This document shows, piece by piece, positions 1 through 64,000 of a DNA stretch of 64,000 bases. This DNA is from Oegoconia quadripuncta (Eukaryota; Arthropoda; Insecta; Lepidoptera; Autostichidae): contig OX438743.1 of NCBI GenBank assembly GCA_949316235.1, positions 42,377,242 through 42,441,241 on the forward strand, in the 5' to 3' direction. Made by a program: the position numbers and the translations under genes. The notes beneath the pieces were generated by a model, which was not told the origin of the DNA, did no database searches, and saw only the letters and a program-made list of their open reading frames with translations. The stretch's first letter is position 1. Each line of letters opens with the position of its first letter.

Positions 1-2819
1 CATGCCAAACAGGATTAATATTAATAAACCTCATTTTGTATAAAGTTAGTTATAAATTGCCTTAATATAGATTTTAAATCAAAACTGAGACACCACATGC
101 ATAGACTGCTTTGCATTTTTACGGTGATAATTATTTTGTTCATAATACATATTATAATGTTGCATAGTCGTGCAATTGTCGTTTTTACGAATATACAATT
201 TTATACAAGTGTGATTTTATAATCACCTCTATTCGTGGTACTATTTGCTATCATTTCAATTTAAAAAAAAAATTGGTAAGGTGATCGTTCGTTTTACAAC
301 TAAGATATTTATTGCGGGTGTAGGAGTTCGGTATGTTAAAGATCATTTAGCAGGGATATAGACTGAGGAGTGCCTATTTTCAGTCGACAAAGGTCACCTT
401 ACCTTGATAAGGTATTTGAATTCGAGGGCGGAATATTTATTAGGAATATTATGATGAATGAATACGCCGAAACGAAGGCCCATTTTCCCTGGTCCCTTCG
501 AGTACGGTCCACTTACATTGAAAATCAAAATTGTCAAAAATGAATTACATGCTGTAGTTTGCCGGCCACGATCGCGGCTGCATATAACTATTGTAAGTAT
601 AACTTGCAATGTAGGGTGTGATACTGATAAATTATTGCTAGTGTTAGAGACTTTATTAATTTGCTATATCAAATTATGTTATTCGATACGTTTATGCAAA
701 ACGATCATGCTCATCTCGTTCATATCTCTGTTATAAGAAAATAATTTTAAAAAAATATCAAAAAAAAAATCGCTGTCATTATAATTAATCGCTGTTTAGA
801 TATTGTGTACAAATAAAATATTGTCCCTATTAGGTACCTGAAATTAATAAAGAACTACGTAAGATTTTCACGAGTAAAAATTCATTACTGTCCATAAAGT
901 GTTACAATAGTTATTTATAACACATAAGTTACATTTTCTGTCACTGGTTCTTTGTTGTCGAACAGTGTTTCTCAAATTGGATTTTTGAAATGGTTCCTGG
1001 AACTTTTTTGGATGTAGTTTAAAAGGTATAGGTGTGAAGTATCCGCTTGCAGGTCTAGTCTAGTATAGTTAGTATATCATATTGACGTACTCGTCAATAA
1101 AAAGTACAGTACGTACAAAAATTTTTAAAAAAGTGCACTTATAATTTTTAAAATAAAGAACGATGACACAAGCCATAATGTGACATGCTCATCCAAAGAC
1201 CAAATATTTATATTTAGATTACTAGGTGAAGCTAGTATGTAGTTAACATTGTATGTAATATATAAGTGATATATACAATAATATTGTGCATACTTTACCT
1301 TGAGAAACATAAAATGTTACGGCATTCCAAAATGTCCAAGTATAATATTTTTGTTTTTATCTTTATGGTGACACGAAACGAAACTCTTTTCATGCAAAAT
1401 TTATTTGTCTGTGGTCTTTTCGGAGCTCTTTCTTTTACGAAAAAAGTACTATAAAATTAGCAAACTGTGAAGTAAATTTCAAGACGGGAAAATTTTCATT
1501 AAAAAATATATTTTTTTTTATTTAACGTTAATAACAAAAATGGTAATTTCACTGTAAGTTGCTAATTTTATATAGTATTTTTTATTATATTTTTTTTCAA
1601 CAGGTTATTGGAAATACAAATTTTGTATAAAAGAGTTTACTTTCGAATCACCGTAAAATCATATTGTTATGTTTTAAAGTGGGAAACTACTTTCACAGAG
1701 CTTTACATTCTTTTGTTATTTTATGAGTAAATTTTTAAAATAATGTTACGTTTTTTATGGATACTGGTGAGCTGTTAGTGGTTCCTATTTGAAATGTTTT
1801 GTTATAAATCAGCTACAATCTCGCTAAAATAGAGCCGTAGATATGAAAACCAAAAATACTAAAAATAATATGGGAAAAGTGTGCTATCTCTTAAAAGGCT
1901 TAAAATAGAAAATACTGTAAAAGTAGGTAGGTACTACAAACATCGTAAATGAATCATAGCACTTCGTTGTGAAGTACGAGAAACGTTTTTGACTATGCGG
2001 TTAAAAATTAAACTTCAAACCCTATCAAACAAAAAATATTCATCAAAATATATAGACAAACATATAACCTCCTCCTTTTTTGAGTCGATTAATGATTGTC
2101 ACTGGTTAATTGTAACTTTTTTACCGACTTTTCGTCCCATGTGAAAAAATATTTTTATTTACCTAAACTTTATTCACTGTCGATATGTATCTCGTTATGT
2201 TTATATAGTTACAGTAAAAAATTAATTAAATCTTATATGATTAATTGATAACACTTCAAACTTCAGATAGATAAAACATTTTATTCACTGCACAGCACAT
2301 ACAAACAAAGCAGACAATAAACACGACAATAAAAGTAAATAACACACAATAAATAATAATAATAATAATAATAATAAAATCATTCGCTACCATACACCAA
2401 GCAAAGCTTATCTTAACAATGAGCTGTACTCACTGAGCACTGAAACTCCTCTCAGCTTAATGCTGCAGTACAGACAGACAGACCATGTGGTATTGTGGTA
2501 TAATTCATCAAGCAATCATGTGAACTCACTTGATATCACTTATTCAATGTCATTGTATATTATGGGAATTATAAAATTGGATTTATAGGTATAAATGGTG
2601 TTACAATCAAATTGTAATCCAAGAGAAATGACCGCGTGCCCGGTCGGCTACGGGGCGCAATGACCTTGTAACAACGACGGGGTCAGCTGGTAACGGGAAC
2701 AAAATTGTAATTTTGCTTATCATTGTTTTTCCTACTGATACGTTTTCAGTATTTTATTTATTTTAAAATTTTAAGAAATCTTAAATAGAAACTTAGACGT
2801 CATTTACAAGTTTCTGATC
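1..2819. other. AT-rich intergenic DNA, no gene recognised
   Basis: Only short open frames without recognisable similarity occur here. An (AAT)n microsatellite lies at about 2350-2378. A short GC-richer patch sits at about 2625-2700. I see no exon with plausible splice sites and coding character. Confidence 0.6.
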
Positions 2820-3045
2820 TGTTTGATGTAGTGGCTACAAACCCTGATTGCTATACCAAAAGCTCGTGAGTTCGAATCCCGCTAGGGGCATATTGTTTGT
2901 ATGATGAATACGGACACATGTACCAGAGTTATGGATGTTTTCATTTATATATGTATTTGTGTAGTATATCAACCATCTGGTATCCATAATACAAGCCTAG
3001 AGGTTTAGTGTGGAACTAGATGGCGCTGTGTGTACGTACAATAAT
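2820..3045 (+). repeat. SINE family B copy (tRNA-headed)
   Basis: The head resembles a tRNA gene: a box-A-like TTTGATGTAGTGG and a box B GTTCGAATCCC, followed by CTAGGGGCATATTG. The body has the family landmarks GAGTTATGGATGTTTTC, CAACCATCTGGTATCC and CTAGATGGCGCTGTGTG. At least four fuller copies elsewhere in the window share these in the same order, which defines the family. It is not a functional tRNA because no cloverleaf can be formed. Confidence 0.8.
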
Positions 3046-3609
3046 ATTGTTTTGTTCAATTTAAAATTTATAAATACACATATTTTGTATCACCGAGCTT
3101 AGAAAAGTGCTACTAAAGTTTACCTAAGTAAAAGCATCAGCAGTAATATTTAGTCACCTCCTTGAATGGACGACTAAATTATGAAACTGTCAGTATGAGG
3201 CTTAAATCCTAATAAAACTACAGGAATATTAATCAAATTTTTTATATTGTTATCTTGTATGAATATAATAAGACATATTTTTTTAGTATCCACTACTAAA
3301 ATAAAATGTTATGTCACTATAAAGTTTTAAAAATACCTATCTATTATTTATAGAAGTAAACTGCACATATTTACTATTTACATATACGTTAGAATAACCC
3401 ACTATGAAGTTCTGATAATTTGTGACCCCTTGTGTAAAGTGTAACTGCAAATTCGAGAATCTCTTTGTCTGAATGTATTCATGAACAAACAACTCTTTCT
3501 ATATGACCAACTTCACGAAAAAAAAAATCCTTCAAGAAGTTGGTCCCATAGAAAAACTTTCGGATACATGGTTACATTCCATCGACTACAGACACAGCCC
3601 ATAGATTTC
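3046..3609. other. Intergenic DNA, nothing recognised
   Basis: AT-rich unique-looking sequence with no coding signal or repeat landmark that I can identify. Confidence 0.5.
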
Positions 3610-3875
3610 TAATAACAGGCGAGAAGCATCTGTCACACATTAGGATAATGGAACAGATGCCCCAAAACATCGAATTAGTCGTGACAGCTTATAGCACTCT
3701 GATTGGTCCCTATTGGCCCTGCCAAGGTCATTATTTACGTGACCTTGACAGGGCCAATAGGATTGCGCTTCCCCGCCTCCCTCTTACCTCGGCTAGTTTA
3801 TTAATTCGGTACAGGAAATTAAACAGGCATCTGTGGGTTGTACGATCGACGTTACATGCACACCCCTGAGAAATT
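3610..3875. repeat. Unclassified mobile-like repeat with central hairpin
   Basis: This segment shares ordered landmarks with 56208-57300: GAACAGATGC, CACTCTGATTGG, GTCA..TTACGTGACC, CCTCCCTC..ACCTCGGCTAG, TTCGGTACA and TCT.TGGGCTGT. It contains one copy of the segment that is amplified about 16 times at 56.4 kb. A near-perfect inverted repeat of about 22 bases pairs 3709-3730 with 3740-3761, around CCAAGGTCA / TGACCTTG. The class of element is unknown. Confidence 0.6.
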
Positions 3876-4852
3876 CTCGATGCAGTTACGCCCTGTATAA
3901 GAGAAGATAAGTTATTTCAGCTGCGGCTCTGTTTTAGCATCATCATTGTGTAAGAAAATTGTTTTGCCTTACTGTAGAAACGCAGCCTTATTTTTATCAA
4001 AGTTATTGTTAAGAAGAAAAATCAAGGGGCCAGTATATTCAGATTGGAAATATATCACAATTTATTAGAAGTTGGTCTTGAGCTGAATGAGACTTACTGT
4101 ATTTAAAGTTTAAAAAAATAGATTCTATGGGCATTGAATGAGGGTTTATTGTACTCAATTGCAAATCTACAGAATCTAGTTTTTCTATTGAAATGGTGCT
4201 GGAAGATCTGTATTATATGTATTAATTTATTTTTAAAAATCGTTCTCCGATATAACTAATTATTTTTATATATCAATAGATTAATATACTTGAAAAGGGG
4301 TATTTTTTATTTTATTTTAAGCTTTTGCGACTATTTAGTATGAGAGATGATGATCAAAAATTATATCACGTTTATCACATTCACAGCTCGGATTTAATGT
4401 TGATTTGTGAATTATGGACTAAGTTTGTATTGTTTGAGAAACACTGGTCTTTATTTTTAATTGATTACCATTAGTTTAGGGCATAATAAGTCGGCACCCA
4501 AAGTGTTTATTTGGTTCCAAAGTATATTGTTGAATGTTTTGTTATGCGACCGAGGTTATCTTATTACATTTTATTGTAGAAATAAAGTTTATTCGTATTA
4601 ACAGCCAATGTCTTTCATTTTAAGCCCCAAGGAAAAACTACTCTGACACGGCGTTTTTTTTTTGTTTTTTTTTTTTTTTTTTTTTTAATTTGCGCAACGT
4701 ATTGGTACTTGTATCGTAACGTAATGCGTGGTCTGATTTCAGAAAATCGGTTCAGGCGTTTCGAGGAATATAACGCAGTATTTTATACCTGGATGATGAT
4801 AAGTTTAGGTCTCTTATTTTATTGTTAGAAATGCGCTCAACTGTTAGTAACA
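3876..4852. other. Intergenic DNA with a possible polyadenylation signal
   Basis: No coding exon was recognised. AATAAA occurs at 4581-4586 on the + strand and could end an unseen upstream transcript. Nothing else supports that. A T-rich homopolymer tract lies at about 4655-4686. Confidence 0.4.
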
Positions 4853-5131
4853 ACCGCCTCCGTGGCTCAATGTAAACAACATTGAGTTTACGATTCGGAG
4901 GTCGCGAGTTCGATCCCCAGCGAACGGAGTACATGTTTAAGTACTCGGTTTGGTTGGTGGTAGGGCATTTTTAGCTACCACCATCTTATCTAAATCTGCC
5001 GCCAAGCAGCAATGGTAATAGCATTGTTGCGTTCCGGTTGTCAGATAAGATAGCGAGTCCCCCAAATGTGTTGGGGTTTCCGGGTCAGTACGATTGAGGT
5101 CAAGTACCAACCCGTTGTGCATAAAAAAAAA
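4853..5131 (+). repeat. SINE family A copy (tRNA-headed)
   Basis: This copy shows the landmarks of the most abundant family in the window: head CCGCCTCCGTGGCTCAATG, box B GTTCGATCCCC, then TTGGTTGGTGGTAGGGCATT, TCTGCCGCCAAGCAGCAATG, GATAAGATAGC, GGGGTTTCCGGGTCAGTACG and an A-rich end after CGTTGTGCAT. Here the 3' portion has lost the CTTCCACCTTCGACC section. Confidence 0.85.
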
Positions 5132-5245
5132 ACAAACCAACCTAGCTCCTAAGTCCCGTATATATGTTAATCTAGGTCCTAATCTGACTAAAAACCAAAT
5201 TTCATCCAAATCTGTCCAGCGGTTGAAGCGTGAATAGGTAACATA
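5132..5245 (+). repeat. RTE-like retrotransposon 3' tail fragment
   Basis: It contains AAATTTCATCCAAATCTGTC followed by CAGCGGTTGAAGCGTGAA, a wording typical of insect RTE-type 3' tails. Related pieces occur at 20378 and 29386. It directly abuts the SINE at 4853. The family call is from memory of such tails and is tentative. Confidence 0.5.
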
Positions 5246-6283
5246 CACATTCAAACTTTCGCATTTGTAATACGAAGAATGTGTGTAATTCCACACACAC
5301 ACATTGGTACACATGTACCAGAACCTCGACATTGACATAGGTGTTGTCCATCGTTAAGGCATCATCCTCTGACGTCTGACGGATGTCGACCATCGAGGCA
5401 TTGAGTATTTGCAGCTAAAACTTACTAATATAAACTTCGATGATTATTATACTACATAGTAGACATCGAGGTTCGACCATCGGGCCAACAATATTCGGAA
5501 ATTCGGAAAAAGACAAACTGGTTATGATCTTCATTGCCATCGTCGTCGCCGTTGACGGAATTTGACAGTCGCCAACACCATTCAAGACATTTGCTCAGTG
5601 ACTGAAGTTGGGTCAACGAAAACGAAGCATGGAGAAGCAAGCAACGAAGGATAGGTATTTTGGCCCAAATTTAAGGCGGCATTAAGCATTATTGGACTAA
5701 CCTATTTAGGTAGAAATGTGGGCTGGTTTACGTAAGTTTTTTTCATGGTACCTATCTAAAAATTACAAAAAAAATGTATTTGATATCAACCATCTAGCTA
5801 GTTGCTTTTAGTGTGGATAAATGGCGCTGCGAGTGTGTTGTGTAGATACAAAGAGTATAGTAACTATTTACCGAGAAAGAGTGGCAACTCCGTGGTTAAA
5901 TTTGCATGTATAGACAGTGCTGCTGCCAGCGATTGGTTGAGGAATTAAATCTATCTATACATACCTACGTACACTGATTATATAGGTAGAAACTGGGTTT
6001 AGAAATAGGTATTGTTGTTTATGAGGAAATTTTTATTTCTCATAACTAATTTCTTTAAATTAGCTATGAAAAACAAGTATAACAAAAACAAATTAACAAA
6101 AATCTGAACTTTTACAAAAACTTTCAAAAGGAAATCGACGTTGACTGAGAGCTCGACATGACATCACCCACCGGTAAGAAGGCGGCTGCTGCCACAGAAC
6201 ACTAATAACGGTTAGTTCGTCAACCGCAGTTCAGAGGTCGCAGTCTGCTATGAAAATTGATGACATTTGAAGTGTGCCCCCCC
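5246..6283. other. Intergenic DNA with a SINE B tail
   Basis: 5777-5862 carries a worn SINE B 3' end (ATCAACCATCTAGC ... GGATAAATGGCGCTG). The rest shows no exon or repeat that I recognise. Its last bases, 6276-6283 (GCCCCCCC), are the left target duplication of the P-like element. Confidence 0.5.
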
Positions 6284-7161
6284 CATGGACTTATTATTTA
6301 AACAGGACTGATAACTATCAAAAGAATCATTTAGGAAAATGATCACTATGTCAACGCAATAAGGTATTAAATTGGATGCACCATACACAAAGGCAAATCC
6401 GAGCCGAGAGAGATATAAATAACGGAGGCCGTGTGTCTCGTTCTTACATCTTGCCAGCAAAAAAAATGATTATGATCAACAGTTTTGGCTACTCAAAAAT
6501 TCCATTGAAACACTTATATTTTTATGTTATGTTAACAATTATAAATAAACAAATAACATTCGCATTAATTTCTTTTCATATATTCTTAAATCAAACAGAA
6601 AACATACATTTTTATTTCGATTTTGTTATTTTTATGGTAACCCTGAAAAGCATGTCATGTCATGGCGGTTCGGTGTGATTTTGAATTTTCTTTGCATTAA
6701 AAGTTTTTTAAAGTATTTGTTATATTATAACAAGTAAAAGGAGTAAAATGGTGAAAAAGTGTTGCGTTTATACTTGCCCAAGTGAATCCTATGGTGGTTG
6801 CAACATATCTTTCCACAGGTAAGCTAAAAATAATATTTTTGTAAATCAAAGAAGTAGGATGCCCATGAATTCTTGAAATGAGTCGAAATATGTGAAATAT
6901 GTGTGATTGATTAGGGTCCTGACTGTTGTACTATTATTGCAGTTTCCCAAAAAATGAAGAAATGCGAAATAAATGGCTCACGCCGGCTAATGTCAAAACG
7001 CCAAATTTTTTGACAAATATTTTATTACAACATTTGTCCCAAGTAACAAATATATTGTGGTCACCCTGTTAGACAGAGACAAACGGCCTCTACGTTACAC
7101 ATCCTGCTCGGCTCGTTTTTCAGCGGCGAGTACTCAGTCCTGTTTAAATAATAAGTCCATG
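6284..7161 (+). mobile_element. P-element-like DNA transposon, internally reduced
   Basis: An exact 28-bp terminal inverted repeat lies at 6284-6311 and 7134-7161. It starts CATGGACTTATT, with CATG at the outer end as in the Drosophila P element. The flanks 6276-6283 and 7162-7169 are identical 8-mers (GCCCCCCC), an 8-bp GC-rich target duplication as expected for P elements. A subterminal inverted repeat (GAGGCCGTGTGTCTC, one mismatch) sits at 6425-6439 and 7076-7090, like the internal repeats of P elements. The element encodes a truncated THAP motif, the DNA-binding domain of P transposases. At 878 bp it cannot carry a full transposase, so it is probably non-autonomous. Confidence 0.85.
6748..7072 (+). 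pseudogene. Truncated THAP-domain coding remnant in the P-like element
   Basis: Two exons are visible. 6748-6818 starts at ATG and ends at a GTAAGC donor (MVKKCCVYTCPSESYGG...FH). 6943-7072 follows TTATTGCAG and ends at TAG. The joined product is about 66 residues. It shows the first half of a THAP zinc finger: the Cys-x4-Cys pair near the N-terminus, the FP motif and the invariant Trp in NEEMRNKWL. The second metal pair (Cys-x2-His) is missing because the frame stops early. It is therefore broken as a DNA-binding protein. It could still be transcribed. Confidence 0.75.
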
Positions 7162-7169
7162 GCCCCCCC

Positions 7170-8457
7170 TGTGTAGATACAAGGATCTTTTTATTTATAT
7201 TGCCTTTGACAGCTTAATGATGTTGCCATGTGAAAACTTTAAAAAAAAATCCAAGTCACGCTGTCTATCTAGTACCTAGGAAGAATGCATGGACAGGACA
7301 TGAACCACTCGGCGGTATCCAGTCTATTATTTTCTCTTTTTTTGTCGTAAAAAGAAAGACTGGGACACTGAAAATGTTTACTGAAACTCGTTTGGTTGAG
7401 GTATTCAAACAGTTAAATACAGAATTTCGTTAGGTACAATTAGAAAAGCAAATATAATAAATTCATTCTTTTCTAAAAACCTCTAAAAACTAGATCTGAC
7501 TTGATATTTTGAAGTATTTGTACAAAACAAGTACAAATTGTAGTGCGTTTTTATACATGTACTCGCAAGTTCAGATCACCGCTTTTACAGGAATCGGACG
7601 AGTACACCCGCCATTCTGACAGACATTTTCATTTCACACCGTTACCTAAAAATCTGTGGTATCCCGTTTCGTGGGTAAAATAAATGGTCACGTTAGTCAT
7701 TCATGTCATGACCACCACGTCATGACGATTTCAAATATTATTCTTATAACTTACGAAATAAAACTTATTTGAATTTGCATAGAAAGGTTATGAAATAATA
7801 TACTCTATACTCCCCACTAAAGTTAAGTTTTATTTTGTTATCCGCGATTATTTTATTTTATTTTAACACTTTATTGCTTAAGTATACAAACATACATTGA
7901 ACAAACATAGGACAGAAATTACAATACACAAAAGGCGAGCTTATCTCTGTAAGAGATTTCTTCCAACAAACGCCTCGGAAGGAAAAACGAATTGAAAGTT
8001 TTTTATTTAAGATACAAAATAAAAATAGAGTTTTCTAAAAAAAATTTAGACTAAGCGCTCGTTTTTTTTAGACTAATTATTCAAAATTACATCTCTAATA
8101 TACCTCTATAAGATAGCAATTATTATAAGTCGGTTCTGAATTATGTCTAGCTAAGCTAATTTTTTACCGTATTTTCCCTGGGCTATTATTGGATGTATTG
8201 TATTTCGTATTTTAGGGGTATTGCTTGCGAAGTTCGTATCACTGTTATTTCTGTACTGCACGGGTACGGGTATCTTTTTAGGAGTTGGTAACCCTGCTCG
8301 GCCGGCAGGTTGGATTCTTCGTCATTAAATATTTACCTATATTTGATTTTCTATTCGAAATACAAGTGTAATTCCCTTGTAGTCAATTACAATAAACGTT
8401 ATATGCTCGAGACTACGCGTGGGCACAGATATTGTTTCAAATCTGGATGAATTTACA
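7170..8457. other. ANAPC1 upstream region with retrotransposon tails
   Basis: 7719-7766 is the 3' end of the family F retrotransposon (CATGACGATTTCAAATATTA). 7850-7990 resembles another non-LTR 3' end on the - strand (ATCTCTGTAAGAGATTTCTT). The ANAPC1 promoter must lie near the end of this stretch, but I see no convincing TATA box or initiator, so the transcription start is not placed. Confidence 0.45.
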
Positions 8458-8481
8458 ATGATCGCGGCGTCTGAACCTCTG
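8458..8481 (+). CDS. ANAPC1: ANAPC1 exon 1 (start codon, residues 1-8)
   Basis: The frame is MIAASEPL, with ACA before the ATG and a strong GTGAGT donor. Vertebrate APC1 has MIAARD directly before EFVP, and exon 2 supplies EFVPHGR, which fixes this start. Phase 0 at the end. No upstream in-frame ATG was found nearby. Confidence 0.9.
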
Positions 8482-11400
8482 GTGAGTATTTTTCATTTTG
8501 TAAACATTGCCTTGTTTTCTCTATTAAAGTACAGTATTATGCTGTATCTTATTAAAATGATCTTAATAAAATACCGACCTTCATATCCGACACAGTCAGG
8601 CAAAGGCCTGGTGTATTAGATCTTACTTTTAACCGATTTCAACAAAGCAGATTCTCAACTGAGATTCTCAATTCGACTGATTTTAGTTTGCTGTTTGTAC
8701 CGCGACATCTCCGCCAGTGGTGAACCATTTCGTTAATAAATTTTTGTTCGTAAGAGTGGTCCTTATATTTGGTGAAAATCTCACAATGCGGTCTGGAGAT
8801 CTAGAACGTAGCGAACTAGAGAATCAATGGGGATTGAAGCTGTTGTTTTGCTAGTTTTGACCTGTTGAATTTATTGCCTTTTCAAGCCCTCTTGAGTGGC
8901 ACCATATCGTGGTCACCTCCCATTGGGACTTTCATGCCAAATAGTTATTGTAATGGTCTTATGGAAAATCATAAGTGACGCACATAGGGCCTTAGTTGTG
9001 TTAAGTTAATTTAAAACCCAAAATATACAGTGCCCACGATTATTCATTTGGTATTAGTAGGTTGAGTTAGAGACCTTTGTTTTGCTCTGTGTTGCGACAA
9101 TGCATGCTCTATATTTCTGACTATCCATTGATACTACTTTGAACCTACCTACATTAGTTTGGATAGTCAAAATCAAAAATGTTTTATTTCGTAAGTTATA
9201 AGAATAACATTTGAAATCGTCATGACATACAGTTACCGCTCATTCACTAGGCAGTCTCCCCAGAGAAGAACGAGCAAGAAACTCTGGGGTTGCTCTTTTT
9301 AAATAAGTCAATACAAATACAATTTGAAATACCTCATTGTAAAATTTATGATTCGACAAAGAAAAATAAGTATAAAATATATTGGATAATGCCGAGCGGT
9401 TCATGTCCACTCATTCTTATCATCCAGATAGAAATTTCAACTTTGAAATCTATTGTTTTTTTTTTAATCTTGTTTTTATTTGAGGCTTTTGTACACCCTG
9501 GGTGACTGTCTATTGTTAATACAATATGACTTAATTAAGAGCCATTGGTGTCGATTCGGATGTACACCAACTAAATTAAACTGAACTAAAACCAGTTTTG
9601 GAGTGGTGCCATCGCATAGTATTGTTCCAGGTAGAAAGAGATAGCACTACTTTAAAACTGGTTTTAGTTTAGTTGGTGTACATCTGAATCGACACCAATG
9701 TTCAACAGCTAACAAATCATTTGGGTTATCTTAAACTATAAGCAGAGTGATGACTTAATTTTTTTTATTTATATAAATATGACATAATATTTATTGGTAT
9801 GTGCCTTAAGAATAGTCTAAAGGTTGAAACTAACATAGTTTACATGCTGCATATATACTACAAAGCCACAAGATAGTATCTTTGCATGCCACATGCATGC
9901 TGCTGCTTTGCATGCATGAATGAGTAACAGAGGTTACTCGTATAAAGCATGAACATGATAAGACACTTCTATGCCATGTCATTGTAGAGAGACAATGGAT
10001 CATGTTAGCCTAGCAGAACCTGGGTAATCTGGCAGAGACAAACCAGGACACCCCAAAGATTTTTTTTTTATGCACAGCGGATTGGTACTTGACCTCAATC
10101 ACACCTGATGTGAAGTGAAGATGAGGTCGAAGGTGGAAGCATACTAACCCGGAAACCCCAACACATTTTGGGGACTGGCTATCTTATCTCTGACAACCGG
10201 AACACAACAATGCTATTAACATTGCTGCTTGGCGGCAGATTTAGACAAGATGTTGGTAGCTAGCCAGTCGGACTTTTAAAATGCCCTACCACCAACCAAA
10301 CCGAGTACTTAAACATGTACCCCGCTGGGGATCGAACCCGCGACCTCCAAATCATAAACCCAATGTTGTTTACATTGAGCCACAGTGGCGGTCAAAATCT
10401 TTTATTACTTCAATGGGAATGGACTTCTTTCTTCTGTGAGGGTTCCAAATTTCCAATTTGAAGAATGGTAAAAGAGAGTGTAATTAATTAATGCCCTTTG
10501 AATCAACCATCAATCATTTTACAATTGCAGGAGTTTGTGCCGCACGGCAGAACAGTTTTAGCTAAGCATCCAACCCAAATATATGGCAAAGGCCACAACA
10601 ACTCTGCCTCAGAGAATTCATTGTTGTACAAGTTGACCAACTTTGCTATTAAAGATGAGAGTGTCTTGGAAAGTAAAGAGGAGGATCAGGAATGGTGGTG
10701 CATCAGGGAGGTGTATTACAGGACTAATGATGGTAAGATATTATAAGTTTAGTGTTAATTTTTTCTGGCTGCACATGATGGGAAAATTGTCATACTTGCA
10801 TCACCTTCCAGAATTCATCCTATGGGGTATACTTTTTTATTTAGGTATTGGTAGACTTGTTTGTATGTTTTTTTATGCTCTACTGGTAAGTACTTGACCT
10901 CAATCACACCTGATGTTAAGTGAAGATGAGGTCGAAGGTGGATGCATACTGACCCGGAAACCCCAACACATTGGGAGGAGGATTGTATTAAATTCATAAC
11001 GGCCATAAAACATGAGCTATGTAAAAGGAATTGTATACACGATGTTACCAAAATACTCTTAACCTGAATGGGTGTTAAAGGATACTTACCGAAAAATTAT
11101 TAAAAAAATGTTAAATATTTCATTTTATTAAATATTTAAGTAAATGTTTTTATTAAAAATAATAAATTTTTCGGTAAGTGATAATATTGCACTACGGTTT
11201 TCATACCTTATCACTATTGATAAGGTATGAAAACCTTACCCATAAAGCTGAAAGGGTCTTTTCAGCTTTATGGGTATTTTTGTAACACCGTCTATATTAT
11301 TTATTATACTCAATATCCATATAGGTCTTAATGCAATTTAAAAAACACAAGATGGTGGCTGACTGCTCTTCTAATAAGGTTCTATAACCAGGCTATTTCA

Positions 11401-14400
11401 CAATTAATAATGAAATATTATAATATAAAATAATAATTTTGTAATATAAAAACATTTTTTTAAAAGAGCGACCCCTCGAGTTTCTTGCTTGTTCTTCTCA
11501 GGGGAAAATTGCCTTTTGAACAAGCAGTAGCTTTAAAAATGTAAAATCTGACTATTTTAAGTGTACCCTGTGTACCTTCAAAATAAAGCATTTTTTGATT
11601 TTGATTTTGACTATATAACCCCTCTTATTCTTTATCAAAATTAAATTATCATAATATCAAACACAGGATTCACTGCTGAACACAGGCCTCTCCCATAGAA
11701 TTCCTGACTAGAAAATTGGATACCAGCAATTTTTTTTTGGTAAATCTCCAATTCCGACTTGCCATGACTAAGATCACGTGAACAGCTCTATCCACCAGTG
11801 CTGTGTGGAGCACAGCCTCATTTCATTAGTAGAGGGTAGATCAAAATATTTTGACTATGTTACTCTCATACCACTGGTGTATTGCAGTTGAAGTTGGTGG
11901 AGTTGTGTGAAGCTGGTGACCACCAGACAATTATATTGGGTCTTTGCCTATGAAATTGGAGTTTATTTTCTTCGTTAATCATATGTACCAATTCCTGCGA
12001 TTTTCAAAGCTATATATCCAAATTTGTTTTTTAATTTGGAAAATGGAATATTATTTCAAGGTTTAACATGAAATATTTTTTAATTTCTGGGCTAAATCAC
12101 ATATTAAAAAAAATTTGAACAGAGCTCTTTTCATGTGCTTCCATAATCATTTCTTAGATTCGCTGAAACTTTTATAAAGCGGTTACTTTTAAAAATTAAC
12201 GCTGCCTATACTTAACTTAATGTTATCCGATAATACACACAAAGTTTAGCTAAATTTGGATTTGCCGTTCCCAAAAACAAAAATCAAAAATATTTGTATG
12301 GAGAAAACAGTCTTAATGAAATTCTTCATACAAAACGCCAATTTCATAGGTAAGGACCAGAGTATTTTCGAGCCCACCCTTGTAGGCTACTAACTTGGCT
12401 TAACGGCTTCCTTCAATGGAAAACATCAGGGACCGTTTATTTAACATACCCCATGAAGCACAGAAACACTCATACTAGTGGTCATAGTAGTGGTGGTAGT
12501 TAACTTCGATAATAGAAAACAAATAGCATTCCAATACATTATTTTGGGGAACTGAAAACCAGAAGGTTTAGTTAAAACCTTCAATCTAAGTAATTAAATC
12601 TTGGGATCTTCAAGAGCAGACTGAATAGGCATTTACTGGGATCGCGTACTTCATCTTCGACCACATCGTCACTTTCCATGGTTTGCAACAACCAGAATTA
12701 TTATATATTTTTTTTTTTTACAATTTAGATCGAGATTGATACATTTTATTCTTATAATTTTAGTGAGGTTCTATAGCGTTCGTCTAAAAAGGAGTTAATT
12801 TAAAAACCTATAATCTCGTGTTGTGCATAAACTTTTACAGATTTTGATGATGACTCCACACCATCTTCAAAAGACACAAAGTCTGAATTTGCATCAGAAT
12901 CCTTCCGTCCCCCGAGTCGACTTAAGAACGATTTCAATATCTCCATCAAATCCGAACTCATGGCTGGTGTGAAGAAGATGGAGACTGATTGTGTGAACTC
13001 AGCTGGAACCTCCAGGGTAGGCAGTGCGAACAGCTCCAGTGATATGTCGAAGAAATTCAACTTGAATGGTGCACAGAACAGACGGCCAAAGAGAAAACCG
13101 TTAAACAATAAGACAGATTGTTCATATGAAGAGGAATTGTATACTAAAGGCTGTACCGCTGTTTGGTCCAAAGGTATTACACATTATGATTAAATTATTG
13201 CAAGCTTTATCTGCATGCAAGTAGTATGCAGTGGTGGCTGGTGTCCCTGAAAATAGGTAATAATCATAATAATCATAATTCATTTATTTGCCTAATCATA
13301 GGTACAGAGAAAAGATGTAAACTATTATAAACAATGAACAGCCATGATTTGCCTTTATGGCGTGCAATAATTATTAAAATTTAGAAAATTTAGATTAAGT
13401 TAAATAATGAAATTAAAAACAAATGAAATATAAAAGTCAAAAGTAACCAAAAAAAAATTAAAAAATTCAGACTTCTTTCGGCCATAAATACTACAAACTA
13501 GTTACACACATTCAAAAAGAAATATAATAATAATAAGTTAAATGTTTATATATTGCATCGTCCAAATAAACCTTAATTTGCCAAATCAAATATAAAAAAT
13601 GTCAATTCAAATTAAATGTTAAATAGAATATAAATGTCAAATTAAATTAATGTCAAAAATAGGATATTGGATTGAATTCGATAAAATTAAAAATATGGTG
13701 GTGTGGTGGTAGGTGTAACTAACGTCAGGTGGTTTACTTTGTATTTCGTAGAAGTTCTATGATTGATAAATTAAATGTAATTAATTTATTGCATGCAAGT
13801 TTGAGTTAGAAATTTGCAGAACACTTGTTAGTGGAGTGTGTCCGGTACGAGCAATCTAGAAGGGCACTGATGAGTGAACTTAAACTGAACGGATTTGATG
13901 TAGGAGTGTTTCACACTATTCTGTCCCTACCAAACTCAGAAAGAGCCAGGAAATTATTCAGTTTTGTGAACTCATCGGTGTCTCGTTAAGTGTAGCGATT
14001 AGTTAAAGGGTACGATGGGACTGCCATACAAAATTTGTAAAAGTCCCTGTAAAAACTTTGATTTAAAAAAAAATGAAAAATTTGCAGATTATTTTTCATG
14101 CAGCGAAACCAACGGTTGCTGGTTCGAATCAAAATCAAAATCAAAAAATGCTTTATTTTGTAGGTACTGCTTGTTCAAAAGACAATCCCGCGAGGGCTAA
14201 ATATTTGTATGATAAATACGAATATTTATTCCCGAGTCTGGGATATTTATATAAATATTTATGTGTTTATCCGTTATCTAGTATCCATAGCACAAGCTTT
14301 GCTTAGTTTGGGACTAAATGATCCGTGTAAGTGTTCGAAATATTTATTTATTTATAAAAAAAAAATTGTATTTATTTACAAAAATAATGTATTTGTGTAG

Positions 14401-17400
14401 TTTAGTATAGTTACTTACTGTGGAACTAGATGGCGCTGTGTGTATGTGCAAAGATATTTATTATTATTAGTATCACCAAACCGATTGAAACTAAAGTAAT
14501 AAAATTTTGACAATAAAACATAATATTCGGTCAATTTCTTATGTCAACATACGAGCAACTTAAATATTATGACATATATTCATTCAAAAACAGTCAATTA
14601 ATAAAATATTTATGTCAATCAATCAAATAAATGACAATCAAACTATCTACAAATTATTGATTTATGGTTCAAAAATTAAAGCTACTCTATAAAAGTTTTA
14701 TGTTATATTATGTAGTGCATAGAACCCAATCAATTAGTTGTAAATAAATAAATAAATAAATAAATATTTCGGACACTTACACCAATCATCTAGTCCCAAA
14801 CTAAGCAAAGCTTGTGCTATGGATACTAGATAGACGGATAATCATACATAAATATTTATATAAACATCCAAGACTCGGGAATAAATGTTCGTATTCATCA
14901 CACAAATATTTACCCCTCGCGGGATTCGAACCCGCAACCGTTGGTTTCGCTGATAGGGTCACTATCCACTACACCAATCGGTCGTCAAAATAAGAATAAG
15001 AAAATTTTATTTGATGCGACTTTTATGAAATTAGAAATCATTTATTGCATGAATTACAGATACCTACATATTGCATTTGCAAATAAATTATGATAACTCG
15101 ATATGTCTACCCATTAGATGTTTATCCCGTTAGTATTAGGTCCCTTACCTATGAAATTGGCGTTTTGTATGAAGAATTTCATTAAGACTGTTTTCTCCAT
15201 ACAAACATTATTGATTTTTTTTTGGGAACGGCAAATCCAAATTTAGCTAAAGTTTATGTGTATTATCGGATAACATTAAGTGAAGTATAGGCAGCGTAAA
15301 TTAAAAAAAAAAACCGCTTTATAAAGTTTCAGCGAATCTAAGAAACGGTTATGTGGGAAGCACATGAAAAGAGCTCTGTTCAAATTTTTTTTATTATGTG
15401 ATTTAGCCCAGAAATTAAAAAGTATTTCATGTGAAACCTTGAAATAATATTCCATTTTCCAAATAAAAAACAAATTTGGATATGGCTTTGAAAATCGCAG
15501 GAATTGGTACATATGATTAACGCAGGAATAAAAACTCCAATTTCATAGGTAAAGAACCAATTTTACATCTAGGATGCTTAGTGATACCAAAAGCAATTCA
15601 ACGCAACAATTCTTACATGTTATGACTGCAGACGTACTGACAGACAGAATACATAAGTTCAACAAAATGGCATCATGTATCCTACATTGAAGAAAGTCAC
15701 ATCACAACAGCTGTTAAAAGTTTAGGTACTAATGGATATAATATAATAATAATAATAAATCATTTATTTTTCTAGACAATAAGGTCCATCTTTGTTAGTA
15801 CAGTCACCTATAACTAAGTTAATAAACAGTGGTAGACATTGAAAATTTTAAATAACAATTGTGAATTCAAATGTCAACTGAAAAATTAAAACATAAAGAA
15901 AAATCAAAATTGAAACATGGAAATTAAATTATATTAATTTGAAATTATTTTGAAAATTGAAATATAAACCTCTCCATCGATTTGCATGCTGTTTCATGGG
16001 AGAATTTGCACTAATCGCCACGCTAGGTAGACGAGACGGGCTATCGCAGGTTTTCTTGGGCGCTCCATTCCAATGACATTTCAGCCCATCACTGGTATAA
16101 TAATAAGTATTAGATATGCTTAGTCGCCTTTTACTACATCTTGGGAAGAGACAGTTTGTCCTATTTTATTCTAGCAAGAAACATACATTATCATCATATC
16201 AGCCGATTAACGTCCACTACTGGACAAAGGCCTCCCCCAAAGATATCCACAACGATTGGTCCTGCGCTGCCTGCATCCAGCGGCTTCCCGCGATTTTTAC
16301 CAAATCACCAAATTACAATGAATTTATAAATTCACCGCAATGTGAATGAATAATAATAAATATTTACCACAAAGAAATAGGTACATTGATTAAATAGTAA
16401 TGTAGTAAATAAATATTAACCGCCTCTGTGGCTCAATGTAAATAACATTGTGTTTGCGATTCGGAGGTCGGTTCGATCCCCAGCGGGGTACATGTTTAAG
16501 TTCTCGGTTTGGTTGGTGGTAGGGCATTTTAAATGTCCGCCTGGCTAGCTACCACCGTCTTATCTAAGTCTGCCGCCAAGCAGCAATGTTAAAAAAAAAT
16601 ACAAACAAATTTCTTTGTTAGTGACTGGAGTCTGAAAAATGTTCGAACCCTGTGCTACAGATCTCCAGGTCTCAGTCCCTTACTATTAGACATTACAACA
16701 GGAGCACTGGACATTCATTATCTAAGTGATGCAGTATGATGCTTAGAGTTTTGAAGCAATTTGCTGTTTGTTTGTTTAGGCACCTTTTTATATTAATATT
16801 GTATACTTTTTACTTTTGGTACTTGGCCTCAATCATACCTGATGTTAAGTGAAGATGAGGTCGAAGGAAACCCCAGCACATTTGGGGGACTGGCTATCTT
16901 ATCTCTGACAACCGAAACACAACAATGCTATTAATATTGCTGCTTGGCGGCAGATTTAGATAAGTAGTCGTAGCTAGCCAGGCGGACATTCAAAATGCCC
17001 TACCACCAACCAAACCGAGTACTTAAACATGTACCCCGCTGGGGATCGAAACCCAATGTTGTTTAAAGGAGGCGGTTAAAGTTGTTATATCAGATTAAAA
17101 TATTATTTGCGTCACCCAAAGAACCGTCTTTCATCAAATTACAGTCCATAAAATCACAGTGGTAATGATTTAATACTAACAAACTTGGGCCAGCGTGGTG
17201 GACTATGGCCCATACTCCGTCATTAAACGAGGGAAGGCCTATATCCCAGCAGTGGGAATGTTTACGGGCTAACGATGTTGATGACTACACAAGATATTTT
17301 GTATTTCCAGGTCTGATTTCAACACCTGGCACGAAGTTATCCAATCCAGAGCAGAGGGAAACAATCTGCTGCTACACTGTCGACAATCCCATCAAACATG

Positions 17401-20400
17401 CTGCCTTTGTCGATTTCCACGTCACAATAAACAATACGATGCTCATTGACGCCTTGAACTCACAAATTGGCGACGTCAAGAAAAATATAAAGATTGAAGA
17501 CACCACAGAGCATATAAGAACTACCATTATGCCATCTATTTTGCTAATAGACACAAAATGCATGAGCGTTTTCGCCGCAGACGGCAGAGAGTATATCGCA
17601 AGTATTCCGTTTCAGGTGAAAAAGATCTGGCCAATGAAATACGGTGTCTTGTTAGAAAAAGACGCAACACCTTTACTCCACAACTCTTTCCTGCCCACGT
17701 CGTTTGTTAAACTTAACGAGTCTCATAACAATAGTACGTTTTCTAAATCGAGAACGTTGAATATGAGCGCCAAGTTACGCGCGGAGTCTGTCTCCGGGTA
17801 TGATCAGGATATTCCATTGCCTACGTGTTTCTCTTTATCCCATCCTTTAGATGAAGTCACACCCATATTAATGAGATCACCATCCAATGGGTTGCAATAT
17901 TACAATGATGGCGATGTCCAAATTATATTCGTCAGTACCAACCCCAGTATTATATTGATGTATGATTGGAAATTGGGAGCGCATTCTTTATGGAAAATAC
18001 GGAAGGCGTTGCGTGATGAATGTCTTGCAATATGTCCAAATATAAATTCGACGACAACTGTCTTTAGCCAATCTTATGACTTCATTGGCAGCCCGATGCA
18101 TAGTAACACGGGCAGGAACACCACAAACTGGGTCACTGGTAGTCCGTTCCACTCTAAGAAAGGTCCTGGGACTCCAACTATGTCTCGATCGAGGATCAAC
18201 AGTCCCATGGCGAACGTATTTCATCAACAAGGCATGTCGCCTCATGCCTCCATTGGACAAGCGTCATCTAACTCCATGATGGCAAATGCTATGAATCAGG
18301 CTCCGCCAACGCTACCGCTTTACCCTGACATATGTTTAGACCACGTATGGACAGACAGCCAGACACTAAGACGTGATCCTCTTGAGAATTCTAACGACAC
18401 GAAAACCTTTTTGCACACGGATTTGGTTGGTCATGATTATTTGTGCTTTATGGTGAAAGTCGGTGGTGTTAGTAAGCTGCAGATAGTGCGGCTGCAGAAA
18501 TCCCACTCCCATGGAAACTTGTCCAAAACAAATCTGATAGTGGGGTCGATATCGACGGTGCTCGCGAAGGATGCCGTGGTCCTCGACCATTTGAAGATGA
18601 TGGCGCTGATTGACGAGTCCGGGAATATTATCCTCCAGTCTGGGAACAGCGTTGTTGGAAAGGTTAGTGATGTCTTGTTCTACTTGGCCTTGCCATAATA
18701 TTTTTGGTCAGTTTGGTGAAATTGAAAATATAAAACACCTCGTAAGACTATATCATCCACATATACCAAATTACTGTGTTAAAAGTTAAATATATTCGAA
18801 ATGGCTCCACCGATTTTCATAAAACATGGCTAATATTTTTCCTCAAGTTTAGTCTTTATGTTCGATTAATTACTTATGTGCATTTATAAAACATAATATT
18901 ATGCGTGAGAAATAAAAATTCAAAGGCATGTGAAGTCCCCAACCCGCATTGGGCCAGGTTGGTGGCCCATACTTACTTTAGTAACTTATTAGTAATCTGT
19001 GCCCATACACCGTCTTATACGAGGGGAGGTCTATATCCCTGCAGTGGGATGTTTACGTGCGTAAATTACGTGTTGCGGCTACAGGCTTCACCTAGTTGAC
19101 CATTTTTTTTTATATAAATCGCACAGCATATAATTACATTTAAAAACATTTCTTAAAATTTTGAAAGCCATATTTATGGAGATTTCTAATGTACTATTCA
19201 AATATACTCTCACTCTCAACTATCACTCTCAGCAGGGTACTCAGCTAACTTTAATGGTTTAACAGAGAAAAAAAAAGCAATATATTTGTGTTTCAATTAT
19301 TTTTTGTTTTTTTTTTCTCTGTTACTAGCTAAACACTAAGGCATTGGCTCTACAGAATTACCGTCTTATTCATAAAAAATTACAAAAACTTTATAAGCCT
19401 GTTTTAGTTATAGTGTGTTTTGTCTTTGTCATTCATAAGGAAATGTTGTAATGAAAGAAAGTGACCAAACATACTTTAACTAAAACACAGGCTTATAAAG
19501 CGTTTGTAATTTTTTTATGAATAAGAGGGTTAGTTGCTGTGTGTGAGTGAGAGAGTGTAGAATGTGGTTTGAGTATAAACTTCTTTTGAATGAATATAAT
19601 TTTGAAACGAAAAGTCAGACGACTAGATAGTCGGCTTTTTGGCGGGATCTCGGCGAGTGAAGTTGCATTTTTCTTTATAATTCTTATAATTTGTGCATTC
19701 TAACTTTTGAAGCTTAAAAATGGCAGAATATTGTGCAGCAAACGTTAGTGATGGTGTACAAGTGAATGGAAGTGTAAATTAAAGTGCGTAACGGAGCTTT
19801 CGGGTTCCCACAAGAAGCCGCCAAAATCTTTTGTAAAGCATTCTGCCACTTTACTGAAGAATGACTTGACCGTGACTAGACTCTGTATACGACGAATTAC
19901 TTGTTTTGACTGAGACTGACTTAGAAACTGAAGAAATAAGAGAAATAAAAATTTTCACTCGAAACTGGCAGTAATGTCCCCCGACAGTGAGGTTGACTGG
20001 TTGCCATCCTCAAAAATAAGAAGAAGAAGACTGGATAATCGAAGGGTTGGATGCCATAATGTAGCGGCTTGCTGCAGGTGCACGTGGGCGGCGTGCTGGC
20101 CCGGCTGCTGGACTCCCCGTACAGCAAGCGCGGCCCGTTCCAGTCGCCCTTCCCGCGGCGCAGCTCCCTGCTGCCGTCCCGCCGCGATGCTCCCCTCGAC
20201 GACTCCGCCTTGCACCTGCTGTCGCCGGTCCCGCACTCCCATCGGCGGGACGCACTAGGTATACTATTGTGATACACGTTTTATAGCACTTGACCTTAAA
20301 GATGTGATGTTAATGATGAGGCCGAAGGTGGAAGCGTACTGACCTTGAAACTCCATCTTATTTAGGTATTATTTATAACTAGCTTTCCTCCCGCGACTTC

Positions 20401-23400
20401 GTCCGCGTGGAAGATTTTATCAAAATACAAACAACAAACTTTCATCCCCTATTTTATCCCCTTGGGGGTAGAATTTATCAAAATCCTTTCTTAGCGGATG
20501 CCTACGTCATAACATCTACCTGCATGCCAAATTTCAGCCCGATCCGTCCAGTGGTTTGGGCTGGGCGTTGATAGATCACTATGTCAGTCACCTTTGAGTT
20601 ATATATATTTAGATTACCTTTAAGACTTCTCGAGTGCAGGTCAGAGCAATATTTTTGATTTATGTTGTGTTTAACTCTAAACTATCACTTGATAACAAGT
20701 TGCTAATTTATAAAACGGTACTGAAGCCCATTTGGACCTACGGTATCCAACTGTGGGGCTCCGCCTGCAATTCAAATATAATGATGGTGCAGAGGGTACA
20801 AAATAATATCCTGAAACAAATATCCAATGCACCATGGTTTATTAAGAACAAGGAGATCCACCACTACCTGGAAATTAACACAGTGAGCGAGGAGATCAAA
20901 GCTTACTCCAAATCATACAAAACCCGGCTGACAGACCATCCCAACAAGCTAGCAGTCCAGTTGACTATACCTGATAGCCTAAGAAGCCTGAAAAGACGAA
21001 TAATCCTGAACAACCTATGAATGGAAACACGAGTAGCTATATCCATTGGGGTATGCACTCTCCCGACAAAGCCCTAAGAACAAATCTGCTCATCGTCACC
21101 GACTGATCGCAGGATAAGGCCAACAAAAAAAAAAATATGTGTTTAAAAAGAAATTTGAATTTATCCAATGAGTGTGGCACACCGTCCAGTGCCACAAGAT
21201 GTCCACTGCTGAAACGCCTCCCCCAAGGATCTCCACAACGATCGGTCCTGGTCTTCCTGTACGGAATAATTCCCGAACGAGTACGACATTGGAACCTTCA
21301 AGAAGCGAGCCTACACCTTCCTCAAAGGCCGGCAACGCATCTGTGACTCTTTTGGTGTTGCGGGTGTCCATGGGCGGCGGTGATTACTTTCCATCAGGTG
21401 ACCCGCATGCTCGTTTGCCGCTCTCTCATATAAAAAAAAAAAAAAAAAAAAAAAAAACCCTCCTAATTCATTTCATGAAATTACAAAAGTTTTGTAGTGG
21501 TTTTACCTGTAAAATTTGACAGGCAATGATTTTTAGTCGCGTTGACGTAATTTCACACTTGTTACTGGAAATTTAATAAAACGAATTATTATTTCATGGA
21601 GATTTATAGCAGATCACGTTAACAAACAGGTGTGACTTATTAAATCATTGTACATTATTGCAAAGGCCGGGAAATAGGCAATTGCCATTTCCGCCGAGGC
21701 ATATATAATGCTTTTCTCAAAAGAATGCAGGGAAATAATAAATATTTAAATAACAAATCAAGACGAATTTTCAGCTTTGCCGCCGATTTTCTATTTATCA
21801 TCTGTGCCGAAAGGCAAACGCATTTACGCATACAACCACGTGAACGCAATTTGTACTAAGCAAAGAGATTTTAGTATGCCAAGAATGATAAAAGAGATCC
21901 AATCAAAGAGTATATAATAACCCCAGCACGCCGTTTCATACAACATTGCTGGAGCGTTGTAATGTTCCAAATTCAAAAAACGCTCCTACAATGGATTTAT
22001 TTTTCGCTGTCCGTAAATTAGATACTTCGCGTGTTCTTTTTTCGAAAGTAATGACAATATTTCCCATGCATGTTTAAGAAAAATGCATTTCATGTGATTT
22101 GATAACTAACATAGTCATGAAAGGTTTCAATATGAAATGGGCTTCAAACGTGCAAAGGAACGGAATTACCGTTACATAATTTTTACATGTTTTTTTATAT
22201 CGCTTGACATTGTCTTTACAACAATGCTAGCAAATTTCAAAAATATGAATCTAAGGATTCATCGTGAGCATAATTATAGCATAGGCAGAGTAAGTTCACT
22301 CTGGGCCCTATGTATAAACGGAGAGACCACATCGATATCGCGTTTTAAAAACGTACAGCGACATCTAGTACATTTTTTCAGAAACAAAATGTTTATTGGT
22401 TTGTCAGGCCTGTCTGCAATAAACACGCGCGAAAATCTTTTTGTTGGCAAAAACCAAAGAAATTGAATTGATTTTTTTTTCTTAGGAAGTTTCCCCCCAC
22501 TAATTTGGTTTTTTACAAAAAAAAATACGCCTTTATTTAATTATAGGTACGTCTATTTAAGTAGTTTAAATTTTCAAGTCAAATTCGAACCATTTCCTGT
22601 TCACGTAACGAGCTGAAATTTTGCATACTCGTCCAGTACTGATGACAATACATTTATATGATTGACATGACCTGATGCTGCAGCCAGGATCGTCTCCTCA
22701 CGAGAGGAACTCCTTAACGGTTAATAGCACGGATGCGAAATTTTGCATACACGGTTAGTTTTGATTGTTAAACATGATTTCGCCATGACCTGATGCTGCA
22801 GTCAGGATCGTCTCCTCACGAGGGGAACTCCTGAACGGTTAATAGCACGGATACGAAATTTTGCATACACGGTTAGTTTTGATTGTTAAACATGATTTCG
22901 CCATGATCTGATGCTGCAGCCAAGATCGTCTCCTCACGAGAGGAACTCCTTAATGGTTAATAGCACGGATACGAAATTTTGCATACATGGTTAGTTTTGA
23001 TTGTTAAACATGATTTCGCCATGATCTGATGCTGCAGCCAGGATCGTCTCCTCACGAGGGGAACTCCTTAACGGTTAATAGCACGGATACGAAATTTTGC
23101 ATACACGGTTAGTTTTGATTGTTAAACATGATTTCGCCATGATCTGATGCTGCAGCCAGGATCGCCTCCTCACGATGGGAACTCCTGAACGATTAATAGC
23201 ACGGTTACGAAATTTTGCATACACGGTTAGTTTTGATTGTTAAACATGATTTCGCCATGATCTGATGCTGCAGCCAGGATCGTCTCCTCACGAGGGGAAC
23301 TCCTTAACGGTTAATAGCACGGATACGAAATTTTGCATACACGGTTAGTTTTGATTGTTAAACATGATTTCGCCATGATCTGATGCTGCAGCCAGGATCG

Positions 23401-26400
23401 CCTCCTCACGATGGGAACTCCTGAACGATTAATAGCACGGTTACGAAATTTTGCATACACGGTTAGTTTTGATTGTTAAACATGATTTCGCCATGATCTG
23501 ATGCTGCAGCCAGGATCGTCTCCTCACGAGGGGAACTCCTTAACGGTTCATAGCACGGATACGAAATTTTGCATACACGGTTAGTTTTGATTGTTAAACA
23601 TGATTTCGCCATGATCTGATGCTGCAGCCAGGATCGTCTCCTCACGAGGGGAACTCCTTAACGGTTAATAGCACGGATACGAAATTTTACATACACGGTT
23701 TTTTGATTTGCTCCACTCAATTCATGAGGGACCCACCTTTCAAGCTTTTTCACCTTAACAGTTTTGTCACTAACACCGCAGCCTGCAGCTAACTCGGACG
23801 TGGCTTGCGATGGATCCGCTTCCACAATAGCCTTCAATTCTTCATTATCAACCTTGGACTCCGGCCGCCCACGGGGCTTGTTTTGCAGGTCGAAATTTCC
23901 AGAACGAAACGTTGGAACCAAAACCGCACAGTGTTTTCTTTTGCGACACCACCGCCATACACATCATTAATCCTTCGAGCCGTTTCTGCAGCACTGGTGC
24001 CACGGCGGAACTCGTACTCGTAAATAACGCGTCAGTTTTCCATTTTGTAAACTGAGTGACGCAAAGAAAAAGCCAAAGACGGAAAAAACATAATGGATTA
24101 CGGTTTTCGAAAAACAAATGCACGAGTAAATAGCTGTATAAATTTGAAATTGGAATTCCTAACCAAAGAGGAGATATTTGAGATCAAAGTGGCCCGTACG
24201 ACAAAATTTCATTTCATATGTAAGGACCTAATACTTGCCTCGCCCTCTGGTAGGTATTATAAGTCAAGTCCACACACACACTCACACTCTTCACACATAC
24301 ACATTACATCTTGCATTTTCTTTATTAATAAGTGTAATCTCTCCGTGTGGTTTTTTCACGTAAAAAGAATAGAACTCTTCACGTGGGTGTCGTAAAAGGC
24401 GATTAAGGGACTTTACACCAAAAAGATCTAGGTATAAACGTTTTAACGGCGATGGGTTCACCCCCTGTCACGTGTGCATTTCTGTATATTTCGTAAAAAA
24501 TATTTGGAACACCCAAACGCTAATGTTTGGGATATGTCTGACCGTTCCGTTGGGCCATTTTTATTCGCGAACACTAACACTATATCGTCCGATGCACGCT
24601 GTGGATCCATCTACCACATCTGTACGAATCTACGAATTATTGTGGACGTTCGTGTCGGTAGGTCTGTGCGGCGTGCTGGACGCGGCGGGGTCGCGAGTGA
24701 CGCTGGCCTTCGGGGCGCGGGGCGGGGGGGACGCGGGGAGCGCCGCGCTCTACCGCATCGCGCTGCCCGCCGCCGCCTCCGCGCCGCTCGTGGGGCGCTG
24801 CTGCCCCGCCCTGCGCGCCGCGCTGCCCCGCGACATCGCCATGCAGGTACACACACAGCTCTACCGCATCGCGCTGCCCGCCGCCGCCTCCGCGCCGCTC
24901 GTGGGGCGCTGCTGCCCCGCCCTGCGCGCCGCGCTGCCCCGCGACATCGCCATGCAGGTACACACACAGCTCTACCGCATCGCGCTGCCCGCCGCCGCCT
25001 CCGCGCCGCTCGTGGGGCGCTGCTGCCCCGCCCTGCGCGCCGCGCTGCCCCGCGACATCGCCATGCAGGTACACACACAGCTCTACCGCATCGCGCTGCC
25101 CGCCGCCGCCTCCGCGCCGCTCGTGGGGCGCTGCTGCCCCGCCCTGCGCGCCGCGCTGCCCCGCGACATCGCCATGCAGGTACACACACAGCTCTACCGC
25201 ATCGCGCTGCCCGCCGCCGCCTCCGCGCCGCTCGTGGGGCGCTGCTGCCCCGCCCTGCGCGCCGCGCTGCCCCGCGACATCGCCATGCAGGTACACACAC
25301 AGCTCTACCGCATCGCGCTGCCCGCCGCCGCCTCCGCGCCGCTCGTGGGGCGCTGCTGCCCCGCCCTGCGCGCCGCGCTGCCCCGCGACATCGCCATGCA
25401 GGTACACACACAGCTCTACCGCATCGCGCTGCCCGCCGCCGCCTCCGCGCCGCTCGTGGGGCGCTGCTGCCCCGCCCTGCGCGCCGCGCTGCCCCGCGAC
25501 ATCGCCATGCAGGTACACACACAGCTCTACCGCATCGCGCTGCCCGCCGCCGCCTCCGCGCCGCTCGTGGGGCGCTGCTGCCCCGCCCTGCGCGCCGCGC
25601 TGCCCCGCGACATCGCCATGCAGGTACACACACAGCTCTACCGCATCGCGCTGCCCGCCGCCGCCTCCGCGCCGCTCGTGGGGCGCTGCTGCCCCGCCCT
25701 GCGCGCCGCGCTGCCCCGCGACATCGCCATGCAGGTACACACACAGCTCTACCGCATCGCGCTGCCCGCCGCCGCCTCCGCGCCGCTCGTGGGGCGCTGC
25801 TGCCCCGCCCTGCGCGCCGCGCTGCCCCGCGACATCGCCATGCAGGTACACACACAGCTCTACCGCATCGCGCTGCCCGCCGCCGCCTCCGCGCCGCTCG
25901 TGGGGCGCTGCTGCCCCGCCCTGCGCGCCGCGCTGCCCCGCGACATCGCCATGCAGGTACACACACAGCTCTACCGCATCGCGCTGCCCGCCGCCGCCTC
26001 CGCGCCGCTCGTGGGGCGCTGCTGCCCCGCCCTGCGCGCCGCGCTGCCCCGCGACATCGCCATGCAGGTACACACACAGCTCTACCGCATCGCGCTGCCC
26101 GCCGCCGCCTCCGCGCCGCTCGTGGGGCGCTGCTGCCTATTCACAAAGCTGACTCTGAGGAGAACGAGAAAAAATCTCGAGCGTTACTCTTTTTAAGTAG
26201 GTTTTGGATTGCAACGTGTAATTCGACAAAACAAGGAAAAAAAATATAATTACACTGAATAGCGGTCTATTTCCGTGCTTATAAGCAAGCACGCACGGAT
26301 AAATAGTCAAAAAAATTATAATAGCCTTTTGTAAATTTCTGTTTCACGGTGGTGTTTAATTTATTTAAAGGTAAAACGTATACATTGTCCCTTAAGTGAC

Positions 26401-29400
26401 TTTGTTTAACGACTGACCAAAGCAGCATCAAATAACCACTGTGTATCTCCAAGGTAGAAAACTCTTTCAGGGTTAATCTCCCCTTGGTACATTTTTTGTA
26501 CAATGCCTATTTGTGTAACAGTTGTCTGTACAATAAAGATATTAAAGATTAGACATATTGACTAACGAACACTAACTTGTTTTTCAGGTCATAATTAAAT
26601 GGTACGGCGTTCGAAACGCGCCTGGCACTCAAGACCTCACACCAGAACATGAGTGGTCAATGTTCTCCAAGCTGCTCCTCTCTCTCATCGGCTACGATGT
26701 CGAGAAACTATCCCAGCCCAAACACAACGACGACCAAATCGAAGGTGAAGTAGCCACGAAGAAGCAAAGGACTTCAAGCGACGGCACTCAAGACGACTGG
26801 GATTACCTCTTAAACTCGAAACTGCATAAAGTAATTGGTAATTCTCTGGCGGCCATGTTGAATCTGAATCATGTGACATCGGAAACTAGGCAGAGGGTTT
26901 GGAAATCGAGTAGCAACGAGGACATGGAGAAGCAAAGTCAGTTCAATACAAACTGTTTGCTATTCCCTTATACGATACAAGTGCTGTTCGCTTTCCATTT
27001 AGTGTATGAAGAGACTAAACTGAATACGCTTTTGTCAAGCGATCTGGAGCCGCTTGCGAAATTCCTGTACCAGATCGCCAAGGATTTGCGTCTGAAGAGC
27101 TACGTGAATCATTATTGGTTGGATTTCCCTACGGACTTCAGCTTGGAGTTTAGTGAGGATGACTCGCAGATGTCCGACGAAGTCCTGAAGAAGCTGTGTG
27201 AACCGACGTACTTCAGTGCTGAACCACCAAATGTGTTTAGTTATTTAAATTCGATGATGAACGACGTTGATGTCGGATTGTATCCGCATTTGACCGACGT
27301 TAATAACACGTCGAGGGATCTTATCGAGGTACGTACTATGATTATCTTCTATCGTGGTCGCCCTACACATTCCCGCTGGTGGTATACAGCCACCTCTCAC
27401 TTCCGATTATCCATTTTTTTTTAGTTTATTTATCCATAAACAGATTATTTCAATAATCTTCATTAGAAGACGCCTACGAAAACCTACATAATAAATGTGC
27501 GAAACCAAATAAATAAATATTTCGGACACGTACACCAATCATCTAGTCCCAAACTAAGCAAGGCTTGTGCTATTAATACTAGATAACGGATAAACATACA
27601 TAAATATTTATATAAACATCCGTGACTCGGGAATAAATGTACGTATTCGTCACACAAACATTTGCCCCTCGCGGGATTCGAACCCGCAACCGTTGGTTTC
27701 GCTGACAGGGTCACTATCTACTACACCAGCCGGTCGTCAAAATAAACATGTGTCTCTCCCACGAAATGAAATTTGTTGGAAAGGCACTTCCTACACAGAT
27801 CCATCCGTAAAGTACATTGTATTAAATTTGTAATGTGAACTGTTCGCCAGATATTCTCCATCGTGGGGTGCGGGCGGGGCGCGGGGGTGCAGAGCGTGGC
27901 GGGGCGGGACGGGGTCGGCGCCAGCAGCACCCCGCGCCGCCCCGCGCCGCTGCCGCCCTGCTGGCTCGCCGTGCTGCGGGCTCACCACGCGGGTACGGCG
28001 CCGGCTCACCCTCCGCCCTCTGCTGTCCCCCTCCGCCCTCTGCTGTCACCCTCCGCCCTCTGCTGTCACCCTCCGCCCTCCGCCCTCTGCTGTCGCCCTC
28101 CGCCCTCTGCTGTCACCCTCCGCCCTCCGCCCTCGCTGTCACCCTCCGCCCTCTGCTGTCACCCTCCGCCCTCCGCCCTCTGCTGTCACCCTCCGCCCTC
28201 CGCCCTCGCTGTCACCCTCCGTCCTCTGCTGTCACCCTCCGCCCTCCGCCCTCTGCTGTCACCCTCCGCCCTCTGCTGTCACCCTCCGCCCTCTGCTGTC
28301 ACCCTCCGCCCTCTGCTGTCACCCTCCGCCCTCTGCTGTCACCCTCCGCCCTCTGCTGTGTCCCCCTCTGCCCTCTGCTGTCACCCTCCGCCCTCTGCTG
28401 TGTCCCCCTCTGCCCTCTGCTGTGTCCCCAACCGCCCTCTGCTGTGTCCCCAACCGCCCTCTGCAGTGTCACCAACCGCCCTCTGCTGTGTCCCCAACCG
28501 CCCTCTGCTGTGTCCCCAACCGCCTTCTACTGTGTCACCAAGCGCCATCTACTGTATCACCAACCGCCCTTTAATATAACACACATTTTGTCACAAACCA
28601 AAAAAAAGAACACTGTAATAATGTTATATAAACACCCTGGGTTTTACAGAAGGAAATCTTTTAATCATAATTTTTCTATGCATTCCTAGGACAATTTACA
28701 TAAGATGAAATATTGCTCACTACGTATTCCAGGCATGACCCCTCGCGACATCGGCAACCTGCCGCCTGCCATAGGCCTCTTCCTGCTGTCCGTGTTCATG
28801 CGCTGCAAGGGCGAGCCGCCGGTGGACTGGCCGAGGGAGGCCTACCGCCTCATCATGCGGGAGGACCTGGCGTTGCAGGCGGAGATGGCCGAAAGTGGGG
28901 ATGCGGCTACGGAGTTTATGGAATGTGAGGACAACTTTGTTGTAGATTTTGCTGAAACAATTAACGCTCCTCCGTTGTCAATACTTTGAATGTATGCACG
29001 GAGCGGGCTACACGGTAGAAATCTAACTAATATTATAGACTAGCTTTCCGCCCGCGTGTTCGTCCGCGTGGTAAATTTCATCGAAATCGATTCAGCAAAA
29101 AAAATTGCCTATATTTGACGGCCTGTTTGGTGTAGTGGTTAGCAACTCTGCTGCTATACCAAAAGGTCGCGGGTTCGAATCCCGCTAGGGGCATATGTTT
29201 GTATGATGAATACAGACACGTGTTCCCGAGTTATGGATGTTTTTCATTTATATGTGTATTTATTTACAAAAAAAAAAATGTATTTGTGTAGTTCATCAAC
29301 CATCTGGTATCTATAATACAAGCCTAGCTGCTTAGTGTGGAACTAGATGGCGCTGTGTGTATGTGCAAAGATATTTATTATTTATTTATATGTTAATCCA

Positions 29401-32400
29401 GGTCCTAATCTGTCTACCAACCAAATTTCGTCCAAATCCGCCCAGCCGTTTAAATATGCATTTCTATTTTCCCGACTTGTGGCCTATCTAGTATCCATAG
29501 TACAGGCTTTGCCTAAATTGGCGTCAATATTTGAAACCTATGTTTAATTTCTATTCTTATTGAACAATGTATTTTACTCAATTGATGAATATTTTAAACA
29601 TGACTTTAATAATAATGATATGTAATAAAAATGTAATGTAATTTGCTTGACGATGAATTGAATCAATAATTATAAATTAATTTCAGACATATTTTAATTA
29701 AACTGTAATAAATTTTATTATTAACCGTAAGTAATTTAACCGCCTCCGTGGCTCAATGTAAACAACATTGAGTTTACGATTCGGAGGTCGCGGGTTCGAT
29801 CCCCAGCGGGGTACATGTTTAAGTACTCGGTTTGGTTGGTGGTAGGGCATTTTAAATGTCCGCCTGGCTAGCTACCACCATCTTATCTAAATCTGCCGCC
29901 AAGCAGCAATGTTAATAGCATTGTCGTGTTCCGGTTGCCGAGATAAGATAGCCAGTTCCCCAAATGTGTTGGGGTTTCCGGGTCAGTACGCTTCCATCTT
30001 CGACCTCATCTTCACTTAACATCAGGTGTGATTGAGGTCCAAGTACCAACCCGTTATGCATAAAAATAAAAAAAAAAAAATTGTTAAGACGTTATTCCTC
30101 TAAATTGTGACTTAATGAACTACAAAATTAATTTAATCAAGAAGGACACGCTAATTATAATTTCGCATGCTATTGTATATGGCTGATTTAGGTGATACAA
30201 TTTGTACTATTTTACCAACTAATTTACTTACCCTAATCATTGCAAATAAATGTATTCTGTTCTAATTTTCCCAACAGCCCTAGCTTTAGAAGTGCTAGAG
30301 AAAGAGACAGCATACACCCTGAACAATCCCGTGGACGATCAACAGAGCAAGACAGACGATAGCGAGACCAACGGGATGGAGCACCTCAACACTAAACTTC
30401 TCAGCCTGCTTTACCCGAGGGATCATAGGTGAGTGAGGCAGACATTGAAAGGATGACCGCAGTGTTGGTACCACACACCGAGTAGCCATGTGACACTGGT
30501 TGTGTCTTTTCAACTGGAATAATAACATGGCATCTCCGCAATTAACCGCCCTCGTGGCTCAATGCAAACAACATAGGGTTTACGAAATCGGAAGTCGCGG
30601 GTTCGAATCCTGCTAGGGGCATATGTTTTTACTGTTCGGTATTGTAGAAAGCACCAATATAGAAGATATCCTGTGTTTTTCTATTCAAAATTTGTTTCTA
30701 TTTGAATTAATTATTTTCAAACAGAGAATTGCCTCGCGGCACTTACCACACCACCTTGCGGCGTAATTCAAAATGAGTTCGAAATAAAATATGGCGCCGA
30801 TTGTGCGTCTGTGATCCGTGCTCCAATTCTAAAATTCAAATTCAATTCCGCCACACGGCATACCAAAATCTTCACGAAAACATCCGATAGTGCCAATAGG
30901 GAAGGATTCTCCTGAACCGCTCGTGGGGCCCCCAGGAAGACCAGGAACCGGCTACGGGTGAGTGCTGCATTCCGCACTTCTCTGTCATATAACTGAGCTA
31001 TCGAAGATATCAAACATGTACCTATAATAAATACAGACATGTGTTCCCGAGTTTTCATTTATATATTTATTTCCAAAAAAGAATGTTATTGTGTAGTTTA
31101 TCAACCATCAAATTTTTCCAACAACAGATAAGATAATTTTTGGGGTATCTTTGAATTTCTATCCCTTCTTGTGTATCAGATAGATACTTCCAATAAATAC
31201 AAATATGTTCGGAAAAATCTAAAACGTTTGAGTTATCAAAATGTCCAATTTACATATTTACTTAGCCGCCTCCGTGGCTCAATGTAAACAGCAGGGTTTA
31301 CGAATCGGAGGTCGCGGGTTCGATCCCCAGCGAGTACTAAACTCGGCTTGGTAGGGCATTTTAAATGTCCGCCTGACTAGATACCACCATCTTATTTCAA
31401 TCTGCCGCCAAACAGCAATGTTAATAGCATAGTTGTGTTCCGGTTGTCAGAGATAAGTTAGCCAGTTCCCCAAATATTTGGGTTTCCGGGTCAGTACGCT
31501 TCACTTAACATCAGGTGTGATTGAGGTCAAGTGCTAACCAGTTGTGCATAAAAAAAAATATTTTTTATAATCTACAATTCTCAAAATGTACATTTCCCAA
31601 AATGTCAATGGCCCACAATAACCGAAAGAGATTGTTAGTACCCAGATTTCAATATGGCCCCAATTTCAAAATAACCAAAAAATATTATATTTAAAATGTC
31701 ATATCACTGTTGTCAGGATGGCGGAGGTGGTCAACCTCCTGCAGTCTTCGACGCCGGTGACCATCAACCTGACGCAGCGGCCTGAAGTCTCCGACCATGA
31801 CTTCATCGAGGAGCAGGAGAAACACCTCTACGCTATCACCACCAGGACTATGGCACTGCCGGTCGCCAGGTGAGTACTGTCAGCTTTCGTCACAGGAAGA
31901 AACTGGATGCCGACTATTGATTCAAATTTTGTTCCACAACTACCAAGCCTTCTAGATTGGGTACCACCCACTGACAAACGCAGCAAGGTGTGCCTAATCG
32001 CGGGAAGTCGCTGGTTGTAGGCCGCTCGCAACTGGTCGCTTTGGAAGTCTGTGGGCGGCCTATGTTCAACTGTGGACTTCCTGTTGCTGGTATGTTGGTG
32101 ATATAAATTATATCCCCAGAACGCATTCTAAAGGTGATCAAATCTTTTAAATGTAGAAAGGCTATAATTAAAGATAATGGATTATTTTACGAATAAATGT
32201 GATAGTGTAACATTTTTCAATAGTGAGTAAAGGCTGATTATTGAGGCAATAGTCATAAAATCTCTGTAATTTGCATTGCACCTCACCGCAATCTTCCTGA
32301 GGTCGTATGACTCGAGATTTTAGTATCATCCGCATAGAGAAGGTGCAATGGTTTCTGACACTATCCTATATCCTCGACGTACAAGGTAAAGAAATGGACC

Positions 32401-35400
32401 CAGATGTGACCCCTGAGTGATACCCGATGGGATACATCTTGACCGATAACCTTTGAATGCAACTGTCTGACTACATTTACTAATGTAGGATTCGTTCCAC
32501 GTTAGAAAGTCATCGTGTATACCGACTATCGATAGCTTTTTGATCAATTTAGATCGATTTATTTTATCAAATGCTGTATTAAAATATGGTCTCGTGTGTT
32601 TTTTGGCACGGGAAAACTAGAACCAACGTATTTCTTCCCGTGAATGTCCTTAATGGCCACTAAGGGAATTTACACCAAACAACATCTACAGATTTGCACG
32701 TTTTAACGGTTCTGGACTCGGCCACTGGCACATGTGTATATTTCTAAAGGTGAACCTTGGATGTTGTTTACAGCATTAAACTTTAATGTTTGGAAAACCT
32801 AAACGTTTATCCTCATTTTCCTGCCCTTCTCCCACTCTAGGTGGGATCAGCCCTACATGTCTTCCACTTTCCAATTCTGACCACGCCATTTAATGTAAAG
32901 GTTGTGACGTTATGACGTAATTCATCACCATCATCCGCTAATACATTAATATTGAGAGGGGCACGTAGCAATATGAAACCAATATTAGTAGATATCACGA
33001 ATCAATAAGTAATTGTGAAATTTCACGTGTAGACAGAAACGAGGAACAAAAATTTACTTCCTGTACGGTTTACGTACAAGTTACTTTCATTTGTGCTGCG
33101 CTTGCGCCCTACTTTTGGCATATAAACAAAAGGACAGTCGACGAAATTACGCCATTCCAATCGGTCACAATTAGCTATCCAAACATAGTAATTTATGTAA
33201 GAACCTTTTGCTCAAAATTCGGGTGTGTCAACTCTACTAGTCTTAAACTTATAACTAAATCTCTTCTAATGTAACTACCTAACTACTCCGAAGACATCCA
33301 CATTATGTGACAATGGGCCGCCAAAGAAATTTTTGGCTCCGAGCACGTTTCTTCTTCTTATTATTTTTGAGGATGGCAACCAGTCAACCTCACTGTCGAG
33401 GGACATTACTGCCAGTTTCGAGTGAAAAATGTTATTTCTCTTATTTCTTCATTTTATAAGTCAGTCTCAGTCAAAACAAGTAATTCGTCGTATACTTGGC
33501 GTATACAGAGTCTAGTCACGGACAAGTCATTCTTCAGTAAAGTGGCAGAATGTTTTAAAAAATATTTTGGCGGCTTCTTGTGGGAACCCGAAATCTCCGT
33601 TACGCACTTTAATTTACACTTCCTTTCACCTGTACACCGTCACTAACGTTTGCTGCACAATATTCTGCCATTATTAAGCTTCAAAAGTTAGAATGCACAA
33701 ATTATAAGAATTATAAAGAAAAATGCAACTTCACTCGCCGAGATCCCGCCAAAAAGCCCCGGGCACGTTTAATCGTCTCGATTACGACATTCTGGGGGGT
33801 ATGGCATGGTGTGTACACGGCGCCGTGTGCCGGCAGGGGCATGGTGTCGCTGCGCTCGCTGCCCGTGTGCGCGACGGAGCCGCTGCGCGCGCCGCGGGTG
33901 TGCGTGGCGGGGCGCGGGCCCCCCCCGCGGCGGCAGGCCGTGGCCCCCCCGCCCGACTCGCCCGCCGCGCTGGCCTGGCCCGCCTTCCACAACGGGGTGG
34001 CCGCCGGCCTCGCCTCCACCGGCGCCGGCATCGACCCCGCCTGGCTCAGCTACAACAGGCCTCGGGTGAGTCACTGGCTCGGTGGGCGTGTCAATGAGTT
34101 GCTGCTACATAACGAGCGCATATTATTAATGCACGCTCATTTTACACATTGCTTTCCTCTCCCATGGTGGGACCGAGGAACCGAAGGAAGTTCTTAATAA
34201 TGAGCATGAGCATAATGCTGAGTCAAAAAAAAAAATAAAAAAAAAATCAAAAATGTTTTTATTTCGTAAGTTATAAGAATAACATTTGAAATCGTCATGA
34301 CATACAGTTATCGCTCATTCACTAGGCAGTCTCCCCAGAGAAGAACGAGCAAGAAACTCCAGGGTTGCTCTTTTTAAATAAGTCAATACAAATACAATTT
34401 GAGATACCTAATTGTAAAATTTATGATTCGACAAAGAAAATAAGAATAAAATATACTGGATAATGGCGAGCGGTTCATGTCCACGCATTCTTATCATCCA
34501 GATAGTCAGAAATTTTATAATAGCCTTTGGCACATAGTTTCCGTTTAATGGTTGTTTTAAATTTATTTAAACGCAAATTTTGAATGTCTACCGGAACCTT
34601 ATTGTAAAAGCGTATACATTGTCCCTTGAATGACTTAGTAACTTTGTGTAAGCGACTGCTATGGACAGCAAGTTTATTTTTATATCTTGTATTAAAACAT
34701 TGTGTATTTCACAATTTTTCCTAAACAAATACAGATTCGTTCTTACGTACATTAAGTTTTCGTAAATATATTGCGATGCCAAAGTTAATATATTGATTTC
34801 TTGAAATTTATTCCTCAGAGATACTCGGGAGCCTAACTTGTAGATCGCACGAACCGCTCGCTTCTGCAGAACAAAAATACAATTTATGTCCGCGGCATTT
34901 CCCCGTAACAGAATGCCATAAGCCAGTACCACTCTTCTTAGCCACAGTGGCACACAAAGTTTTTTGTGTTTATCTTTATATGTTTAACCGCCTTTGTGGC
35001 TCATTGTAAACAACATAGGGTTTACGAATCGGCGGGTTCGGTACATGTTTACTACTCGGTTTGGTTGTTGGTAGGGCATTTTAAATGTCCGCCTGGCTAG
35101 CTACCATAATATTGTCTAAATCTGCCGCCAAACAGCAATGTTAATAGCATTGTTGTGCTCCGGTTGTCAGAGATAAGATAGCCAATTCCCCAAATATTTG
35201 GGTTTCCAGATTAGTACGCTTCCACCTTCGGCCTTATTTCACTTAACATCAGGTGTAATTGAGGTCAAGTACTAACCCGTTGTGCATAAAAAAAAGTTTG
35301 TTCTTTTTAATGTTTTATATGTTAAGTTTGTTTTGTATATTTAGTGTGTGCCCACTTGTGACGAATAAACTGTTTTCTTTCTTTCAGTCGCTTAGCGTAA

Positions 35401-38400
35401 GAGTGAATGAGTTGGTGAGCATGTGAGTGAGTGGGTGCGTGTCAAGTGAAAGTCAAAAATGCTTTATGTTGTATGTACCCAGAGTACACTTAAAATAGTC
35501 AATTTTTCAATTTTTTTAAGCTAATGCTTGTTCGAAATGCAATTTTCCCCTGAGAAGAACAAGCAAGAAACTCGGGGGGTTGCTTTTTTAAAAACAGGCT
35601 TTGATTTTATGAAATTACCTGGCATGCGAACGATCTGATTATGTCCAGGGATGATTATCATCTAAGCAGTCTGATATTTTATAATATGCTATGTGTGAGT
35701 GAGTTGGTGAGCGGGAGAGTGAATGACTTGGTGCGTGTGTGTGTTTATGAATACACATGCAGTGTGTGTGAACTTTTCACATGAACCGCTCGAAACATAA
35801 ATTGTAATACTACTTGAAATGAGTAACCGTTGAGTGTCTTGTTCAATTTTTTCGAAAGAAATGTAACATTTTCAAGAGATATATTTCTATTCCATGAAAA
35901 AGAGATCATATTCGATTATGAAAAATGTTCAAGATGCGTGCCTAGTTACTTTGAATGCTTCCGTATTTAGTTTTGTATGATTGTATGGTACAGGGCTCAA
36001 CGGAGATGTCGACGGAGCACGCGGGGTTCCTTCTGGCGCTGGGTCTCAATGGGCACCTGCGAGATATGCCCTTCATGCACATCTACGAGTACCTCGTCAA
36101 ATGCAACGAGATGATAAGCGTGGGTCTCCTGCTTGGGCTCGCTGCCACATACAGAGGTTTGTTTACTTCTGTCGTAAATTAATTTTGCAAAAACTACAGA
36201 GGCATTAAGCCCAGCTAAGCCCAGCGTAGAGGCGCCTATCACACAATCCTTACATGATTTCGATTCCAAAATGTAGTTAAAACTGTTTCAGGTACAATGG
36301 ACGTCCAAGCAACGAAGATGATGAGCATCCACCTGGCTCCACTCCTGCCGCCCACCTCAATCGAACTGGACATCCAGCAGAACATTCTTGTGGCCGCATT
36401 GATGGGCGTGGGCCTACTCTACCAGGGGACCAACCACTCGCACTACGCCAGAGTGCTGCTTGATGAGATAGGTTTGTATATACGAAATCAAATTCACATT
36501 GTAGAATACAAGAACTCAAATTTTTGGAACATTTTTTACTGATATCCGGTTTAGGGTAATGACAATTTCAAATGCTACTCCAGCAGAAGCAGAATTTATA
36601 CAAAAGACAAATGTTTCAAGTTATACTGAAGGAAAATGTTAAAAGTTGTCCTGAGCAATAGAGTTCCACCGTGTTAATCCTCAAAACTATTGTTAAAACA
36701 TTTAAATCTCTGAATTAAACGAACACTGAGGATCTGTATAGTTTATCGGTACGGTTGGTAAACTCTGTTGTAACTTTACTAGCTCCCCTTCTGACAAATA
36801 CGTTTAATACATTTATTGAGAACGGAATCCTTCCAGATGTAATGAAATTTAGTAAAGTATTCTCATTGTTTAAATCTGGTGCACAAGGACCCGTGTAACT
36901 TATACCAGGGTCTGTTCCTCCAGTGTTTAGTAACGTTTTTGAAAAAATTAGGTTAACGCAAATGCTTTCCTATTTTAATATGAAAAACCTGTACCAACGA
37001 CAGCTGTTTGGTTTTACCAAGGAAAGAAATACTTTTGATGCTGATGCGAGAGTTAACCTGATCAAGTGCATTTTTGAGACTTGGGAATGCTCAAAAATAC
37101 GATTGGTGTTTTTGCAATCTTTCAAGGGCGTTTGATTGCGTTGATCCATTATCCCAAAACATTACTAATGAAATTGAAGCATTGCGATCAAAAATAACAG
37201 CCTTATCATGATCCAATCATTTTTAGAAAATGGAATATAAAAGTGAGGTTAAGCGTACCGCAGGGCTTACTCTTTTCTGTTTCTAGGTAAGATAAGTGAT
37301 GTTTGTCACACGTATGCATATCGAAGTTTGCATATACACAGTCGGATCATAAGTTTTATCACAACCTTACTATTTTCAAATTTCAAATATTAAGCAGAAA
37401 TGTTTCGATTGACATTTTTTTTTATGCACAACGGTTTAGCACTTGATCTCAACACACCTGATGTTAAGTGAAGATGAGGTCGAAGGTGGTAGCGTACTGA
37501 CCCGGAAACCCAACTTTGAATTTGGAACTTTGAATAAAAAACAATATTATTTTACTCCATTTTCAAATATAGAGTTATCTCATATTATCGCATAGTTTCC
37601 GTTTATACAACTAATTAGTTAGATTATGGATATAGACAAGAAATAAGAAAGGCCCGAGAATTGAGCCCTGTGGAATACCTATTCAAACTGGACACCCTGA
37701 CGACCTATTACCATTGACATCAACCCTTTGAACTCGATTACATAAGTACGATTCCGGCCCATAATGCCATAATGACCTGATGAACGCAATCAAAAGTCTT
37801 GGACAGATCACAGACTGGGGACGTGTAAGGATGGTGACGATTACGGTACTATAATAATAATAAATAAATATTTCGGACACTTACACCAATCATCTAGTCT
37901 CAAACTAAGCAAAGCTTGTGCTATGGATACTAGATAACGGATAAACATACATAAATATTTACATAAACATCCGTGACTCGGGAATAAATGTTCGCATTCA
38001 TCACACAAACATTTACCCCTCGCGGGATTCGAAACCGCAACCGTTGGTCACTCCACTACACCGAGCGGTCGTCAATATACTACCAGTGAATATAGTAACC
38101 AACTACAGAGGTGTTCCCTTAGGCAAGCCGGCCGGGCCCGAGCTGGAGAGCTGCGTGGAGCGCGAGGGCTACGCGCTGGCGGGCGGGCTGGCGCTGGGCC
38201 TGGTGTGCGCCCGCGCCCGCCCGCCGCGAGCCGCGCCCGCGCTGCGCCGCTACATGCTGGGCGGGGAGCGCCCGCGCCCCGGTACTCTACATTCTTCCTC
38301 TTATTTTTGAGGATGGCAACCAGTCAACCTCACTGTCGAGAGACACTACTTCCAGTCTCGAGTGAAAAATTTTAGTTCTCTTATTTCTTCAGTTTGTAAG

Positions 38401-41400
38401 TCAGTCTCGGTCAAAACAAGTAATTCGTCGTATACAGAGCCTAGTCGCGGTCAAGTCATTCTTCAGTAAATTGGCAGAATGCTTTACAAAAGATTTTGGC
38501 GGCTTCTTGTGGGAACCCGAAAGCTCCGTTGAGCACTTTAATTTACACTTCCTTTCACCTGTACACCAACACTAACGTTTGCTGCACAATATTCTGCCAT
38601 TATTAAGCTTCAAAAGTTAGAATGCACAAATTATAAGAATTTTAAAGAAAAATGCAACTTCACTCGCCGAGATCCCGCCAAACAGCCAAGGGTGTATATA
38701 CATTAATAGATTAATTTTTCCAACCGTTCTCTGATTGCAATGTAAATAATGTTTTTTATTTTTTATTAAGTTTGTAAGGGCAAAGGGTTTCCGCCTTTGT
38801 CCTACGGATCGCTAACTCGTGATCGCGACGCGAATACCGTGTCACGAGCCGCCTTCTTGGTTGGGCAAATGTAGGAAATTAATAATTTGTTAAAATGTAA
38901 AATATAATGTTTAATAAACTTGTAAATTCAAAATAATAATGTTGTATAAAATAATGTTAAATGTTAATTAATTAAGTAATGTTGTTCTTGCTCGAGTTGG
39001 TTGAGACAACTGGGTTTTAGGCTGTTTCTAGCCGAGCCGAGGCGCCGCGGCGTCAGCGCGTTTACCTAATTTGGGTTACACGCGCGTTGCCGGCCCGGCC
39101 AAAGTGCAGCATAATGTACGTTGACCGTACAAAGTTTAAGTAGGTTCTATCAGTGGAAACCTCTAATTGGCTTTCAGTTTCTTAGTTTAAGTGATACTTT
39201 CTAAAACAGCTGTTGGTTTTCCCAAGAAAATAAAATAAAATAACAAGACCAAAAAGCAGTGGTCTCAATATGGACCCTTGTGGAACTCCAGGTGGAATAT
39301 AAACGGGATCATACATTTAGTACTACCGACTGAGTATTTTATATACCGATTTTTTATATATGAAGAGAACCAAGTGTACAAATCACCTCGAATGCACAGA
39401 GCGTTTCTAGAGAAGAATGCAGTAGTCTATTCCGTCAAATGCTTTGCTGTAGTTCGTGTAAACTGTATCTACTTGGCTTCCACTATCCATACCAGATAAA
39501 TGTTTCTCAATGAACATAATAAAAAAATTACAGTGAACTTACTTAGTAAAAATCGTGTTGATGTTTTTTTTTATTTTTTTTTTTGGTTTATCTAGAACCA
39601 AACTAAGAAGAGCTTGGGCTACGGATAACGGAAAAACATACATAAATATTTATACTTATTTATATTCCTTTGACATTTCTATATTCCCTTGTATTATTTT
39701 GATGATTAATTGTTATTAATTTTACCACTAGCTAAATTATGTATTGCTATGTTTTCTAACTGGATTTGTAACTATCAAAACTAGTACTAGTTCTTTTCTA
39801 CAAAAATTTATTGTTGTTAACATGTGATTAATTGTTATGCATGCTGATTATCTTTATATGAGACTTTAATATAGTCCAATATTTGCACGTCATTGTAATG
39901 ACTGAATTAGGCGGATATTATTGTAACAACACCTAATCTAATGTACCCTATTCAAGAGCAAATAAATCATATTCTATTCTATTCTATGAACATCCATGAA
40001 TCGTATTCATCATTCGAACATTTACCTGCAAATACTGGCTTCGCAGGCATGGTCACTCCCCACTACAATCGGTCGTCAAGTACACAAATCCTTGAGACGT
40101 TACTGTAACAAAAAAAAATTGGATCGGTTTAATTGGGGCAGACAGACTTTTCACCGTGATAGTGACCTCGAACGCAGAGTGACCGTGTGGGTGCGTGATG
40201 CAGGCACCCAGCGCGAGAAGTGCAAGGCCGGCTCGCTGGGCGTCCGCGAGGGGGCGGCCGTGAACCTGGACGTGACGTCACCGGGCGCCACGGTGGCGCT
40301 GGGGCTCATGTTCCTGCGCTCCAACGACGCGGCCGTGGCCCGCTGGCTCACGCCGCCCCACACCGCCTACCTGCTGGACTACGTGCGCCCCGACCTGCTC
40401 ATGCTGCGGGTCATCGCCAAGGGTCAGTCTCCTCTCCTCCCCCCCTCCCCCCTCCCCCCCTCCTCGCCTCGCCTAGCAGCCGATAAATTCCGACATATTT
40501 ATGATATGTGTACGATCTAGCAATTGTACATTTAATACAAACGCATCAATTTGACACGCGGCCATTTCCCCTTTACGTAATTTAAGCCAGTTCACATCAA
40601 AACGCCCTTACGATCGCACCGCGGCACGTGGACTCATTATCATAGCATTTTATCAGTTTACTTGTTAATTGGTGATTAAATCAATATATTGGACAGCAGA
40701 CTATCAATTATCATCATCATCATCTTACTGTATGGTTTAGCACCGTACAATATGGTTTGTTATGAAAATAGATAAAAACCAGACGGTACTGTAGGCACGA
40801 GGACAGTGGTTGTAAGGCGTGCGTGCTGTGAATAGGGGTTCAGATTGCTGGCGACCATCAAAGAAGACGCACCGTTACCTAACGTTCTACATACAGTCGT
40901 GTAAGTGACGCTGATAATAAGTAACGCACTATCGTTGATCATGGAATTTGAGCAGGACGGATCGTAGATTACTCTTTTATTTTGGATAACAACAGCTAAC
41001 ATTACATTAATTTACAACAAATAGTTTTTTTTTTTTTTTTTATATGAGAGGGCGGCAAACGAGCATGCGGGTCACCTGATGGAAAGCAATCACCGCCGCC
41101 CATGGGCACCCGCAACACCAAAAGGGTCACAGATGCGTTGCCGGCCTTTGAGGAACTTTACTTGTCAAACAGCCACAACAGTTATCCACTACTTAAATAA
41201 AACAGACAATTTGTTGTTGAGAGAAACATCTGATACACAAAGCTTTGTAGAAAGTAAGCTGCAATTATACAAATCAAGATAAGTATATATAATAAGTAAG
41301 AAGAAATATACATAAATGAATGAGTATACATTAATCAATATAAATAAATACAAAAATCTTAGTCTAAATGAATCCCATGCATGCATGCGAGGGCCAAGTT

Positions 41401-44400
41401 GAATGGCGTGAGAGGCATGCGCTACGTTTACCCTTCACTGGGTAGCATCTCTGGTTCCGTGGTCACTGTTACGTTATGTTACCAAACATTTTAAATGATA
41501 TTCCCAAGGAAATACATACAGATATATTTATAAATATAAAAAATGTAAACAATCACTTAAAAAGTACTACATGGGTGGTGCTGGTGATACTGTAACTTGT
41601 AATAGACAGTAAGTGGTGGTGAGGCTCAGTGTGTTGCGTATAAACCTTGAATAGGTTTCTGTGGCGCACTTTTGTATTCTGTTAAACCTTTTTCATATAT
41701 ATATATATATATAATGAATAAATAGAAAAAAAAAAAACTGATCGATCAGACTATCTTATTGCCATCATGCAGATGGACCATACGCGGAAACTACTAAAGT
41801 ACAGAAAAGATCGCTTCAATTTTTTACGTGTGGTCGATTTAAGTTTGCATGAAAACTGGTCATTATCGTTTACTTTTAATATCCATTTTTTTTTCTGGTA
41901 TCCTGTATGTTATATAGAAATTATCTAAGCAATGACATGAACATACCCACCACCTTCCCATGGCCCCATCATCCATCTTGGTTATACGGGCAATGACATG
42001 AACAGGCTGATATAACGAAGACACGACTATACACATAAGTTATAATTTTTCTTCTATATATTCCATGTCACACAGATAAAATCTATATAGAAGAAAATTT
42101 GAACTTACTAGTTCAAATATGAAATTGAGCCCGCGTAGCATGACTGGCGTGATGAACGATTATGTCGCGCTATAATATTTGTCCTGCTCTTTCATTTGGA
42201 AGAAATATACAACTATCCCATCTCACTCCTACGTCGCGCGCAACAAACAATGCCATGCTTCGCGAGCTGGTATATCTAGAAAAACACATTATACAGTCAA
42301 CTACAAAAATATGTAGTATCGGAAAGCTCCAAAAAATGTATTATCTATCTTGATACTATGACAATATGTACAAGTTTTTTTTTACCTTCCAGTATCACAT
42401 GTTTTATAGCTGACTGTACATGTTCATAAACGTGTTTCAGGTCTAGTGCTGTGGGATAGCATCGAGCCCAGCGAGGAGTGGGTGGCAGAGCAGGTGCCGC
42501 CCACCATCACGCCGCACTGCTTCGTCAAACCTGTAGAGGAGAACATCGACTATGAAGCCATGAAGTGAGTTAGCAATGAGACTGACCTTATTACTTGCTC
42601 TCATTGGCATTGGTGTGTGCCAAATGTGTAACGGTTATTTCCCTTTGTGAAGCGGTAGCAGCAAATAAATATTCCTGGTCATTATAGAAACATATGCCAA
42701 GACAGCGGTAAGGAACAATTACACCAAACAGGTCGTCAAAATGCATGAGGATAAGCCCTATTATTATTTCCAACAGATTGAAATTATCGTTCAACAAATG
42801 ATATCATGTATCTTACGTTGAAATAAATGCTTAAAGTTTGAAATTCATTATTGTTACAGCCAGGCGTATTGCAACATAGTCGCCGGAGCTTGCTTCTCTA
42901 TGGGGCTGCGGTTCGCGGGCTCGGGCGATGAGGACGCCAGGGACGCAGTCATGCACTACGTCCGGTTAGTCACTAGTGTTTGATATAAGTAGATCCGATC
43001 CCTATTAAACTAACCAGTTATGTTGTGGCAATTAAGGAAATTGACTCCAATGGCTTCCCACTTCCAAGCACGGATTCAGAATTTCTGTGATTTTTTTTTT
43101 TGGAAAATTTCTACTAAACCAAAAATTTATGAAATTTGTTATTTAAACTTGTATTTCAATGTTTGTCTATTAACGATACCCCCAATCACTGACTTCATTC
43201 GATGTAGTTAGTGGTCGTTTTCTGATATTATAATTAAACATACTATAATTTCTCTTTCTCGTTTAGGAGATATATGTGTACTTATACACACATGAATCTT
43301 CGTAAGTTCTAATTGATCTAAATATTTTCATGTCATTAGCGATCACTAAAACTTATGAATGGTTAAATAGAATTGTCTTTATTCGATATATAAAGAACAA
43401 AGAGCATTAGTCCTAATATAGAGCCTTGTGGAACGCCTGGTGGGATAAAAACAGGGTTAGCCATGTAGGCGTTTATTGCTATTGATTATGTTCGGGTTTT
43501 TATATATGAAGAAAACTACCTGTACAAGTCGTCTGGAATACTCTTAAGTGTATAGTTTCTGGAGAAGAATGCAGTCGTATATTGTGTCAAATGCTTTAGT
43601 GTAATCCATGTGAACTATATCTATGATGATGAACAGAGGAAGATAGTGTGTCTTTTGCAGATTGTTCCTAGCCCTGGGTAGTAAGAGTGTGGCGGAGCTG
43701 GCGGGTCGCTCCACTCTGGAGACGTGTTTGTGCGTATGTCTGCTGGCGGCCGGTATGGTGAGGGTTTTAAAGATAATTAAGTATTAGTAAAGGTATATTT
43801 AAGTATGTTATTATTAATATAATGCGAATGGCCGTGGCATGATGCTGCTTTCCGGCGTCAGTCTTTCCAATATCCAATCTTTGGATCTCCAAGACCTGGG
43901 TGAAATCGTAACGTTCCAATTGTTGAGATTGTGGTAAAACGCGTATTCAGACGTTCCTTTAAAAAAACATATAAATCTTGCTGGAGCCTGTGACGGAGTA
44001 CCGCGGGGCAAGCTATAAAATTAGGTAGTATGGGTTTAACATGTATGAAATTCTTCGCACTATATACACAAGTCACCTGGGATAAACCGTCTCATATAAT
44101 AATATTAAAAAAAACCGAGCAAAATGGAGACTCTAAACCTCAGGGGTCCAAATCCGAAGGATCGGCCCTCTCAAGTTAAGGAGGGGACGGTTGTGACGCG
44201 GAGACACGAGGTGGTTGGTGTGTTTGGAGCGGCTGACCTCAGAACCGGCCCACGACGAAAATTTCGGGGTAGCTCCGGAACCCGAGGAAATTTGTGGGGG
44301 TAGTTCAGGGCCCTCCTCCAATATCCTGAACACTTAATCACTTTTATTCAAAGTGTAATATATTTAAATTGGTAGGACATCCGACCGTTACTTTCGTGCA

Positions 44401-47400
44401 TAAATATGGCCGCTATGCCAGGTAAAAAAAACGCCGCGACGGCACGAACACTTGGATCGCAATGGCGGACGTTCAATCCGCTCCTGCGCGCTGTCTATGC
44501 TAGCTGGGGAAACAAAGAGTAGAACCGCGATCCCAAATTGGCACAATATATTGGCGATTTGTTGACAACGTTACACAACACGCTTCACCTGTAGCTGCAG
44601 AACATAGTGATGACTCTTTGGTAAAAGCGATCACGTTGCAGATAATGGCGGGCCGCGGCGACGTGGTGGTGCTGCGCGCCTGTCGCCGCCTGCGCGCGCG
44701 CACCGCCCCCCTCCCCGCCGCGCCGCCCCCCCACGCGCTGTCGCACGGCGGGCAGGTAGGTGCCCCCCCCGCCCGCCCCGCCCCCCTCCCCGCCGCGCCG
44801 CCCCCCCACGCGCTGTCGCACGGCGGGCAGGTAGGTGCCCCCCCCGCCCGCCCCGCCCCCCTCCCCGCCGCGCCGCCCCCCCACGCGCTGTCGCACGGCG
44901 GGCAGGTAGGTGCCCCCCCCGCCCGCCCCGCCCCCCTCCCCGCCGCGCCGCCCCCCCACGCGCTGTCGCACGGCGGGCAGGTAGGTGCCCCCCCCGCCCG
45001 CCCCGCCCCCCTCCCCGCCGCGCCGCCCCCCCACGCGCTGTCGCACGGCGGGCAGGTAGGTGCCCCCCCCGCCCGCCCCGCCCCCCTCCCCGCCGCGCCG
45101 CCCCCCCACGCGCTGTCGCACGGCGGGCAGGTAGGTGCCCCCCCCGCCCGCCCCGCCCCCCTCCCCGCCGCGCCGCCCCCCCACGCGCTGTCGCACGGCG
45201 GGCAGGTAGGTGCCCCCCCCGCCCGCCCCGCCCCCCTCCCCGCCGCGCCGCCCCCCCACGCGCTGTCGCACGGCGGGCAGGTAGGTGCCCCCCCCGCCCG
45301 CCCCGCCCCCCTCCCCGCCGCGCCGCCCCCCCACGCGCTGTCGCACGGCGGGCAGGTAGGTGCCCCCCCCGCCCGCCCCGCCCCCCTCCCCGCCGCGCCG
45401 CCCCCCCACGCGCTGTCGCACGGCGGGCAGGTAGGTGCCCCCCCCGCCCGCCCCGCCCCCCTCCCCGCCGCGCCGCCCCCCCACGCGCTGTCGCACGGCG
45501 GGCAGGTAGGTGCCCCCCCCCGCCCGCCCCGCCCCCCTCCCCGCCGCGCCGCCCCCCCACGCGCTGTCGCACGGCGGGCAGGTAGGTGCCCCCCCCGCCC
45601 GCCCCGCCCCCCTCCCCGCCGCGCCGCCCCCCCACGCGCTGTCGCACGGCGGGCAGGTAGGTGCCCCCCCCGCCCGCCCCGCCCCCCTCCCCGCCGCGCC
45701 GCCCCCCCACGCGCTGTCGCACGGCGGGCAGGTAGGTGCCCCCCCCGCCCGCCCCGCCCCCCTCCCCGCCGCGCCGCCCCCCCACGCGCTGTCGCACGGC
45801 GGGCAGGTAGGTGCCCCCCCCGCCCGCCCCGCCCCCCTCCCCGCCGCGCCGCCCCCCCACGCGCTGTCGCACGGCGGGCAGGTAGGTGCCCCCCCCGCCC
45901 GCCCCGCCCCCCTCCCCGCCGCGCCGCCCCCCCACGCGCTGTCGCACGGCGGGCAGGTAGGTGCCCCCCCCGCCCGCCCCGCCCCCCTCCCCGCCGCGCC
46001 GCCCCCCCACGCGCTGTCGCACGGCGGGCAGGTAGGTGCCCCCCCCGCCCGCCCCGCCCCCCTCCCCGCCGCGCCGCCCCCCCACGCGCTGTCGCACGGC
46101 GGGCAGGTAGGTGCCCCCCCCGCCCCGCCCCCCTCCCCGCCGCGCCGCCCCCCCACGCGCTGTCGCACGGCGGGCAGGTAGGTGCCCCCCCCCGCCCGCC
46201 CCCCTCCCCGCCGCGCCGCCCCCCCACGCGCTGTCGCACGGCGGGCAGGTAGGTGCCCCCCCCGCCCCGCCCCCCTCCCCGCCGCGCCGCCCCCCCACGC
46301 GCTGTCGCACGGCGGGCAGGTAGGTGCCCCCCCCGCCCCGCCCCCCTCCCCGCCGCGCCGCCCCCCCACGCGCTGTCGCACGGCGGGCAGGTAGGTGCCC
46401 CCCCCGCCCCGCCCCCCTCCCCGCCGCGCCGCCCCCCCACGCGCTGTCGCACGGCGGGCAGGTAGGTGCCCCCCCCGCCCCGCCCCCCTCCCCGCCGCGC
46501 CGCCCCCCCACGCGCTGTCGCACGGCGGGCAGGTAGGTGCCCCCCCCGCCCCGCCCCCCTCCCCGCCGCGCCGCCCCCCCACGCGCTGTCGCACGGCGGG
46601 CAGGTAGGTGCCGCCCCCCTCCCCGCCCCCCTCCCCGCCGCGCCGCCCCCCCACGCGCTGTCGCACGGCGGGCAGGTAGGTGCCCCCCCCCGCCCGCCCC
46701 GCCCCCCTCCCCGCCGCGCCGCCCCCCCACGCGCTGTCGCACGGCGGGCAGGTAGGTGCCCCCCCCGCCCGCCCCGCCCCCCTCCCCGCCGCGCCGCCCC
46801 CCCACGCGCTGTCGCACGGCGGGCAGGCACACCGCTATCTCGTCTCCACACTCCTCCGAATATAACTCCTATAAGCTGGGATCTACAGTGGTACACGACC
46901 TAGCGCCTACTGAAGGTCGACGGTACCCTTCGTGACTCTGTTGCTACTTCGGACCTCTCTGACTAATTAAAAAAAGAAATAAGGCATATAAGTAGCAGTG
47001 GATATCCAGTGTCCGATATTATTATAGTAACATTTCTGCCCATCCCCAGATGGCGGTGCACAGCACGGTGGGGCTGCTGTTCCTGGGCGGCGGGCGGGCC
47101 ACGCTGGGCACGTCCCCGGGCGCGGTGGGCGCGCTGCTGGCCGCCTTCTACCCAAAGTTCCCCACGCACAGCGAGGACAACAGGTGCTGCACCATAACCA
47201 CTGCTAACTGCATCACTATACTCTGTGAACACTTTATAACACAACTTTCAAATAGGTTATATACAAATGATTTTCAAAAATGTTCTATGTAGGGTGAAAT
47301 GAAATTCGTGTAATTCATGATTATGAACAACTTTACCCTAGGAACAATAGCCGAATTCGATCAAAAGTATTCTGAAACTGGTGTTTTCAGAATGGTATAC

Positions 47401-50400
47401 TTTGTATGGGCAATCGAAATTTTTTGAAGTCCAGCAATCTTCAGCTGAATTCAGCTATGGTTCTATGTGGAAAGTTGTTGTTTGTAATCAGAGTGGAGTC
47501 ACCAGCCGAAAATTGATGGACTTCCATACTGAATGTGGTTTCAGAATGATTTATTTACTTTATATGGATAATGGAAACCAGATTGGTGTCATCATTGGTG
47601 GATTACACCAAAATTCACCATAAGGAAAAAATAGGGCATATTAGGCAAGTATTTTTTTTTTTTTATGCACGACGGGTTCGTACATGACCTCAATCACACC
47701 TGATGTTAAGTGAAGATGAGGTTGTAAAATAGATGGTAGTTTTTTTTTATATAAAAATCGCAACAATAATAGTCTTTATTGTTTCTCACACAAGATAAAT
47801 AGGTAAGTAATACTCTTACTTACTTAGTACTTATTAGCCATGTAAATGACGGACGGGTGAGAATCACACGTCGTCGTTTTCATGGAGTGGTTCCTTGACG
47901 CTTGTAATGAGATACAGAATACACAGGTATCACTGTCACCTGCGGCAACCGTCGGCAGACATATTCTGACGTATTTGTCAAATCAAATCAAAATATTTTA
48001 TTTCATAGGATAAAATTATCACTTGAAAACGTCACATTACATTTAAATTTACGGCTTATTCACAAAGCTGACTCCCCAGAGAAGAACGAGCAAGAAACTC
48101 TAGGGTTGCTCTTTTAAAGATTATGGGTTACAATTTGTGATTTTATAATTATATGAATAAAAAGACAGCTATGTCCATGCTTGCTTATCATTCAAATAGA
48201 CAGTGATTTTATAATAATTTCCTTTTGCTAATAATTTCTGTTTTATGATTGCTTTAAATTTATTTAAAGGCAAATTTTGAATGTCTACTGGAACCTTATT
48301 ATAAAAGCGTATACATTGCCCTTTGAACGATTTACTAACTTTATGAAGTCGGCTAACATAAACTGATAACTGGTTCTTATTCCCTGTATTAACATTGTGC
48401 CTATCACTATTTTTAGCGAATAAGGTTATATTTTTTTTTGCATATAACAAATTCTCATAAATGTATTGAGAAGTCATTGTTAAGACATTAATTTCCTTAA
48501 ACTTTAAAGCACGCTTCTGCAGAACAAAAATGATATGTATGTCAGCAGCGTTTCCCCACAACAATATGCCATATGACATCAGGCTGTGGAAATAGCTAAA
48601 GTAAACCAGTCTTGCTGTTTGAACGTCTGTTAATCTCTATAATACTATTACGTAAATATATTTACACTACACTATACATACACTAGCTATTACAATAATT
48701 ATTTATTGGTATGCTGCTCATTATTATACTGACGTAGCGTCCGTGCGTCACTGGGCATTTGGGGGCACTGAAAACCAGCGCTGTGATTCGTCGCAGTATG
48801 AGATGAGTGCTAACCCATTTGTGACAACATTGTGCGCATTTTTTTTTTTTTTATGCACTACGGGTTGGTACTTGACCTCAATCACACCTGATGTTAAGTG
48901 AAGATGAGGTCGAAGGTGGAAGCGTACTGACCCGGAAACCCCAACACATTTGGGGGACTAGCTATCTTATCTCTGATAACCGGAATACAAGAATGCTATT
49001 AACATTGCTGCTTGGCGGCAGATTTAGATAAGATGGTGGTTGCTAGCCAGGCGGACATTTAAAATGCCCTACCACCAACCAAACCGAGTACTTAAACATG
49101 TACCCCGCTGAGGATCGAACCCTTTTTTAGATATAAGTTACTACTTCTTCGTTTTTGTATCGTGTTGTGGCGATCATAATAAATTGTTCTTATTCTAATA
49201 CGGATGAGCAATGGAGTGACAAACGATTGCAGGTACCACCTGCAGGCGTTCCGGCATCTGTACGTGCTGGCCGTGGAGCCTCGCCTGCTGCTGCCGCGCG
49301 ACCTGCACACCGGCAAGCTTTGCTACGCTCATCTGCAGGTCAGTCACACCAGCTCCTACCCCATGCCATAGCGTAAAGAATAATATAAGTTAAAAATTTT
49401 GAAAGTCGAGGTGAATCGACGTCCACTGTTGAACATAGGCCCCATAGAATTCCAGAGGGACCAGTTGGAAGCGACCTGCATCCAGCAATTTGCCGCGACC
49501 TTTATCAGGTCGTCTGTCCACCTTCGGCTTCACAACTTCCTTGCCCAACGACGTCAACGACGAATCCAACTCGGATGGGCAGCATATGGGGGTCTTCTCG
49601 TCCAAAATACCTCGGTGCTTGAAGACGAATGTCTTTTAATCAATGTGTGTTAGTAGTAATGGCTCCTAAAACTGAAACGTGGTCTCACTATTGGCCTCAT
49701 GAGAAAGCTCAAGGCCACGCAATGAGCTATAAAGAGGGCGATCGAAGAACTAGATACACAATAAATCGTTTTAACTGCTTCCGTGGCTCAATGTAAACAA
49801 CATTGGGTTTACGATTCGGAGGTTGCGGATTCGATCCCCAGCGGGGTACATGTTTAAGTACTCGGTTTGGTTGGTGGTAGGGCATTTTAAATGTCCACCT
49901 GGCTAGCTACCACCATCTTATCTAAATCTGCCGCCAAGCAACAATGTTAATAGCATTGTTGTGTTCCGGTTGTCAGAGATAAGATAGCCAGTCCCCCAAA
50001 TGTGTTGGGGTTTCCGGGTCAGTACGCTTCCACCTTCGACCTCATCTTCACTTAACATCAGGTGTGATTGAGGTCAAGTACGAACCCGTCGTTCATAAAA
50101 AATAAAGAAATCCATCGAAGTATACAAGCTGTCTTTAAAGCGGATTTTTTGTTTTTGAAAGCTGGCACAGTTGGTTTATGTATGTTTTTTTCGGAGACTC
50201 GGGTAATTTCTGAATTTTCATTTGAATGAAATTCTGTCAAATTATGAATTTTGATAATCGTGAACGGGCCAAGGATGGCTTTATCTTAATAAGATGAATA
50301 TCATGTCATCTATGACAGCCATTTATTTTAAAATGAAGGAACGTTAACACTCCAGTTGCTTTAGGAGTTTGAAACTAATTTTTAAGACTTAGCATTTCTT

Positions 50401-52422
50401 TCAAGTCTCAAGATCTACATTGATATATTCTATATTGACCTGGTGCAAGTCATATAGAATTTTTTGACACTATTTAATTTTGTGCAACATTGTATTAACG
50501 ATCCTTTCTTTTTATGTTACATGTTTTATAAAGGCGTAGTCTGTGAAAAACGCTACCTGTTATTTAGTTTCTTTAACATGTTTTTCTACCAAAATATGTA
50601 TGTATATTTTAAGATTAAATAAAGAAATACTAAATAAAAAAGAAATTAAAAAATCTTTCAAGTTTCAAGAGATCTGAATGACACTCTTGAAGGGAAGTAG
50701 CCTCGAGAACTAAACACTATTCACAACTGGCGGGAATACTCCTTTATTGAAATCGGTTAAAAATCGAGGTAAATGATGCGATAATAAAACTATCTTCCAG
50801 GTGATAGACCTGGACGGAGGTATTCGAGAGATGAAAGCACCTTGCATTTTACCCGAACTGGAGACACTTCGGGAGGTGAAGATCAACGACCCTCGCTACT
50901 GGCCCATCACGTTCCAGCGCGATCGGAATTGGGAGCAGCTCAGGTGCGTCTTGTGTGTAGACCAGACACTTTATATTACAAATGATTATTATTTCATCAT
51001 CATGGCAACCGAAAGACGTCCATTGATGGATAAAGGCCTTTACTTAATAAAAATTAAAAAAATATATATTTAGAAAGTCTCCGGTTATTGAAACCTAACT
51101 ATTAAAAATCAGAAACAATACGAAATAACTCCATGAACATAACGACTGTTTGGTGTAGTGGTTAGATACTGTGACCACTATACCAAAACGTCGCGGGTTC
51201 GAATCCCGCTAGGGGCATATGTTTGTATGATGAATACAGACATGTGTTCTCGAGTTATGGGTGTTTTTCATTTATATAATGTACTTATTTACAAAAAAAA
51301 ATGAGTATTTGTTTAGTTCTTATCAACCTTTTAGTATCCATAATACAAGCATAGTTGCTTAGTGTAGAACTAGATGGCGCTGTGTATATGTGCAAAAAAA
51401 TAAGAAATATGGCGGACGCCAGCAGCCATGTTGTGACACTTGGTAACAAATAATTCCAACACCCCACTGAGATGGTATCACATAATATTCCTTGGTGGCA
51501 GCAACTACTCTACTTGGTGGGGACTGAAAATCAGCAAATCTGCTGAGTCCCTACCTTTTCATCACAGTTTGACCTAATTTATAATCAATTAATTACTTGT
51601 TAAATTAACTTTGTGGTGAATAAATGACTTTTATTATTATTATTAATAGGATTCGATCCCCAGCGGCGGTATTGTTTATGCCCCTAGCGAGATTCGAAGC
51701 TGCGACCTTTTGGTATAGCAGTCAGACCACTACACCAAACAGCCCCCCGACCGCCTAACTCAATTGCTTTGGAAATTGCTATCGTTTATGACGTCAATGC
51801 ACTGTCCGTCCTTGTCATATCGTAACACAATGACAAAGACTGACAGTACTTTGCTATCGCTCTAGCTATAGCTTTGAGTTAGGCGGTAGAGCCCCTGGTC
51901 GTCAAAAAAATGGATTTATCATAACTAGATATACCCTCCCGGAACTTGTACTAATCTAACGACATCTTTGTTTTTTCTTTCAGGAGATACCTCGAGCACA
52001 CATGGTGTGTCGACATCAAACAACGTGCCGGCTGCCTCTCCTACCTGGACGATCCCCACGGCTTCCTCACTCTACTGGCCCAAACCCTCACCCTGGACAA
52101 AGCCAACATCTGGTCGGTGACCCCGGAGACCATAGAGCTGTTCTCCACAGATGAAAAGATCAGGAACTTCATCAAACACTACTTGACGAAAGAAACTAGT
52201 GGTGATAGTGTTTGCGCGGATTGTCTGCTGATTTATAGGTAGGTAAACACTACCGTGACAACACGGGACAACACGGGACAACACCCAAGTAACAAATTAC
52301 ATGTCTCAACATGTAAAAAAAAAAAAAAAACAACAAAGCTCTAACAGTGAAAAACACGAATGTCAAGCTGTAGTTGATGTATACTCCTATATTTTTAACC
52401 GACTTCAAAACACACACACACA

Positions 52423-52503
<81 letters not shown>

Positions 52504-55500
52504 TATATTAAGAGTTGTTTACAATTAAGTGATAGTATTTAATTTATTAATAATTACAAAGTTTACTTTGCTTAGTTAAGGAAGAGCAAGATTTTCTGGC
52601 ACAGGTATCCTTATATATTTATATAAAAGGAAATCTTAACAATACATTGCATGTGATTCCTAAAGAAAGAAATGAACATTTTTTTCATTTTTCATTAGGT
52701 AAGTGAAATAGAAGTTATGTTTATGTTTTCTTTTCTAAATTATCAACGAATAAAGCCTTGTTATTTGATGGTCGCGTTTGTAGCCTCTTCCAAATAATTA
52801 CATCGTTAAACTTTGAGCAAATATGACTTTCAAATAAATTTCGTATGTTAGGAACCATATCAATCCCGCCAGTCGCATGTCAATCTCCGCCCGGCGCGTG
52901 CGTCGATGATAAATTTCAAAAAAAAAACTACCTATGCCAATAACTTCTATTTCACTTACCTTAATATGCCCTAGTATTTAGACGATCGTGTAGTTTGTTT
53001 GCACATGGAAACTAGATGCAATTTGGAAGGTCGGTGTGATTACCAATAAGTAATTTTAACCGCCTCCGTAGCTCAATTTAAACAACATTGGGTTTACGAT
53101 TCGGTGGTCGCCGGTTCGATCCCCTGCGGGGTACATATTTAGTATTCGGTTTGATTGGTGGTAGGGCATATTAAAATGTCCGTGCCGACTTCGAAAGATA
53201 TGTTTTCCTGATTTATTGCCTATATGGCAATAAAAACTTTTCTTTGCTCTGCTATACCAAAAGGTCGCGGGTTCTTATCCAGCTAGGGTCATATGTTTGT
53301 ATGATGAATACAGTGTGTTCCCGAGTTATGGATGTTTTTTCCTTGTTAAATATTACATTTCCTTAGACATACACACAGCGCCATCTAGTTCCACAGTAAG
53401 CAACTATAGGCTTGTGTTGTGGATACACAACACAAGTTTGGTTGGTGGTAGGGCATATTAAAATGTCCGCCTGGCTAGCTACCACCATCTTATCTAAATC
53501 TGCCGCCAAGCAGCAATGTTAAGCATTGTTGTGTTTCGGTTGTCAGAGATAAGATAGCCAGTCCCCCAAATGTGTTGGGGTTTCCGGGTTAGTATGCTTC
53601 CACCTTCGACCTCATCTTCACTTAACATCAGGTGTGATTGAGGTCAAGTACGAACCCGTCGTGTATAAAAAAAAAAAAAAAAAAAAAAATACTACATAAA
53701 TACATTTTTTTTTTTTTTTAAATAAATATTATAAATGAAAACATCAATAACTCGGGTACACATGTCCCTAGAACTAGATGGCGCTGTGTGTATGTGCAAA
53801 GATATATATTTACCTTGTGGGTTTCGAACCCGTAAGCGTTAATTTCGAAGATAAGATCATACACTGTACCCAGCTACAATATATCATTGTCTCATTGTAT
53901 TTTCTATATACAGGGTGTAACGGTTAAGTGTAGTCATATTTTAAGGGCTTGTTCTACCCATCAATACGAACAACTTTTACTATGGGGGCAACTTCGAAAT
54001 CGCGAAAAAAAAATCAGCTGTTTCATACATTGCATCGGGAGGTTATTGAAATTTTCTATGGAACAGCTCATTTTTTTTTCGCGATTTCGAAGTTGCCCCC
54101 ATAGTAAAAGTTGTTCGTATTGATGGGTAGAACAAGCCCTTAAAATATGACTACACTTAACCGTTACACGGGTATATGCAATAAAGTGTTAAAATATGAC
54201 TACACTTAACCGTTACACAGTGTATATTTACTTTTGTTATTATTTACAATAGGAAGAAGAAAGGCAGCCAAGTGGCGAAGTGTCAGTGCCGACAGTACGG
54301 GAAGGAGGAGCGGGAGTACATCCAGGGGCTGAGCATGGTCACATACGAGTGTGTCGTCAAGGACATTCTGTGCGCTCTGCCGATATGGACCACCTTCTTG
54401 AAGGTAATAGCTTTCTAGGATTCCGTAGTCGACAAGAAACCCTTATGCCTTAAGCCGTTTGAGTGTAGCAAAACTGAATAATGTTTTTTTAATAACATGT
54501 CAAAGGAAACTTAATTACGTTATTTAAAGTTATTTTGCTTAGGTTTGCCAATTAATTAGATTAATGTGATGCCTAAATTAGGTAAGTGTTTTACCTGTAT
54601 GTTAGGCAGCGAGTTTGAACTAATACAAACATAACAATGAAATGAAATGAAAATGAAATGAAAATCATTTATTCATGTAGGCAATACAATATGCACTTAT
54701 GAACGTCATTTGTTTTTTTGACATGAAGAGGTTGATTTGACAAAATACAATTAAATGATTAAACAAAGTACGTGGTAATAGGAGTTGTAACATTAGAACC
54801 TACAGTTACTTATATTTTGATGACCTGTCTAACCACTATACCGTCAGGTCGCGGGTTCGAATCCCACTAGGGGCATATGTTTGTGTGATGAATACGGACA
54901 TGTGTACCCGAGTTATGGATGTTTTCATTTATAATAAGTATTTATTTACAAAAACAATGTATTTATGTAGTATATCAACCATCTGGTATCCACAACATAA
55001 GCCCATAGTTGCTTACTGTGGAACTAGATGGCGCTGTGTGTATGTCTAAGGATATTTATTTATTATTTATATTATACAAGCAAATCACCTAGGCCCTTAT
55101 TACAAAATGTTACTCAAGCAGAGATCTCCGCTTGAGGACACTTAAAAGGGGCAGCTTTATGTAACTTGTATAGCGGCATCTCTAACTATGCTCAAGCGCA
55201 GATTTACGCTTGAACAACATTTTGAAATACAGGCATTACTTAGGTTAAGCATCTCACAATAAGTAACCGTAAGCACAGTGCTGCTCGGCCGCAGAATTAG
55301 ATCAGGTGGTGGTAAGTAGTCACTTTTTGTTTTTTAATTTGCCCTTATTTCACGACAGATAATAAAAACAATGAAGACGCAACCAACATCGTACCACATG
55401 TGGCAAATCAAGCTGCTGCTATCGCAAATAGAATGCCACAACAGTCGCGCCCTGAACGAGATGAAAGTAGACGGACAGGACTCACCGAACGAACCGCTCA

Positions 55501-55793: not shown

Positions 55794-56380
55794 TACCGGG
55801 AGGAGACCACAGGGTACAGGACTAGATCGAAGTGTCTTGGGGACTGTCAGTGTTGAGGTTCCGTGGATTACAGACCACCTACCCCCCTAGACTTGAAATG
55901 AGAAAAAAATTTTTTTTTTAATTTATTCTCCAACAATGTCGGAAGACAACGGATCTAAGCCCGTACAGCCTAGTCTACATAATGCTTTTCGGAAGATTTT
56001 GGCAGCTTCTTGTGGGAACCCGTAAGCTTCATCGCACACTTTAATTTAAACTTCCCGTCAATTGTTCACCATCACAGACTTTTGCCGTACAATATTCTGC
56101 GGTTGTTAAACTTTAAAACTCAGAATGCACCAAATTTCAAGAAATAAAGACAAAAATGCAACGTCTCTCGCTGAGTTTCCGCCAAAAAGCCCTAGACTCC
56201 TAATGGCAGGCAAGCATCTATCGACCCAGCAGGAAAATAGAACAGATGCTCAAAAACTTCTATTCAATTATTGGTTAGTCAAATAGTAGTTGGTCAGATA
56301 GAGAATAGTCAAATTATTGCACTCTGATTGGCTCTGTCAAGGTCACGTAAATAACAACCTTGGTCCAATTGGAACTACTT
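55794..56380 (+). other. ANAPC1 3' flank with element K copy 4
   Basis: 55981-56192 is a partial element K (GCTTCTTGTGGGAACCCG, ACAATATTCTGCGGTTGTTA, GCCAAAAAGCCCTAGAC). The first AATAAA after the stop codon lies inside it at 56143-56148. 56208-56380 is the left part of the unclassified element also seen at 3610. The true cleavage site is not placed. Confidence 0.55.
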
Positions 56381-57260
56381 GACAATTCGGCACATTAAAT
56401 AAAACATGCCCCACCTCCCTCACCTCAGCTAGTAAACAAGTCGGTACATTAAATAAAACATGCCCCACCTCCCTCACCTCAGCTAGTAAACAAGTCGGTA
56501 CATTAAATAAAACATGCCCCACCTCCCTCACCTCAGCTAGTAAACAAGTCGGTACATTAAATAAAACATGCCCCACCTCCCTCACCTCAGCTAGTAAACA
56601 AGTCGGTACATTAAATAAAACATGCCCCACCTCCCTCACCTCAGCTAGTAAACAAGTCGGTACATTAAATAAAACATGCCCCACCTCCCTCACCTCAGCT
56701 AGTAAACAAGTCGGTACATTAAATAAAACATGCCCCACCTCCCTCACCTCAGCTAGTAAACAAGTCGGTACATTAAATAAAACATGCCCCACCTCCCTCA
56801 CCTCAGCTAGTAAACAAGTCGGTACATTAAATAAAACATGCCCCACCTCCCTCACCTCAGCTAGTAAACAAGTCGGTACATTAAATAAAACATGCCCCAC
56901 CTCCCTCACCTCAGCTAGTAAACAAGTCTGTACATTAAATAAAACATGCCCCACCTCCCTCACCTCAGCTAGTAAACAAGTCGGTACATTAAATAAAACA
57001 TGCCCCACCTCCCTCACCTCAGCTAGTAAACAAGTCGGTACATTAAATAAAACATGCCCCACCTCCCTCACCTCAGCTAGTAAACAAGTCTGTACATTAA
57101 ATAAAACATGCCCCACCTCCCTCACCTCAGCTAGTAAACAAGTCGGTACATTAAATAAAACATGCCCCACCTCCCTCACCTCAGCTAGTAAACAAGTCGG
57201 TACATTAAATAAAACATTCCTCGCCTCCCTCACCTCGTTGACAATTCGGTACATTAAATC
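56381..57260. repeat. 54-bp tandem array, 16 copies plus a degenerate one
   Basis: ATTAAAT recurs at 56394 and every 54 bases to 57204, then once more at 57253. The unit contains TACATTAAATAAAACATGCC, CCACCTCCCTCACCTCAGCT and AGTAAACAAGTCGG. Because 54 is 18 codons, a spurious long frame is open on the - strand. Each unit carries AATAAA on the + strand. The array lies inside the element shared with 3610-3875. Confidence 0.96.
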
Positions 57261-57523
57261 AAGCATTAGGCGTCTATGGGCTGTGGGATTGATGTTTACG
57301 CGTATCATTAATAGATCACATGACACTTGTTCAATATTCAACAACGTAACCTTCGATCATCTGCACTATGGATACAGCACGTCACACAATAATACGTCTG
57401 TCGGGGTAGGTTGTCTGTATCCTGGATAAAATTAAGTTCACTGTTGACGCAACCATAGTGACCAGTCTCCGTACACGTTGTAATCGATCACATGTAAAAA
57501 CTTATGCGTTATTTTTTTTTTAT

Positions 57524-57695
57524 GATTGACTGGATTCGCTTTTGACCACAATCTCACCTGATGGAAAGTGATGAAGAAGATGAAGCACGCTATCCCAGTA
57601 AATGCCTATACACTCTGCTCTTGAATATCCCAAGGTTGTAGGATTCAGGAAAGACTGACACCGGAAGGGAGTTCCATGCCTTGGCTGTTCGTATT
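57524..57695 (-). mobile_element. Non-LTR retrotransposon J, 3' end
   Basis: TTGACCACAATCTCACCTGA, GGATTCAGGAAAGACTGACA and GGAAGGGAGTTCCATGCC match 59950-60030, whose upstream part encodes a reverse-transcriptase tail. Confidence 0.65.
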
Positions 57696-57744
57696 TAAAT
57701 TTTATGTATTTTAGTAAAAAAAATAATAAAGATGGTTCTTTTTT

Positions 57745-57873
57745 TTTACTAGATAACGAATAACATACATCAATTTTTATAACATCCATGACTCTTACCC
57801 TTTGCGGGATTCGAACCCGCAACCGTTGGTTTCGCAGACAGAATCACTATCCACTACACCAATTGATCTAGTT
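57745..57873 (-). repeat. SINE family C copy, shortened
   Basis: CTAGATAACGAATAACATAC, then CCCTTTGCGGGATTCGAACC and CACTACACCAATTGATC. The middle is deleted. Confidence 0.72.
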
Positions 57874-58196
57874 ATATGTACCGAAAATAAAATACGTAGC
57901 TTAAATCTTCGATTATATTTTGCACGAAAACTGGTGACTATTGTTTTAAGCGCTTGAAAATTCGTCATTTATTTTTTTAATTTAAAGAGGGTTCACCATC
58001 AATGTTGTAGACTCGTACAAAGTCATTGAATAAGATACTCGTAGTTAACATTTAATGTACATACATTTTCGTTTTCAGGGTGTCCCAAATCAAAGTCTCA
58101 TTCAAAATCAAAAAATTCTATATTTTCAAGGGACACAGGGTACACTTTTAAAATAGAAATAAATATTAAGGGAAAGTATATTTTTACTTCTTGACG

Positions 58197-58422
58197 AACT
58201 TGACGACCGGTTGGTGTAGTGGATAGTGACCCTGCGGGTTCGAATCCCGCGAGGGGTAAATGTTTGTGTGATGAATACGAACATTTATTCCGGAGTCATG
58301 GATGTTTATATAAATATTTATGTATGTTTATCCGTTATCTAGTATCCATAGCACAAGCTTTGCTTAGTTTGGGACTTGATGATTGGTGGAAGTGTGCGAA
58401 ATATTTATATATTTCTTAGCGA
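58197..58422 (+). repeat. SINE family C copy
   Basis: GACGACCGGTTGGTGTAGTG, GATAGTGACCCTGCGGGTTC, CGTTATCTAGTATCCATAGC and TTGGGACTTGATGATTGG. It is in sense orientation, with a small deletion between the tRNA-like boxes. Confidence 0.85.
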
Positions 58423-59067
58423 GTCGATGGCAAACACATCAAATTCTTGAAGGCGAGAATGCTGCCACGGTTACAGCATTGTCTGTGGCATTGCATTTTT
58501 ACTAATAGAATATATCATTTACAGGAAGGCTTTTTCGGATGTAATATGTATGTTTTTTACCTTCAGGTTCATATTTATTTATCTCTGATATAGGTAACGT
58601 TAAAAATTGTAAAGAATTTTTATAATCAAATTATCAATATACCGTTTCCAAAGTTTTGAAATAGGCGATATAGCCTGCTAAACTGTTCTAAAGTATGATA
58701 CTTACACTTAGGATAAAAATGTACACTAAGTCGTAATGTTTCTGTAAATACTTATATGAAATAAAGACCATTTTCAAACAAAAACCTCCAGTGTAAGCTG
58801 ACCGATTTTGTAGTGCAGGTGTCGTTAGATTCGTCTCGATGCCCAGAGTGTTATTGGATACATTTTAAAGTAAAATATCCACAAGGTACAAAATATCTGC
58901 TTTAATAATCTTAAGATAAGATTTGAAACTACTAACCCTGCTGTAACGTAAACTTCTATGTTGTTTAAGCAATTGTATAGTTATACTTGATGTTAAATAA
59001 AAAAAAAATTGATGTGCCGTCAATCTGAGACACCCTGTATAAGTCTTCTTCTTCACGAGTCACACTT
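58423..59067. other. Intergenic DNA, unrecognised
   Basis: It ends in CTGAGACACCCTGTATA, which could be the right end of a transposon whose left end is the GGGTGTCCCAAATC at 58078. The pairing is short and unproven. Confidence 0.35.
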
Positions 59068-59183
59068 CTTAACTCAATTGCTCTGGGAATTGTAGTCGTG
59101 TATGACGTCAATGCTCTGTCCGTCCTTGTCATATCGCAGCACAATGACAAGGACGGACAGCACATTGATATCGCTATTGGGTT
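59068..59183. mobile_element. Foldback MITE, copy 2
   Basis: TTAACTCAATTGCTCTGGGA, TATGACGTCAATGCTCTGTC and CAATGACAAGGACGGACAGC. It is the same family as 51751-51886, here with a stronger inner hairpin (GTCCGTCCTTGTCAT / ATGACAAGGACGGAC). Confidence 0.75.
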
Positions 59184-59185
59184 GA

Positions 59186-59400
59186 GCCACTGTTTGGTGT
59201 AGTACAAACTCTGACCGATACGTCGCGGGTTTGAATCCTGCTAATCCTGCTGTTACAACACGTGTACAATAGTTATGAATACATTTCCAAAAAAAAACAG
59301 CTATTTATATAGTTTATCTAGTATCCATAATATAAGCTTAGTTGCGTGGTGTGGAACTAGATGGCGCTGTATGTATGTTTAATATACATTGTGATATTAC
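59186..59400 (+). repeat. SINE family B copy, worn
   Basis: ACTGTTTGGTGTAGTACAAA, CGTCGCGGGTTTGAATCCTG and CTAGATGGCGCTGTATGTAT. The CTAATCCTGCT duplication in the head is unique to this copy. Confidence 0.75.
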
Positions 59401-59904
59401 TAAGTTAAGTTTCATAATGAAATAAATGGTGTGTAAGTTATTGATTTGTGTATTTTTATTTGTATTTATTTATCTAAAAGTTACAAATATACCGGATGAG
59501 TTCTTTTACCGCAAGAAAAAAAAAATGGGGCATATTAGGTAAGTGAAATAGAAGTTATTGGCTTATGTAGTTTTTCGACCAGCTCCCCAAAATTATAAAT
59601 TAGTTATATACTTTATTTAAAAAAAAAAGAGGACAACAATGATCCTGTGGGTTTCTTGCGCCGCTTCTTTTCTCACAGATGATTCCCTTTCCGAAGCGGT
59701 GGTAGCTTGGACATTTTAATAAAAACAAAAAAAAAAAAAAAAAAAACATTCCGACTGACAGATAAATGCAATAAACTTTTTTATGACATTCAACAAATGA
59801 TATCATGTATCTTACGTTGAAATAAATGCTCTAGAAATGGGGGGCGACGTATGTTCAGCAGTGGACAATGTAGACATTCTGTGGCTGATATTGATATATT
59901 TTTA
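59401..59904. other. Intergenic DNA
   Basis: 59527-59560 is a lone MITE end (GCATATTAGGTAAGTGAAAT). 59725-59747 is an A-run. 59788-59830 (ATTCAACAAATGATATCATG TATC region) repeats 42788-42830. No gene. Confidence 0.4.
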
Positions 59905-60370
59905 AATCGTTACTGGTTTTTTACGCCATCTCAGTAGATGCCTATTCACCCTGCTCTGAAGAGCCCAAGATTGTAAGATTCAGGAAAGACTGACGCCGGA
60001 AGGGAGTTCCATGCCTTGGCTGTTCGCATTATGAATGAAGAGTCGAACCGCTTAGTGCGAATGTTCGGTATGTTAACTACATACGGGTGGAATCCCTCGC
60101 CATGCCTAGTAGTCCTAAGATTAAATGGCGATGGTGGAATAAGATTGTGTAATTCCTGTAAAAGACTGAGAGACAGGCGACCTTGCGACGGTGTTCGAGG
60201 CTCTGCAATTTAGCAGTGATCGAATGGTCACCAATGAGCCTTTTGGCACGTCGTTCCACAGAATCGAGTGCAGCCAGCTGGTAGTTGGCTGAACCATCCC
60301 AGAGGTGACAACAGTATAGTGAAAGAGATCCCGTAAGGATGGAATACTTAGCACATCAAGTATTCTTAAT
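59905..60370 (-). mobile_element. Non-LTR retrotransposon J, RT tail and 3' end
   Basis: On the - strand two overlapping frames give YCCHLWDGSANYQLAALDSV, then ERRAKRLIGDHSITAKLQSL and EHRRKVACLSVFYR. The CxHxWxG, QRRAxRLI and LxxRRxVxxLSxFYR motifs are the C-terminal tail of RTE/Jockey-type reverse transcriptase proteins. A frameshift separates the two frames. The 3' end continues toward 59940. Confidence 0.82.
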
Positions 60371-60729
60371 CCGGCACTAAGTATACGAGAGCTAGTGAAA
60401 TTATAAGCTTATGATTAGACATACCTATTAACAATCGGAGGCCTTAGCTATCTGGGCGCGGAGGAATATATTTTTCAGCGCCGTTTCTTTCTCGTTAGAC
60501 AACCGGTATCTACCCAAATATTAATAAATACCTACCTAGGGAATTAGGTGTCTCGTAAGTCAGGAGAGCAACGAAGACCTAATAAAAACAGAAGATTCCC
60601 TCGTCCTATGCGTCCCCCAACCCATCGAATGGTAATAGTTAAATCACAGACCATGACCACCCCTAGACCTGAATTACGTGTCATCCGGCCGCCATCGCAA
60701 CTGACTTTCGTAATCAGTTGAAATGTAAT
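60371..60729. other. Intergenic DNA, unrecognised
   Basis: Moderate GC content with no coding or repeat landmarks. Confidence 0.35.
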
Positions 60730-60870
60730 GAATAGTTCTTTATTTCACAAGATACAAAGTACCCTATCACGTGTAATCGTCAACATTTTTAAACTTAAAT
60801 TTCCTGCTCATTCACAACGCCGTGATCCTTTGAGAAGAACGAGCAAGAAAGTCAAGGGTTGCTGTGGAGG
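60730..60870 (-). mobile_element. Family F 3' fragment
   Basis: TTCTTTATTTCACAAGATAC, GAGAAGAACGAGCAAGAAAG and TCAAGGGTTGCTGTGG, diverged from the other copies. Confidence 0.6.
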
Positions 60871-60975
60871 AATAAGTTTTCCTAATTCACAAACAGTTGC
60901 CAACTAAGAATTACCGCCAAAACATCGACCAATTGCTCACTTTAACTTCTACGTCTCATTAGTCGCCAATTCTCC

Positions 60976-61138
60976 TTTTTTATGCATAACGGGTTAGCAC
61001 TTGACTCAATCACACCTGATGTTAAGTGAAGATGAGGCCGAAGGTGGAAGCGTACTGACCCGGAAACTCCATCTTAATTGGGGGACCGAGTACTAAAACA
61101 TGTTACGCTGAGGATCGAACCCGCCACTTCTGATTCGC
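60976..61138 (-). repeat. SINE family A copy, internally deleted
   Basis: TATGCATAACGGGTTAGCAC, GGAAGCGTACTGACCCGGAA, then directly CCGAGTACTAAAACATGTTA and GGATCGAACCCGCC. The central half is gone. A small head piece of the same family lies at 61381-61417 (CACAATGTTGTTTACATTGA). Confidence 0.75.
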
Positions 61139-62106
61139 ATATAATAATAAAAAGTATTTTTATTCATCACAAAAAAGAAAACACAAGCATACATAGAATC
61201 CAGAACCACAGTATTGTGATGAATGGGTAGTAGGGACTCAGCAGCAGTGTTGCTGATTTTCATTCCCCCCCTGCAGAGTAGTTGCTGCCACCAAAGAAAG
61301 TAGGTATGGGCGACTTTCGGATAGCTAACAATTTTTTTATTATTGTTTTTATGCTTAGGCGTGGCTCTGGACAATGTAGAAACACAATGTTGTTTACATT
61401 GAGCCACGTAGGCGGTTGTCTCAGAACTATTAATGCATAAACTCACAATATTCGACTTCACAGAAAATTTACAGCGAACCCATTTGTACGTCGTCCCCAT
61501 ACATTATCATCACTGTGTAATCTGGCTTGATAGTCGTTTGTAGATGGTAGCAAAGTTGAACGACATGCATCTTGTATAACCCATCTTTGGCCCGACCATC
61601 TTACTTCGAAATGTGTCAATTTCTTTAAACGAAAATATTTCGTATTATACACGTCTATCGGGGCAGGATGGTGTGTGGTTTCAGATTTCTTTATAAATAC
61701 AGCCTAAACCAAAAATATTACTCTGAACTGCGCTCGAAAAGTCTAAAAGCTAATTTATTTTCAAGAATTTCAAATTGTGATTGAACTGGTTAATCCTTAT
61801 AAATCGATGCTAGAATGGCGGGTGGCGGCAGTGCCTCGTGGCCAAGATGTTGAGGTAAACGAACGTGAAGTTACAGGTCTCAAGGTGAGGTAGTCTGGCC
61901 CCTTTCCATCAGGTAATCTGCTTGTGCTATGAGAAACTGAATTGTATGTAAGTATCTATAACAAAAGAACAAACAGTCCGCCAAACAAACTCACCTGCAA
62001 TAACAGAATTATAGAAGAAATCGTAATTTTGGTAATCCCTAATTAGTTACGTTATCCATTACCCACTCGTAATCTAGTAATTAGTGAGATAGCAATGCCT
62101 CTAAAA
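61139..62106. other. Upstream region of the 62-kb gene
   Basis: 61195-61305 (GGACTCAGCAGCAGTGTTGC, GAGTAGTTGCTGCCACCAAA) repeats 51460-51560 in reverse and is an unclassified interspersed repeat. 61800-61930 resembles a lepidopteran retroelement tail. No exon. Confidence 0.4.
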
Positions 62107-62143
62107 TATAAATATGAGTGATATATCAAACAATGAATCAGTT
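62107..62143 (+). promoter_or_regulatory. Core promoter: TATA box and arthropod initiator
   Basis: TATAAATA at 62107-62114 lies 33 bases before the A of TCAGTT at 62138-62143. This is the expected spacing of an insect TATA box and TCAGTY initiator. It is followed after 25 bases by an ATG that starts a signal peptide. Transcription should start at about 62140. Confidence 0.8.
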
Positions 62144-62164
62144 GATCACCGAAAAAATAAAAAA

Positions 62165-62216
62165 ATGGGCGTGAAAACTGGGATCCTGTTTGTAACGCTC
62201 CTGGCGGGATGCTTAG
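62165..62216 (+). CDS. Exon 1 of a secreted-protein gene (signal peptide), partial
   Basis: The frame is MGVKTGILFVTLLAGCLG, a short basic start and a hydrophobic core ending in small residues, then a strong GTAAGT donor in phase 1. A first exon that ends inside or just after the signal peptide is common in insect secreted and cuticle genes. No second exon is seen before the window ends at 64000, so the product is unknown. It reads away from ANAPC1 in the same direction, 6.4 kb downstream. Confidence 0.75.
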
Positions 62217-63124
62217 GTAAGTCGTTTAATAAATCTTATGTTTAAGTTGTAGGGAAATGAGCAAATTAGCCATCAATTGAATACCTAGGCGGATCATATA
62301 TGGCAGACATTTACTGTAAATATTATAGGAAACGTGGGAATCCTTGGTAGTACAGTTTTCTGTCGAAATGGCCTATGCATTCAACTGACGACATTATTTT
62401 ACCAAAGTACTTAAGCGCATATTTTACCATAACAATACATAAGAGTGTAACTAGATATAGAACACGCACAATGAATTCAAAAATTCTGTTCAAATAGTGC
62501 CTTAAGGGAAAAAAATTATTTATTTATTTATTTATTCGATCATGCTTACATGCAAAGTTCTTAAAACTAGTACATGCACCCTGTCTTATAGGGTGTAGCA
62601 AATTTAATTAACTTAAAACTAATTAAAAGCGATCTTATTTCAATGTTAGGTATTTTACTCTTTTTATCTATTCTTATATGATAGGTAACTATTTATAAAT
62701 TATAATTATTATTATTATACTGTACTTATAGTTATGACATCAACGCTTACAATAATGAGATCAAAGTAGTTTTATTTTATTTTATCTGACATGTATTCTT
62801 CGACAGTATAATAGCATTTCTGTAAGAGGAGAGATTTTAATTTTTTACAAAAACTTGTATATTTCGTTTCATTTAAAATGGTATTGGGTAGTTTATTATA
62901 TATTTGTATTGACCGGTAGACTATGATCACTACTAGATTATGCCACTGTAGTATAAGAATTAATATTCAATATAGCCGAAATAGTGTCTCCGACATATAG
63001 AAGTCCCATAATATAGTACAGTAGATACTTTACTAGTAGTTATTTGTGTCATTTGTAAGGCGCCACGTAGACGATCAATGTTTCATCCAATTTCACTTTT
63101 TTATCCTAGGTGTGCATTATTGTA
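62217..63124. other. First intron of the 62-kb gene, unrecognised part
   Basis: 62515-62640 (TTATTTATTTATTTATTCGA, GCATGCACCCTGTCTTATAGG-like) looks like a non-LTR 3' end. The rest is AT-rich with no exon. Confidence 0.4.
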
Positions 63125-63561
63125 TACAATGTGATAGGGGTGGTACTTCTAACCCGTTAAGGCTAAATACTACATCCAAATCCATCGACAAAAAAAATAA
63201 TATGGGGGGTCCAGCCCCCTTCCCCCTAAATTTATGACCATTTTTATTTTATTTTCAATGTACTGCGGCGCGCTCGATACTTTATGCGATATCAAAGGTT
63301 TCATACGTCGTAGAAACATGAAAAAAATGGCAAACGGTACCTAATGATACTGGCTAACTAATCAATTACTTTGTTTTGTATGTTTGAGATTATTTTGGTA
63401 AGAAAAAAAAATTATTACTTAATTATTTTGTGATTTAAAATCACTTTTTTTATGTTTTCACGGATTGCTCAAAACTAAGTAATATTATTTTTTTTGTCGA
63501 TGATTTTGGATGTAGTACTGAGCCTTAACGGGTTAGAAGTACCACCCTTATCACATTGTAT
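63125..63561. mobile_element. TIR-type DNA element, non-autonomous
   Basis: Inverted ends of about 80 bases: TACAATGTGATAGGGGTGG, CTTCTAACCCGTTAAGGCT and ACTACATCCAAA on the left; TTTGGATGTAGTACTGAGCC and TTAACGGGTTAGAAGTACCA on the right. TA is present on both sides, as for Tc1/mariner-like insertion. About 437 bp, no transposase. Confidence 0.85.
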
Positions 63562-63784
63562 AGGATTCCATACGTTCTAATCTCACAAAGATGATAGGTC
63601 CGGACTTTTTTGACAAAAAAACAACGGTTAAGTAAAGGTCAGTGGTTCTCAATTAGCGCTATGCTCGTACCCCCCTAACAAAACATCGACATTTAGTCGC
63701 TTGTTTTTGTAATAAAATTGCGTACCTACTGATGATAAAATAACTATACAACAATCGTAAACTTTACTTGTAAATACTTTAAAT

Positions 63785-64000
63785 TGCCTCCGTGGCTTAA
63801 TGTAAACAACATTGAGTTTACGATTCGGAGGTCGCGGGTTCGATCCCCAGCGGGGTACATGTTTAAATACTCGGTTTGATTGGTGGTAGGGCATTTTAAA
63901 TGTCCGCCTGGTACCATCTTATCTAAATCTGCCGCCAAGCAGCAATGTTAATAGCATTGTTGTTTTCCGGTTGTTAGAAATAAGATAGCCAGTCCCCAAA
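63785..64000 (+). repeat. SINE family A copy, cut by the window end
   Basis: TTGCCTCCGTGGCTTAATG, box B GGGTTCGATCCCC, through GATAAGATAGCCAGTCCCC to the last base. The CTAGCTACC part is partly deleted. Confidence 0.88.

Follow-up and report, generated by a model that had tools for sequence, protein, structure and literature searches.

A 1995 paper on an interferon-induced gene is said, by its title, to describe a minisatellite that provides multiple splice donor sites; the gene is reportedly 6-16 (IFI6), with a repeat unit of about 12 nt. Closely spaced tandem donors form a separate class, the GTNNGT type, in which sites compete a few nucleotides apart, and in one model of intron gain a piece of exon sequence with splice-site motifs is duplicated in tandem. 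Intron gain by tandem genomic duplication is the subject of PMC4974935 and PMC2891723. Tandem repeats also lie at exon-intron boundaries of human genes within segmental duplications, where they can be spliced out or kept; in PMC2812944, these are recent paralogues whose repeat units average 30 bp in four copies. The choice between duplicate donors has been studied in transfected minigenes (PMC9225289). Where the introns on either side measured 365 nt and the exon had two identical strong donors, splicing went exclusively to the upstream one. A pair of weak donors led to skipping of larger exons, and smaller exons kept the upstream donor. The same source places the transition to exon definition at an intron length of 200–250 nt and cites classical in vitro work in which the downstream donor was preferred under intron definition.

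In a 64,000-nucleotide window (the whole stretch of DNA that was analysed) from the moth Oegoconia quadripuncta, the gene ANAPC1 carries two minisatellites that each contain the end of an exon together with its donor, and a third that begins just past another donor. Exons are numbered by our gene model, whose exon 5 is exon 6 of an earlier, sequence-only reading of this DNA; a slash in a donor motif marks the exon-intron boundary.

24662 to 24846, plus strand: ANAPC1 exon 5, 185 nt, ending ...LPRDIAMQ (spliced comparison with P0001; HMMER match to PDB APC1 chains)
24747 to 26137, plus strand: array 1, a 111-bp unit repeated perfectly 12 times and followed by 58 bases of a further copy (TRF, periodicity)
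24847 to 26073, plus strand: 12 identical donors CAG/GTACAC, at 24847, 24958, 25069, 25180, 25291, 25402, 25513, 25624, 25735, 25846, 25957 and 26068
26588 to 27328, plus strand: ANAPC1 exon 6, joined in frame to donor 1 (spliced comparison, conserved junction)
27851 to 27992, plus strand: ANAPC1 exon 7, very GC-rich, with donor CGG/GTACGG at 27993 (spliced comparison)
28006 to 28570, plus strand: array 3, a C-rich minisatellite of 20/22/44/73-bp periods that starts 13 nt beyond the donor of exon 7, so that this donor lies outside it
44642 to 44755, plus strand: ANAPC1 exon 19, ending ...PHALSHGGQ (spliced comparison; matches Pectinophora ...PAHALTHGGQ)
44695 to 46827, plus strand: array 2, a 75-bp unit (variants 71, 72 and 76) in 28.8 copies by TRF, spanning the exon 19 donor
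47050 to 47183, plus strand: ANAPC1 exon 20, which has family length at the junction when spliced to donor 1 of array 2 (spliced comparison)

By title, the 1995 interferon-induced case is alike in that a tandem array supplies multiple splice donors. Arrays 1 and 2 follow that type in starting inside an exon (at 24747 and 44695) and running into the intron, and donor sites are present in 12 of 12 full units of array 1 and in 28 copies of array 2. The ANAPC1 units differ in being 111 (or 75) bp long and mostly exonic, and they lie in a conserved essential gene that has two such arrays; moreover, the use of several donors is claimed in the 1995 title, whereas the ANAPC1 donors are known from sequence alone. 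Lying 111 nt apart, the donors of array 1 fall outside the closely spaced GTNNGT-type class. The human boundary repeats of PMC2812944 are likewise minisatellite-class repeats at an exon-intron boundary, but the ANAPC1 arrays are of 111 bp × 12 and 75 bp × 28, sit in a conserved gene and occur twice within it. With intron gain by tandem duplication the arrays share the tandem copying of exon sequence that carries splice-site motifs, but in ANAPC1 an existing intron seems to have been lengthened, and a new intron is not evident. The minigenes of PMC9225289 resemble this locus in that identical donors compete at one exon and the introns are long enough for exon definition; they differ in that they carry two engineered donors in cell transfections, whereas moth ANAPC1 has 12 and 28 natural donors. 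Among the titles and abstract openings listed in searches of open-licence literature, no lepidopteran donor-spanning array was found. The ANAPC1 array looks structurally like known boundary repeats and differs from them in unit size, in the gene and in the doubling in one gene.

The identification of the gene as ANAPC1, made in the sequence-only reading, was borne out by tblastn, in which three lepidopteran ANAPC1 proteins used as queries placed it from 10531 to 55790 in the window, by spliced comparison with the Pectinophora protein (P0001), and by HMMER matches of PDB APC1 chains to two sets of roughly joined exons (5, 6 and 8; 19, 20, 22 and 23). When three pieces of the protein were compared with Pfam, one matched Apc1_MidN, one matched APC1_3rd and one had no match. 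The corrected model is near-complete, with 24 introns, 2081 aa and a stop codon at 55793; the first donor is taken in both array 1 and array 2, and the resulting 2081-aa frame reaches this stop codon with no internal stop. The model begins after the start codon, about the first 8 residues lying outside it, and one more 5′ exon is likely to lie upstream. With the Pectinophora protein as guide, a search for splice sites gave 23 of the 24 introns, and the remaining one was set manually; for exon 23, five of five references tried agreed on a donor at 52239. Introns longer than 250 nt make up 23 of the 24. In a tree of 26 ANAPC1 rows, built from a shorter, uncorrected window protein (exon 23 donor at 52113, Pectinophora as the only guide), the window protein groups with those of Hyposmocoma, Pectinophora and Phthorimaea at a support of 94 (not starred), so that the moth probably belongs to the gelechioids. 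No same-species ANAPC1 transcript or protein appeared among the matches listed for the 413-match protein search and the exon-junction query, the latter giving 17 matches with best identities of 70–71%, none of them from the same species.

The unit of array 1 consists of the last 99 nt of exon 5 followed by 12 intronic bases, GTACACACACAG. Between 24748 and 26079, each of the 12 full units matches the first with 0 mismatches, an exact 111-base period holds from 24747 to 26137, the 13th copy stops after 58 bases, and TRF reports 12.5 copies at 100% match; this perfect repetition is far beyond chance, and the description of a 111-bp unit present 12 times with a cut 13th copy stands as it was first given. 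So does the statement that each unit recreates CAG/GTACAC, as this motif occurs once in each of the 12 full units, at positions that follow 24847 + 111k. On the left the array is flanked by single-copy exon, GAGCGCCGC, and on the right by intron, TATTCACAAAG; exon 6 starts at 26588 after TTTTTCAG. When donor 1 is joined to exon 6, the junction equals that of Pectinophora without a gap and the APC1 PDB chains align through the same point, in agreement with the earlier claim that the next exon fits the first copy at family length. Donors 1–12 are all in frame and stop-free, adding 0 to 407 aa at 37 aa per copy, and the arithmetic confirms that reading through to the last donor would insert 11 × 37 residues in frame (407 aa, no stop). 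Exon 5 follows an intron of 4403 nt and precedes one of 520–1741 nt, depending on the donor; use of donor 12 would stretch the exon from 185 to 1406 nt and leave the 520-nt intron. As a sign of coding, the open frame is weak evidence, because five of the six frames are stop-free across the array. Likewise, the chance that a unit length is divisible by 3 is 1 in 3.

The sequence-only reading had treated this case implicitly as unique, and this did not hold: a second donor-spanning array occupies 44695–46827, and an intronic array lies 13 nt past a third donor. In array 2 the repeated piece runs from the last part of exon 19 across the donor CAG/GTAGGT, which is present in 28 copies; the last partial copy ends in CAGGC. 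Its donor 1 gives a family-length junction, as in Pectinophora. Donors 1–11 and 20 (of 28) rejoin exon 20 in frame without a stop, donors 22–28 all carry a stop (23, 26 and 27 though in frame by length), and apart from these three and donor 20, all of donors 12–28 shift the frame. The frame is lost after donor 11 because the unit length drifts (75, 71, 72, 76), and such drift is expected of later copies that are untranslated. In terms of consensus matches (of 9), the 24 donors of the gene score 8 in 3 cases, 7 in 7, 6 in 8 and 5 in 6; the array 2 donor, at 8/9, is among the three best, and the array 1 donor, at 6/9, is middling. RNA structure marks out no single copy in the 120-nt windows at donors 1, 2 and 12 of array 1, which are identical and do not fold better than shuffled sequence (z 0.38), and two windows of array 2 folded with z of -0.51 and 0.64 against shuffles.

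Other repeats are found in and around the gene. A 118-bp minisatellite of 8.9 copies occupies 22666–23708 in intron 4 and is followed, at about 23660–23960, by a minus-strand open frame that is transposase-like in appearance; downstream of the last ANAPC1 exon, a 54-bp minisatellite of 15.8 copies (98% match) occupies 56382–57236. A transposon-like repeat of about 400 bp occurs at 38292–38687 (plus), 19633–20028 (minus), 33352–33758 (plus) and 55978–56191 (plus), with 79–95% identity to the copy at 38292. Three of these four copies are close to a splice site, possibly by chance or by insertion preference: one starts 10 nt past the donor of exon 14, and the other two precede acceptors, by about 50 nt at exon 4 and by about 80 nt at exon 11.

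It is informative to examine the exon 5/6 junction in homologous proteins. Among 60 ANAPC1 records (P0001–P0060, from 413 matches), 58 have a readable junction: P0001–P0037, with 34 named Lepidoptera, and P0040–P0060, with P0038 (partial) and P0039 (Plutella) giving no junction row. Over the 85 residues compared, all 58 lack an inserted copy at the junction, and therefore donor 1 gives the normal protein. The Plutella prediction (P0039) leaves the family sequence precisely after DVTMQ (DVTMQ/VCWLY), and this departure at the same residue suggests that the exon 5/6 intron predates array 1.

Similar events may have occurred at other exons. Repeated 8-mers are present in 9 of 257 ANAPC1 records (257 listed of 567 matches: 413, 17 and 137). 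In Phthorimaea operculella (P0028), the exon 11 end ASWVLYNKPR is present in three copies, and two of these run straight into VS, the translation of GTGAGY, as expected of a donor-containing repeat; a query with exon 11–12 fragments found no near-identical record among the matches listed (of 137), the best having 64% identity over the query. In isoform X2 of Bacillus rossius (P0098), the exon 14 start RPPGPEMENSVDRESYSLAAGL recurs about 17 times in three frames (5 + 8 + 4 matches), and isoform X1 of the same organism (P0079) has a normal exon 14 region; the repeat looks like an acceptor-spanning array. Part of exon 4 is present in two copies in Plutella P0039, and Homalodisca vitripennis isoform X3 (P0087) has a two-copy repeat, GYTRRDLTVLPA, at residues 913–940, 15 residues apart and near the start of exon 8. 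Of the nine, P0028, P0039 and P0098 served as leads; P0087 was set aside, as were P0061 (11-residue repeats) and P0066, P0077, P0083 and P0105, with one or two repeated words each. Taken as leads and not as proof, the predicted ANAPC1 proteins of a few other insects thus hint at splice-site-spanning arrays at other exons.

The location of the arrays within ANAPC1 follows GC content. Among the 24 exon ends, that of the array 1 exon ranks 4th in GC, that of the array 2 exon 2nd and that of the array 3 exon 3rd; the chance that three arrays fall within the top four is 0.002, a post hoc figure, as the arrays were noticed before the test was chosen. Exon ends with a GC of 0.72–0.87 are those of exons 4, 5, 7, 11, 14, 15, 19 and 20, the remaining ones having 0.39–0.67. 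The most GC-rich of the 24, the end of exon 14, has no array, which counts against the GC account. Random placement gives a post hoc probability of about 0.0075 for two of five arrays having a donor in the first unit and, also post hoc, 0.001 for three of five arrays starting between -100 and +20 of a donor. Of the GC-rich 100-mers in the window, 33% hold a donor and 44% lie wholly within an exon; when placement is restricted to GC-rich sequence, the co-location of arrays and donors has a modest post hoc probability of 0.11, and a special signal for it was set aside at that value. An array inside an exon would alter the protein, but as long as donor 1 is used, a donor-containing array would leave it unchanged. 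Donor-spanning arrays would need no special device, because GC bias together with loss of exon-internal arrays would yield them, and GC-driven birth with a filter against exon-internal arrays may explain the pattern with no dedicated function.

We think it probable that a GC-rich minisatellite at an ANAPC1 exon end was recently amplified or homogenised to give array 1, and that it is tolerated as intronic, with donor 1 dominant. The repeat would have originated at the 3′ boundary of a GC-rich exon, its unit including the 5′ splice site by happenstance, and array 2 would have arisen likewise at another GC-rich exon end. In the simplest history, a piece of the exon was copied just past the donor, leaving two direct repeats around the splice site that expanded by unequal exchange; we infer this copy-then-expand order because array 1 ends in a partial copy. 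Definition of exon 5 would span its 185 nt, starting at the 3′ splice site that precedes it. Dominance of donor 1 is predicted because the flanking introns are long (520 nt even for donor 12), favouring exon definition; the middling donor CAG/GTACAC (6/9) counts against this part of the reading, as do the minigenes' limitation to two donors in transfected cells, the skipping of their larger exons with weak donors, and the downstream preference under intron definition. With donor 1 in use, all later copies would be intronic, hidden from purifying selection on the essential protein and presumably neutral, and their donors would be decoys with occasional use at most, each copy read through adding 37 aa in frame. 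Our expectation is that donor 1 is used heavily and that in-frame readings of donors 2 or 3 are rare. The butterfly mutation rate is near 3e-9 per generation, and because the copies of array 1 do not differ at any of some 1,280 repeated bases, its expansion or homogenisation is likely to be recent, below about one million generations.

The perfect frame-keeping of array 1 could also be read as selection, and one can imagine a functional device that varies the length of APC1 by 0–11 in-frame 37-aa cassettes, perhaps by tissue or stage. That 12 of 12 donors are intact, in frame and stop-free fits such a device, as does the 1995 title, which reportedly concerns a minisatellite giving multiple splice donor sites in a transcript; however, five of six frames are open from composition alone, array 2 in the same gene is out of frame after donor 11, and 0 of the 58 readable homologue junctions has an insertion. 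We therefore regard this device as quite unlikely, and the same three observations disfavour a coding repeat under selection. The earlier suggestion that the cell must choose among 12 equal donors holds for their sequence, which is identical, but not for their position, since exon definition is expected to favour the upstream donor (PMC9225289). Chief use of the intron-proximal donor 12, with an APC1 insertion of about 407 aa, would agree with the preference of intron definition for the donor nearest the 3′ splice site (Reed and Maniatis, as summarised in PMC9225289). Yet it demands a 1406-nt exon, its intron at 520 nt is still over the 200–250 nt transition given in that source, and the insertion would interrupt a conserved stretch of an essential subunit; we consider it highly unlikely.

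It is also worth considering that the copy number of array 1 might be an assembly artefact, the true allele having one or few copies. Twelve identical GC-rich copies are hard to assemble, but array 1 is merely 1.39 kb with clean, unique flanks, and the length variants of array 2 fall in an ordered map that resembles real minisatellite turnover, so that an artefact has little likelihood. The splicing of copies to each other through ACACACAG, which would add 33-residue cassettes, had been raised in the sequence-only reading, and it is correct that GTACACACACAG ends in AG and that the frame permits such joins. As an acceptor, however, this AG is preceded by 14 nt of which 6 are pyrimidines, a count as low as in the two poorest among the 24 acceptors of the gene, and a second AG lies 12 nt upstream; such splicing seems extremely improbable. 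A broader proposal is that splice-site-spanning minisatellites form a recurrent, self-shielding class in GC-rich insect exons: the repeat would bring its own splice site, so that the exon-definition rule would conceal each new copy in the intron, and in this gene the shield would leak, giving APC1 with 0–11 cassettes that vary with allele copy number. We hold this proposal to be doubtful.

With 12 and 28 identical donors in one housekeeping gene, this moth's ANAPC1 provides a natural series in which to study how a 5′ splice site is chosen, a rule that PMC9225289 examined with two engineered donors. Whichever donor of array 1 is taken, the message can still be translated, and its use should escape masking by nonsense-mediated decay; therefore ordinary junction reads would give the full donor distribution. 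The reading of array 1 as a minisatellite tolerated within an intron also suggests why some coding-exon minisatellites may expand freely: those that carry a splice site would be removed with the intron.
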